This document shows positions 1 to 44,666 of a stretch of 44,666 nt of DNA, piece after piece. The translations under genes and the position numbers were made by a program. The stretch comes from an uncultured Lachnospiraceae bacterium (lineage in GTDB: Bacteria > Bacillota > Clostridia > Lachnospirales > Lachnospiraceae), in contig CALWLN010000213.1 in assembly GCA_944381535.1 (NCBI GenBank), forward strand, positions 1 through 44,666, in the 5' to 3' direction. The notes beneath the pieces were generated by a model that searched no databases, had not been told where the DNA came from, and worked only from the letters and a program-made list of their open reading frames with translations. Numbering within the stretch: the stretch's first letter is position 1; every line of letters starts with the position of its first letter.

Positions 1-441
1 TACACGAATGCCGGTGGCGTACAAAAGTTCCAGCATGGCGCAGTCCCGAAGTTCCTTCGGGGTGCTTCCCTTGGTCTGGGCCAGGAGCCGCTCCACTTCC
101 TCCGGGGAAAGAATCTCCGGCACCTTCTTCTCAATCTTCGGCGCATGCAGCTCCTCCGCCAGATCCTCTTTCAAAATTCCCTGCCGCCTCAGATATGTAA
201 AGAACACCTTCATGGAAGCAACGCTCCTGGAAATCGTAGAAGGTTTCTTCCCTTCTTTTTCCAAAAACAAAATATAAGAATTCAACCCGGTAGCTGTAAT
301 CTCTGTCACATGAGTTATCCCCTGGTCCCTAAGATAGCCCTCCAGCTTCTTCAAATCCCGCTCGTAGGAAACCGCAGTATTATCCGACATATGCTTGACT
401 TCTTTTAAATATTGAATAAACGCCGACAACTCTTGTTTCAT
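1..441 (-). CDS. xerD: Site-specific tyrosine recombinase XerD, N-terminal part (cut by window edge)
   Basis: Tyrosine recombinase that resolves chromosome dimers at dif together with XerC. I read 147 codons from an ATG at 441 to base 1 without a stop. Residues 1 to about 85 form the SAM-like core-binding domain (start MKQELSAFIQYLKEVKHMS). The catalytic domain begins near residue 105 (PEILSPEEVERLL). The last residues are LELLYATGIRV, so the first catalytic arginine (R146, the R of the family's GIRVSE motif) is present, while the H-x-x-R, H/W and Tyr motifs lie outside the window. Its position just downstream of spoIIM repeats a common Firmicutes arrangement (spoIIM near xerD/ripX). XerC or another phage-type integrase is possible but less likely given this context. 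Confidence 0.88.
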   Translation of the reverse strand, partial: MKQELSAFIQYLKEVKHMSDNTAVSYERDLKKLEGYLRDQGITHVTEITATGLNSYILFLEKEGKKPSTISRSVASMKVFFTYLRRQGILKEDLAEELHAPKIEKKVPEILSPEEVERLLAQTKGSTPKELRDCAMLELLYATGIRV

Positions 442-470
442 AATTCACAACCCCGCACATCATTTTCTTT

Positions 471-580
471 CGCAAACCCTATAAACATAAACCTATTATA
501 GGAATCGCTCCGCAATCCCTATAATCATGAATCTATTATAGGAATCGCCTTGCGAATCCTATAATCGTAAATCTATTATA
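471..580. repeat. Tandem 40-bp palindromic repeat, about 2.75 copies, upstream of xerD
   Basis: Full units lie at 491-530 and 531-570, with partial units at 471-490 and 571-580; the period is exactly 40 bp. Each unit reads ATTATAGGAATCGC, a short loop, then a near-complementary GCGAATCCTATAAT arm followed by CRTRA. Each unit can therefore form a hairpin and carries a TATAAT-like hexamer on both strands. The array ends about 30 bp before the xerD start and could lie in its promoter region. A related array sits at 40556-40645. The function is unknown. Confidence 0.8.
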
Positions 581-695
581 ATAACATATTCCAAGAAAAT
601 CAAATGATATTTTTCCCGTATTTTCGGCATTTTACAGGAAACTACAAGATATCGACGGCCACATTTTACATTCCCCCATATCTGGTAAAAAAGGT

Positions 696-1343
696 TTAAA
701 AAATTTTTAATATTTTTTTAAGCAGAAAGGGATTTATATAACTTTCCAGGAAAATTCCTGTAATATACACTGCCAGCAGTACTGCGCAGATCATAAAAAA
801 CAGAAAAATCTTCTTCAGTTTTCTGCCGCCGACTCCTGTTCCTCCGAACCGACTCTCTGTCCTTTGACGAAAATAGGCTGACAGATAGATGACAGCAACA
901 TAGAGCGGTAAGTACAGTAAATACTGTGGAAAGAAAGCCGTTCCCATCAGTAGGATGCCTTTCACTCCGTACACCGCCACCGAGGCAGCCATGAGAAATC
1001 CCGCCGCAAAGCTCTGCCAGGCCAGAAACACCCCGCCGGCGATGGTTCCCCAATTATTAAAGACGAAGAGCAGAAGCACCGCCAGAACCGGAATCCGCTG
1101 CCGCAGGATATAATAAAACAGATCCGCGGAACGAATAGGGGCGTATTTGAATTTTTCCAGAAAAAAGGTATTCCAGATGCCGAATCCCCCAAGTTGCTCC
1201 CTGTCAATCAGATTTGCGCCCACGATTCCGATTAAAAAACACAAAAGAACCGCCAGCCAGATATATTTCATGGCCGCCGGTTTCTCTTCTGTCCCCTTTG
1301 TTCTGCTTCTGTTATGTAAAAATCCTTTGATCGTCTGATTCAT
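696..1343 (-). CDS. spoIIM: Stage II sporulation protein M
   Basis: Polytopic membrane protein of 215 residues. In B. subtilis SpoIIM acts with SpoIID and SpoIIP in the mother cell to degrade septal and forespore-facing peptidoglycan during engulfment. I see a basic N-terminus, a membrane segment at about 27-43, further segments at about 85-105, 108-128 and 130-155, and a last one near 178-200. The length fits the family (about 210-215). A central run, FNNWGTIAGGVFLAWQSF, resembles the SpoIIM/DUF95 core. It lies between nudF and xerD on the same strand. A weak sigma-E-like promoter can be drawn upstream (1412-1440). Confidence 0.85.
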   Translation of the reverse strand: MNQTIKGFLHNRSRTKGTEEKPAAMKYIWLAVLLCFLIGIVGANLIDREQLGGFGIWNTFFLEKFKYAPIRSADLFYYILRQRIPVLAVLLLFVFNNWGTIAGGVFLAWQSFAAGFLMAASVAVYGVKGILLMGTAFFPQYLLYLPLYVAVIYLSAYFRQRTESRFGGTGVGGRKLKKIFLFFMICAVLLAVYITGIFLESYINPFLLKKILKIF

Positions 1344-1411
1344 GCCTGCACCTTCCCGGTTTTGTGGAGCACAAAATGTCGCGCCCTAGGCGAACATTCC
1401 CGTGTCTCTCC

Positions 1412-1440
1412 ATTATACGCAGGCCTGTTTCAAATCATTC
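1412..1440 (-). promoter_or_regulatory. Possible sigma-E-like promoter for spoIIM
   Basis: On the minus strand GAATGAT (1434-1440) is followed after 14 bp by CGTATAAT (1412-1419), roughly matching a sporulation sigma-E pattern. SpoIIM is sigma-E dependent in B. subtilis. The -35 part overlaps the nudF stop codon. The match is loose, so this is a suggestion only. Confidence 0.3.
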
Positions 1441-1974
1441 GTATTTATTTTTGTAAGCCAGAATCGCTGCCACGGTTTTGGAATCCTGGATTTTCCCCTC
1501 ATAAATCCACCGGACCAATTCTTCCAGGGTGTGGGCCTCCAGCTCCACATACTCGTCCGGATCCAAATGCTGCTTTGACGGTATCAGATCTCTGGCCACA
1601 AACACTTCAATGGCCTCGTTGCAGAAGGCCACCGTGGTCTTGATGGAAATCAGATATTCCAGATTTTCACAGCGATATCCCGTCTCCTCCTCAAGCTCCC
1701 GGGCCGCGCACACGATATGGGGCTCCTCCTTACTGTTTCTGGCCCCTGCGGGTATCTCCAGGGTATCCCGTTCCAGGGCGTTCCGATACTGTCTCACCAT
1801 CAGAAGCTTCCCATCCGGCAATACGGCCACCACCGCGGCGGCTCCCTTGCGATGTTCAATATAATCCCACTGGGCCGTCTTGCCATCCGGCAGTTCTACG
1901 GTGTCCGTATACATATCCACGATGGCTCCCTGATATTTTAATTCCCGTTTGATTCTTTTGATTGACTGTTCCAT
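1435..1974 (-). CDS. nudF: NUDIX hydrolase, ADP-ribose pyrophosphatase type
   Basis: Predicted cytoplasmic enzyme of 179 residues that hydrolyses ADP-ribose to AMP and ribose-5-phosphate. The N-terminus carries the ADPRase-type beta strands (ELPDGKTAQWDYIEHRKGAA), then VRQYRNALERDTLEIPAGA, the usual lead-in to the NUDIX box. The box runs from that glycine to RELEEETGY and has one residue more than the classical Gx5Ex7 spacing, but all the metal-binding glutamates are kept. The start ATG at 1974 has AAAGGAAG about 7 nt upstream. It lies between rny and spoIIM, separated from rny by a terminator. Substrate choice within the NUDIX family is inferred from resemblance. Confidence 0.85.
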   Translation of the reverse strand: MEQSIKRIKRELKYQGAIVDMYTDTVELPDGKTAQWDYIEHRKGAAAVVAVLPDGKLLMVRQYRNALERDTLEIPAGARNSKEEPHIVCAARELEEETGYRCENLEYLISIKTTVAFCNEAIEVFVARDLIPSKQHLDPDEYVELEAHTLEELVRWIYEGKIQDSKTVAAILAYKNKYE

Positions 1975-2028
1975 CCTATTCTTCCTTTCCTGTATGATAT
2001 ATCTGCTTCGCCGCCCAAGGGACTTTTC

Positions 2029-2064
2029 CCTTACAGGAAAATCCTCTGGACTTCCTGTGAAATG
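2029..2064. repeat. Palindromic intergenic repeat, family B, copy 1
   Basis: Plus-strand arms CTTACAGGAAAATCC and GGACTTCCTGTGAAA flank a TCT-like loop, forming an imperfect inverted repeat. It sits directly beside the rny terminator hairpin. Related inverted repeats occur at 5813-5839 and 17521-17563, each also next to a terminator. The common core is TTTCAYAGGAA with its complement. Confidence 0.55.
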
Positions 2065-2095
2065 AAAAGAGACTGCCGAAGCAGCCTCTTTTCAT
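2062..2095 (-). terminator. Hairpin terminator after rny
   Basis: A 15-bp inverted repeat (ATGAAAAGAGACTGC, CGAA loop, complementary arm with one mismatch) starts 18 bases after the rny stop. On the minus strand the loop is UUCG and the arm ends in a T-rich stretch. It is nearly symmetrical. Confidence 0.8.
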
Positions 2096-2112
2096 GATTC
2101 AACGCATTTTGA

Positions 2113-3660
2113 CTATTTCGCATAGTCTGTGACACGTGATTCTCGAATGACGTTCACCTTAATCTGACCGGGATATTCCAATTCCGTCTCAATCTGCTTG
2201 GAAATATCTCTTGCCAGCAATACCATATCCGCATCGCTGACCTGCTCAGGAACTACCATAATCCGAACCTCTCTACCTGCCTGAATGGCATATGACTTCT
2301 CCACACCTTTGAAAGAATTCGTAATATCTTCTAACTGCTTTAATCTGTTTGAATATGTTTCCAGGGTTTCTCTTCTGGCACCGGGTCTTGCCGCCGAAAT
2401 GGTATCGGCTGCCTGTACCAGACACGCAATCAGTGAGGTGGGCTCCACGTCTCCGTGGTGGGCTTCCACCGCATTGATTACCAGGGCGGATTCCTTGTAC
2501 TTCTTACACAAATCCACACCAATCTGAATATGTGATCCTTCTATTTCATGATCCACGGATTTTCCGATGTCATGCAACAGACCGGCTCTTTTCGCAACTC
2601 TTACGTCCACGCCAACCTCCGCTGCCAGAAGGCCGGATAATTGGGCGACCTCTATTGAATGTTTCAGAGCATTCTGTCCATAGCTTGTGCGGAATTTCAT
2701 CTTTCCCAGCAAGCGGACCAGCTCCGAATGTATTCCATGTACTCCCACCTCTAGGGTAGCAGCCTCTCCTTCTTCCCGAATCATGGCTTCCACTTCTTTT
2801 TGCGCCTTTTCCACCATTTCTTCGATTCTTGCCGGATGAATACGGCCATCCACAATCAATTTCTCCAAAGCAATACGGGCCACTTCTCTGCGAATGGGGT
2901 CAAAACCGGATAATATTACCGCTTCCGGCGTGTCGTCAATGATCAGATCCACACCAGTCATGGTCTCCAATGTCCGGATATTTCTGCCCTCGCGACCGAT
3001 AATGCGCCCTTTCATCTCATCGTTCGGAAGCTGAACTACGGAAATTGTAGTCTCCGCTACATGGTCCGCCGCGCATTTCTGAATGGCAGTTACCACATAT
3101 TCCTTCGCCTTTTTACCAGCTTCCTCTTTGGCCTTGATTTCCATTTCTTTGATTAATTTCGCAGTGTCGAGCTTTACATCTTCTTCAATGGTTTTTAACA
3201 GATATTCCTTTGCCTGTTCAGAGGTTAATCCAGAGATTCTCTCCAGTTCCTGTACACGTTCTTCATGCAGCTTGGAAACTTCCGCGCGTTTCCTGTTGAT
3301 TTCTTCCTCCTTTGCCGCAAATCCCGCCTCTTTTCTCTCGATTGCCTCCAGCTTCTTGTCCAGAGTTTCCTCTTTCTGAATCACACGGCGTTCGTTGCGT
3401 TGAACTTCGTTTCTTCTTTCCTTGATCTCCTTGTCCAATTCATTTTTTGTGCGAATAGACTCTTCTTTGATCTCAAGCATAGACTCGCGTTTCTTTGTCT
3501 CCGCGGTTTTAACAGCCTCGTCTATTATCTCTCTTGCCTTCTCTTCCGCGCTTCCGATTTTGGATTCTATCACCCGCTTCCGGTGCGCAACAGTAACAAA
3601 GTAAGTAATAGGCACAGCAATCACCAGCGTAATTATGACAGCAATGATAATTTGTGTCAC
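2113..3660 (-). CDS. rny: Ribonuclease Y
   Basis: Membrane-anchored endoribonuclease that starts bulk mRNA decay in Firmicutes. The 515-residue product has the full architecture. It begins with an N-terminal membrane helix (residues 4-24), then a long charged coiled coil (about 30-190, rich in E/K/R). A KH domain follows around residues 205-270 ([15 protein letters not shown]). The HD domain has [15 protein letters not shown] and LLHDIGK near residue 360, and [10 protein letters not shown] further on. The start is GTG at 3660, preceded by AAGGAGG with 7 nt spacing. A near-perfect sigma-A promoter lies at 3751-3779 and a hairpin terminator follows. In this lineage rny commonly stays close to recA and recX, as here. 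Confidence 0.97.
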
Positions 3661-3750
3661 AGGAGCACCTCCTTATTTAGTTTTCATTGTACATATATTC
3701 GTTCCTGTTATTCATACGTCATGTATTTGTAACACAATAACAACATATTG

Positions 3751-3779
3751 ATTTTATACTTTTTTCTACTTTATGTCAA
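3751..3779 (-). promoter_or_regulatory. Sigma-A promoter of rny
   Basis: Minus-strand TTGACA (3774-3779), 17-bp spacer, TAAAAT (3751-3756). It lies about 90 bp upstream of the rny start and just downstream of the recX terminator. Confidence 0.8.
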
Positions 3780-3798
3780 GTATTATGTAAAAGGAAAG

Positions 3799-3822
3799 GG
3801 CGCTTTCTTTTAAGAAAGCGCC
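3799..3822 (-). terminator. Terminator overlapping the recX stop codon
   Basis: Perfect inverted repeat: GGCGCTTTCTT, a 2-base turn, then the complement. On the minus strand it is followed by CTTTCCTTTT. The recX stop TAA lies inside the hairpin, so the last recX codons form its left arm. Confidence 0.85.
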
Positions 3823-4406
3823 TTTAAAATATCCTCGGATCGAAAGCCCTTCCGAAGCAGGAACTGGTAGAGTCTCTGCTTCTCTTTCACATCCGCAGTC
3901 TCAGGATCATAATGCTTCTTCTCAATCCAATGCTGAATCTTCCGGGTTTCCTCTTCTCCGTCGTATTCCTCCGCCAGGGCCTTATCGATATCCTCCCGGG
4001 ACACGCCCTTTCGGGCCAGCTCCAGGGCCAGCAGACGCCGACTCTTGCTCTGACCTTGCCCTTGCGCATAATTGCAGGCGTAACGAAAATCATCCACATA
4101 GTGGAATCCCTTCACATAATCAATGGTGTCCTCGATCACGTCCTCCGGGTATAAATCCTGGCGAAGCTTCTCCCGCAGCTGAACTTCCGTGCGGTCCATC
4201 CGCTCCAGCAGGTACATAGCCCGCTTCCTGGCCCGTGGAATCAGAATCTCACTACAGATCCGTTCCCACTCTCCCTCGTCTAGTTCCGCTCCCGGCTTCA
4301 GCTCAAACTGCCTTACTTCCTTCCGATATACCGTAAATGAACTACCGTTTTCAAGATGTACGGTAATCTTGCCCTTGCCGGTCTCTTCTATTCTCTCTAT
4401 CTGCAT
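3810..4406 (-). CDS. recX: Regulatory protein RecX
   Basis: RecX binds inside the RecA filament groove and limits or modulates RecA activity. The product is 198 residues from the ATG at 4406. A GTG 9 bases upstream is also in frame, but GGGGTG spaced 6 nt before the ATG favours the ATG. It is all-helical with three RecX-type repeats, visible around AMYLLERMDRTEVQLREKL, FHYVDDFRYACNYAQGQ and the C-terminal YQFLLRKGFRSEDILKAL. An N-terminal beta-rich extension (ITVHLENGSSFTVYRKEVRQF) is typical of clostridial RecX. It lies directly downstream of recA, 162 bp away, and is probably co-transcribed with it under SOS control. Confidence 0.92.
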   Translation of the reverse strand: MQIERIEETGKGKITVHLENGSSFTVYRKEVRQFELKPGAELDEGEWERICSEILIPRARKRAMYLLERMDRTEVQLREKLRQDLYPEDVIEDTIDYVKGFHYVDDFRYACNYAQGQGQSKSRRLLALELARKGVSREDIDKALAEEYDGEEETRKIQHWIEKKHYDPETADVKEKQRLYQFLLRKGFRSEDILKALS

Positions 4407-4454
4407 GATCCTCACCCCGCCGGCTTTATTGTTCCGCAGGTTTTCCGCAATAAA

Positions 4455-4553
4455 TTCTCGTACGGTCAGCGCAATAAATGCGCAAATCCAACTCCGTGGG
4501 CATGAAGTTCAGCTCCGTACAAGTTTTCGTACAATCAGTACAGTAAATGCGCA
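4455..4553. repeat. Imperfect 30-bp direct repeat in the recA-recX spacer
   Basis: Two copies, 4455-4484 and 4524-4553, are about 80% identical over 30 bp (shared blocks TCGTAC, TCAG, TAAATGCGCA) and 69 bp apart. A further GCAATAAAT occurs at 4447. The spacer is otherwise noncoding and I see no clear terminator in it. The role is unknown. Confidence 0.5.
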
Positions 4554-4568
4554 GGCCTGTTCGCACCG

Positions 4569-5633
4569 TTACTCCTTACCTGCCTTGTCTGTCTTAACTT
4601 CCTTGCCCTCTTCCTTATTCTCACTCTCCGCGCCGGTGCCGCCCAAATTGTAATGGGCCCGGACCTTGGCTTCAATCTCATCCCGAATCAAGGTGTTCTC
4701 CTTTAAGAACTGCTTGGCGTTCTCACGGCCCTGTCCAATCTTCTCGTTATTATATGCGTACCATGCACCGGACTTGTTCACCACATTGCACTCGGCAGCC
4801 AGATCCAGGATATCGCCCTCTCTGGAAATTCCCTGGCCGAACATGATATCGAATTCCGCTTCCTTAAAGGGAGGCGCCACCTTGTTCTTCACGACCTTGA
4901 TCCTGGTGCGGTTTCCCACCACCTCGCCGCCCTGCTTTAAGGATTCGATTCTTCTCACATCCAGACGGACGGAGGAGTAAAACTTCAGCGCACGGCCTCC
5001 GGTGGTCGTCTCCGGATTACCAAACATCACGCCCACCTTCTCACGGAGCTGGTTAATAAAAATAACCACACAGTTGGATTTGCTGATGACAGCGGTCAGC
5101 TTCCGCAGCGCCTGGGACATCAGACGGGCCTGCAGGCCCACATGGGAATCCCCCATATCGCCGTCAATCTCCGCCTTGGGCACCAGGGCCGCTACGGAGT
5201 CTACGATCACAATGTCCACCGCTCCGGAGCGCACCATGGTCTCCGTGATCTCCAGGGCCTGTTCGCCGTTGTCCGGCTGAGATATGTAAAGGTTGTCAAT
5301 ATCCACACCGATATGCTTGGCATAAACCGGATCCAATGCGTGCTCCGCGTCGATAAAACCGGCAATTCCGCCCAGCTTCTGCACCTCCGCCACCATATGC
5401 AGAGCCACCGTGGTCTTACCGCTGGATTCCGGTCCATAAATCTCAATGATTCTTCCTTTCGGCACGCCGCCCAGTCCCAGCGCAATGTCAAGACTCAGGG
5501 AACCGGTGGGAACCGTCTCCACATTCATATTGGCGGAGGAGTCGCCCAGTTTCATAATGGAACCCTTGCCGTAATCCTTCTCTATCTTGGCGATTGCCGC
5601 GTCCAATGCTTTTAACTTATCTTCTCTTGCCAT
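4569..5633 (-). CDS. recA: DNA recombinase RecA
   Basis: ATP-dependent strand-exchange recombinase and LexA co-protease. The 354-residue product is full length. The N-terminal helix is [20 protein letters not shown], Walker A is GPESSGKT at residues 67-74, then [13 protein letters not shown] (Walker B and loop), the L1/L2 region with [20 protein letters not shown], and [11 protein letters not shown]. The C-terminal tail after residue 325 is acidic and lysine-rich with few conserved residues, as usual. A sigma-A promoter (5677-5705) and a perfect LexA box (5650-5663) lie immediately upstream, so it is SOS-induced. recX follows on the same strand. Confidence 0.99.
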
Positions 5634-5649
5634 ATTTTCTCTCCTTTTA

Positions 5650-5663
5650 CGAACCTATGTTCG
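5650..5663. promoter_or_regulatory. LexA (SOS) box of recA
   Basis: CGAACCTATGTTCG matches the Gram-positive LexA consensus CGAACRNRYGTTYG at every defined position. It lies 17-30 bp before the recA start and just downstream of the predicted transcription start, where bound LexA would block elongation or promoter clearance. Confidence 0.92.
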
Positions 5664-5676
5664 CTTTCCTTTACTC

Positions 5677-5705
5677 ATATTAATATACTTTTTTCTGGTT
5701 GTCAA
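5677..5705 (-). promoter_or_regulatory. Sigma-A promoter of recA
   Basis: Minus-strand TTGACA (5700-5705), 17-bp spacer, TAATAT (5677-5682). The expected start point falls at about 5670, immediately before the LexA box. Confidence 0.85.
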
Positions 5706-5812
5706 CTACTTTTTGGGGATTTTTACTGATTTTTTACGGATTCTGTTGCTGTTCATGACCTGACCAGCAACGCGCTTTTACCTGTGTGATTTAACCCTTC
5801 GAGAACGCTTTC

Positions 5813-5839
5813 TTTTTACGGGAAATCTTCCTGTGAAAG
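5813..5839. repeat. Palindromic intergenic repeat, family B, degenerate copy 2
   Basis: TTTTTACGGGAAATC is joined to TTCCTGTGAAAG, a shortened version of the inverted repeat at 2029-2064 and 17521-17563 with the loop region missing. It directly follows the hairpin at 5845-5869, the same order as at the rny-nudF junction. Confidence 0.4.
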
Positions 5840-5844
5840 AAAAA

Positions 5845-5869
5845 GAACAGCTGCATGCCGCAACTGTCC
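5845..5869 (-). terminator. Terminator after trxA
   Basis: On the minus strand GGACAGTTGC, loop GGCAT, GCAGCTGTTC forms a 10-bp RNA stem (two G-U pairs) followed by TTTTTCTTT. Because the pairing needs G-U wobbles in the minus-strand RNA, it acts mainly in that direction. Confidence 0.7.
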
Positions 5870-5871
5870 TC

Positions 5872-5900
5872 ATTATAATTGTTTTTTTCTGATTCGTCAA
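5872..5900 (-). promoter_or_regulatory. Promoter-like sequence abutting the trxA terminator
   Basis: Minus-strand TTGACG (5895-5900), 17-bp spacer, TATAAT (5872-5877). Its expected start point (about 5865) falls in the first bases of the terminator stem, so any transcript would at once form or disturb that hairpin. If it reads through, it would give recA a second, longer leader. Confidence 0.5.
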
Positions 5901-5950
5901 GAGCGGGAAATCCGTATTTCTCCGTATGTGAATCATAAATCTCTTCTGAC

Positions 5951-6259
5951 TTAAAGCATCTGTTTGATCTGCTCCAGCGTATGGAAGCCTACGGCCTTGT
6001 TGGCCACCTGGCCGTTCTTGATCACGATGAGCGTGGGAATACTCATCACGCCGTACTGCTGGGCCAGTTTCTGCTGCTCATCCACATTGACTTTGCCGAA
6101 CACCGCCTTATCGGCCAGCTTCTCCGCAGCCTCGTCGATTACCGGTCCCTGCATCTGACAGGGTCCGCACCAGGTTGCCCAAAAGTCCAGAAGCACCGGC
6201 TTGCTACTCTTCATTACTTCCTGCTCAAAATTGTCACTTGTTATTTTTAAAACTGCCAT
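5951..6259 (-). CDS. trxA: Thioredoxin
   Basis: Small cytoplasmic disulfide reductase. From the ATG at 6259 the product has 102 residues. This start is preferred over the in-frame ATG two codons upstream because GGAGG lies 9 nt before it but only 3 nt before the other. The classical active site WCGPC sits at about residues 28-32 (FWATWCGPCQMQGP), and the cis-proline motif is SIPTLIVIKNG. Length and motifs fit canonical TrxA. No thioredoxin reductase gene is adjacent in this window. It is a single-gene unit with its own terminator. Confidence 0.96.
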   Translation of the reverse strand: MAVLKITSDNFEQEVMKSSKPVLLDFWATWCGPCQMQGPVIDEAAEKLADKAVFGKVNVDEQQKLAQQYGVMSIPTLIVIKNGQVANKAVGFHTLEQIKQML

Positions 6260-6384
6260 AATCATTTTCCTCCGTTTCGTTTTCTTTGATATTGCTTAAG
6301 GGTTGATTTGATTATAATCTATCATACCACATATTTCTGTGACTATGTTACTTTTTATTATTTTTTAATATATTGGGCCCTCTA

Positions 6385-6413
6385 TTGACAAGATATTAAA
6401 TAGCCAAAACATA
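6385..6413 (+). promoter_or_regulatory. Possible promoter in the trxA-kdpD spacer
   Basis: The 277-base spacer between the divergent trxA and kdpD-like genes holds TTGACA at 6385-6390, with a poor -10 (AACATA) after 17 bp, or TATAGG after 21 bp. A TTAAGATTAAGAT motif nearer the kinase start could be a regulator half-site pair. I see no gene here. The kinase start has GGGAGG unusually far (12 nt) upstream. Confidence 0.3.
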
Positions 6414-6536
6414 TAGGATACTACACTTTCTGTTAATTTACCGCTAATTTTTCTTATTTCCCCTTGTACTTCTCCTTGTTAGATGGTAAGTTAAGATTAA
6501 GATAAAAAATTTTACCTCGGGAGGACCCCTGTCACT

Positions 6537-7625
6537 ATGAAATACATACGGTGCATACATTCCTTTTTCAGGAAGCACTATTTTACATATTCCACGCTGG
6601 TTATGATACTGGCCACCCTCGTAGCATGGCTGTTTTTTCACTACGGCCGTCAGAACACCGCAAGCATCCTTTTGATCTATATCCTGGCACTGCTTCTGAT
6701 TTCCTACGGGACCGAGGGCTACTTCTACGGACTGGGCGCCGCGGCAGTGGCCGAGCTGTGCATGAACTTTCTGTTCACCGACCCCTTCTTTGCGCTGAAT
6801 TTTACGCCCTCCGGTCCGGTTATTTTTGTCGGAATGTTTGCCATCTCCGTCATTGCCAGCGCCACCGCTACCAATCTAAGACGGCAGACGAAACAACTGG
6901 CGCTGCAGGAGCGGCAGCTGGCGGAGGCGGAAAAAGAAAAAATGCGGGCCAATCTTCTGCGAGCTGTGTCCCACGATTTGCGTACGCCCTTAACCGGAAT
7001 TATCGGCTCCTCCTCCACCTATTTGAGCAATGCGGATTTTTACTCGGAGGAAGACAAGCAGAATCTGGTAAAAAATATCCATGACGACGCCAACTGGCTT
7101 TTGGCAATGGTGGAAAATCTTCTGTCCGTCACCAGAATTCAAAATGACTTCAAGCAGCTTAAGACAAACACGGAGGTGGTGGATGAGGTAGTGGCGGAGG
7201 CCGTGATCACTTTAAAGAAACGCCATCCGGACGCCCAGATAACGGTCACCATTCCGGATGAAATTTTGATGATACCCATGGACGCCATGCTGATCGAGCA
7301 GGTCATCATTAATTTTCTGGAAAACGGTCTGACCCATGGCAAAAGCGAGAAGCCCCTTCTGCTGACCGTGGAAAATGAACCCGACAAGGTCCTGTTTCGC
7401 GTCAAAGATTACGGGACCGGAATTTCCAAGGACCGTCTGGATACCATATTTGAAGCCACGGGAGAATCCCTTCCCGCCGTGGACGGCTATACGGGGATGG
7501 GCATCGGCCTGTCCATCTGTAAAACCATTATAACAGCGCACAACGGTACCATAGGAGCGAAAAATCACGGCTCCGGTGCTGAATTTTATTTTACTTTACC
7601 AAAGGAGGAACATCATGAACCCTAA
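6537..7625 (+). CDS. KdpD-like sensor histidine kinase lacking the N-terminal KdpD domain
   Basis: Membrane histidine kinase of 362 residues. Residues 15-115 form a compact four-helix membrane domain of the DUF4118/KdpD type. A short coiled linker follows (LALQERQLAEAEKEKMRANL), then the dimerisation box AVSHDLRTPLTG with H146 as the phospho-acceptor. The N box is NFLENGLTHG, G1 is DYGTGI and G2 is GMGIGLSIC. The large cytoplasmic KdpD and universal-stress domains of the canonical ~900-residue KdpD are absent. The gene overlaps the kdpE-like regulator by 11 bp. No kdpFABC genes are present, so K+ control cannot be assumed. Similar orphan pairs are frequent in clostridia. Confidence 0.88.
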   Translation: MKYIRCIHSFFRKHYFTYSTLVMILATLVAWLFFHYGRQNTASILLIYILALLLISYGTEGYFYGLGAAAVAELCMNFLFTDPFFALNFTPSGPVIFVGMFAISVIASATATNLRRQTKQLALQERQLAEAEKEKMRANLLRAVSHDLRTPLTGIIGSSSTYLSNADFYSEEDKQNLVKNIHDDANWLLAMVENLLSVTRIQNDFKQLKTNTEVVDEVVAEAVITLKKRHPDAQITVTIPDEILMIPMDAMLIEQVIINFLENGLTHGKSEKPLLLTVENEPDKVLFRVKDYGTGISKDRLDTIFEATGESLPAVDGYTGMGIGLSICKTIITAHNGTIGAKNHGSGAEFYFTLPKEEHHEP

Positions 7626-8325
7626 ATTTAGCGTTCTTGTCATTGAAGATGAAAAAAGTATTCTGGATTTTATTGTAAAATCCCTGACCGCCCACGGCTA
7701 CAAGGTCACCCCCGCCACCACCGGAAGGGAGGCACTCTCCCTCATCACTTCTCTGTGTCCGGATATCATTTTACTGGATCTGGGTCTGCCGGATATGGAC
7801 GGCTGTAAGATCATCGAGGAGGTCCGTACCTGGTCCAGCAATCCCATTATTGTGGTGTCCGCCAGAACCCAGGAGGACGACAAGGTGCATGCCCTGGACC
7901 TGGGCGCCGACGATTACCTGACCAAGCCCTTCGGCGTGCCGGAACTTCTGGCCCGTATCCGCACTTCCCTCCGGCACAGCAACAAGCTGAACAACGATTC
8001 GGATCTGTACAAAAAGCCTTACCGGGCCAAAGATCTGGAAATTGATTTTCTGAAACGGAAAATCATTCTCAAGGGACAGGAAGTGCATCTGACGCCCATT
8101 GAGTACAAGATTGTGGCTTACCTGGCCCAGAATTCCGGGAAGGTGATGACCTACTCCGTCATCATGAACAATGTGTGGGGTCCCTACGCAGAGTCAGACA
8201 ACAAGATTTTGCGTGTAAATATGGCCAATATCCGAAGGAAGCTTGAGACAAACCCGGCGGAACCGGAGTATATCTTCACAGAGGTTGGCGTCGGATACCG
8301 GATGCTGGACGACGAACCGGTGTAA
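7615..8325 (+). CDS. KdpE-like OmpR-family response regulator
   Basis: DNA-binding response regulator, 236 residues from the ATG at 7615 (AAAGGAGG 6 nt upstream, inside the kinase gene). The receiver domain has the acidic pair EDE at residues 11-13, phospho-acceptor D55 in LLDLGLPDMDG, and conserved S/T and K (VVSARTQ, LTKPFG). The C-terminal winged helix covers about residues 140-230 (LTPIEYKIVAYLAQNSGKVM, VNMANIRRKLE, TEVGVGYRM). The overlap with the upstream kinase shows translational coupling. Target genes are unknown, since no kdp transport operon is near. Confidence 0.9.
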   Translation: MNPKFSVLVIEDEKSILDFIVKSLTAHGYKVTPATTGREALSLITSLCPDIILLDLGLPDMDGCKIIEEVRTWSSNPIIVVSARTQEDDKVHALDLGADDYLTKPFGVPELLARIRTSLRHSNKLNNDSDLYKKPYRAKDLEIDFLKRKIILKGQEVHLTPIEYKIVAYLAQNSGKVMTYSVIMNNVWGPYAESDNKILRVNMANIRRKLETNPAEPEYIFTEVGVGYRMLDDEPV

Positions 8326-8373
8326 ACGCTCTTTAAAATTCTGACAAGCATGCGCCGCCAGGCGCACTATCAT

Positions 8374-8415
8374 AAAGGCGGAGCCATTGTCTCTTCGGGC
8401 AATGCCCCCGCCTTT
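8374..8415. terminator. Bidirectional terminator between the kdpE-like gene and the phosphoesterase
   Basis: The arm AAAGGCGGAGCCATTG and its near-complement CAATGCCCCCGCCTTT enclose a 10-base loop. A-rich and T-rich flanks on both sides serve the two convergent genes. A smaller GC hairpin (TGCGCC, GGCGCA) lies just before it at 8351-8366. Confidence 0.75.
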
Positions 8416-9031
8416 ACTGTTTCAATTCCAACACCACAATTTCCGGTCTGTTATTTACCCGAAAGGGAATGACACTGTTTCCAAGGCCACGGCTGACGAC
8501 CATATTCGCGCTGCCTTCCGTGTATAGTCCGGCGTCATATTTTGGAAACAACCCCTGTCCCGGGGCGACAACACCGCCTATCACAGGCAGACGGAATTGG
8601 CCGCCATGGGCGTGTCCTGTCAAGACCAGGTCCACACCGCCTTCAACATAGGTATCAAACAACTCTGGCCGGTGGGAAAGCAGCACCGTGTAATAGGTAG
8701 GCGCAATCCGAACTGCCTGCCTGGCAAAAGCGAGGCTGACCTCTATATCCGTATGGCTGGAATCCACCAGGTCGCCGGTAAGGACGATAATATCGGGATT
8801 GGTGCTTTCCAGCATAGTAAGCAGCCTTTGGTTATCGGCCCCAAACTCGGCATTGTGCAGGTCAGACACCTGGACAATGCGAAAACCCGAAAACGGTTCG
8901 GGTATTTTACTGTCCGTAATGGCAATCTCATGAACCATAAGCGCAGAATTTCCCCAGGCAATCCATAGAATCACCGCCAGCAGCGCCGCTGCCGCAAAAC
9001 CTGTAATAGGACCCTTTCGCTTTCGGTTCAT
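8414..9031 (-). CDS. Metallophosphoesterase with an in-frame internal deletion (probably inactive)
   Basis: Membrane-anchored calcineurin-like phosphoesterase of the YkuE/YaeI type, 205 residues from the ATG at 9031; an open reading frame extends further but lacks a ribosome site. A membrane helix lies at about residues 9-27. Motif DLH is at 57-59, GDLVD at 86-90, the late SHRPE at 119-123 and GHAHGGQ at 139-145. Relatives are about 270-290 residues and carry GNHE between GDxxD and SHRPE. Here APTYY runs straight into TVLLSHRPE at residues 110-122, so roughly 80 residues including the metal-binding Asn-His are missing without a frameshift. The start overlaps the stop of the broken upstream gene. 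Enzymatic activity is doubtful. Confidence 0.8.
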   Translation of the reverse strand: MNRKRKGPITGFAAAALLAVILWIAWGNSALMVHEIAITDSKIPEPFSGFRIVQVSDLHNAEFGADNQRLLTMLESTNPDIIVLTGDLVDSSHTDIEVSLAFARQAVRIAPTYYTVLLSHRPELFDTYVEGGVDLVLTGHAHGGQFRLPVIGGVVAPGQGLFPKYDAGLYTEGSANMVVSRGLGNSVIPFRVNNRPEIVVLELKQ

Positions 9032-9366
9032 GCTTCCCTCTTGGACGGGATAAAACGAAAAACCTCTGGAGGGTTTTGCGTCCAAAGACGCAAAACATCC
9101 AGCTGGTGCCGGTCTAATGCATCCCGACAGTTGGTCATAGCGCAAAAATCCCGTTTAAAATCTTTTGTACTTTTACTTCGCGTCAGTTCAGATATGCTGC
9201 GTATGTCTGTGCAGCGCACCAGTTCATCCTCCAGATTCATGACCTGCGGCAGGAATATGAAGATCTTGACCCGGCCGGATACAATTTTCTACGGACGTTC
9301 TTTTAATGCTGCCAGAAGAGCGGCCTCACATTTTCCCTCTACGAAATAAACGCAATTACTTTTCAT
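9028..9366 (-). pseudogene. Remnant of a TOPRIM-like partner gene of the AAA ATPase
   Basis: Reading from the ATG at 9366, which overlaps the end of the ATPase gene, gives MKSNCVYFVEGKCEAALLAA and then an in-frame TAG at 9289-9291 (codon 26). The same frame stays open afterwards to the TGA at 9028, with QVMNLEDELVRCTDIRS, SKSTKDFKRDFCAM and LWTQNPPEVFRF. The FVEGKCE start looks like the first acidic motif of a TOPRIM-type fold. Related proteins, as I remember them, have a central hydrophobic-DTD motif that is missing here, so a stretch in the middle appears deleted as well as the stop gained. The coding-like frame on both sides of the stop argues that it was once a single gene. A restart at the internal ATG (9240) giving a 70-residue fragment is possible. 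Confidence 0.7.
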
Positions 9367-10462
9367 CAGACCACCCCTTTTCCAACGTATCAAGCAGAGA
9401 ATCGTCCGGCAAAGAGAAAAACATATCGTTCTCCATCGCGCAACGGATAGAATCGGTATTCCGTTTCAGAATATCCGAAGCATACATAACTGAAACATGG
9501 CATTCATCATCAACAACCGTTTTTCGTAAGAAAGCGTAGGCATGCTTCGGCAGATTCAGATCCAGCATATCGGTATTGTGTGTGGTAAAAATAAGCTGTT
9601 CGTTCTCCTTCAGATTGTCCAGCATGATTCCAAAAATCCTTTTTTCAATATCGGTTTGAATATAGGAGAAGTGTTCATCACAGTAATAAAAGCATTTGGA
9701 ATCGGAAAGCATAGCTGCCAGGAAAATGGCAATGTCTACTCCCTCGGCCGTGCCGCTGGAAAGAATTTCCCGGTTGAGCAGCTTGCCATCCTGGATGATG
9801 ATCTCAGTTCCCTTTCTCCGGATAATAAATGAATCACGCAAATCCTTTGATACGGATACATCTGTCAGGGTAGGATCGAGGGTTCCGATCACCGCCTTCA
9901 ATGTCTGGAGCAGGATATCCTTCCGAATACCTGTAATTTTAAGTGTTGATTCAATTTCCGGATAGGCAAAACGAAAGCTCAGTTCCCCCAAGCGCTTCTT
10001 AAGCTTCTTGGGGTCTGCGTCAATGCTCTCGCCACCTTCATCTAACCGTTTCGCACACTTCTCATAAGTATCCTTTTCACCGATTTCCGCACAGGTATGC
10101 GTCAAAGTAATGGATTCGTTTTTTCTATCAATGACTGTAGAAAGACGATGCAGGACATAACCATCATTGATAAAATCAATGCGGAAAGATCCTACTGTAT
10201 CCGGAGCAGTCATTTCAAAAAGCAGCGCCGTATTACCAGAGCCGATAAATTTGAAAACGCAAAGCAACGCCTTGCCTAAACTGGTTTTTCCCGTCGCGTT
10301 GGCGCCCATAAGAATGACCGCCTTTTTATAGCGGAAATTTGGCCTTCCGGCAAGGTATTCATTTTCAATAATAGAGTTTACGATTTTCTTTGGATAAGAG
10401 AAGTTTATATGGAAGTCTCCAAACCCAAAGATATTGTTTAAAGTCAAATCCATGACGATCAT
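9356..10462 (-). CDS. AAA15/AAA21-type ATPase (defence-associated type)
   Basis: Cytoplasmic ABC-like ATPase of 368 residues from the ATG at 10462 (GGAGG 8 nt upstream; an in-frame GTG three codons earlier is too close to it). An N-terminal FGFGDFHINFS strand precedes Walker A GANATGKT (residues 53-60). A signature-like LSSGT is at 234-238, Walker B FYYCDEHF at 258-265 and the H-loop TTHNTD at 293-298. This layout is typical of the single-chain SMC/ABC-like ATPases found in OLD, PARIS-type and RloAB-type cassettes, where a nuclease partner is encoded next door. The adjacent gene here is a broken TOPRIM-like remnant, overlapping by 11 bp. A promoter-like pair (10503-10531) and a 15-bp palindrome precede it. 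Its biological target is unknown. Confidence 0.85.
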   Translation of the reverse strand: MIVMDLTLNNIFGFGDFHINFSYPKKIVNSIIENEYLAGRPNFRYKKAVILMGANATGKTSLGKALLCVFKFIGSGNTALLFEMTAPDTVGSFRIDFINDGYVLHRLSTVIDRKNESITLTHTCAEIGEKDTYEKCAKRLDEGGESIDADPKKLKKRLGELSFRFAYPEIESTLKITGIRKDILLQTLKAVIGTLDPTLTDVSVSKDLRDSFIIRRKGTEIIIQDGKLLNREILSSGTAEGVDIAIFLAAMLSDSKCFYYCDEHFSYIQTDIEKRIFGIMLDNLKENEQLIFTTHNTDMLDLNLPKHAYAFLRKTVVDDECHVSVMYASDILKRNTDSIRCAMENDMFFSLPDDSLLDTLEKGWSDEK

Positions 10463-10484
10463 AGGATACACCTCCGAAAATTAC

Positions 10485-10499
10485 TTCGTAATTTACGAA
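10485..10499. promoter_or_regulatory. 15-bp palindrome upstream of the AAA ATPase gene
   Basis: TTCGTAA, one base, TTACGAA: a perfect inverted repeat between the promoter-like hexamers (10503-10531) and the ATPase ribosome site. It could be an operator for a repressor or merely an mRNA hairpin. Confidence 0.4.
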
Positions 10500-10502
10500 C
10501 TA

Positions 10503-10531
10503 ATTGTATCACATTTCTATCTGCTTTTTAA
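10503..10531 (-). promoter_or_regulatory. Likely promoter of the AAA ATPase gene
   Basis: Minus-strand TTAAAA (10526-10531), 17-bp spacer, TACAAT (10503-10508), preceded by TGTGA in an extended -10 manner. It occupies the 80-base gap after prfC. Confidence 0.5.
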
Positions 10532-10542
10532 TAGAATACACA

Positions 10543-12132
10543 CTAATTTCTCCCAAACTCCGACAACACCAGCCCCGGATTCCGGTCCAGGGTCATGCCC
10601 ACACTCCAGCTGTTGACAAAGAGCAGCAAAGGATTGCCCTTCAAATCCTGGATTTTCTTCATGTCTGAGGTGCCGGAAAGTTTGTCTAAGTCAATATCCT
10701 TATTTTCAATCCAGCGGATGTGCTCATAGGGCAGATTTTCCAGCCGAATATCCACATTGTACTCATTTTCCAGGCGGTATTTCAGCACGTCAAACTGCAG
10801 CACGCCCACAACGCCCACAATGATCTCCTCCATGCCGGTGTTGTACTCCTGGAAAATCTGGATGGCGCCCTCCTGGGCGATCTGGTTGATGCCCTTGACA
10901 AACTGCTTCCGCTTCATGGTGTCCATCTGGCGCACTCTGGCGAAATGCTCCGGCGCGAAGGTGGGGATTCCCTCGAAGGCAAATTTGTCCGCCGCCGTGG
11001 TGATGGTGTCCCCGATGGAGAAAATACCCGGGTCGAAGACGCCGATAATGTCCCCCGCATAGGCCTCCTCTATGATCTTCCGCTCCTGGGCCATCATCTG
11101 CTGGGGCTGGGAGAGGCGCATTTTCCGCCCGCCCTGGACGTGGGTCACCTCCATACCCGCCTCGAATTTCCCGGAGCAGATGCGCATGAAGGCAATACGG
11201 TCCCGGTGAGCCTTGTTCATATTGGCCTGAATTTTAAAGACAAAAGCCGAAAAATCCTCCCGGAAGGGGTCGATTTCTCCCTGGTCGGAATTTCTGGGCA
11301 AGGGTGAGCTTGTCATTTTCAAAAAATGCTTCAGGAAGGTCTCCACGCCAAAATTGGTGAGGGCCGAGCCGAAAAAGACCGGGGACAGCTCTCCCTTGGA
11401 CACCAGCTCTAAGTCAAACTCCGCGCTGGCCCCGTCCAAAAGCTCGATCTCCTCCAAAAGCTGCTCCTTAAAGGACTCCCCGATTTCCTCCCCCAGGGAA
11501 GGGTCGTCAATGGAAATGTCCCGCTCCACCCCCTCCTTGGTGCCCTTTAAGGTGTCGGAGAAGGTCATCACCTTTTTGGTGTTCCTGTCGTAGACGCCCT
11601 TGAAATTTTTGCCGGAGCCGATGGGCCAGTTGACAGGACAAGTGGCGATTCCCAGCTCCTTCTCAATCTCGTCCAGCAGATCGAAGGTGTCGTTGGCGTC
11701 CCGGTCCATCTTGTTGATAAAGGTGAAAATAGGAATGTGGCGCATGACGCAGACCTTGAAAAGCTTCCGGGTCTGAGCCTCCACGCCCTTGGAGCCGTCG
11801 ATGACCATCACCGCCGAATCCGCCGCCATCAGAGTCCGGTAGGTGTCCTCAGAGAAATCCTGATGGCCCGGGGTGTCCAGAATGTTGATACAATATCCGT
11901 CGTAATTAAACTGCAACACAGAGGAGGTGACGGAGATACCTCTCTCCTTCTCAATCTCCATCCAGTCGCTGACTGCGTGGCGGGCGGTAGCCTTGCCCTT
12001 GACGGAGCCGGCCAGGTTGATGGCCCCTCCGTAGAGCAGGAATTTTTCCGTCAGAGTGGTTTTTCCGGCGTCCGGGTGGGAAATGATCGCAAATGTCCTT
12101 CGTTTCTCTATCTCTTTTCTTAAATCTGCCAA
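10543..12132 (-). CDS. prfC: Peptide chain release factor 3
   Basis: Translational GTPase that recycles RF1/RF2 from the ribosome after termination. The product is 529 residues, the usual length. G1 is SHPDAGKTT at residues 18-26, G2 lies in RGISVTSSV, G3 is DTPGHQDF, G4 is NKMDRD and G5 is GSALTNFG. Domains II and III follow with FKIQANMNKAHRDRIAFMRI and GVVGVLQFDVLKYRLENEY, which separate RF3 from EF-G. The start ATG at 12132 lies just inside AGGAGGTC. The terminator at 12203-12247 separates it from the spoIIIA operon upstream. Confidence 0.97.
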   Translation of the reverse strand: MADLRKEIEKRRTFAIISHPDAGKTTLTEKFLLYGGAINLAGSVKGKATARHAVSDWMEIEKERGISVTSSVLQFNYDGYCINILDTPGHQDFSEDTYRTLMAADSAVMVIDGSKGVEAQTRKLFKVCVMRHIPIFTFINKMDRDANDTFDLLDEIEKELGIATCPVNWPIGSGKNFKGVYDRNTKKVMTFSDTLKGTKEGVERDISIDDPSLGEEIGESFKEQLLEEIELLDGASAEFDLELVSKGELSPVFFGSALTNFGVETFLKHFLKMTSSPLPRNSDQGEIDPFREDFSAFVFKIQANMNKAHRDRIAFMRICSGKFEAGMEVTHVQGGRKMRLSQPQQMMAQERKIIEEAYAGDIIGVFDPGIFSIGDTITTAADKFAFEGIPTFAPEHFARVRQMDTMKRKQFVKGINQIAQEGAIQIFQEYNTGMEEIIVGVVGVLQFDVLKYRLENEYNVDIRLENLPYEHIRWIENKDIDLDKLSGTSDMKKIQDLKGNPLLLFVNSWSVGMTLDRNPGLVLSEFGRN

Positions 12133-12202
12133 GTGAATGACCTCCTGCTATTCGAAAGCTCCGCCCCCGGAACGCCTGCGGCATGCACGGCCCGGGAACG
12201 GA

Positions 12203-12247
12203 ATACAAAATCCCGCAAACTCTATTATCATATAATAGAGTGCGGGA
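12203..12247 (-). terminator. Terminator of the spoIIIA operon
   Basis: TCCCGCACTCTATTAT, a 2-3 base turn, and a complementary arm with a one- to two-base bulge make a stem of about 16 bp on the minus strand, followed by TTTTGTATT. It starts 15 bases after the spoIIIAH stop. Confidence 0.8.
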
Positions 12248-12261
12248 GATTGTCAATCCTT

Positions 12262-13020
12262 TTATTCCGTACCTGTGGCTGTATCTGCGGCCGCCATCTG
12301 AATGGGTGTGATCACGATATTTTCCGCCGCGATGTTGGTCTTGCGCTTCACGATATCCTCCACCTGGGCCCGCTTGGCGTCGGTCACATCGCCCATATTC
12401 AGCACCACATCCGCCTTGTCGTCCGTAATGCTTACCACGATGTCCGTAAAACCCTTAGCTTCCAGCAGCATTTCCGCTGCCGCTTCCCGCTCGGCTATAT
12501 CCGTCAGCCGAATCATGGAATCCACCGCGTCCTGCTTCTGGGCCTCGGTCAAACCTCCGTTGTTGATGATTTCCAGAAGACTCTCCTTATTCTTGGAGCG
12601 GATCTGCTCCCGGTTCAATTTTACCTCGGCGGCAAAATCAAGATTCCCAACATTGGAGCTTGTAAGTACCGCTTCTCCGGGATTCTCAATGGTTTCTCCG
12701 GAACCGTCCCCTGTCTCGGCATTTTCCGTGCCGTCGGTTCCGGTCTCGGCAAGGCCTTCCGTCCCGGCCCCGTCAGGCGTCTGGGCTGCTCCCTCCGTGG
12801 CCGCCGTATCGCTGTTATCCTCCGTATCGGTAAAGATATCATCCGGGCTGAACATATCCTCATCTGAAATTTCATATGTATCCTCAGACAATTCTGAGCT
12901 GGCTTCCTTGGCTGTGGATTTATCATCGACGTTTCCGGCATATTGTATGTAGCCCGCTACCGCAATCATCAGTGCAAGGGCAGTGATGATGATCTGGTTC
13001 TTCTTAAAAATTTTTTTCAA
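12262..13020 (-). CDS. spoIIIAH: Stage III sporulation protein AH
   Basis: Mother-cell membrane protein whose extracytoplasmic ring-building domain pairs with SpoIIQ to form the channel linking mother cell and forespore. The start is TTG at 13020 (GGAGG 7 nt upstream); the first in-frame ATG would fall inside the membrane helix. That helix is at residues 8-27. An acidic, Gly/Thr/Glu-rich linker of about 100 residues follows, longer than in B. subtilis. The YscJ/FliF-like ring-building domain comes last (VKLNREQIRSKNKESLLEII, then LLEAKGFTDIVVSI and VVLNMGDVTDAKRAQVEDIV). It is 252 residues against 218 in B. subtilis, the difference being in the linker. It is the last gene of the operon. Confidence 0.92.
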   Translation of the reverse strand: MKKIFKKNQIIITALALMIAVAGYIQYAGNVDDKSTAKEASSELSEDTYEISDEDMFSPDDIFTDTEDNSDTAATEGAAQTPDGAGTEGLAETGTDGTENAETGDGSGETIENPGEAVLTSSNVGNLDFAAEVKLNREQIRSKNKESLLEIINNGGLTEAQKQDAVDSMIRLTDIAEREAAAEMLLEAKGFTDIVVSITDDKADVVLNMGDVTDAKRAQVEDIVKRKTNIAAENIVITPIQMAAADTATGTE

Positions 13021-13035
13021 AGCGATACCTCCTGT

Positions 13036-13629
13036 CTACTCACTCATTTTTACTACTTTAATTTTATGCGCCTCCACCGGGAATAATGCCATCACGGCGT
13101 CCGAAATATTTTTCACCACGGCTGCGCTTCCGGCCCCCTGGGCCACCACCAACACCCCTTCCACCTTAGGGTTCACCTCTTTCGCCACAAAAGGAGTACC
13201 GCCGCTTCCATCGCTTTGTATATATATAGTTTCCTCCTGGGAATTTATGACACTGTTTTCTCTTTTTGTGCCCTCAGAATCCTCCTCCGCAGCGCGCTCG
13301 TCGGTCTTTGTGACATCCTTCTCCACCACGGCTTCCCCCGTATCCTGAAGGGTGAGCATCACCTCCACCTTCCCCACCCCCTCCATGTCGCCCAGCACCT
13401 TCTTCAGCTGCTGCTCCATGGCTTTTTTGTAGGTGCCATTCTCCTCCGGCGCCTCCCCGGTGTTTACGGCCGCCCCCTGGGGCTGCCCGGCCTCTTCCTC
13501 TTTTGTGGTACTCTCGGTGGTGGGCAGGGTGATCACCAAAAGCAGCACCCCCGCCAGGGCCACCAGAATCAAATGGGTCCGGTTTATCTTTTTCAGTCCT
13601 TTCAGCGAAAACGGAAATTTGAATTTCAT
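13036..13629 (-). CDS. spoIIIAG: Stage III sporulation protein AG
   Basis: Component of the SpoIIIA-SpoIIQ complex; in B. subtilis it forms a large ring in the intermembrane space. The product is 197 residues with a single membrane helix at about 19-37, a low-complexity linker rich in Glu and Gly, and a ring-building-like domain with KVLGDMEGVGKVEVMLTLQD. A second conserved part lies at the C-terminus (NPKVEGVLVVAQGAGSAAVV), characteristic of SpoIIIAG. The start ATG has GGAGGGG upstream. The gene is 15 bases from spoIIIAH and one base from spoIIIAF. Confidence 0.92.
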   Translation of the reverse strand: MKFKFPFSLKGLKKINRTHLILVALAGVLLLVITLPTTESTTKEEEAGQPQGAAVNTGEAPEENGTYKKAMEQQLKKVLGDMEGVGKVEVMLTLQDTGEAVVEKDVTKTDERAAEEDSEGTKRENSVINSQEETIYIQSDGSGGTPFVAKEVNPKVEGVLVVAQGAGSAAVVKNISDAVMALFPVEAHKIKVVKMSE

Positions 13630-13630
13630 C

Positions 13631-14185
13631 TCACCCCTCCTTTACGGTAATCTGAATCTGACGGTCTGTGACCTCATAAAAATCCATGATTTTTTCCTTT
13701 AGCTTCACCACCTGGGGATAGTCCCGGCTGTTATCGCCCAGGGTAATTTTTTCAATGTGGATTCCCGCTCCTTCTGTCAGCCGCACGGTCAGCGCCACCA
13801 AAGCAAGGCTGTAATCCTCATTTAAGGTGACGGAGGCCTCCTCCACCGTCAGCTCCGCCTCCTGAGCCAGCAAGGATACGTCCCCGGCTATGGCTTTTTC
13901 ATACTCTTCAAGATAAGCCTGCCGCTGAAACTCCTCCATCCCGTCCACATCCAGCTTCACGGTGTCCACCTGCTGCCAGAAGGCTTCATAGGAAATCTGA
14001 TTGAGCAGATAGTCCTCCTTGAACAAAAATTCCAGCAGGGGCGTCAAAAGCAGCACCACCAGCAGAAGACCGCCGAAGAAACGGACATATTTCTGATAAC
14101 TGCTTTTCGGCAGCAAATGCAGCACCGCCGTCATCAGAATATAAAACACCACGATATTTTTCACCCAGTCATAAATGATTCCCAT
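13631..14185 (-). CDS. spoIIIAF: Stage III sporulation protein AF
   Basis: Membrane protein of the SpoIIIA complex. The 184-residue product has two N-terminal membrane helices (about residues 9-26 and 36-53, separated by the short KSSYQKYVRFFGG). A mother-cell-membrane-anchored soluble domain follows, with ring-building-like fold features (AELTVEEASVTLNEDYSLAL and PQVVKLKEKIMDFYEV). The start ATG at 14185 is preceded by GAGGAGGG. It sits between AE and AG with gaps of 9 and 1 bases, so it is translated as part of the same message. Confidence 0.9.
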   Translation of the reverse strand: MGIIYDWVKNIVVFYILMTAVLHLLPKSSYQKYVRFFGGLLLVVLLLTPLLEFLFKEDYLLNQISYEAFWQQVDTVKLDVDGMEEFQRQAYLEEYEKAIAGDVSLLAQEAELTVEEASVTLNEDYSLALVALTVRLTEGAGIHIEKITLGDNSRDYPQVVKLKEKIMDFYEVTDRQIQITVKEG

Positions 14186-14194
14186 GTTCCCTCC

Positions 14195-15394
14195 TCACCG
14201 GTTCCAGGTGGTGGCCGCCGTCACCAGGGCAATGGTTAACAGCAGCATCACGTTTGCGGTGACAAGAACCTTACCTAAAAGCCGCGCCCCCTCCCCCATG
14301 CCGTTGATACAGCCTGCCATCCGCTTATCAGCGATGGGCTGGATAATGGCGGCGGACAGCTTATACATAAGGGTCATGATTCCCACCTTTAAAAGGGGGC
14401 CGGCGCACAAAAGCAGCACCACCAGAATCCCCGCGATTCCCACGCCGTTTTTGATGATGATCCCTGAGCCCACCATCACCTCCGCCACCGCACCCGCGGA
14501 AGCCCCAAACCCCGGCAGCATGCTGGCGGTCTTGGCGAACATGGTTGTCTTGAAACCATCAATCACCGGGCTTAAAAGCCCCTGCACCACATTGATTCCG
14601 ATAACCAGGGTAAATAGAAACTTCAACACCCACTCCACCAACCTCTGAATCAGCTCCGTCAACCTGGAAATCATCTCCTCCTTAGTCAGATGGTTCACAA
14701 GCTCCAGCATGACATAAATATGCACCGCCGGAACCACCCCGTAGATGAGCACCGCTTCAATGATATAGAGTAAAAACAGAGTGAGCTGGTAAAATCCCAT
14801 GGCTGTCACCGTCCCTGTAGAAAATACCATGGTCAGGCAGAAGGCCGGCATAAGGGCCCGCATAAAATCCAGGGTCGTTCCCAGAGTATCAGTCAAAACA
14901 CCGCTGATGAGCTGAAAGGATTTCAGCAAAAGAGCCAGCAGAATCATATATACAATATAGAAGCTGATGTCCGTCACCGCCGCATGCTCAAAGACGTTAG
15001 TGAAATTGTAGAGAAGGGCAAAGGCCGCCACCAGGAGAATGATCTGTAGCATATAATTCCTGCTTGCCGACACTTCATAAAGGATGGAATCCTTGATGGT
15101 GTCAAACAGCCATTCCTTATCGATATCCTCCCCGGAAATCAGCTGCTTCACCAGACTTTTGAAATCAAAGCCCCGGGTGGATTCATTTTCCTTAAGAAGC
15201 TCATTAAGCTCCGTAAAATCCACCTCGTCCAGAAGGGAGGTATCCATGGCCGGAACCGTGTCCGTGTCGGAGCCGGTGGCAGTACCAGTGTCAAAGTTGG
15301 TGGCCGTATCGGTGACGGTGGCGGCATTCACTTTTAAACTGCTGCTGAAAACGCAGATGAAAAGCCACAACAAAATTTTCCATACTTTCTTCAT
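14195..15394 (-). CDS. spoIIIAE: Stage III sporulation protein AE
   Basis: Polytopic membrane protein of the mother cell-forespore feeding-tube complex, 399 residues. I chose the ATG at 15394 because GAGG lies 6 nt before it; a TTG four codons upstream is also in frame. A cleavable-looking signal sequence (WKILLWLFICVFSSSLKVNAA) precedes a Thr/Asp-rich low-complexity stretch of about 25 residues. The membrane domain follows with about eight helices, including YMLQIILLVAAFALLYNFTN and the conserved LLSPVIDGFKTTMFAKTAS. It resembles type III/flagellar export components only in overall layout. It has an 8-base gap to spoIIIAD. Confidence 0.92.
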   Translation of the reverse strand: MKKVWKILLWLFICVFSSSLKVNAATVTDTATNFDTGTATGSDTDTVPAMDTSLLDEVDFTELNELLKENESTRGFDFKSLVKQLISGEDIDKEWLFDTIKDSILYEVSASRNYMLQIILLVAAFALLYNFTNVFEHAAVTDISFYIVYMILLALLLKSFQLISGVLTDTLGTTLDFMRALMPAFCLTMVFSTGTVTAMGFYQLTLFLLYIIEAVLIYGVVPAVHIYVMLELVNHLTKEEMISRLTELIQRLVEWVLKFLFTLVIGINVVQGLLSPVIDGFKTTMFAKTASMLPGFGASAGAVAEVMVGSGIIIKNGVGIAGILVVLLLCAGPLLKVGIMTLMYKLSAAIIQPIADKRMAGCINGMGEGARLLGKVLVTANVMLLLTIALVTAATTWNR

Positions 15395-15402
15395 TCCCCA
15401 CC

Positions 15403-15789
15403 TCAACTCAAAAACCGGCTGATGGTTTCCAGCAAGGCCAGCAGCACCGGCATGCTGATCACCAGGATCGACAGCTTTCCAAACATCTCAATCTGCCCGG
15501 CCACCGCCTGGTAGCCCGCGTCCCTGCACAGATTGGAAGAAAATTCCGCCACATAGGTAATGCCGATCATCTTCAGCAGCACCGCCACGTATTTCGCGTC
15601 CAGCCGGATGTAGCTCTGCATTTCATTGATGGCGTTCATCACCACCTCCAGCTTAGTCACCAGGAAAAAGAAAATGCACAGGCAAGCGCCCATGGTGATG
15701 AAAATTTCGTACTCCGGCCGGCCTCCCTTGACCTGAATCGCCAGAAGCACCGCCGCCAGCCCGACCATTGCGATTTTTATAATATCCAT
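15403..15789 (-). CDS. spoIIIAD: Stage III sporulation protein AD
   Basis: Small polytopic membrane protein of 128 residues (133 in B. subtilis) with four predicted helices, at about 5-22, 29-48, 65-85 and 105-125. The start MDIIKIAMVGLAAVLLAIQV and the motif YEIFITMGACLCIFFFLVTK are typical. SpoIIIAC and SpoIIIAD are thought to form a membrane pore-like part of the complex. The start is ATG with GGAGAG upstream. It is tightly packed between AC and AE. Confidence 0.92.
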   Translation of the reverse strand: MDIIKIAMVGLAAVLLAIQVKGGRPEYEIFITMGACLCIFFFLVTKLEVVMNAINEMQSYIRLDAKYVAVLLKMIGITYVAEFSSNLCRDAGYQAVAGQIEMFGKLSILVISMPVLLALLETISRFLS

Positions 15790-15797
15790 AAGCTCTC

Positions 15798-15992
15798 CTA
15801 CAGCGCAAACAGATTTTTGATGGTTTCAAACAGCTCATAGATATAAGGAACAATCCAGAACAGTACGATCAACAGCCCCGCCAGGCTTGTCAGAAAGGCA
15901 TGCTCCTCCCTCCCGCTGTGCTTTAGGACCTGGCTTATCACCGTCACCAGAATCCCCACCGCCGCTATTTTAAAAATCAAGTTTATGCTCAT
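15798..15992 (-). CDS. spoIIIAC: Stage III sporulation protein AC
   Basis: A 64-residue protein with two membrane helices (about 5-22 and 30-55), close to the 68 residues of the B. subtilis protein. The ATG at 15992 is preceded by GGAGG at a 4-nt spacing; an open frame extends 15 codons further upstream into spoIIIAB but without ribosome site. Key segments are NLIFKIAAVGILVTVISQVL and LLIVLFWIVPYIYELF. It lies 11 bases after spoIIIAB and 8 before spoIIIAD. Confidence 0.92.
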   Translation of the reverse strand: MSINLIFKIAAVGILVTVISQVLKHSGREEHAFLTSLAGLLIVLFWIVPYIYELFETIKNLFAL

Positions 15993-16003
15993 ACGTCCTC
16001 CTG

Positions 16004-16522
16004 TCAAATCAATATCAGAATGAGAAACAGCCCACACATCACACTGAGATATTGATACATTTTCTGTTTGACGGCCAGCTCGTCCCGGGCCTGATTGATT
16101 TTATGCTCCACCTGCTGGACATACAGCGCAATATTATTTACCTGCATGTGGACGTCCAGATAGCCGAAATTTTCCGCAAGACCGGTGAGTATGAAAAATT
16201 CCTCCTCCGAAAAATAAAATTCCTCCCGCCGATGCTCCACGGCGCTTCCCCAGATTTCCCGGAGGGTGGCTTCCCGCTCCTTACGCATCCGTCCGGCCAC
16301 CTCCATAAGCAGGCCGCTAAAGGGCTCCTTCCCCTGCCCGGCGATATGCAAAAAGGCCTCGTCCAGGGTGGCCCTGGCAAAAGAAAACTCCCGGTCAAGC
16401 ATGAGCAGCATTTCTTTCAAACCCTCAAGCTGCCTTAAATGCTCCGTTAAACGCTGTTTTAACTGAAATCCAACGGCAAATGCCGCGAAAAGAACCAGTC
16501 CGGCTCCCAGAAGTTTCACCAT
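16004..16522 (-). CDS. spoIIIAB: Stage III sporulation protein AB
   Basis: Membrane protein of 172 residues with a hydrophobic helix at each end (about 4-20 and 155-172) and a helical cytoplasmic middle. Structural work on the family places this middle near type II secretion GspF-like folds, matching SpoIIIAA as the ATPase partner. The KQRLTEHLRQLEGLKEML and FSFARATLDEAFLHIAGQ segments are recognisable. The start overlaps the end of spoIIIAA by 7 bases, which suggests coupled translation. Confidence 0.9.
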   Translation of the reverse strand: MVKLLGAGLVLFAAFAVGFQLKQRLTEHLRQLEGLKEMLLMLDREFSFARATLDEAFLHIAGQGKEPFSGLLMEVAGRMRKEREATLREIWGSAVEHRREEFYFSEEEFFILTGLAENFGYLDVHMQVNNIALYVQQVEHKINQARDELAVKQKMYQYLSVMCGLFLILILI

Positions 16523-17454
16523 ATCCGCTCCAGCCCTTCGTCATATATCTCCGTGGTCCGTTCCATTTTTTCGTTTCGCCGTATCAACAGATACCGCTGA
16601 AAGAACCCCTGTTCCAGCCATTTTTTCAGATGGGGTTTCTTGCGCGTTTCCTCCATGCTCTCCCCATGCATGGTGCCCAGGATGTGACAGCCGCAGTGCA
16701 GAGCGTACTCCACCGCCTCATAGTCCGCCTCTCCCCCCAGCTCGTCCACCCCGATAATCTGAGGCGACATGGAGCGAAGCAGCAACAGCATACCCTCCGA
16801 CTTGGGACAGCAGTCCATCACATCCGTCCTGGGTCCCAAATCGTTCTGGGGACGACCCAGATAACAGGCAGCAATTTCGCTGCGCTCGTCCACCACCCCC
16901 ACCTTAAGACCGTGATGACGGCTGTTCCCTGTGGACAACTGCCGGATACAGTCCCGCAGCAATGTAGTCTTCCCCAGCCCCGGCGGCGAGAGAATCAGAG
17001 TATTATAAATACCATTTTCACAGCGAATATGAGGAAGCACCTGGTCTGCGCAGCCCTTATGTTCCCCGGCAATCCGAATATTCAAAAAGGAAATCTGCCG
17101 GATGGTTTTGACACTGCCGCCCTCGCACACCGTTTTTCCGGCAATGCCAATCCTATGGCCCCCTTGAATGGTGAGAAAGCCGGCCCGCAGCTCCTCCTCA
17201 AAGGCGTAGAGCGAATAGTTGCTCATAAACAGCACCACATCCTTCATATCCTGCTCCGTAGCCCTGTAGGCCCTCTCCATGGAGACGGTGAGCCGCCCGG
17301 CCTGTTTGTCCCAAAACAGCTCCTGGCTGCCGGTATCCAGCAGAACAGGCTGTCCAACCCGCATGCGGATTTCCTCGGGCCGCCCATTCTCACGAAAGCT
17401 TTCTTTTATAAATTCTTTAAGATGTACGGGAAAAATATTGCATAACGCTTCCAT
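16516..17454 (-). CDS. spoIIIAA: Stage III sporulation protein AA, ATPase
   Basis: Cytoplasmic secretion-type ATPase that energises the SpoIIIA channel from the mother cell. The 312-residue product has Walker A SPPGLGKT at residues 156-163, then LLRDCIRQLS, VVDERSEIA, a Walker-B-like IGVDELGG and the Arg/His-containing GTMHGES. The N-terminal 150 residues carry the family-specific domain (PEEIRMRVGQPVLL, IQGGHRIGIAG). It is the first gene of the operon. A sigma-E-like promoter lies 32-60 bp upstream of the ATG, which has GAGAGGAG before it. Confidence 0.95.
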   Translation of the reverse strand: MEALCNIFPVHLKEFIKESFRENGRPEEIRMRVGQPVLLDTGSQELFWDKQAGRLTVSMERAYRATEQDMKDVVLFMSNYSLYAFEEELRAGFLTIQGGHRIGIAGKTVCEGGSVKTIRQISFLNIRIAGEHKGCADQVLPHIRCENGIYNTLILSPPGLGKTTLLRDCIRQLSTGNSRHHGLKVGVVDERSEIAACYLGRPQNDLGPRTDVMDCCPKSEGMLLLLRSMSPQIIGVDELGGEADYEAVEYALHCGCHILGTMHGESMEETRKKPHLKKWLEQGFFQRYLLIRRNEKMERTTEIYDEGLERIW

Positions 17455-17485
17455 GGTCCGCTCCTCTCATGATTCCTGTCTATCT

Positions 17486-17514
17486 ATGTATATGAGGGGG
17501 GATGGGATTTATGA
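17486..17514 (-). promoter_or_regulatory. Sigma-E-like promoter of the spoIIIA operon
   Basis: Minus-strand TCATAAA (17508-17514), 13-bp spacer, CATATACAT (17486-17494). This resembles the B. subtilis sigma-E pattern (TCATATT, 13-14 bp, CATACAAT). The B. subtilis spoIIIA operon is sigma-E dependent, and the distance to the spoIIIAA start is right. Confidence 0.6.
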
Positions 17515-17520
17515 ATACTT

Positions 17521-17563
17521 TTTATTTCATAGGGAAGCCCGAAGGACTTTCCTATGAAATAAA
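17521..17563. terminator. Bidirectional terminator, full copy of palindromic family B
   Basis: TTTATTTCATAGGGAAG, a 9-base loop (CCCGAAGGA) and a complementary arm form a 17-bp stem with one mismatch, flanked by T runs on both strands. It ends antitoxin transcription just before the spoIIIA promoter. A weaker CCC-TTCA-GGGG hairpin followed by TTTTTT lies next to it (17564-17583). It resembles the repeats at 2029-2064 and 5813-5839. Confidence 0.75.
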
Positions 17564-17638
17564 AAATCCCCTGAAGGGAAATCGTGCCATTTGTATGATT
17601 CCTTTCAAGGGATTTAATTTCTATTTCATTCTGTCTGA

Positions 17639-17929
17639 CTATGACTGTGAGTTTGCCTTTGGCGAAACTGTCAGTTTCAACCCAAGTGACTGCATTAACT
17701 TAAGCAATGTATCCAGGTTTGGTATTGTTTTAAAAGATTCAATTCTCGCCACAGAAGACTGCGGCATACCGCACATGGCCGCCAGCTCTCGCTGACTGAT
17801 TCCCAGGGCATTTCTCTGTTCAATCATAGCCCCTACAATGGAGGCAATATTCTCAATCTCCTCCATGTCTCTTTTACTTTCAGGTGAAACGGCTTTTACA
17901 TGTTGCTTATAATCATTCCAGGTCTTCAT
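17639..17929 (-). CDS. XRE-family antitoxin (HigA-like)
   Basis: A 96-residue protein with a helix-turn-helix in its second half (GISQRELAAMCGMPQSSVAR, followed by IESFKTIPNLDTLLKLMQSL). The ATG at 17929 is one base after the toxin stop and has GAGGAGG upstream inside the toxin's last codons, so translation is coupled. The N-terminal half (KTWNDYKQHVKAVSPESKRD) probably wraps the toxin. It should bind the toxin and repress the shared promoter, for which a perfect palindrome at 18244-18263 is the likely operator. Toxin-first order is as in higBA. Confidence 0.85.
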   Translation of the reverse strand: MKTWNDYKQHVKAVSPESKRDMEEIENIASIVGAMIEQRNALGISQRELAAMCGMPQSSVARIESFKTIPNLDTLLKLMQSLGLKLTVSPKANSQS

Positions 17930-17930
17930 G

Positions 17931-18230
17931 CTATTTCCTCCTCTTTTGGGCCAAATAATCATCACGTTCTGCCTTTGCCCTTGCAATTTCACGACGAGGC
18001 GTCTTCTGCGATTTCTTTCGAAAATGGTGAAGTAAAACAAAAACATCATCCTCGTAATAGAAATAAAATACTCGATTATTCCCCGGACGTAGCTCCCAGA
18101 TATCTTCCTCAATATGCTTTATGATATTATCCGGCAGTTGTGTCCCTTTATCCTGCAAGAGCTGAATATAAAGACTTATTTGCTTATATTGAATATGCGC
18201 ATCCTTTACATAATATACCCCATTCCCCAT
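17931..18230 (-). CDS. RelE/HigB-type toxin (phage Gp49-like family)
   Basis: Predicted ribosome-dependent mRNA interferase, 99 residues from the ATG at 18230. An open frame continues eight codons upstream to a TTG, but that lies inside the promoter. Recognisable family features are IWELRPGNNRVFYFYYEDD, FVLLHHFRKKSQKTPRREI and a basic C-terminal helix. Relatives usually start with about 20 more residues carrying a FYxDxxG segment; here the N-terminus is short and starts MGNGVYYVKDAHIQYK. The predicted transcription start is only a few bases before the ATG, so the message is nearly leaderless. Activity of this short form is uncertain. Confidence 0.8.
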   Translation of the reverse strand: MGNGVYYVKDAHIQYKQISLYIQLLQDKGTQLPDNIIKHIEEDIWELRPGNNRVFYFYYEDDVFVLLHHFRKKSQKTPRREIARAKAERDDYLAQKRRK

Positions 18231-18242
18231 TTGTACGTTTTT

Positions 18243-18271
18243 ATGATAGCACAAATGCTATCAGTTGTCAA
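18243..18271 (-). promoter_or_regulatory. Promoter and palindromic operator of the toxin-antitoxin pair
   Basis: Minus-strand TTGACA (18266-18271), 17-bp spacer, TATCAT (18243-18248). A perfect palindrome, TGATAGCA and its complement around a CAAA centre (18244-18263), covers the -10 and most of the spacer. This is the position expected for autorepression by the antitoxin. Confidence 0.85.
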
Positions 18272-18306
18272 TTCATTAACGCAATTACATTTTGTATCAA
18301 GCTTTT

Positions 18307-19008
18307 TTATTTTGCCTTCCGCAGCGTCCGCAAATACGCCTTCTGCTCCTCCGTGATCCGATAGCTCTCAACAGCCTTCTGAATGGCCTTGTTGTGGGTC
18401 CATCTTGCAAGCCACCCCTGCTCTATATAGGGGATAACCGCCTCATACTGCTTGGCCAGCGCCGTGGCAAAATACCAGGCAATCATCATATTCACATAAT
18501 ACTCCTCCGACTGTACCCCCGCAACAAGCTCCGGGTACGCAATATCAAACTGCTCATCCAGATAAAAGGTCATCAACATCTCAATCCCAAACCGGATGGT
18601 ATAGGTCTCTTTCGATTCCATCCAGATTCTAATCTGCGCAAGCAGCTCCTGCAAATGCTTTCCAAACACCTTGGGCCTCATCAAATCGCAGGTGGCCCAG
18701 TTATCCACATAAGGCAAAAAGGCGTTTACCGCCGCAATACATTCCTCATAATCTTTCATAGCCTCCACCAGAAATCCGTGAAGATTGTTCTCCTCATAAT
18801 ATTTGTGGGGAAGTTTCTTCAAAAATTCCGCCGCTTCCGGCGTTTTCGAAAACTCCCTGGCAAATTTCCGCAACTGGGGGGTCCGCACCCCGATCACCAG
18901 ATCCGGGTCCACGGTGGGCATAAGTTTACTGTGGAAATCCTTGTATTTTATATCCTGCAGCTCAAATAGTCTGGTTCTTACGGATTGCTCTATTTCGTTT
19001 TTTCCCAT
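18307..19008 (-). CDS. DNA alkylation repair protein, AlkD-like HEAT-repeat family
   Basis: A 233-residue all-helical protein of the AlkD type, DNA glycosylases that remove bulky N3- and N7-alkylpurines. Family signatures include KYKDFHSKLMPTVDPDLVIG, VRTPQLRKFAREF, FLPYVDNWATCDLMRP and YYVNMMIAWYFATALAKQYE. The WATCD aspartate corresponds to the catalytic Asp of AlkD. The start ATG at 19008 has GGAGAG upstream. It is a single gene between the toxin-antitoxin pair and rpsU, separated from rpsU by a strong terminator. Many clostridial AlkD-like proteins remain untested, so substrate range is inferred. Confidence 0.9.
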   Translation of the reverse strand: MGKNEIEQSVRTRLFELQDIKYKDFHSKLMPTVDPDLVIGVRTPQLRKFAREFSKTPEAAEFLKKLPHKYYEENNLHGFLVEAMKDYEECIAAVNAFLPYVDNWATCDLMRPKVFGKHLQELLAQIRIWMESKETYTIRFGIEMLMTFYLDEQFDIAYPELVAGVQSEEYYVNMMIAWYFATALAKQYEAVIPYIEQGWLARWTHNKAIQKAVESYRITEEQKAYLRTLRKAK

Positions 19009-19020
19009 GGCTTCTCTCCT

Positions 19021-19050
19021 AAAAAAAGACTACCACAACCGTGATAGTCC
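19021..19050 (-). terminator. Terminator of rpsU
   Basis: On the minus strand GGACTATCAC, loop GGTT, GTGGTAGTC, followed by seven T residues, 11 bases after the rpsU stop. Confidence 0.9.
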
Positions 19051-19060
19051 TTTCTCAAAC

Positions 19061-19237
19061 TTAGTTATATTTACGTTTTCTTGCAGCTTCGGATTTCTTT
19101 TTCCGCTTTACACTGGGCTTCTCGTAATGCTCTCTCTTACGAATCTCCTGCTGAATTCCAGCCTTTGCGCAGTTTCTTTTGAATCTGCGTAAAGCGCTAT
19201 CCAAAGTCTCGTTCTCTTTTACGATTACATTTGACAT
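19061..19237 (-). CDS. rpsU: 30S ribosomal protein S21
   Basis: A 58-residue basic protein that I translated directly: [20 protein letters not shown], then [20 protein letters not shown], then [18 protein letters not shown]. Length and sequence are canonical S21, a late-assembling protein near the 3' end of 16S rRNA. The start ATG at 19237 follows GGAGGGAGGTTAGGTGTGAGACT. It has its own promoter (19319-19346) and terminator. A leader of about 80 bases separates promoter and start. Confidence 0.97.
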
Positions 19238-19318
19238 AGTCTCACACCTAACCTCCCTCCAGTTGCGTAATCGTGCACACCAACTGTTTGGGTAAAATAT
19301 TTTATTGCACTAGAGATA

Positions 19319-19346
19319 ATTATAACATAAAAATCCGTTTCGTCAA
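19319..19346 (-). promoter_or_regulatory. Promoter of rpsU
   Basis: Minus-strand TTGACG (19341-19346), 16-bp spacer, TATAAT (19319-19324). The insertion sequence begins somewhere within the next 60 bases upstream of it. Confidence 0.75.
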
Positions 19347-19407
19347 CCATTTCCTTGGAAATTTTTAGGATAAACGCATCAATTTTAACCGATTTTACTT
19401 AAAAGTA

Positions 19408-19456
19408 GTGACATCGGTATTTTTTTATAGTATAATGTATTACATAGTATGTAATA
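19408..19456 (+). promoter_or_regulatory. Promoter and palindrome in front of the IS genes
   Basis: GTGACA (19408-19413), 17-bp spacer, TATAAT (19431-19436). The expected start point falls in a perfect palindrome TATTACATA, G, TATGTAATA (19438-19456), which could bind a repressor or fold at the 5' end of the mRNA. Confidence 0.65.
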
Positions 19457-19473
19457 TAAAGGAGGTATGCATA

Positions 19474-20112
19474 TTGGCTGCAAATTACCCCGACTGGGTT
19501 ATGGCTCACAAGAAGAAAGGCACTTATATCAATAAAGTGGGCGACAAATATTATCTTTATGCTGCTCATTCCGAATATGTCAAGGATACTGGCAGAGTAA
19601 AACGTGTCTGTGACGGTTATCTTGGCAGAATTACCAAAGAAGAAGGTTTTATTCCTGCTAATAGAAAATTGAAAAATGATCCGGAGGTGTTTGAGATTGG
19701 TCTTTCACTTACAATCCTTTCCTCTTCTCCGCTGATTCATCAAGGACTTCGGCGTTCCTTTCCCAAATATGGAGATGTTATATATTCCTGTGCTGTCCTG
19801 TCCTATATCTATGGGGAATATTCAGAGGAATTGTTCAAGCATTCCTATCTGTTTCTTGCTTTTCCCGATCTTTCTTTTCCGGAACGGTTCACAAAAGCAC
19901 AGGTCACGGGTATTGAATGCGGAACAAGAATGCTGGAAGAATGCATGGCAAAACGTTTTGGGGAAGAACTCACACGAATCCGCTCCCTCTTTCCTGATGT
20001 CCGGCTTCTGAAAATCAATGACAGCTATTATCTTTCGGGAATTTCCGAACCGGCTGCCCTACTCTCAAAAAAATATAAGATTGAATGGAGAAATCCACTA
20101 TGGCAAAAATAA
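19474..20112 (+). CDS. IS-associated protein of unknown function
   Basis: A 212-residue product from TTG at 19474, which has AAAGGAGG 8 nt upstream; the ATG between them is out of frame. The N-terminal 60 residues (MAHKKKGTYINKVGDKYYLY, then AAHSEYV, RVKRVCDGYLGRITKEEGFI) resemble the N-terminal module seen in several IS1634/IS4-type transposases, as I remember them. The rest is helical with no catalytic motif I can name. It ends 13 bases inside the transposase gene, so the two are translationally coupled. It may help DNA binding or regulate transposition; I cannot say which. Confidence 0.6.
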   Translation: MAANYPDWVMAHKKKGTYINKVGDKYYLYAAHSEYVKDTGRVKRVCDGYLGRITKEEGFIPANRKLKNDPEVFEIGLSLTILSSSPLIHQGLRRSFPKYGDVIYSCAVLSYIYGEYSEELFKHSYLFLAFPDLSFPERFTKAQVTGIECGTRMLEECMAKRFGEELTRIRSLFPDVRLLKINDSYYLSGISEPAALLSKKYKIEWRNPLWQK

Positions 20113-21389
20113 ATTCATTTATCGCAACGTATACGGACACTTTACAGGAACTTGACATTCCGGTTGGAGAAGGACTTCCACCAAAAACTGTCATCCGCAG
20201 ATTCTTAAGGATATTTCAAAAAATTGAAGATTCGAGAATACAGGCAATGACGGATTATCCGCTGGAAGAGATTCTCCTTATCGCTTTTCTTTCAGTACTT
20301 GGTAATGCTTCAACCTGGGCGGACATGGAGCGTTTTGGAAAAGCAAAACAACGCTGGCTCAGAAAATTTCTCCTTCTGAAAAACGGAATTCCATCCCATG
20401 ATACCTTCCGGCGTGTTTTTTCACTGATTGACACGAAGCAGCTTCAGAAAGCTACAGTTACTTTCCTGATGGATAACCTTTATGCCATAAAAAAAGCATT
20501 GGGTATCAAGGATGACGGATACCGTCAGATTTGTGTGGATGGGAAAGAGCAGAAAGGCACGGGGCGGAATTATAATTCGGATAGTAAAATCCGAAATCTC
20601 CAGACCCTCCACATATATGATGCTTCCAATGAACTATGTCTTTATTCAGAGGCAATCAGTGAAAAGACGAATGAGATACCGGTTGCTCAGAAAGCTTTGG
20701 AAAGCATGGACCTAAAGGAATGTATTGTCACTTTTGATGCCCTTCATACACAGAAAGATACCATTGCCATAATACGGGAACGGAAGGGAGAGTATGTGGG
20801 CGGCTTAAAAGGAAACCAGTCAGGGCTTTTGGAAGAGGCTGTCTCATATTTTAACGAAAAAGAACTTCTTGATTATTATAAAGAAAAAGGCGACTTTTAT
20901 GAAACCATGGAAAAAGCACATGGGAAGCTCGAACGCCGTACCTACTATCTTGTAAAACCGACCAAACGGAAGATCATAAAGGAATGGAGTGGTTTAAAAA
21001 CCTTTATCTGCTGTATTAAAGCCATAAAAGACAAGTATGGAAACGCAAAGGAAGAAATCCGTTATTACCTTTCCAGTATGGATGATGTTGAACTGTGTGC
21101 CCAGGCGATCCGCGGGCACTGGAGTGTCGAAAACAAGCTTCATTGGCATCTTGATTACAGTTTGAACAAAGATGATAATACAACAATGGATAAAACAGCA
21201 TTCAATAACTACAGCCTGATTAATAAGATAGTTTTATCTCTATGCAAACTGGCAAAGCCGGTCACAGGCAGTCCAAGCATACGGACTCTCCGCAAGGAGT
21301 TTGGATGGGGATTTGAAGAAAGCCTCTCCCTCCTTCTTTCCAGTTTTGATGAAGAACAGATTCTGAATGCCTTGGAAGCAGTGAAATAA
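20100..21389 (+). CDS. ISAs1-family transposase
   Basis: A DDE-type transposase of 429 residues from the ATG at 20100 (GGAG 9 nt upstream). The N-terminal DDE-associated domain holds YPLEEILLIAFLSVLGNAST, WADMERFGKAKQRWLRKFL and GIPSHDTFRRVFSLID. Catalytic candidates are the Asp in ICVDGKEQKG, the Asp in VTFDALHTQK and the Glu in RGHWSVENKLHWHLD, in the correct order. The C-terminus (NYSLINKIVLSLCKL) is also typical. It is uninterrupted, so the element may still be mobile or arrived recently. Confidence 0.92.
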   Translation: MAKINSFIATYTDTLQELDIPVGEGLPPKTVIRRFLRIFQKIEDSRIQAMTDYPLEEILLIAFLSVLGNASTWADMERFGKAKQRWLRKFLLLKNGIPSHDTFRRVFSLIDTKQLQKATVTFLMDNLYAIKKALGIKDDGYRQICVDGKEQKGTGRNYNSDSKIRNLQTLHIYDASNELCLYSEAISEKTNEIPVAQKALESMDLKECIVTFDALHTQKDTIAIIRERKGEYVGGLKGNQSGLLEEAVSYFNEKELLDYYKEKGDFYETMEKAHGKLERRTYYLVKPTKRKIIKEWSGLKTFICCIKAIKDKYGNAKEEIRYYLSSMDDVELCAQAIRGHWSVENKLHWHLDYSLNKDDNTTMDKTAFNNYSLINKIVLSLCKLAKPVTGSPSIRTLRKEFGWGFEESLSLLLSSFDEEQILNALEAVK

Positions 21390-21420
21390 TCTGAATCAGC
21401 GCAAAACCAACAAATCAGCC

Positions 21421-21455
21421 CATTTAAGCGTCATCAGAAAAATGACGCTTAAATG
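21421..21455. repeat. 14-bp perfect stem-loop after the transposase gene
   Basis: CATTTAAGCGTCAT, 7-base loop, and its exact complement, 31 bases after the transposase stop. There is no T tail on the plus strand, so it may be a structural end of the element or a terminator against outside transcription. The remaining bases up to 21607 hold nothing I recognise. Confidence 0.6.
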
Positions 21456-21607
21456 GTATGTCAAAATATATGCCCGTTCTGTTCCTGCGTACAATGCAGA
21501 CAATAAATGAGCTTTCATTATGGAAGAATTTTCCTCTATATCGATGCTCCATGCATATCTAAAAAAATTTATGCGTTTGTCCTATTGGGGGATTCGGGGT
21601 TGTTTTA

Positions 21608-22549
21608 TCAGGGGATCAGCACAATCCGGTAGCCTTCTTTATTTCGTGCCATGGCAAATCCTTTTTCCCACTCTTCCAACGGGAAAGTATGGGAAATCAG
21701 GCTTTTTACGTTCACCCTTCCCTTTTGCACCAGAGCAATCACCCGCAGCCATGTCTCTCTGTCATAAGCAATACTGCCTATGATTCTCTGATTCTGATAA
21801 ACCATACTTCCCAGATCTGCGCTGGCTCTTCTGCCGAAAATTCCCACCTGGGTCAGTTGACCGTTGTAGATAAGAACTTTCAATCCCGTATCCAATGCCG
21901 CCTGGCTCCCAGAGCATTCCAGTACCGTATCCATTCCTCTGCCCTGCGTAAATTCTCTGCAGGCAGCAAGGATGTCTTCTTTCTGGACATTCAGAATTTT
22001 GTCTGCGCCCAGTTTTTTTGCCATAAGAAGCCTTTCCGTATCGGAATCTGTTCCGGATACTAGGACGAAAGCTCCCTGCAGTTTTGCGGCCTGCAGTGCC
22101 AGAAGGCCGATCACACCCGGGCCTTCGATCAAAACATGGTCTCCGGGCAGGATACGAGACTTGTTAAATACACTGTTTGCGGCAGCTGCCAGGGGCTCCA
22201 GCAGCGCACCTTCCTTAAAAGAAATCTCATTCGGCAGATGGAATACCCAGTCTTCTTCATCCTTAACCACATACTTGGCAAATCCGCCGTCCATGCAGGC
22301 TGTTACACGGTCTCCGGTCTTAAATCTTGTTACACCCTTTCCCGTTTCCACAACAATGCCGCAAAATTCGTGCCCCAAAGGCGTATTCACTTTCCAGGGA
22401 TATGCCCCTTCTATAATATGAAGATCCGTTACACAGATCGCACAGGCCTTGATTTCTATTTTTACATCCCGGTACCCGCAGACCGGCTCTTCTATTTCCC
22501 GGTAATCCACCTGCCTCGGCAGCTCCCCATATTTTACAATGGCTTTCAC
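21608..22549 (-). CDS. Medium-chain dehydrogenase lacking the structural zinc lobe
   Basis: Zinc-type alcohol/polyol dehydrogenase of 313 residues starting at a GTG directly after the aminotransferase stop (AGGAGG 8 nt upstream). Catalytic zinc ligands are C39 (ACAICVTDLH), H60 and E61 (PLGHEFCG). The Rossmann motif is GPGVIGLLALQAAKLQGA. Members normally carry a four-cysteine structural zinc loop after GDRVT; here GDRVTAC passes at once to MDGGFAKYV, so about 25-30 residues are absent without a frameshift. Sorbitol, threonine or inosose-type substrates are all possible. As the last gene of the glycan operon it probably oxidises or reduces a sugar intermediate. Confidence 0.85.
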   Translation of the reverse strand: MKAIVKYGELPRQVDYREIEEPVCGYRDVKIEIKACAICVTDLHIIEGAYPWKVNTPLGHEFCGIVVETGKGVTRFKTGDRVTACMDGGFAKYVVKDEEDWVFHLPNEISFKEGALLEPLAAAANSVFNKSRILPGDHVLIEGPGVIGLLALQAAKLQGAFVLVSGTDSDTERLLMAKKLGADKILNVQKEDILAACREFTQGRGMDTVLECSGSQAALDTGLKVLIYNGQLTQVGIFGRRASADLGSMVYQNQRIIGSIAYDRETWLRVIALVQKGRVNVKSLISHTFPLEEWEKGFAMARNKEGYRIVLIP

Positions 22550-23875
22550 CTATACCACCTCCTGAAAGCATCTTTCCAGTATATCCATGGCTTCCTTTGC
22601 CTGATCCATGGTGATGATCAAAGGCGGTTTTAACTTAATCACATTGTGGGCAGATTGGAAGAACAGTCCCTGACTGACACACCACAAAAACAGCTTTTTC
22701 ATCGTCTCTTCCGTAAATGGTTTCTTGGTTATCGGATCCTTTACCAGTTCCACTCCGATTGCCAGGCCCGGTCCTCTTACATCCCCTATGAACGAAAACC
22801 GCTTTTGCATTTCAAGCAGCCGTTCTGTCATATATGCTCCCACCTCAGCGCCATTTTCCAGCAAATGATCCCGTTCCATAATCTCCAGGGTTTTCATGAC
22901 CGCCGCATAGGTCAAATGGTTATTCTGGAATGTCTGCATGTCTTCCATCAGGTTTTCAAAGCCTGTGAGACGGTCATGTATCAGGATTCCGCCCACAGGC
23001 ATTCCGCTTCCCATTCCTTTGGCAAAAGCGATGATATCCGGTTCCACGTCATAATACTGCGCAGCAAAGAACTTACCGGTTCTTCCAAAGGTCTGGATCT
23101 CATCAAAAATCAGGAGGATTCCCATTTCATCACAGATCTGACGTACCCTTTGAAGATATTCCTTAGGCAGCGGAATCTGGCCGCCTCCGGATTGAATGGG
23201 TTCTATAATAACTCCCGCAACCGGACCGGATACCCCGTGCTGCAGCGTTTCCTTCAAAGACTGTGCGCACTCTAAGCTGCATTTGCCCGGTTCCTTTGAA
23301 AAAGGACAACGGTAACAATATGCCCGCTGCGTTTTCACAAAATGATGCTCTGCATGATTTACAAACCGGTAAAAACTCTCATTGGCAATCTCTTCCTCCG
23401 CTCCTCTTGCTGACAGAAAAGTTGCATCCGCGGTGCCGAAGGTGGTGCCATGATATCCGCCGTATAATGTCACAAAGTTTCGGGATCCCGGTACGTTTTT
23501 CAGCGCAATTTTCATGGCGGATTCGATTGCCATACCACCTCCCAGCGTAAAGGATATTCTGTTCAGGTGAGGAGGCGCCACATTTGCCAGCTTGTGATAC
23601 AGGCTGAGACGAAGATCCGTCTGATGAAGCGGCGCTACCATAGGCATATTCAGCGCTTGTTCATAAATCGCCTCTGCAACTTCCCGATTACCAAATCCCA
23701 GAAGACAGACAAACTGCTCTGACGTAAAGTCCATATATTTTTTCCCATCCAGATCTTCCAGATAAATCCCCTCCCCTCCCTTTAAGGAAAGGCCTCCTGG
23801 AAGTTTAAAACAAGGCATCAGGTGCCTGCTGTATTCCACTCTCTGCTCAGGGGTCAATTCATATTGATTTTTCAT
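22550..23875 (-). CDS. Class III aminotransferase, GabT-like, with a four-cysteine motif
   Basis: PLP-dependent aminotransferase of 441 residues. The PLP-binding parts are LGGGMAIESAMKIAL, YGGYHGTTFG, FDEIQTFGRTG (D258) and the Schiff-base lysine K286 in IIAFAKGMGSGMPVGG. An inserted CYRC and C-x3-C motif (C187, C190, C199, C203) sits before the large-domain strand and could hold zinc or an iron-sulfur cluster, as in some GABA-transaminase relatives. It is next to an SDR, an MDR and two glycosidases, so its substrate may be a keto-sugar or amino sugar and not an amino acid. It has 12- and 0-base gaps to its neighbours. Confidence 0.88.
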   Translation of the reverse strand: MKNQYELTPEQRVEYSRHLMPCFKLPGGLSLKGGEGIYLEDLDGKKYMDFTSEQFVCLLGFGNREVAEAIYEQALNMPMVAPLHQTDLRLSLYHKLANVAPPHLNRISFTLGGGMAIESAMKIALKNVPGSRNFVTLYGGYHGTTFGTADATFLSARGAEEEIANESFYRFVNHAEHHFVKTQRAYCYRCPFSKEPGKCSLECAQSLKETLQHGVSGPVAGVIIEPIQSGGGQIPLPKEYLQRVRQICDEMGILLIFDEIQTFGRTGKFFAAQYYDVEPDIIAFAKGMGSGMPVGGILIHDRLTGFENLMEDMQTFQNNHLTYAAVMKTLEIMERDHLLENGAEVGAYMTERLLEMQKRFSFIGDVRGPGLAIGVELVKDPITKKPFTEETMKKLFLWCVSQGLFFQSAHNVIKLKPPLIITMDQAKEAMDILERCFQEVV

Positions 23876-23887
23876 TCTGTCACTCCT

Positions 23888-24922
23888 TCACACATTTGCA
23901 TTGACATGATTTTTAAGCTTCTCCATCTCTTCCTGCCACAACTTTACTACTTTGTCTTCAAATACCGGCTCCTGAGCCCCTTCAAATCCTCCGATGGATT
24001 CCTGGTAAGAAATGAATTCACGGATAGCATCTGCCAGAGAATACTCCCATTCAAAATCCGGAAACTGTCTGTGAAATTTATCTACGGAAAAATACAGGTG
24101 AAATCTGGCAAGCTCACCCAATACGCTCTCCTTTACTTCCTGTCTGTCCAAAGAGAATAAAAAGTCCGTGGGAATATGTACAATCTTTACAGGTTTACCC
24201 AGCGCTTCCCCGAATGCCTGAAGGTACTCATCATAGGTAACTGCCCGATTATGTGCGCAATTATAGATCTGACCGATGGTGCTATCCTCTTCACAGATTC
24301 TTGCGATCATCCGTCCTGTATTATAAGCTGCACCCGCATCGATAAGCGTTGTTCCGTCGCCGGGGGAATATACCGGCATTCCCTGCCGGATTCTGGCAAC
24401 CAGCCAGGTCCCTCTATCCCGGCCAAATGCACTCATACAGAAAGTTTTCCCAAGAGAATATCCCGGCCGGATAATCGTATATCCAATCGACGTACCTTCC
24501 AGTTCCCTCCGGTACAATTCTTCAATTGCCTTTTTATCCTCTGCATATTTTCCATTGGGAGCTCTCATGGGATCATCTTCACCCATGGGAAGTCTGGACA
24601 ACGGATATCCGTACACATCCGCCGTACTGATAAATAAAAATCTCCTGCAGGGTACCTCTCTTAAAGCACAAACCACGGTATCAGCCTGACATAATTCAAA
24701 ACAGGTGCTGTCAAGAACAATATCCGGCCTGAAATCCAGGAATGCGTCAACCAGCACTTCTTTACAATCGCGATTTCCATAATAGAAGCGGATTTTTCCT
24801 TCATAGCCAAGCAGGCCGCCGTGACTTCTCTTAATAACCGCAACGGGAATTTCTTTTTTCAGTAAATATGCAATTGCTGAGTCCGAGATATTACCCGGTC
24901 CTCCAAGAAACATCACTCTCAT
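23888..24922 (-). CDS. NAD-dependent epimerase/dehydratase (extended SDR)
   Basis: A 344-residue SDR. The start is ATG at 24922 (GGAG 7 nt upstream); an ATG two codons earlier overlaps the previous stop but is too near the ribosome site. The glycine motif is FLGGPGNISDSAIAYLL. The active site has ISTADVYGYPLS and the YxxxK of GKYAEDKKAIEEL, then IIRPGYSLG. NAD-SDR proteins of this type act on nucleotide sugars or free sugars. Position in the operon points to oxidation or epimerisation of the imported sugar. The exact reaction cannot be read from the sequence. Confidence 0.85.
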   Translation of the reverse strand: MRVMFLGGPGNISDSAIAYLLKKEIPVAVIKRSHGGLLGYEGKIRFYYGNRDCKEVLVDAFLDFRPDIVLDSTCFELCQADTVVCALREVPCRRFLFISTADVYGYPLSRLPMGEDDPMRAPNGKYAEDKKAIEELYRRELEGTSIGYTIIRPGYSLGKTFCMSAFGRDRGTWLVARIRQGMPVYSPGDGTTLIDAGAAYNTGRMIARICEEDSTIGQIYNCAHNRAVTYDEYLQAFGEALGKPVKIVHIPTDFLFSLDRQEVKESVLGELARFHLYFSVDKFHRQFPDFEWEYSLADAIREFISYQESIGGFEGAQEPVFEDKVVKLWQEEMEKLKNHVNANV

Positions 24923-24924
24923 TT

Positions 24925-26145
24925 TCATTCTCCGTTCTTTTTGATATGCAGAAGCCAGTCATCCGCTCCTCCCGCATTGTGTCCCGGAATCTGCAGTCTT
25001 CCTCCATCTGCCCATACTGCCGCAAAACGCCTGCCGCTCACCGGATCAATCCATTCGGCATCTTTCGCATATTTCATGCCGGGAACCGTAAAGTAGCGCC
25101 GATCCGATATATAGGCAGCCAGCTCTTTCCCATCTTCCGTACAGGCTGTCGGGATATAATGATCGGATGCGTTCGGCATCAATGATCGAATCGTCCGGAT
25201 CCGCTTTCCCTGAAAATCCGGCTTCATGCGCCACCAGGGAATCTGTTCAAAGATTTCCCGCAATGTCATCATATGCTGAGCTGCCGCACTCCATAATGCG
25301 TCCGGCCAGAACATATTTGCCATCCAGATATCCTTATTCCCGTAAGTCTGTCCGCTGCCGCCCAGAAGGATGGAGGTATAAGCAAATTTTCGCACAACAT
25401 CCGCTCCGATTCCATCATTTCCATCATAATGGGTTTCTCCCAGCAATGCCGGCTTATCCGGATATTTTTCCTTTGCCTCCAGCATTTGCCGGATACAGCA
25501 ATCATAATCATACGTATAATTCATGCAGAAATCATACCATTTTTCTTCTCCGAAAAATGGATAACTTGGACCGATGCCTGCGTGAAAGGTATTCAAAACA
25601 TGCGGCGCATTTTCCTGATAGACAGGCACACATTTCCTGATCTCTCCATGGAGCGGGATGGCATCGTCATCTCCCCCGTGAATAAACGCTATGACATTGG
25701 ATAATCTTCCGTATCTTGCCGCGATCTGGCGGGCATATTCCAGGAGAGGTTCTCCATGATACAGCAATTGCCAGTCATCCTCCCAGGTGCTCAGCCACAT
25801 AGGTGCAATGGCAACCGCAAGCCCCAGGCTTTGCGCATATGCCAGAACCTGATCTGCATGTGCAAAATAGGCTTCATTTAACGCCTCTATTTTTCCGGGT
25901 TCCAAAAAAGGATTTTCCCCGTAACAGTTCGTCTGGTAGATATGATGGGGGAGCATATGTACCTGAATTACCGTGAATCCCTTCCGGGCCCGATCTTCTA
26001 AATAAATCTGTGCTTCTTCAAGCGTCATCATCCAGAAAATTCTCCAGCAGGTGTCTGCCTGCCACAGGAAAGGCTTTCCATCCTGATCCTCGAAATATCC
26101 TCCCTGCCTGTTAATCTTTATGGGAAATCGAAATGTTCCTGCCAT
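24925..26145 (-). CDS. DUF4038 / GH140-like glycoside hydrolase
   Basis: A 406-residue (beta/alpha)8 hydrolase of the DUF4038 (apiosidase-like) group. The N-terminal signature reads GGYFEDQDGKPFLWQADTCW, then RKGFTVIQVHMLPHHIYQ. Candidate catalytic residues are the acidic cluster GGDDD (157-161) and E237 in LLGETHYDGND. A small C-terminal beta domain follows (AAYISDRRYFTVPGMKYAKD) as in PF12904. There is no signal peptide, so it acts on imported oligosaccharides. GH140 founders cleave apiose from pectin RG-II; the specificity of this branch is unknown. Its stop overlaps the region of the SDR start. Confidence 0.8.
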   Translation of the reverse strand: MAGTFRFPIKINRQGGYFEDQDGKPFLWQADTCWRIFWMMTLEEAQIYLEDRARKGFTVIQVHMLPHHIYQTNCYGENPFLEPGKIEALNEAYFAHADQVLAYAQSLGLAVAIAPMWLSTWEDDWQLLYHGEPLLEYARQIAARYGRLSNVIAFIHGGDDDAIPLHGEIRKCVPVYQENAPHVLNTFHAGIGPSYPFFGEEKWYDFCMNYTYDYDCCIRQMLEAKEKYPDKPALLGETHYDGNDGIGADVVRKFAYTSILLGGSGQTYGNKDIWMANMFWPDALWSAAAQHMMTLREIFEQIPWWRMKPDFQGKRIRTIRSLMPNASDHYIPTACTEDGKELAAYISDRRYFTVPGMKYAKDAEWIDPVSGRRFAAVWADGGRLQIPGHNAGGADDWLLHIKKNGE

Positions 26146-26161
26146 ATTCCCTCCCTATGTC

Positions 26162-28111
26162 CTATCTTTTATATTCCATTTTCCGAATTTCTTTTACCAG
26201 AATCGTACAATGCTTTTCCGGATCCGTCTCCGCTGCTACCTCCAGAAGCTCCTTTTCCGGACAGGGATTGGAAAACATATGCCGGTAAAAAGTCTCTTCT
26301 CCCACCTGCAGTGGCAACGTTGCATAAGTTGTTTCCATCAAATGGTCATCCACCTGATACATGTTTTGTTCTTCCATCCGTTCCCGCTTCCAGGAAGCCA
26401 GCCGGTAGCCGATATCATCTCCATATCTTACGGGAATGCTGCTTTGACTTCCGTCTGCGTAGAGAAACTTCACCTCACCGATCTTATATTTGGAGTCCTC
26501 CGGAAACACACCGTCTACAAACCACCGGAAATCCGGATGATAATCCGTGTGATACAAAAGTTCCACATAATCCGGGTGGCGCGATCCCTCGTTAATCCTG
26601 CATTTTTTCCGATCCGGGTTTTTTCTGTCATAAAGACTCTCCATAACCAATGCTCTGATTTTCTTAAAATCATCCTCTTTATAATCCGGATTCCAGAACA
26701 TTTCATATGCGTATGCAATATTGAAAAAGATTCCGTTTCTCTGCAGAATCCTTTCGTCCAACGTACTCCAGTTGGAAATCATGGCGCCGCAGATCTCCTT
26801 TTTGCGATCCTGCCAGTCCGGGAACAGGTAACTGTCAAAATTCCCATAACGCACGGAAAACCTCTCCTCCAGCAGCTCGTCCTCCAGATCCCGGGAAAGT
26901 CCCCAGTTCCAGTGCAGGATTTCTACTTCCTTGTTCACGCGATAAATTGCCGGCCAGGTTGCCGGCATGATCCCGATAAATTTGCCGTCCCTGTGAAATG
27001 CAGGAGAATACATTCTGATTTCGGCTCCTCCAAAAGGCCCCGCACCCGGAACCTGCGCATTTTTCAGCAGTTTATCGCCCCAGATCACGGTTTTAATATT
27101 TTTCTTTTTCAGATATGCTGCAATTTTATTTACATCATCTGCAAAAATATCCGCTCCGGATCTTAACCGACACTTTTCACAGACAGCAATGGAATAATAT
27201 TCATCATGCCCGATATTCATCCGCTGCGGTTCAAATACCTGCACGACCTCATCTATTACATCAAATAAAATTTCATACGATCTGGGATTGGAAGGGCAAT
27301 AGGTATCCGGATAGGGATCCTCCGGGCGTTCCGCAATCTCAGGATTGCCCATCATCAAATAATCGCAGTGTCCCAAAGAAGGTACTTCCGGAATCACTTC
27401 CAGTTCTCTTTCCTTGCAATAGGATACCAGCTGTTTCATTTCCTCCTGAGTCAGGAATTCTCCGCCGCCGTTTTCCATATGAATGGCATTTTTATACCAG
27501 GGAAAGGTCTGATCCTGTATCACTGTGGTTTTCCCGGAATACTCGGACATTTCTTTACAATAAGAAACCCATCCCTGATTAATTTCCGGGTGCCTCTTAT
27601 ACTCCATGGCACCTCCGACTTCGATCATTACGGTATTGAATTGATAAAAAACCAAAAGATCTATAAATTTTTTAAAAAAGGAAATGTTCTTTCGGGAAGG
27701 CGTAAAGATCTTCATCCCACGCTCTTTGCACACCGGTGCAAAATAAGCACAAACCTGGCGCAAATATCCTCCCTGCGTCAAATGCAGGAGGCTGGCTGCT
27801 CCATAAAGCAGTCCTCTTTTTGTCGTTGCATAAACGGTTACTTCTTCCCCTTGCGCATATACAAGGCAGCTCTCTTCATTCCAAGAGTGCAGCAGTTCGG
27901 TAAGCTTTTTTTCCTCTTCCAGCTTCTTAGGAGGAATACTTTGCAGGAAACAAATTCTTTTATAATGATCGGGGGAGCCTTCCGTGCCCTTTCCTTCTTT
28001 TTTCAATGCAAAAGCTGCAAGCAGATCCTCCATCACCGAAGATGCACCTGTAATTTGGGTTTTTTCCGTAATATAACGTCCTTTTCCAAATTCGATGATT
28101 CGTTCCTTCAT
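26162..28111 (-). CDS. GH20-like beta-N-acetylhexosaminidase, cytoplasmic
   Basis: A 649-residue protein with an N-terminal GH20b-type alpha/beta domain (about 1-120, EVTVYATTKRGLLYGAASLL). The TIM barrel begins at ERGMKIFTPSRKNISFFKKF. The catalytic Asp-Glu pair is D303-E304 in RMNIGHDEYYS; later barrel strands include VIWGDKLL and EILHWNWGLS. About 150 residues follow the barrel as an extra C-terminal domain of beta type. It lacks a signal peptide, so it hydrolyses imported material. GH20 enzymes use the substrate's own N-acetyl group for catalysis, which points to a HexNAc-containing glycan or an N-acyl amino sugar. Confidence 0.82.
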   Translation of the reverse strand: MKERIIEFGKGRYITEKTQITGASSVMEDLLAAFALKKEGKGTEGSPDHYKRICFLQSIPPKKLEEEKKLTELLHSWNEESCLVYAQGEEVTVYATTKRGLLYGAASLLHLTQGGYLRQVCAYFAPVCKERGMKIFTPSRKNISFFKKFIDLLVFYQFNTVMIEVGGAMEYKRHPEINQGWVSYCKEMSEYSGKTTVIQDQTFPWYKNAIHMENGGGEFLTQEEMKQLVSYCKERELEVIPEVPSLGHCDYLMMGNPEIAERPEDPYPDTYCPSNPRSYEILFDVIDEVVQVFEPQRMNIGHDEYYSIAVCEKCRLRSGADIFADDVNKIAAYLKKKNIKTVIWGDKLLKNAQVPGAGPFGGAEIRMYSPAFHRDGKFIGIMPATWPAIYRVNKEVEILHWNWGLSRDLEDELLEERFSVRYGNFDSYLFPDWQDRKKEICGAMISNWSTLDERILQRNGIFFNIAYAYEMFWNPDYKEDDFKKIRALVMESLYDRKNPDRKKCRINEGSRHPDYVELLYHTDYHPDFRWFVDGVFPEDSKYKIGEVKFLYADGSQSSIPVRYGDDIGYRLASWKRERMEEQNMYQVDDHLMETTYATLPLQVGEETFYRHMFSNPCPEKELLEVAAETDPEKHCTILVKEIRKMEYKR

Positions 28112-28158
28112 TTCTTCCTCCTGAAAACCGGTACTTCTATGCTTTTTATTTTTGTCTT

Positions 28159-29697
28159 TTACTTCGCAGCTTCAAATCTATCTTTGGCCTGTTTCTCCAT
28201 TTCTGCATTTACAGCATCAATTCCGGCCTCTTTTAATTTCTGTTTGAATTCCTTTAACGTTGCTTCGGGATCTTCTGTAAATCCAAGGTACATAACCGGC
28301 AGGTATTCGGATAATACATTAGAAGTTGCCGCTACTTCCGTTGTCACATTATCTGTTATAAAGGACATGCCATCCAGAGGATGATGCACCGCCTGATCGT
28401 AGAAATAGCTCAGTAAAGTATCCGTATAACCATCGAAGGACTCTGTCGGCAGACTGGGTGTGTTGGAGAAACACCAGAAGGAATATCCGCCGTAAGCATC
28501 GGGATTGACTGCTTCCACTTCTAAGAACTTATTTCCTTCATATTCCACTTCACCGGCAATTTTATTATGCTCACCCGGAATACCGTAGTTGATCAAGAAG
28601 TTCAATTCCGGATCATATCCCAGCAAATCTGCTGCCATCATGGCTCTGTCAATATTTTTGCTCTTGGCATTAAAAGCAACGCCCTGGGAATAACCGGTGG
28701 AACCAAGCTTCTTTCCTTCCAGAAGATTTACATATTCAATTTTCCAATCCGGATGATTTACTTTGGCTGACTGCCATGCTGCATTGGCTTCTGTAATATT
28801 ACAGATCTTCACAACACTCTTTCCTGCTTCAAAACGCTCTGCATTGGCGGAAGTCAAATCACTCTTTGACAGAAATCCCTTCTGATTCCATCTCACCATC
28901 CGCTTAAGATGCTCTTCATAACCGGGCAGCTCATAGAACGGTGTCAGTTCCACCTTTTCCGGATCGGTAAAATCATACGTATAGACGCCGGTATGCTCGC
29001 CTGCCAGATACCAATGCTCATCCGGATAAACAACAATCGCTCTCATATACATTTCAGCATTGTCTCTGGAAATATCAAGGGGAATTATGCCTTTTTCATT
29101 TTCCAGAACTTTATCCATATACGCTTCCAGATCATCTACCGTTTTTACTTCACTCATACCATATTTTTCTCTCAAATCACCACGAATCATGAATCCATAG
29201 TGATTTGCAAAATAATTATACTGCGGAATCAGATAGCAGTTTCCGTTGATGGCAGAGCTGCTCCAGGCAGATTCCGGCAGATTAGCCACCGTCAACGGGC
29301 AGTTTTTCTTAATCATTTCCATGGTTAGAGGATAAAATCCTCCTTTGGATGCAGTCTCAGAATAAAGCGCCCAGTCTGCCGTATAAATCATGTCAAATTC
29401 TTCCCCGGAAGTAAATAAAAGGGGATATCTCTGATCCCAGTCTCCCCAGGAAAGGTACACCGGTTCAATGGTTGCATTGATCTTCTCGGTTAGTATCCGA
29501 TTGATGTCATCGAATACCTTCTCATTATCCGCTGCCGGCTCTCCGATAAAATAAAACTTCAGGGTTACGGGATCCAAGCCGGACGCCCCGCCGTCACCGC
29601 CTCCCGTGCCGCCCGGCTTCTTACCATGACCGCATCCTGTCATTCCCAGAACCATCACCAACACAAGAATCACTGCCATTACTCTTTTTTTCAACAT
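28159..29697 (-). CDS. Sugar ABC transporter substrate-binding lipoprotein (LplA-like)
   Basis: Extracellular solute-binding lipoprotein of 512 residues from the ATG at 29697 (GGAGG 7 nt upstream). A lipoprotein signal, VLVMVLGMTGC, with the lipobox cysteine at about residue 22, precedes a Gly/Lys-rich linker. The body is a type II periplasmic-binding fold (TLKFYFIGEPAADNEKVFDD, YQNRYPLLFTSGEEFDMIYT-like strands). The C-terminal 130 residues resemble DUF3502. This lineage is typical of complex-oligosaccharide importers that use LplB/YtcP permeases, such as the two genes upstream. No ATPase gene is present; a shared MsmX-type ATPase elsewhere is expected. Confidence 0.92.
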   Translation of the reverse strand: MLKKRVMAVILVLVMVLGMTGCGHGKKPGGTGGGDGGASGLDPVTLKFYFIGEPAADNEKVFDDINRILTEKINATIEPVYLSWGDWDQRYPLLFTSGEEFDMIYTADWALYSETASKGGFYPLTMEMIKKNCPLTVANLPESAWSSSAINGNCYLIPQYNYFANHYGFMIRGDLREKYGMSEVKTVDDLEAYMDKVLENEKGIIPLDISRDNAEMYMRAIVVYPDEHWYLAGEHTGVYTYDFTDPEKVELTPFYELPGYEEHLKRMVRWNQKGFLSKSDLTSANAERFEAGKSVVKICNITEANAAWQSAKVNHPDWKIEYVNLLEGKKLGSTGYSQGVAFNAKSKNIDRAMMAADLLGYDPELNFLINYGIPGEHNKIAGEVEYEGNKFLEVEAVNPDAYGGYSFWCFSNTPSLPTESFDGYTDTLLSYFYDQAVHHPLDGMSFITDNVTTEVAATSNVLSEYLPVMYLGFTEDPEATLKEFKQKLKEAGIDAVNAEMEKQAKDRFEAAK

Positions 29698-29753
29698 TTT
29701 CATTCCTCCATATTTTTTATAATGTTGTAGGTCGTGCGCCCTTTCAGGTACAC

Positions 29754-30647
29754 TTAGCCTTTAACGGCTCCGACCATGATCCCGCTGACAAAGTACTTTT
29801 GCACAAAAGGATACAGAATCAAAATCGGGCCGATTGTTACCAATGTCATTGCCATCTTAAAGGATTCCTCCGGCGGCGTTACCACCGTAAGCTGAGGCAC
29901 CTTGGATACCAGTTCCCGCAGCATGGTAATCTGAGACAGCATCTTATACAGATAATATTGTAACGGAATCAGACTCTTTTTATCCACATAAAGCATGGCA
30001 TTAAACCAGTCATTCCAGTATTCCAGTGCCATAAACAATCCCACGGTCGCTAAAATCGGCTTGGAAAGAGGCATTACGATCTTTCGAAAAATCTGAAATT
30101 CTCCGGCGCCGTCAATCTCCGCCGATTCGATCAGAGAATCCGGTATGGATGCACTGATCGTGCTTCGCATTATAATGATATAAAAGACGTTGATCAAAAG
30201 CGGCAGGATCAATGCAAGCAAATTGTTTTTAATTCCCAGATAGCGAATCATCAAAATATACTTTGGGACAATGCCTCCTTCAAATATAGTTGTAAAGTAG
30301 AAGAAGAAAGCAACTGCATTTCTGTGCGGAAAGCACTTGCGTCCCAGCACATATGCCGCCATGGCAGTGATCAAAAGACCGGTCAAGGTACCTGCCGCCG
30401 TGACAAAAATCGTTACACCATATGCATTCAAAATATCACCGGGCGCTGCCAGGATCGTCCGAAAAGCAGCTGTGGAAAACTGATGCGGGAGCAGCGAATA
30501 ACCATATTCCAGTATCGACTGTTCTGAGGAAAATGCTCCGGAGATCACGAAACCAAAAGGCAAAATGCAGCATAAGGTAAATATGGTCAGGAAGCTGTAT
30601 GCAATTATGGAAAACACAACTCTGTCTTTGCTTAATTTATAATGCAT
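29754..30647 (-). CDS. Sugar ABC transporter permease, YtcP/LplC type
   Basis: Inner-membrane permease of 297 residues from the ATG at 30647 (AAGGAGG 6 nt upstream). Six membrane segments can be drawn, beginning at VVFSIIAYSFLTIFTLCCIL. The EAA loop coupling it to the ATPase is ESAEIDGAGEFQIFRKIVMP. The end AVKG (SGIMVGAVKG) is typical of YtcP/LplC. It pairs with the LplB-type permease 10 bases upstream. Confidence 0.93.
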   Translation of the reverse strand: MHYKLSKDRVVFSIIAYSFLTIFTLCCILPFGFVISGAFSSEQSILEYGYSLLPHQFSTAAFRTILAAPGDILNAYGVTIFVTAAGTLTGLLITAMAAYVLGRKCFPHRNAVAFFFYFTTIFEGGIVPKYILMIRYLGIKNNLLALILPLLINVFYIIIMRSTISASIPDSLIESAEIDGAGEFQIFRKIVMPLSKPILATVGLFMALEYWNDWFNAMLYVDKKSLIPLQYYLYKMLSQITMLRELVSKVPQLTVVTPPEESFKMAMTLVTIGPILILYPFVQKYFVSGIMVGAVKG

Positions 30648-30657
30648 AATCTCCTCC

Positions 30658-31569
30658 TTAGAACAGCGCATAATCGCTTTGAAAATGCTTTACAACAGCA
30701 TTCACGCTTATGAGAATAACAAAATTGATTACGGACTGCATCAGTCCTGCCGCTGAGGACATCCCTACATCCTGAAGCTGCAGCAGGGATCTTACCACGA
30801 ACGTATCAATCACATCTGTCGTTTCATACAATAAAGGATTGTTTCCGGTTACCTGGTAGAACATCTGGAAATCTCCCTTAAAGATCCTTCCCACATCCAA
30901 AAGTACCAGCGTAATGATCTGCGGAACAATCAAGGGCAGTGTAATGGAAAAGATCTGCCGGAACTTGCCGGCACCTTCAATCGCCGCTGCTTCATAGATT
31001 TCCTTATCAATTCCTGTAATGGCAGCCAGATAAATTACCGAGCCATATCCCACCCATTTCCAGGCATTTACCAACACCAGTATATATTTCCAGGCACCTA
31101 TATTGGAATACATGTCCACCGGGGCCTTCCCCAGCGCCTGCAGGAAATTATTTACCGAACCATATTCGTAATTAAACAGGTTATAAATAAAGCCTCCCAC
31201 AATAACCCAGGAAATAAAATACGGCAGCAAAATTGCCGACTGGGAAATCTTACGAAAACGCTTCGCCGCGATTTCCGTCAAGAGTACCGCCGTAATAACC
31301 TGCAACGTCTGGTTCACTGCGATAAACACAATATTATAGGCAAACGTATTAAAAGCTACTCTGAAAATTTTGCCTCCGTTAAACAGGAACTTAAAATTCT
31401 TAAATCCGTTCCAGGGACTTCCATAAATGCCATCAATATAATTATAATTCTTAAACGCCAGCACGGTTCCGGTCATGGGTATGTATGCAAAAATAATGAA
31501 ATACAGCACCGCGGGCAACAGCATCAGAAACAGTACCCTGTTGCGCTTTTTATATCCTTTCCCTCTCAT
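30658..31569 (-). CDS. Sugar ABC transporter permease, LplB type
   Basis: Permease of 303 residues, first gene of the glycan operon. Membrane helices begin at VLFLMLLPAVLYFIIFAYIP. The EAA loop is EAAAIEGAGKFRQIFSITLP. The NFKFLFNGGKIFRVAFNTFA region and the C-terminal SDYALF are LplB-like. Its ATG has GGAGAGG upstream, and a sigma-A promoter (31594-31622) drives it. It partners the LplC-type permease and the lipoprotein. The whole operon runs about 10 kb to 21608. Confidence 0.93.
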   Translation of the reverse strand: MRGKGYKKRNRVLFLMLLPAVLYFIIFAYIPMTGTVLAFKNYNYIDGIYGSPWNGFKNFKFLFNGGKIFRVAFNTFAYNIVFIAVNQTLQVITAVLLTEIAAKRFRKISQSAILLPYFISWVIVGGFIYNLFNYEYGSVNNFLQALGKAPVDMYSNIGAWKYILVLVNAWKWVGYGSVIYLAAITGIDKEIYEAAAIEGAGKFRQIFSITLPLIVPQIITLVLLDVGRIFKGDFQMFYQVTGNNPLLYETTDVIDTFVVRSLLQLQDVGMSSAAGLMQSVINFVILISVNAVVKHFQSDYALF

Positions 31570-31593
31570 TGTCCTCTCCTTTCTACTGCCTTT

Positions 31594-31622
31594 ATTTTAG
31601 CAACGCCTTTGCACCTTTTCAA
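31594..31622 (-). promoter_or_regulatory. Promoter of the glycan-import operon
   Basis: Minus-strand TTGAAA (31617-31622), 17-bp spacer, TAAAAT (31594-31599), 25 bp before the LplB start. Confidence 0.7.
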
Positions 31623-31635
31623 TCGTAATATTCTC

Positions 31636-31653
31636 TGAAAACGGTAATTTTCA
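31636..31653. promoter_or_regulatory. Inverted repeat / cre-like site between the divergent promoters
   Basis: TGAAAA, 6 bases, TTTTCA. The first 14 bases fit the catabolite-response pattern TGWNANCGNTNWCA except for the last two. It lies just upstream of the operon's -35. Two TTTCACTT copies (31650, 31688) are 38 bp apart and could be AraC-type half-sites. This is tentative. Confidence 0.35.
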
Positions 31654-31693
31654 CTTCTGTTTTGATATTATGTTCAAAAAAATTGCGTTTCAC

Positions 31694-31722
31694 TTGATTT
31701 TTTTATTTGTTTAGCTTATAAT
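31694..31722 (+). promoter_or_regulatory. Promoter of the regulator-kinase operon
   Basis: TTGATT (31694-31699), 17-bp spacer, TATAAT (31717-31722), about 60 bp before the regulator start. It is divergent from the operon promoter. Confidence 0.75.
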
Positions 31723-31784
31723 GAATAAAACGTTTTTCGAAAGCATTGGAAAAAGTAACCAGTTATTAAGAAAGGGCCGGCACC

Positions 31785-32597
31785 ATGCAGAAGAAGGATA
31801 TTTGTATCTTAATTGCAGAAGATGAACCTTATACAAGAGATGTGCTTGTACACTATATTCCCTGGGAACAGCTTGGCATTTCACAAATTTGGGAAGCCGG
31901 CAACGGCCAGACTGCCCTGGATCTGGCGCTACAGCACAAACCGGATATTGTATTAAGCGATATCCGTATGCCCAAATTAAACGGCATCGAACTGGCGAAA
32001 GCAATCAGGAAGGAAGATAAAAACTGCCGCTTTATTTTTTTAAGTGCCTATACCGACCGGGAATATCTAAAATCCGCTATTCAGATTCGTGTTGTCAGCT
32101 ATGTGGAGAAACCCGTTAATATTCCCGAAATCAAACAGGCTGTAGAAGTTGCCGTGGCGGAAATTCTTGCTCAAAGAGAATTTCTTGAGATGCGTCGCAA
32201 AGAGGAGGAAAGTACTTCCGGCGAATACGCCGATACCGATGAACTCCTTTTTGTCAAAAATCTGTCCTCGGAAAGCACGCCTTGTATTAATAAGGCAATT
32301 GACCGTATTCTGAAAAATTATAGCGATGAAAAGTTGAATATTTCACAGTTGGCCGGACAGTTGTATTTGTCTTCCAACTATCTTTCCGCTTTATTCAAAA
32401 AAGAAACCGGAAAAACTATTAACCAGTTTATTACTCAGGTAAGGATTCATCACGCAAAAAAATATTTAAAAGACAATTCCCTTTCCCTGAATGCCATTGC
32501 TCTGCGTACCGGATATCACGATGCCAACTATTTTTCCAAAGTTTTTAAAAGAGAAACCGGCATCACTCCGAAAGCTTTCCGGGAAAATCTGCCCTGA
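31785..32597 (+). CDS. YesN-type response regulator with AraC DNA-binding domain
   Basis: A 270-residue regulator. The receiver domain (1-120) has acidic residues AEDEP at 11-15, phospho-acceptor D59 in IVLSDIRMPKLNG, FLSAYTDRE, and K in YVEKPVN. The C-terminal 100 residues form the two-helix-turn-helix AraC domain (LNISQLAGQLYLSSNYLSAL, FKKETGKTINQFITQVRIHH, and YHDANYFSKVFKRETGITPK). YesN-type receivers normally drive an adjacent oligosaccharide importer, so it probably activates the divergent glycan operon. The usual central linker of larger YesN proteins is short here. The kinase follows 53 bases downstream. Confidence 0.93.
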   Translation: MQKKDICILIAEDEPYTRDVLVHYIPWEQLGISQIWEAGNGQTALDLALQHKPDIVLSDIRMPKLNGIELAKAIRKEDKNCRFIFLSAYTDREYLKSAIQIRVVSYVEKPVNIPEIKQAVEVAVAEILAQREFLEMRRKEEESTSGEYADTDELLFVKNLSSESTPCINKAIDRILKNYSDEKLNISQLAGQLYLSSNYLSALFKKETGKTINQFITQVRIHHAKKYLKDNSLSLNAIALRTGYHDANYFSKVFKRETGITPKAFRENLP

Positions 32598-32650
32598 CAG
32601 CTTCCCGGAAATCTTTCATCCCGCAGAAACAAAAATGAGGTGAACAACTT

Positions 32651-34471
32651 ATGCATCTTCTGGAAAAGAAACTTACCCGAATTGTAGACAGTATTTCCCT
32701 GAAAGCAAAAATACAGCTGGTATTCTTTTTATTTCTGATCATCCCGCTGCTTCTATTTACTTTCATTTCCTATCGCAGTACCAACCGCCTGGTTCTGAAT
32801 CAGACGCTTTCTTCCATGGGACAGTCCTATGACGAATGCGTCTCTGTCTTAAACCGTACCTTTTTAGGCATGTCCAAAACCATGGACAACCTGCTTTCCA
32901 CTCCCGATATTTACCAATTTACCGAAACGGACAGCGAAAATCAGATTTTTGTCCAGCAGGCCTTTTATCAGCGCATAAATCAGCTTTTCGGATATATGAA
33001 AAAGCTCTCGGACATTGACCGTATTTTACTTTATGTGAAAAACAATTCCCTCCATACGGAGAACGAACAGGCGCTTTTATCTTTGGAGCATATTGAGCAG
33101 TCCGACTGGTATCAGTCCCTTTTATCTCAGGGGAAAAGCCGCTTCTGGCTGGCTCCGGGTTATATTCAGGAAGAGGATGGCAGTCCCTGTGCCTATTTTT
33201 CCTATGTGAGCATTCTATATTCCCCCGAAAATCTGACCAAACCCATGGGGCTGTTACAGATTGACATTTCTGCGGATAAAATCCGTCAAATTTTAAACGA
33301 AATGGCTTTTTCTGAAGAAGTCTTTTTATATCTGACAGATGATGACACTTCTTTTTTTGATAAAGAGGGAAACTGCGGGGATTTCTCCTACGCTTCCCTT
33401 ACCGACTCCGCTTCTCTGTCCGACAGACACCAATGGGAATTTTCAAACTATAAGGGGAAACAATCTATCCTGCGCCAGGAAAACCTGTTTCCTCCTCAAT
33501 GGTATTTAACTGCTGTACTTCCTCAGAACACGGTATTCCGTGTACAAAAACAGCTTTACCGGGATCTTTTGCTGGAACTGGCTGTTATTGGCCTGGTTTC
33601 TTACATTTTGGCCTGCCTTACCGCAAATTCCAGTTTAAAGCGTCTTTTTCTTCTGAATACGGAAATCAAAAAAATGGAAGCCGGGGATTTTCAGATTAAA
33701 CTGCCTCACTCCGGAAACGATGAAATCGGAGAAATCATGGACAGTTTTTCTTCCATGAGCAAGCGCATGGAAAGTATGATCGATGAACGTTACGAGATGG
33801 GTCAGGCCGTAAAAAATGCAGAGCTTTGTGCTCTGCAGGCTCAGATTAATCCACATTTTCTTTATAATTCTCTGGATCTTATCAACTGCATCGCTATCCA
33901 GAAAAACGCACCCCAGATCACCGAAATGGTCACTGCACTGGTAAAATTCTATAAGCTCACTTTAAATAACGGGCATGAGATCATTACCCTTTCTCAGGAA
34001 CTTCTTCATGTGAAAACCTATATCCAGATTCAGAATATCCGCTTTGTGGAAAAGATTCGCTTTTCCCATAATGAGCCGGACTGGTTGGATTTTTATACCA
34101 TTCCCAAGATTCTTCTACAGCCGTTGGTAGAAAATGCCATCATCCACGGCATCCTGGAAAGCCAGACCCAGACCGGCTCTGTCTCTATTCTCTTCTCCAG
34201 GGAAGTTTCTTCTGAGGGGGAAGAAGAGATTCTCATCCGAATCAAGGATGACGGTGTAGGCATCCCGCCCCACGTTCTAAGCAACATCTTAAAAGAAGAC
34301 TGCCCGCATCGGGGTTCCGGATATGGAGTCAAAAACGTTAATGAACGAATCCAGTTATTCTACGGAGAACGCTACGGTCTAAGTTATGAAAGCAGCCAGC
34401 CGGGGGGCACGCAGGTAACTATCCGCATTCCTGCGGTTCGTTCCCTTCTTTCCGGCTCCCATCATCATTGA
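32651..34471 (+). CDS. YesM-type sensor histidine kinase
   Basis: Membrane kinase of 606 residues. The first membrane helix is at about 22-42, followed by an extracellular dCache-like sensor (about 45-295). A second helix lies at about 300-322 and a HAMP segment at about 322-375 (NTEIKKMEAGDFQIKLPHSG). The His_kinase domain has H402 in LQAQINPHFLYNSLDLINCI. The ATPase domain has PLVENAIIHGI (N box) and DDGVGIP. The sensor faces outside, as expected for detecting a sugar or a loaded binding protein. Its last 53 bases overlap the convergent SdpI-like gene. Confidence 0.93.
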   Translation: MHLLEKKLTRIVDSISLKAKIQLVFFLFLIIPLLLFTFISYRSTNRLVLNQTLSSMGQSYDECVSVLNRTFLGMSKTMDNLLSTPDIYQFTETDSENQIFVQQAFYQRINQLFGYMKKLSDIDRILLYVKNNSLHTENEQALLSLEHIEQSDWYQSLLSQGKSRFWLAPGYIQEEDGSPCAYFSYVSILYSPENLTKPMGLLQIDISADKIRQILNEMAFSEEVFLYLTDDDTSFFDKEGNCGDFSYASLTDSASLSDRHQWEFSNYKGKQSILRQENLFPPQWYLTAVLPQNTVFRVQKQLYRDLLLELAVIGLVSYILACLTANSSLKRLFLLNTEIKKMEAGDFQIKLPHSGNDEIGEIMDSFSSMSKRMESMIDERYEMGQAVKNAELCALQAQINPHFLYNSLDLINCIAIQKNAPQITEMVTALVKFYKLTLNNGHEIITLSQELLHVKTYIQIQNIRFVEKIRFSHNEPDWLDFYTIPKILLQPLVENAIIHGILESQTQTGSVSILFSREVSSEGEEEILIRIKDDGVGIPPHVLSNILKEDCPHRGSGYGVKNVNERIQLFYGERYGLSYESSQPGGTQVTIRIPAVRSLLSGSHHH

Positions 34472-34823
34472 AGTTCTTCTTAAGTGCCATTTCCGTGGGA
34501 ATAATTGACACCAATAGTATCGTGCATTCCACGATGCACAATATCATGCCTAACATGCCTATCGTATCATCTTCTGCTCCATAGAACGGAATCTGAACCA
34601 GGATTGTGAGAATCAGCATGATCCATCCGATCTTCCACCATCGTTTTCCACAGTCCTCATGTGCAAATCTCCAGGTATCCTGATTCAGTCTCGATCTTCT
34701 GCTTCTGTATCCGCATAACGGGTTAATCCTCTTTGGACAATGCTTCCACATAAACCAGCCGCCAATGATCATTGCAAGTGAACAAACCATATTACAAACA
34801 AACATAAACCACCAAAACCACAT
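34419..34823 (-). CDS. SdpI/YfhL-family small membrane protein
   Basis: A 134-residue protein with three membrane helices (about 4-26, 63-82 and 88-108). Between the first two lies the family motif GYRSRRSRLNQDTWRFAHE, with CGKRWWKIGW. SdpI in B. subtilis gives immunity to the SdpC toxin; most relatives in clostridia have unknown function. The ribosome site is GGGAGG, inside the last codons of tadA upstream, so it is probably co-translated with tadA. The 3' end overlaps the kinase gene on the other strand. Confidence 0.85.
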   Translation of the reverse strand: MWFWWFMFVCNMVCSLAMIIGGWFMWKHCPKRINPLCGYRSRRSRLNQDTWRFAHEDCGKRWWKIGWIMLILTILVQIPFYGAEDDTIGMLGMILCIVECTILLVSIIPTEMALKKNFNDDGSRKEGNEPQECG

Positions 34824-34829
34824 ATTAAT

Positions 34830-35282
34830 TTACCTCCCGGAATTTGCTTTCTTCTGCCTCAGCTCCCGAAAGAAACCGGACAGCATCTTGGAGCATTCCT
34901 CCTCCAGCACGCCGGTAGTCAGCTCTACCTGATGGTTGAACTGCGCCATCTGCAGCAGGTTCAACACAGAACCTGCACAGCCTGCCTTCGGATTCATGCT
35001 GCCTACTACCACCCGGCTCACACGCGCCTGCACAATAGCGCCGGCGCACATCTGGCACGGCTCCAGAGTGATGTACATGGTACAGCCCTCCAGCCGCCAG
35101 TCTCCCAGCTTCCTGCTTGCCCGCCGAATAGCAATCAACTCCGCATGCGCCAGGGTATTCTTATCCGTATTTCGTCGGTTGTAACCTCTGGCAATAATCT
35201 TTCCTTCATATACAATGACACATCCGATCGGCACCTCATCAAGGGCATACGCCTTTCTCGCCTGTCGGATAGCCTCACGCAT
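34830..35282 (-). CDS. tadA: tRNA-specific adenosine deaminase
   Basis: Converts A34 to inosine in tRNA-Arg. The ATG at 35282 (150 residues) is chosen because AGGAAG lies 8 nt upstream and the N-terminus MREAIRQARKAYALDEVPIG matches relatives; an open frame continues to a GTG at 35354 without a ribosome site. The zinc motif is HAE at 46-48 and PCQMC at 75-79. The C-terminus LRQKKANSGR overlaps the next gene's ribosome site. It follows alaS by about 110 bases, containing a hairpin. Confidence 0.95.
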   Translation of the reverse strand: MREAIRQARKAYALDEVPIGCVIVYEGKIIARGYNRRNTDKNTLAHAELIAIRRASRKLGDWRLEGCTMYITLEPCQMCAGAIVQARVSRVVVGSMNPKAGCAGSVLNLLQMAQFNHQVELTTGVLEEECSKMLSGFFRELRQKKANSGR

Positions 35283-35350
35283 AAATCGTTCTTCCTGTGG
35301 AAATTTTTGCGCTGCGGCTTTAAATTCGTGAAAATGCCGGGAACATAACA

Positions 35351-35376
35351 CCACAGCCCCTTTGCTAGGGCTGTGG
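35351..35376. terminator. Hairpin between alaS and tadA (weak terminator)
   Basis: CCACAGCCC, 8-base loop, and its exact complement; a 9-bp GC-rich stem 18 bases after the alaS stop. On the minus strand it is followed by TGTTATGTT, only moderately T-rich, so partial read-through into tadA is likely. Confidence 0.55.
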
Positions 35377-35394
35377 CACTGGCAAAAGTATAAC

Positions 35395-38052
35395 TTACGC
35401 TATCTGCCCCTCCAGTACGGTTTTGGCCGACCCAATGGCCTCAGGGATACCGGACGGGTTCTTGCCGCCGGCCTGGGCCATATTAGGACGTCCGCCGCCG
35501 CCACCGCCTACTTTCCCCGCAATGGCTTTGATCAGATTTCCTGCGTGAGCGCCCGCCTTCATGGCGCCGTCGGTGGCCATGGCGATCAGATTCACCTTGC
35601 CGTTGCATTCGGAGGCAAGCACAACCACGCCTTCCCCAAGCTTCTCCTTGAGCTGGTCGCCCAGTTCCCGGAGTCCGTTCATGTCCACGCCGGCTACGCT
35701 GGCCGCCAACAGCTTCACGCCCTTGACCTCCGTCACCTGATCCATCACGTCTCCCAAGGCGTCCTTGGCCGCCTTGCTCTTTAAGGACTCATTCTCGCTC
35801 TGTAAAGCCTTCATGTCGGCCATCAGATGAGAAATCTTCTCCACCAGTCCGCCCGGCGTCGTCTTCATCAGCTGGGCCGCTTGATTCAGAATCTCCTCCA
35901 GACGGTCGTAATACTCAAATACGCCTTTGGAGGTCAGCGCTTCAATACGCCGCACGCCTGCCGCAATGCCGGATTCGGAGATAATCTTAAAGGCACTGAT
36001 GGAACTGGTGTTGCTCACATGGGTACCGCCGCAGAGCTCCACGGAGAAATCTCCCATCTTCACTACCCGCACGGTCTCGCCGTACTTTTCCCCAAACAGC
36101 GCCATGGCTCCTGTCTTCTTGGCTTCCTCCAGGGTCATCTCCTGGGTTACCACCGGCAGAGCCGCCGCAATCTTCTCGTTGACGATAGCCTCCACCTTGG
36201 CAAGCTCCTCCGCCGTCATAGCCGCAAAATGAGAAAAGTCAAACCGCAGCCGGTCCGCGTTGACGTCGGAGCCGTGCTGTTCCACATGGCTTCCCAGCAC
36301 TTCCCGAAGGGCCTTCTGCAATAAATGGGTGGCGCTGTGGTTTCTGGCAATCAGTCCGCGCTTTTCTTCGTCCACAGACAAGGTCACTTTGTCGCCGACC
36401 TTAAACATTCCCTTCTCAACAGTTCCGATATGGGCCACCTTGCCGCCGAGAAGCTTTACAGTGTCCTCCACCACAAACCGGTTGTCCTCGCCCATGGTAA
36501 TCACGCCGGTATCCGCGTTCTGTCCTCCCATGGTGGCGTAGAAAGGGGTCTCCTTGACAATGATAGTACCCTTGTCCCCGTCGGAAAGAGCTTCCACCAG
36601 CTCCGTCTCCGTAGTCAGTACGGTAATCTTGGACTCATACAGCAGGTGGTCGTAGCCCACAAACTCCGTGGTGATGGCAGGGTCAATCGCATCATATACG
36701 GTGGCGTCCGCACCCATGTAGTTAGTTTCTTTTCTGGCGCTTCTTGCCTTGCAACGCTGTCCTTCCATGCAACAGTTGAAAGCCTCCTGGTCGATGGAAA
36801 AGCCTTTTTCCTCCAAAATCTCCTGGGTCAGATCACAGGGGAATCCGTAGGTATCATACAGTTTAAATGCTTCCTCACCGGAGAGCACCTTCTCGCCCTT
36901 CTGCTCCAGTTCTTTCTGCATTTGTGCCAAAATGGACAGGCCCTGGTCGATGGTCTTGTTGAACTTCTCCTCCTCCTGGGAAAGAACCTTCAAAATAAAG
37001 GCCTTCTTTTCCTCCAGTTCAGGATATCCGTCCTTGCTCTCAGCAATGACAGTCTCGCTTAATTTTGCCAGGAACTGCCCCTGAATCCCCAAAAGCCTTC
37101 CATGTCTGGCCGCCCGGCGAATCAGACGTCGCAGTACATAGCCACGGCCCTCGTTGGAGGGCATAATGCCGTCGGATATCATAAAGGTGGTAGAACGGAT
37201 ATGGTCGGTAATCAACCGGATAGAAACGTCCTGCATGGCGTCGGTCTGATAGGTCACGCCTGCAATCTCACAGATTTTGTCCCGGATAGCCTTCATGGTA
37301 TCAATGTCAAAGACAGAATCCACATCCTGGACTACCACAGCCAGACGCTCCAGTCCCATGCCGGTATCAATATTTTTGTTTTCCAATTCTTCATAGTGGC
37401 CATGCCCATCCCCGTTAAACTGGGTAAACACGTTGTTCCACACTTCCATAAAGCGGTCGCAGTCGCAGCCCACCTTACAGTCGGGACGTCCGCAGCCGTA
37501 CTTCTCTCCCCGGTCGTAATAAATCTCGGAACAGGGGCCGCAGGGACCTGCGCCATGCTCCCAGAAATTGTCGCACTCGCCGTTCTCGTCACGGTAAAAG
37601 CGCGTGATTTTCTCCGCCGGAATCCCGATTTCTTTATTCCAGATTTCAAAGGCCTCCTCGTCCTCCCCGTAAACGGAAGGATACAGCCGCTCCGGTTCCA
37701 TGCCCAGAACCTCCGTCAGAAATTCCCAGGACCAGGCGATGGCTTCGTGCTTAAAATAATCCCCGAAGGAGAAATTACCCAGCATTTCAAAAAAGGTCAG
37801 GTGCCTTGCGGTCTTTCCCACATTTTCAATATCCCCGGTACGGATACATTTCTGGCAGGTGGTGACCCTCCTTCTGGGAGGAATCTCCTGTCCCGTAAAA
37901 TACGGCTTTAAGGGAGCCATTCCCGCGTTGATCAAGAGCAGGCTGTTATCGTTATGGGGTACCAGCGAAAAGCTCTTCATTGCCAGATGACCCTTGCTCT
38001 CGAAAAATTCCAGGTACATGCGGCGCAGTTCATTTACTCCATATGGTTTCAC
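35395..38052 (-). CDS. alaS: Alanyl-tRNA synthetase
   Basis: Class II synthetase of 885 residues. I choose the GTG at 38052 (GGAGG 7 nt upstream), which gives MKPYGVNELRRMYLEFFESK, the usual start; an ATG two codons earlier overlaps the ribosome site. Motif 2 and 3 regions are FFEMLGNFSFGDYF and GMGLERLAVVVQ. The editing domain holds HSATHLLQKAL and the CGGTH motif that completes its zinc site (VELCGGTHVSNTSS). The C-terminal domain ends in the glycine-rich GKVGGGGGGRPNMAQAGG. No T-box leader is visible upstream; a 46-residue membrane peptide gene lies 17 bases upstream instead. tadA follows. Confidence 0.98.
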   Translation of the reverse strand: MKPYGVNELRRMYLEFFESKGHLAMKSFSLVPHNDNSLLLINAGMAPLKPYFTGQEIPPRRRVTTCQKCIRTGDIENVGKTARHLTFFEMLGNFSFGDYFKHEAIAWSWEFLTEVLGMEPERLYPSVYGEDEEAFEIWNKEIGIPAEKITRFYRDENGECDNFWEHGAGPCGPCSEIYYDRGEKYGCGRPDCKVGCDCDRFMEVWNNVFTQFNGDGHGHYEELENKNIDTGMGLERLAVVVQDVDSVFDIDTMKAIRDKICEIAGVTYQTDAMQDVSIRLITDHIRSTTFMISDGIMPSNEGRGYVLRRLIRRAARHGRLLGIQGQFLAKLSETVIAESKDGYPELEEKKAFILKVLSQEEEKFNKTIDQGLSILAQMQKELEQKGEKVLSGEEAFKLYDTYGFPCDLTQEILEEKGFSIDQEAFNCCMEGQRCKARSARKETNYMGADATVYDAIDPAITTEFVGYDHLLYESKITVLTTETELVEALSDGDKGTIIVKETPFYATMGGQNADTGVITMGEDNRFVVEDTVKLLGGKVAHIGTVEKGMFKVGDKVTLSVDEEKRGLIARNHSATHLLQKALREVLGSHVEQHGSDVNADRLRFDFSHFAAMTAEELAKVEAIVNEKIAAALPVVTQEMTLEEAKKTGAMALFGEKYGETVRVVKMGDFSVELCGGTHVSNTSSISAFKIISESGIAAGVRRIEALTSKGVFEYYDRLEEILNQAAQLMKTTPGGLVEKISHLMADMKALQSENESLKSKAAKDALGDVMDQVTEVKGVKLLAASVAGVDMNGLRELGDQLKEKLGEGVVVLASECNGKVNLIAMATDGAMKAGAHAGNLIKAIAGKVGGGGGGRPNMAQAGGKNPSGIPEAIGSAKTVLEGQIA

Positions 38053-38069
38053 AATCATTCCTCCAACAT

Positions 38070-38210
38070 CTATTCGTTTGTATTTTGTGACGCTTCCTTG
38101 GCGTCCTTTCTAACTCTCAAAAATCTACCAAAGAAAATTCCGCCTACGGCAATGGCCGCAAGGAGGATCAATATCACTGCATATTGCAGAAAGCTTATTA
38201 AAAAGGGCAT
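38070..38210 (-). CDS. Small single-pass membrane protein (46 aa)
   Basis: Starts at the ATG at 38210 with GGAGG upstream, and reads MPFLISFLQYAVILILLAAI, then AVGGIFFGRFLRVRKDAKEA, then SQNTNE. One membrane helix lies at about residues 8-28 and the tail is basic then polar. The frame is open further upstream without a ribosome site. It sits 17 bases before alaS and is probably co-transcribed. Similar peptides occur near alaS in other clostridia, as I recall, but I know of no function. Confidence 0.75.
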   Translation of the reverse strand: MPFLISFLQYAVILILLAAIAVGGIFFGRFLRVRKDAKEASQNTNE

Positions 38211-38328
38211 GGCTTTGCACCTCCGTTCTAAAGTCTTATCATACCATAGGACGGGCGGTATTTCAAGAGCCGAAATCAAGGCTCAAAATCTGATTTCTCT
38301 ACCTCGTAACAGTCAGGCACCCGATCTG

Positions 38329-39075
38329 TTACACCTCAAACACCTGGTTTTCTCCCTCCACATCCAGAATCTTATCCCGGAAGGGCTCCGCCTCCCACCT
38401 GCGCTTGTACTGCTCTATCAGTTCATACTTCTGCCACAGGTGCATAGGTATCACATACCGTACTTTCACATGCTTCATAAAGTAGTCCATTCCCCAAAAC
38501 GCCGCCTGCTCCAGCCGGGGGTCCAGCACCACGAAAGCCACGTCAATCAAACGGTCCTTCAGCCTGTCAATCTGGCTCTTATAAGTTTCTTCCTGGTAAG
38601 CGTTGAGGGCAGTCTCCTCTCCCTCCCAGTGCCACCAGTGCAGATCACCGGCATGGTAGATGGTCTGTCCCTCACAGGTTATCAGAAAGGCCACGCCCTC
38701 ATCAGTGGATTTCAGCGTTTCTATTTCAAGCCCCTGAAGGAACAGCCTTTCCTCCGGCTTCCTATAATGGATTCTGTTCTTAACAGAGAGGTCAATGCCA
38801 TTTTTCTTAAAATAATTATCGCTGAAACGCATTTCCTTTGGCATAATATACTGGATATTCGGATAGATTTCCTGCCAGCGAAAAATTTCCATATCAAAAT
38901 GGTCCCGGTGCTGATGACTGGAAAATACATAAATTTCCCGGTCCCGGGGGAAATCCGGGAGTTTCCCCCGATAGGAACACTCCCTCATCCGCTCTCCCCG
39001 GAAATAGTCAAAAATCAGTACTTTTTCATTTATTTCTACAGTAAAACAGCTGTGATGAAGATAGGTGATTCTCAT
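38329..39075 (-). CDS. MBL-fold metallohydrolase
   Basis: A 248-residue metallo-beta-lactamase-fold protein. The metal-binding motif HxHxDH is SSHQHRDHFD, H54 to H59; the later ligands are likely the histidine and aspartate in TIYHAGDLHWWHW and the histidine in VIPMHLWQKYE. The N-terminus MRITYLHHSCFTVEINEKVL is typical of UlaG-like members that hydrolyse lactones or phosphodiesters, but key specificity residues are unclear. A cluster of aromatic residues (HWWHWEGEE) is unusual. It lies between the amidohydrolase and the 46-residue peptide gene. Confidence 0.88.
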   Translation of the reverse strand: MRITYLHHSCFTVEINEKVLIFDYFRGERMRECSYRGKLPDFPRDREIYVFSSHQHRDHFDMEIFRWQEIYPNIQYIMPKEMRFSDNYFKKNGIDLSVKNRIHYRKPEERLFLQGLEIETLKSTDEGVAFLITCEGQTIYHAGDLHWWHWEGEETALNAYQEETYKSQIDRLKDRLIDVAFVVLDPRLEQAAFWGMDYFMKHVKVRYVIPMHLWQKYELIEQYKRRWEAEPFRDKILDVEGENQVFEV

Positions 39076-39134
39076 AATCTCTCCCTGTTTTTATGCATGT
39101 CGTATAACGCCACCGGTCCATTTTCCAAAGGGAC

Positions 39135-40496
39135 CTATTTTATCCTCGCCACAATCTCATTGGCTCTCTGATAAATCTCGGCAGTGTCCAGATTTACATG
39201 GAACTTCTGATTCTCATAAAGAATCTTCCCATTTATCATGGTCATTTTCACATTCTGCTTGCTGCCGCTGTAGACCAGATTTTTGGTGATATTGCGGATA
39301 GGCTGCATGTTGGGCTGCTGTAAATCTATCATGATAAGGTCCGCCTTTTTTCCAACAGCCAGACAGTCGCAGTCCAAAAGGCCCATGCCCTTTGCCCCTC
39401 CGGCGGTAGCCATGTAGAGCACCTCATTGGCATCCATCACCGAAGCGTCCATGGCCCGAAGCTTGGCTAAGGAGGTCACCAGGAACATCTCCTTAAACAT
39501 GTCCAGACAGTTGTTGCTGGCAGGGCCGTCGGTGCCGATCGCCAGATTAATGCCCCGTTTACGCATTTCGTCTACGGGGGCGATTCCGCTGGCCAGCTTG
39601 GCGTTGGAACCGGGATTTGTTACCGCCGTAAGGCCATGCTTTGCGAAAATATCCATATCCGCCTCATCGAACCATACGCAGTGATACCCGCCTCCGCCAA
39701 AATCGTACATCCCCATGGTGTCAAACAGCTGGGTGGGGCTCACGCCGTAGCGCTGGCGGCATTCGTCGGTTTCCAGCTTCGTCTCGGAATTGTGGACGAA
39801 CATGGGGGCTTTGTATTTTTGCACCAGGGCGGCCACTCCCTCCATCAGCTCCTTGCTGGTGGTGTACTCCGCATGGAAGCCCAAAATATAGGAGCTTAAT
39901 TCATCGTAATCATTCAGACGCAGATATTTTTCTTCCAATTCCTCCAGCGTGCCGCCAAAATTGTTGAGGCCGCTGGTCTGTACCACTCGAAAGCCCATGT
40001 CCACACAGGCCTTTGCCACCATATCCTGGAAAAAGTACATGTCAAACTGGGCGGTAATCCCGCTGGTCAGATATTCCAGATTTGCCAGGGCCGTCAGCCA
40101 GTAGGAGTCCTCCTCCTGAAGCTGTGCTTCCCTTGGAAATACCTGCTCATACAACCACTCCTGGAGGGGAAGGTCGTCTGCGCTGGACCGAAGGAAGGTC
40201 ATAGCGGAATGGGTGTGAGCATTTTTAAAGCCCGGCATGATAAGATTGCCCTCCGCATCGATTTCACGGTCCCAGTTCAGTTCCCGGGCAGCAAAATTAC
40301 CAGCCGCTTCCTGTGCGTTTGTTTCCGCTGCCGCCTTTTGCGCAGACAAATCCGCAACAACCTCCAGCGGGACATTCCTGCCGTCGCCAATGTAGCAGAT
40401 GGTATTTCCCTTGACCCACAGTTCACCTTCCAGGATTTCAAAGGACTTATCCTCCCTGGTCAATAAAATTTTCGCGTTGTAAAATCTTGTATTCAT
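39135..40496 (-). CDS. Amidohydrolase, MTA/SAH deaminase-like
   Basis: A 453-residue amidohydrolase close to 5-methylthioadenosine/S-adenosylhomocysteine deaminase (MtaD). The first metal motif is AHTHSAMTF (H94, H96). Others are GFHAEYTTS, FVHNSETKLE, the His in GGYHCVW and the Asp in IGTDGPASNNCLDMF. Residues about 50-72 are an Ala-rich insert (AQKAAAETNAQEAAGNFAAR) in the N-terminal beta domain that is longer than usual. The start ATG at 40496 has GGGAGGG upstream. A palindromic repeat array lies just upstream. Substrate is inferred; deamination of MTA or SAH would salvage methylation by-products. Confidence 0.88.
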   Translation of the reverse strand: MNTRFYNAKILLTREDKSFEILEGELWVKGNTICYIGDGRNVPLEVVADLSAQKAAAETNAQEAAGNFAARELNWDREIDAEGNLIMPGFKNAHTHSAMTFLRSSADDLPLQEWLYEQVFPREAQLQEEDSYWLTALANLEYLTSGITAQFDMYFFQDMVAKACVDMGFRVVQTSGLNNFGGTLEELEEKYLRLNDYDELSSYILGFHAEYTTSKELMEGVAALVQKYKAPMFVHNSETKLETDECRQRYGVSPTQLFDTMGMYDFGGGGYHCVWFDEADMDIFAKHGLTAVTNPGSNAKLASGIAPVDEMRKRGINLAIGTDGPASNNCLDMFKEMFLVTSLAKLRAMDASVMDANEVLYMATAGGAKGMGLLDCDCLAVGKKADLIMIDLQQPNMQPIRNITKNLVYSGSKQNVKMTMINGKILYENQKFHVNLDTAEIYQRANEIVARIK

Positions 40497-40555
40497 ACTT
40501 CCCTCCTGAGGGCTTTTGCCGCTCCCTTGCTAAAATGACTGGTTGTATATCTTGT

Positions 40556-40645
40556 TATATTATAAGGACCCCTTCGGGAACCTTATAATCGTATATTATA
40601 AGAACCCCTTCGGGAACCTTATAATCTTGTATTATAGGGCATTGC
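40556..40645. repeat. Tandem 36-bp palindromic repeat, 2.5 copies, upstream of the amidohydrolase gene
   Basis: Units start at 40556 and 40592, with a partial third from 40628. Each unit is ATTATAAGG, ACCCCTTCGGG, AACCTTATAAT: an arm, a loop-rich TTCG centre and its complement. It has the same layout as the 40-bp array at 471-580 (TATAAT-like ends on both strands, RTATTATA joints), but a different centre. The last part overlaps the kinase stop codon at 40632. Confidence 0.8.
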
Positions 40646-41552
40646 GGGGCGGAAAGTCAAGACAAGGAAATTGCAGCGTTACGGAAAAAATATCGTCCTT
40701 CAGCTCCGCAGTGGCCGTGCCGCCCATTTTCTCCACCAGTCCCCTGGCAATGGCGAGGCCCAGGCCGGCAGAGGTATGGGTTCTCGCCGAATCCGCCTTG
40801 TAAAATCGCTGAAACACCTGCCCGATATCGATTTCCTCCCCATTTGTAACCTGGTTCGAGCACCGAAAACCGGCAAATCCTTCTTTGCGGAATAAAAGAA
40901 AGGAAATCTGTGTTCCGCCGTGCTCCAGCGCATTTTTTATCAGGTTCTGTACAGCCCGCCGGATTGCCTCCTCATTGCCGGAAATCAAAAGATGTCCGTC
41001 GCAGAAATCCGTATGGGGCTCGATTCCTTTTTTCTGAAAATCCTCGTAAAAGGAGAATACGGTGCTGTAAACGCAGGCCCCAAAATCCAGAGGCTCCAGT
41101 TCCAGCTCGTATCCTTCATCCTGGAGTCTGGTGTAGGTGAACAGTTCCTCCAGCATATCCTTCAGGCTCCCGATTCGGGTCTGAATAATGGCAATATACC
41201 GTTGGCGCTCCTCCTCCGATTCACTTTTCAAAAGAAGCTGAAAATACCCGTCCAGGGAGGTGAGGGGTGTGCGGATGTCGTGGGACAGGTTTGTGATGGT
41301 TTCCTTTAAATGATATTCGCTTTGCCGGGAATTTTGCTTGATCTCCCGGGAGAGGTCAATGATCTCATTCATGCCGTCCACCAGCTCATTCAACTCCCGA
41401 AAGGGAAGACCGGACGTCAGCCGCAGATTCGTCTGATGGGATTTTAAAAACGCCAACTGGCAGCAGGTCTTTTTGACCTGCCGCCGGTAAAAAACAAATA
41501 AAAGGATGAAAATCACTGCCACAGCGGTTGCGGCAATCGCCAAAAAAATCAT
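40632..41552 (-). CDS. Sensor histidine kinase without extracellular sensor domain
   Basis: A 306-residue kinase with a single membrane helix at residues 2-22 and almost no outside part. The coiled region is followed by H91 in TNLSHDIRTPLTSL. The ATPase domain has NLIKNALEHGG (N box), a degenerate G1 (NQVTNGEEIDIG), and AGLGLAIARGLVEKMGG (G2). It is the last gene after a response regulator, ABC ATPase and permease. Kinases like this often sense stress through a partner transporter and not through a ligand domain. Its C-terminus overlaps the repeat array. Confidence 0.88.
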   Translation of the reverse strand: MIFLAIAATAVAVIFILLFVFYRRQVKKTCCQLAFLKSHQTNLRLTSGLPFRELNELVDGMNEIIDLSREIKQNSRQSEYHLKETITNLSHDIRTPLTSLDGYFQLLLKSESEEERQRYIAIIQTRIGSLKDMLEELFTYTRLQDEGYELELEPLDFGACVYSTVFSFYEDFQKKGIEPHTDFCDGHLLISGNEEAIRRAVQNLIKNALEHGGTQISFLLFRKEGFAGFRCSNQVTNGEEIDIGQVFQRFYKADSARTHTSAGLGLAIARGLVEKMGGTATAELKDDIFSVTLQFPCLDFPPRNAL

Positions 41553-41564
41553 AAAAACAACTCC

Positions 41565-42425
41565 TTATCGAACGTCCCGTTTCTGCATAACCAGCATGGA
41601 AAGGATGGTACAGGCCACCACAAAAGCGCCTCCCACGATCACGGCCCGGATCAGCGCCTCCGGCGCTGCGCCGATTCCGGCCATACTGATATTGCCATCC
41701 AGGGTATATTTGCTGATATCAAAATTCCAGCTTGGCCGGATATCATAAACGATCTTATTGATAAGGGAATAAACCGGAATCAATGTTCCGACGCAGGCCA
41801 GCAGACCCACCACCATGCTGAAGGCGGAGCTGCGGGACAGGATAGTCAGAAACAGGATCAGTGCGGCAAATCCCAGGTGCAGAAGATACTGAACGCCCAG
41901 ACACTGCAGCAGCGAGGATTCCGACCCCAGGTAAAACCGGTCGCCCCAAAGGGCCAGCCCGGTCAGTGCCGCAACTGCCGCAAAAACAACCAGCATTAGA
42001 AGCACCTGTACCGCCAGGGCTGCAAGTTTGGAAAGCACCAGCATTCCACGGTTTGGAAATTGCCCTGCGATATTTTTCACATATCCGTTTTTCTGCTCGG
42101 CACTGACGAATATTGCCGCAAAGATGATACAGAGCAATAACAGAAGTCCGCTGCTTATCTCCGTGCTGAGAATGTCCCCAACCTCGATTTTCCCGTCCAC
42201 CCATTCCGGGTCGGCGGTGGTATAGATCCCGATACTCCGGTCCTCATTGCCGTCAATTTCTTCCTGCTGCTCCTGGATATATTGGGGGTTCTCTGCCATG
42301 GACTGAATGTCCGAGTCCGTCATGGAAACGGCGAACACCGCCAGCAGGACGGTAAAGGTCAGAATCACCCAGGTAGAAACAGAATGCATCATGCGGTAAA
42401 AATCCATTTTGATCAAGTTAAACAT
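41565..42425 (-). CDS. ABC-2 transporter permease
   Basis: Integral membrane protein of 286 residues starting at the ATG at 42425, which overlaps the ATPase stop by 8 bases. About six membrane segments are visible: residues 19-37, 88-110, 118-140 onward, 170-195 and 260-280. An extracytoplasmic loop (DSDIQSMAENPQYIQEQQEE) follows the first helix, which is common in BcrB/NatB-like permeases. It pairs with the BcrA-type ATPase. Confidence 0.88.
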   Translation of the reverse strand: MFNLIKMDFYRMMHSVSTWVILTFTVLLAVFAVSMTDSDIQSMAENPQYIQEQQEEIDGNEDRSIGIYTTADPEWVDGKIEVGDILSTEISSGLLLLLCIIFAAIFVSAEQKNGYVKNIAGQFPNRGMLVLSKLAALAVQVLLMLVVFAAVAALTGLALWGDRFYLGSESSLLQCLGVQYLLHLGFAALILFLTILSRSSAFSMVVGLLACVGTLIPVYSLINKIVYDIRPSWNFDISKYTLDGNISMAGIGAAPEALIRAVIVGGAFVVACTILSMLVMQKRDVR

Positions 42426-43332
42426 TTGCGGCACCTCCCGTAAGATTTAAGTAGTAATCCTCCAACGCTTCATTTTTCACGGTAATTCCCATGGTTTTCA
42501 CATGATTCTCAGCCAGCTCCATGGTAATTTCGCCGCCGTCATTTAAGCGCTCAAAAATATGGATGGTGTCTGCGTCTACCACCTTATAATCCGTAATCCC
42601 CATGTTCTCCAACACGGTACACGCCCTGCGGGTGTCGCTTGTTTTCAACTCAATGCGCTCGCTGCACCTGGACAGAAGCTCCTCCCGGGTCAGCTCCTGC
42701 AGCAGAACTCCGTCGTGGATGATTCCATAATGGGTCGCAATCTTGGAAAGTTCCTCCAAAATATGACTGGAAATGATCAGCGTGATCCCCCGCTCCTTGT
42801 TGAGCTTAAAAAGCGTCTCCCAGACTTCGGCGATGCCCTGGGGGTCAAGACCGTTGATGGGCTCGTCCAAAATTAGCAGGTCCGGATCGTTTACAAGAGC
42901 CAGCGCAATGCCCAGGCGCTGCTTCATGCCAAGGGAAAAATTCTTCAACTTCTTTTTACCGGTGTCCGAAAGCCCCACGATCTTTAATAGTTCCTCAATG
43001 ACGCCTTTCTTACGGACACCCATGGCCAGACATTTCAGCTTTAAATTTTCCGCCGCCGACATGTTCGGATAGATACCGGGAGTTTCAATCAGCGTTCCGA
43101 TACGGGACATGTAGATCGCAGCGCCTTTCCCGGATTCCCCGAACAAGGAGAAATCCCCGGAGGTGGGGGCTGCCAGCCCGCTGATGATTTTTAAGATGGT
43201 GGTCTTTCCGGCTCCGTTGCGCCCGATCAAGCCGTAGATGTCGCCCTGCCGAACATGAAGATTTACAGCGTTTACCGCCTTATGCCTGCCATACTGTTTT
43301 GTCAGGCTGTTTGTCGTCAGTAAGTATTCCAT
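42418..43332 (-). CDS. ABC transporter ATPase, BcrA/NatA type
   Basis: A 304-residue ATPase. Walker A is GRNGAGKTT at about residues 38-46; the signature is FSLGMKQRLGIALAL, Walker B is LLILDEPINGLDPQG, and the H-loop is ISSHILEE. The C-terminal 80 residues (DTRRACTVLENMGITDYKVV) are a DUF4162-like extension. Such units often export lantibiotics or bacitracin, or act as self-protection. It lies 175 bases after the response regulator gene, with GTTWAAG direct repeats in the gap. Confidence 0.93.
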   Translation of the reverse strand: MEYLLTTNSLTKQYGRHKAVNAVNLHVRQGDIYGLIGRNGAGKTTILKIISGLAAPTSGDFSLFGESGKGAAIYMSRIGTLIETPGIYPNMSAAENLKLKCLAMGVRKKGVIEELLKIVGLSDTGKKKLKNFSLGMKQRLGIALALVNDPDLLILDEPINGLDPQGIAEVWETLFKLNKERGITLIISSHILEELSKIATHYGIIHDGVLLQELTREELLSRCSERIELKTSDTRRACTVLENMGITDYKVVDADTIHIFERLNDGGEITMELAENHVKTMGITVKNEALEDYYLNLTGGAANV

Positions 43333-43398
43333 ATGTTTTCCTCCTTTGCTTTACGTTTTTTATCATACAGCCAAAATATCAATCAATCGCAAAGCAAA

Positions 43399-43416
43399 GT
43401 TTAAGAAAGGTTAAAG
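43399..43416 (+). promoter_or_regulatory. Candidate response-regulator direct repeat
   Basis: GTTTAAG (43399-43405) and GTTAAAG (43410-43416) are 11 bp apart, one helical turn, in the 175-base gap between the regulator and the ABC genes. This spacing is usual for OmpR-family regulators. No strong -35 hexamer lies on the ABC side, as expected for an activated promoter. Confidence 0.5.
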
Positions 43417-43507
43417 TTATCCTGTCCGTTCCGGTATCGGAACCGGTACAAACTATCGCGGCCGCTCCTTAAAATGGACGTCTGCCCGCAGCGCAGGCCG
43501 CCTACAA

Positions 43508-44188
43508 TTATTTTGCCAGCCGGAAACCGATTCCCCATACGGTTTCGATGTATTCCTGCTCCGAAACCGCCTTGAGCTTTTTGCGGATGTTGCTGATATG
43601 GACGTTGATGGTCTTATCTTCCCCAATATAAAGGTCATCCCATGCATAGTCATAGATGTCCTGTTTGGAATATACCCGATCCGGATGGGAAAGGAGAAGC
43701 TCCAGAATCTTAAATTCCTGCCGGGTCAGTTCAATGCTTTTGCCCTGAACCGTGGCAGTAAAGGAATCCAGACATAGCTGTAAGTCCTTATAGGTAAGAA
43801 CCTCCGGCTTCCCGCCCTGGGTATCGGCAAAGCGGCGGATCTGCACCCCGATTCTGGCAATCAGTTCCTGGATTTCAAAGGGTTTTGTCATATAATCCTC
43901 CGCCCCGGAGGTTAAGAGCTCCACCTTGCTGTCCAGACTGTCCTTGGCGGAGACCACGATGACCGGAACAGCCTGCTTTTCCTTAATCTGCGGAAGCAAT
44001 TCCTCGCCGTTCATCCCCGGCAGCATTAAGTCTAAAATCACCAAAGAATAAGGCTCTTTTTCGATATATAACAGTCCTTCCGTCCCGGAAAAGGCCTGGG
44101 TACAGCCGTAACCCGCCTTTTTAAGGGCGTCTGCCGTCATGTTGTTGATGTCGGTGTCGTCTTCTATGATCAAAATTTTGTGGATCAT
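43508..44188 (-). CDS. OmpR-family response regulator
   Basis: A 226-residue regulator, start ATG at 44188 (MIHKILIIEDDTDINNMTAD); the open frame continues upstream without a ribosome site. The phospho-acceptor is D53 in VILDLMLPGMNGEE, with VVSAKDSLD and K in YMTKPFE. The C-terminal winged helix runs from about residue 130 (LTRQEFKILELLLSHPDRVY, INVHISNIRKKLK, ETVWGIGFRL). It probably controls the ABC transporter and kinase genes that follow on the same strand. Confidence 0.93.
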   Translation of the reverse strand: MIHKILIIEDDTDINNMTADALKKAGYGCTQAFSGTEGLLYIEKEPYSLVILDLMLPGMNGEELLPQIKEKQAVPVIVVSAKDSLDSKVELLTSGAEDYMTKPFEIQELIARIGVQIRRFADTQGGKPEVLTYKDLQLCLDSFTATVQGKSIELTRQEFKILELLLSHPDRVYSKQDIYDYAWDDLYIGEDKTINVHISNIRKKLKAVSEQEYIETVWGIGFRLAK

Positions 44189-44228
44189 TATTCTGGCCTT
44201 TCTTACTCCTAATTTTTTGAAAGTTTTT

Positions 44229-44666
44229 CTAAAATTCCGGCAGTTCGGTAAAAATGACGCTCTCGCCATTTGCGATTCCACCGTATAGTTTATCGTTGAA
44301 TCTGCCTGTCTCTACATAATGTTCCATTACAAATTTGGCGGTAAAGGGCATTTCCAAAGTCCTGATTTCTGAAATGTCAAACCACTTAAGTGTTCCTTCA
44401 TTGGAGGTAAGAGGGATGGCCGGAAACATCTTTAGTTCCGCAAAAAAATAGTAATTTTGCCGCAACTCACCCTTTGTTCTCCGTAATGTCACGTAACGCA
44501 TTTTGAGATTTTTCAAAGAGGCTTCCGTTATGCCAAGCTCCTCCGTCAATTCTCTCAATACGCAGGCTTTCGCGTCGTTTATTTCATATGCTTCAAAATG
44601 TCCGCCCGCCGAAGCGACCCATGTATCGCTTACCACCCGGCCGCCCTGCCGGTAAAGTAACAGAAT
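44229..44666 (-). CDS. NUDIX hydrolase, C-terminal part (cut by window edge)
   Basis: The frame runs open from the window edge (ILLLYRQGGRVVSDTWVASA, then GGHFEAYEIN) to the stop at 44229. The NUDIX box is GGHFEAYEINDAKACVLREL followed by TEELGI; the spacing between the first Glu and RE is two residues longer than the classical rule, as in a known 8-oxo-dGTP-pyrophosphatase-like branch. The C-terminal part ends in IFTELPEF. The N-terminal start is outside the window. It is convergent in function with nothing nearby and lies 40 bases before the response regulator gene. Confidence 0.85.
   Translation of the reverse strand: MLLLYRQGGRVVSDTWVASAGGHFEAYEINDAKACVLRELTEELGITEASLKNLKMRYVTLRRTKGELRQNYYFFAELKMFPAIPLTSNEGTLKWFDISEIRTLEMPFTAKFVMEHYVETGRFNDKLYGGIANGESVIFTELPEF

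Follow-up and report, generated by a model that had tools for sequence, protein, structure and literature searches.

Within the window, by which we mean the whole stretch of 44,666 nucleotides analysed from an uncultured Lachnospiraceae bacterium, eight genes lie on the reverse strand at positions 21608-31569, separated by 0 to 50 bases or overlapping by 4 and 14 bases (Table 1). The original prediction placed a 10-kb operon here, and this was borne out by eight co-directional, tightly spaced genes with Pfam matches. Its account of the locus held for these genes and omitted the response regulator and histidine kinase genes that diverge from the operon (31785-34471, forward strand), a two-component system that also adjoins the operon in a second genome (L031). 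As predicted, no kinase was identified by Pfam among the eight genes; an FGGY kinase does, however, lie beside the related genes of a further genome, G088. Nor did Pfam identify a phosphatase, a deacetylase or an exporter-like gene among the eight. A promoter-like site precedes the operon and a terminator-like hairpin follows its last gene; promoter-like sites are no commoner than in shuffled sequences (17 versus 18.6), and terminator-like sites number 21 versus 9.5. Outside the operon, an amidohydrolase gene at 39135-40496 looks unrelated.

Table 1. Features of the operon and the adjoining two-component system, in window coordinates.
Feature	Position	Strand	Evidence
Terminator-like hairpin, 16 pairs	21420-21456	-	3' of the MDR gene
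Zinc-type MDR, threonine/polyol dehydrogenase kind	21608-22549	-	ADH_N and ADH_zinc_N; PF00107, PF08240 and PF16912 match
Class III PLP aminotransferase-type enzyme	22550-23875	-	Aminotran_3 PF00202, E 4.6e-83
Extended SDR (GalE/RmlB fold)	23888-24928	-	Epimerase PF01370, E 1.5e-13; S-Y-K residues present
DUF4038/GH140-like glycosidase	24925-26145	-	Apiosidase PF13204, E 1.1e-59; 73% identity to L031
Divergent GH20-like glycosidase	26162-28111	-	Glyco_hydro_20 PF00728, E 2.9e-16; 60% to L031; His-Asp-Glu motif present
Sugar-binding lipoprotein	28159-29703	-	SBP_bac_1 and DUF3502; 81% to L031 over 479 residues
Sugar ABC permease 2 (UgpE type)	29754-30671	-	PF00528 (BPD_transp_1); GlcU/UgpE models below cut-off; 80% to L031
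Sugar ABC permease 1 (UgpA type)	30658-31569	-	PF00528 (BPD_transp_1); UgpA/GlcT models below cut-off; 86% to L031
Promoter-like site	31594-31622	-	Upstream of the operon; 10/12 matches, TG before the second hexamer
Response regulator, divergent, 270 aa	31785-32597	+	Pfam: receiver and AraC-type HTH
Sensor histidine kinase, divergent	32651-34471	+	HAMP, His_kinase, HATPase_c; weak dCache match

Import, cleavage and the three metabolic enzymes

The CUT1-type carbohydrate ABC importer set is complete for its lipoprotein, whose N-terminus reads by eye as a lipoprotein-type signal, and for its two UgpA/UgpE-type permeases; no ATPase gene was found within the operon in the gene list or by Pfam, and a shared ATPase would be expected elsewhere in the genome. 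The L031 response regulator is 519 residues long, and the window protein aligns to its two ends with 59% and 60% identity, while the histidine kinases share 58% identity over 518 residues, in an alignment that ends where the L031 stretch ends. Neither glycosidase has a signal peptide when read by eye, and both are predicted to be cytoplasmic. The Asp-Glu pair of the GH20-like enzyme aligns with that of PDB GH20 chains and is retained in L031. The second glycosidase resembles GH140 apiosidases (PDB 8t9w, 3kzs/5msy and 4qfu) in its PF13204 match and in two acidic motifs, GGD and GE, which align with those of the 8t9w 'Apiosidase' (E 3.3e-25) and whose acids may be the catalytic ones. PF13204 is, however, a broad family, within which the window enzyme is at most a candidate apiosidase, and Pfam recognised no apiose pathway gene among the eight operon genes.

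In the extended SDR, a GGxGxIS dinucleotide motif together with S101, Y128 and K132 is invariant in 30/30 aligned sequences. Its AlphaFold model (pLDDT 89.5) superimposes on 50 listed PDB chains with Foldseek TM scores of 0.65-0.78, mostly of GalE/RmlB kinds; these are general sugar-nucleotide enzymes with 12-21% identity that do not indicate a substrate. The aminotransferase carries K286, which is invariant in 5/5 aligned sequences and which we take to be the likely PLP lysine. This residue and the Aminotran_3 profile support its class membership, and its transaminase activity is predicted; curated models do not settle its identity, the best NCBIfam score being 294 against a cut-off of 574. 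The class III PLP enzymes extend to racemases, lyases and amino-acid transaminases. An AlphaFold model of this protein, built with five sequences, had low confidence (pLDDT 61.6) and was set aside. The MDR is without the stretch that carries the structural zinc, and its residues C39, H60, E61 and E118 are invariant in 3/3 sequences.

Conservation and distribution of the trio

In L031, the same ten genes occur in the same order, with 58-86% identity to those of the window. For the eight operon genes, identity between the two loci is 0.68-0.86, 0.74-0.93 and 0.41-0.50 at codon positions 1, 2 and 3, respectively, and this concentration of changes at third positions is consistent with purifying selection. 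The SDR, aminotransferase and MDR genes are collinear in four loci, namely the window, L031, G088 and G1164, the last two being near copies of each other. Between the window and G088 the order of the trio is kept and identities are 52% (SDR), 61% (aminotransferase) and 62% (MDR), whereas those of the binding protein (26% over 216 residues), permeases (26-27%) and regulators (26-28%) are far lower and the glycosidases do not match; the trio is therefore the best-kept core. Its neighbours in G088 and G1164 encode a Fucose_iso_C-type isomerase, an FGGY kinase, a class II aldolase, a DUF5060+DUF4038 glycosidase and a sugar-type ABC importer, so that the trio is coupled to sugar import and breakdown in two types of operon, which have DUF4038 as their only glycosidase kind in common. 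Loss of the three metabolic enzymes from conserved neighbourhoods in relatives had been named as the finding that would speak against the original prediction; the relatives found retain all three, and in G088 and G1164 it is the rest that changes. The operon is more than a chance assembly, as shown by a gene order shared with L031 across all ten genes and, for the three metabolic enzymes, across four loci. The trio, recurring in L031 and in the different G088/G1164 operon, is thus a rare module linked to the breakdown of sugars.

At E<=1e-110, matches to the aminotransferase profile were confined to the window's genome and G088 (2/397, family samples). The window's SDR detected relatives in 50 of 299 genomes at E<=1e-10, and below 1e-100 in these same two only. 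Further out, the link within the trio is weaker, since an SDR with 41% identity in G645 has no aminotransferase or MDR over the 12 kb read (on a contig that begins 728 bases upstream), and an aminotransferase with 45% identity in G305 has a classical SDR as its neighbour, with no extended SDR or MDR seen on that 3-kb contig. Likewise, no aminotransferase or MDR of the trio kind was present in the regions inspected around weak SDR matches in G664 and G474.

Relatives of the SDR were also found in 19 plasmid records, with 23.6-27.0% identity among the ten listed. Four of these regions were inspected, one of them unannotated; in the other three no aminotransferase or glycosidase is annotated nearby, and an aldo/keto reductase lies near two, one of which also has a zinc-binding dehydrogenase. 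The closest plasmid aminotransferase (Sinorhizobium BG8, 37%) was considered as a second link to sugars on account of an upstream aldolase, FGGY kinase and GMC dehydrogenase. This candidate was dropped because the match to the region in 14 other listed records (of 214 matching) stops short of the aminotransferase, near query base 4080, because no further close aminotransferase was found on plasmids, and because the ABC importer 3' of that gene was taken for a separate unit. No sugar operon surrounds the aminotransferases of the Deinococcus and Natronosalvus plasmids, although the Deinococcus region has a sugar ABC ATPase gene at its margin. Scans of IMG/VR returned two distant aminotransferases (29%) and no relative of the SDR or GH20-like enzyme. 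The literature search found no title describing this gene set, which, with partial coverage and several narrow queries, is weak evidence of absence.

A proposed route for amino-sugar use and its alternatives

Many bacterial and host glycans contain amino sugars besides glucosamine and galactosamine, and to our knowledge little is known about how anaerobes remove nitrogen from them. We favour, with a probability of about one half, the reading that this is a glycan-use operon whose trio converts an amino sugar to a neutral one that ordinary catabolism can use. An oligosaccharide would be sensed by the two-component system, brought in by the ABC importer and cut by the two cytoplasmic glycosidases to single sugars, one of them amino-bearing and perhaps released by the DUF4038 enzyme. 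The aminotransferase would then use a 2-oxo acid as amino acceptor, leaving a keto sugar whose keto group the MDR would reduce to a hydroxyl, while the SDR may prepare or correct the sugar through oxidation or epimerisation. The neutral product could then be consumed by an ordinary isomerase-kinase-aldolase route, whose genes adjoin the trio in G088 and may act in trans in the window's genome. We infer the amino-sugar substrate as well as the direction and order of these steps. Of the roles originally suggested, amino-sugar catabolism by redox chemistry and transamination stays the best reading, whereas imino-sugar formation is not supported (see below). In this operon of a spore-forming anaerobe, the trio, found again in sugar operons that otherwise differ, probably removes the amino group from a building block of the imported complex sugar, making that block usable as fuel. 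More tentatively, the three enzymes may constitute an undescribed catabolic module that is swapped among different glycan operons of anaerobic Clostridia. Acting on a free amino sugar, for example a hexose of microbial polysaccharides with its amino group at position 3 or 4 and possibly 6-deoxy, the module would combine transamination with redox-balanced keto chemistry to give a neutral sugar, with no phosphorylation step. Such a small portable enzyme set for amino removal would, if true, extend glycan breakdown by one step and serve as a marker by which to find it.

Several observations run against the amino-sugar reading: class III PLP enzymes are as diverse as noted above, the link within the trio weakens in more distant relatives, an N-acetylated sugar would need prior action of a deacetylase, which the operon lacks, and the fold of the SDR is typical of sugar-nucleotide enzymes, for which no genes were found in the operon. 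It is also conceivable, if unlikely, that the 'aminotransferase' works as a PLP lyase or epimerase, eliminating ammonia from an amino sugar or inverting one of its centres, with the two dehydrogenases finishing the conversion. The third best NCBIfam match of the protein is the PbfA ammonia-lyase (276 bits), its next PDB matches after 6s54 are isoleucine 2-epimerase chains, and the positions that we take to hold the substrate arginine of class III transaminases look altered by eye; the PbfA model nevertheless has a cut-off of 525, well above that score, and is outscored by two plain aminotransferase models (294 and 282). We consider it improbable that the substrate of the trio is not a sugar but an amino acid or amino alcohol attached to the glycan, as in a glycopeptide or similar aglycone, for instance a hydroxy-amino acid oxidised and transaminated after sugar removal. 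Class III relatives do include amino-acid racemases and transaminases, and the MDR scores best against L-threonine 3-dehydrogenases, but its score with the threonine dehydrogenase model (192) is far under the cut-off of 380, polyol dehydrogenases come next (113 versus 134 bits), the closest plasmid relative of the MDR (36%) sits in a galactitol-type PTS operon, and genes for a sugar isomerase, sugar kinase, aldolase and sugar-type importer surround the trio in G088. The rarity and patchiness of the trio, with the SDR in 1/6 genomes of the window's genus and 2/6 of that of G088, would fit three enzymes unrelated to the glycan that share the operon by chance; the order retained in L031, with changes mostly at third codon positions, and the renewed tie to a different sugar operon in G088 and G1164 make this very hard to credit.

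We give equally little credence to the trio building an amino sugar or imino-sugar from an imported sugar. Beal and Horenstein (2021, PMC8382821) describe an azasugar cluster of three genes, GabT1-phosphatase-GutB1, in which the phosphatase is required, and an aminotransferase consensus, SGNXFRXXXFPNXXXXXXXLXVPXPYCXRC, with 16 specified positions. Compared with that cluster, the window is alike in that a class III aminotransferase adjoins a zinc MDR (PF00107/PF08240/PF16912), and differs in its additional extended SDR and in a setting of import and glycosidic cleavage; neither the eight operon genes nor the two regulators include a phosphatase (PF00459, PF13419 or PF12710). The consensus, as given there, is matched at 4/16 positions in the window, 5 in L031, 6 in both G088 and G1164 and 4 in G305, values reached by 1853, 542, 38, 56 and 1776 of 2000 shuffles each, respectively. 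The window and L031 enzymes are thus at shuffle level; L031 does have the PYCxRC end, and the window comes close to it. The scores of G088 and G1164, somewhat above their shuffles, are regarded as weak because, of three plasmid class III aminotransferases used as controls (5, 7 and 4), the Deinococcus enzyme reaches 7 and bears PYCYRC in a non-sugar setting. With neither the phosphatase in the operon nor the signature in the window's aminotransferase, imino-sugar synthesis was rejected as the main reading; the operon, which has no exporter-like gene, is suited to taking up and cutting a glycan, and in G088 the trio is coupled to a breakdown route.

As to where the neutral sugar of the favoured amino-sugar reading might go, operons of isomerase, FGGY kinase and class II aldolase offer a comparison. 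G088 has such a set beside the trio, and in the window's genome the three genes are consecutive on contig C167, but they are absent from the window operon and do not interrupt the ten-gene block of L031. Since the window's genome carries isomerase-kinase-aldolase genes on C28 as well as on C167, none of these sets need serve the trio pathway. The only NCBIfam match of the isomerases is SftI, a sulfoquinovose isomerase (90 and 92 against a cut-off of 700), and XylB scores are 316 and 283 against 380; scores under the cut-offs therefore assign neither to a curated substrate. In the NagA/NagB route of hexosamine catabolism, nitrogen is taken off a phosphorylated hexosamine by a NagB-type deaminase before the carbon is used. 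The proposed pathway would be alike in its GH20-like feeder enzyme and in the removal of nitrogen ahead of carbon use, but would differ in relying on transamination and two dehydrogenases, with neither a phosphorylated hexosamine nor a NagB-type deaminase.

Operon layout and a collinear relative

The window carries a glycan-use operon of a known kind, and gene order and Pfam content confirm the eight-gene unit described in the original prediction. Transcription runs from two ABC permease genes through those for a DUF3502-containing binding lipoprotein, a GH20-like protein and a DUF4038 protein (PF13204, 'Apiosidase') to those for three enzymes, here called the trio: an extended SDR, a class III aminotransferase (AT) and a zinc-type MDR. 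The genes are densely packed: where they do not overlap (by 4 or 14 bases), 0-50 bases separate them. Divergent response regulator and sensor kinase genes start 215 bases away. Promoter-like sites lie on both strands of this gap, in no excess over shuffles, and a 16-pair hairpin lies 3' of the MDR gene. Directly past that gene a DDE transposase faces the operon end; the ORF overlapping and upstream of it may be a remnant of another element. Elsewhere in the window, a small HTH protein and its partner (the latter judged by eye) look like a RelE/HigB-type toxin-antitoxin pair, and an amidohydrolase-family gene belongs to a separate group beyond alaS.

Coordinates of features in the window and in related loci
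Locus	Position	Strand	Feature
Window	17639-18254	-	Small HTH protein and 107-aa partner
Window	19408-20112		ORF, no Pfam match
Window	within 19408-21389	+	DDE transposase (DDE_Tnp_1; PF13808 + PF01609)
Window	21608-31569	-	Sugar-import operon, eight genes (gene calls and Pfam)
Window	31785-32597	+	Response regulator, 270 residues
Window	39135-40496	-	Amidohydrolase-family gene (PF01979)
L031	1565-3124	-	Response regulator, 519 residues
L031	13420-14586	+	CdaR-like sugar-diacid regulator
L032 (genome G088)	2947-9831		Signal-peptidase-like and TasA/camelysin-like exported proteins with two-component system (by eye)
L038 (genome G645)	729-6765		41% relative of the window SDR and its neighbours: Gfo/Idh/MocA oxidoreductase, PGDH_C-domain dehydrogenase, amidohydrolase, xylose-isomerase-like TIM barrel
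L060 (contig C167, window's genome)	540-5507	-	SftI-like isomerase, FGGY kinase, class II aldolase and fourth gene, consecutive

A pattern-based scan of genome contigs with the window SDR, sensitive to close relatives only, returned a single relative, L031, from a Eubacteriales MAG (JAUNGT010000001.1). All ten window genes (operon plus two regulators) recur there in identical order at 58-86% protein identity, the sensor kinase gene being incomplete where the L031 stretch ends inside it. Across the eight operon genes, identity between the two copies is 0.68-0.86 at codon position 1, 0.74-0.93 at position 2 and 0.41-0.50 at position 3, the pattern expected when all eight proteins are in use. The operon's G+C content is 46% in the window and 58% in L031, and each copy is therefore adapted to its own genome. 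The shorter window regulator aligns to both ends of its L031 counterpart in two segments (59% and 60%) and lacks the middle ~260 residues, as if it had arisen by internal deletion. In L031 the CdaR-like gene follows the MDR gene, a position occupied in the window by the transposase; beyond it, judged by eye, lie a transposase unlike the window's and a peptide-type ABC importer.

Distribution of the trio

A third genome, G088, and its near copy G1164 carry the trio in another operon, which has a two-component system upstream and the gene order Fucose_iso_C isomerase, DUF5060+DUF4038 glycosidase, FGGY kinase, class II aldolase, SDR, AT, MDR, binding protein and two permeases. The exported-protein genes of L032 lie beside this locus. 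Between the window and G088, the trio is well kept (MDR 62%, AT 61%, SDR 52% identity). Identity is much lower for the regulators (26-28%), the permeases (26-27%) and the binding proteins (26%, across 216 residues), and no match was obtained between the glycosidases. Two kinds of sugar operon therefore share the trio as a module. Conserved neighbours lacking these enzymes had been named as evidence against the original prediction; the presence of the enzymes in L031 and in G088/G1164 instead strengthens its catabolic interpretation and narrows it to a three-enzyme module, possibly a new one that removes the amino group from a substrate that is putatively a sugar.

The module appears rare in the genome samples searched, which overlap. 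Searched with the window SDR at E <= 1e-10, the family sample of 299 genomes gave hits in 50; just two of these, in the window's genome and G088, were below 1e-100, and identities in the rest were 20-28%. With an SDR profile at E <= 1e-40, four of 391 class-sample genomes scored: besides the window's genome these were G645 (41%) and, weakly, G664 and G474. The phylum sample yielded 1/398, the window's own genome. The AT profile retrieved two of 397 family genomes at 1e-110, G088 and the window's own, and two of 391 class genomes at 1e-100, the window's own and G305 (45%). Within genera, the SDR occurs in 1/6 genomes of the window's genus and 2/6 of G088's; GH20 at 1e-30 was confined to the window's own genome among 100 family genomes. 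Two of these relatives count against a strict SDR-AT-MDR trio. Neither AT nor MDR accompanies the G645 SDR on the 12 kb read, where the contig begins 728 bases upstream of the SDR, and its neighbours look like sugar chemistry, another context for this SDR type. The G305 AT has a classical SDR alongside, on a 3-kb contig too short to judge the setting.

Probable enzyme activities and possible fate of the sugar

The likely PLP lysine of the AT, K286, is unchanged in all five sequences. General models give its best curated matches (294 bits; cut-off 574), with the PbfA ammonia-lyase third (276; cut-off 525), so that, by sequence, a transaminase is most likely and a lyase a lesser possibility. In the MDR, C39, H60, E61 and E118, which by analogy with polyol dehydrogenases we take to be the catalytic zinc site, are unchanged in three of three sequences; no stretch aligns to the structural-zinc lobe, and among solved structures those of threonine and polyol dehydrogenases come closest. 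The SDR keeps its catalytic residues in all 30 aligned sequences, and its structure model (pLDDT 89.5) is of the GalE/RmlB extended type. The residues that follow the second strand hint at a possible preference for NADP(H) in both dehydrogenases, in which case one redox step could pay for the other.

The original prediction had also raised imino-sugar formation, which we reject for the window operon. According to Beal and Horenstein (PMC8382821), an azasugar cluster is defined by an AT, a phosphatase and a dehydrogenase, and the AT consensus has 16 specified positions. Unlike a cluster so defined, the eight operon genes include no phosphatase by Pfam. The window AT matches four consensus positions, a score equalled or bettered by 1853 of 2000 shuffles of the same protein (500 separate shuffles averaged 4.2, maximum 7). 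Its relatives, each set against 2000 shuffles of its own sequence, match 5 (L031; 542 shuffles), 6 (G088; 38), 6 (G1164; 56) and 4 (G305; 1776), and three control class III ATs from plasmids match 5, 7 and 4. The control scoring 7, from Deinococcus, is annotated beside a methylmalonate-semialdehyde dehydrogenase and ends in PYCYRC, and that part of the signature is therefore not specific.

Returning to the catabolic interpretation, none of the three G088 enzymes accompanying the trio reaches an NCBIfam cut-off. The isomerase has a single match, the sulfoquinovose isomerase SftI (90 bits; cut-off 700), the kinase's nearest model is XylB (316; cut-off 380) and that of the aldolase is fructose-bisphosphate aldolase (218; cut-off 343). 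SftI-type isomerases act on glucose altered at C6. We speculate that a 3- or 4-amino-6-deoxy sugar is converted into a 6-deoxy-glucose, a product that would fit an SftI-like isomerase and a fructose-type aldolase. Isomerase-kinase-aldolase sets are common and their presence alone proves nothing; in the window's genome, the downstream route could be provided in trans, for example by contig C167 (isomerase 32%, kinase 28%, class II aldolase 36%), whose isomerase likewise scores best with SftI (92 bits); contig C28 carries another set, of lower similarity.
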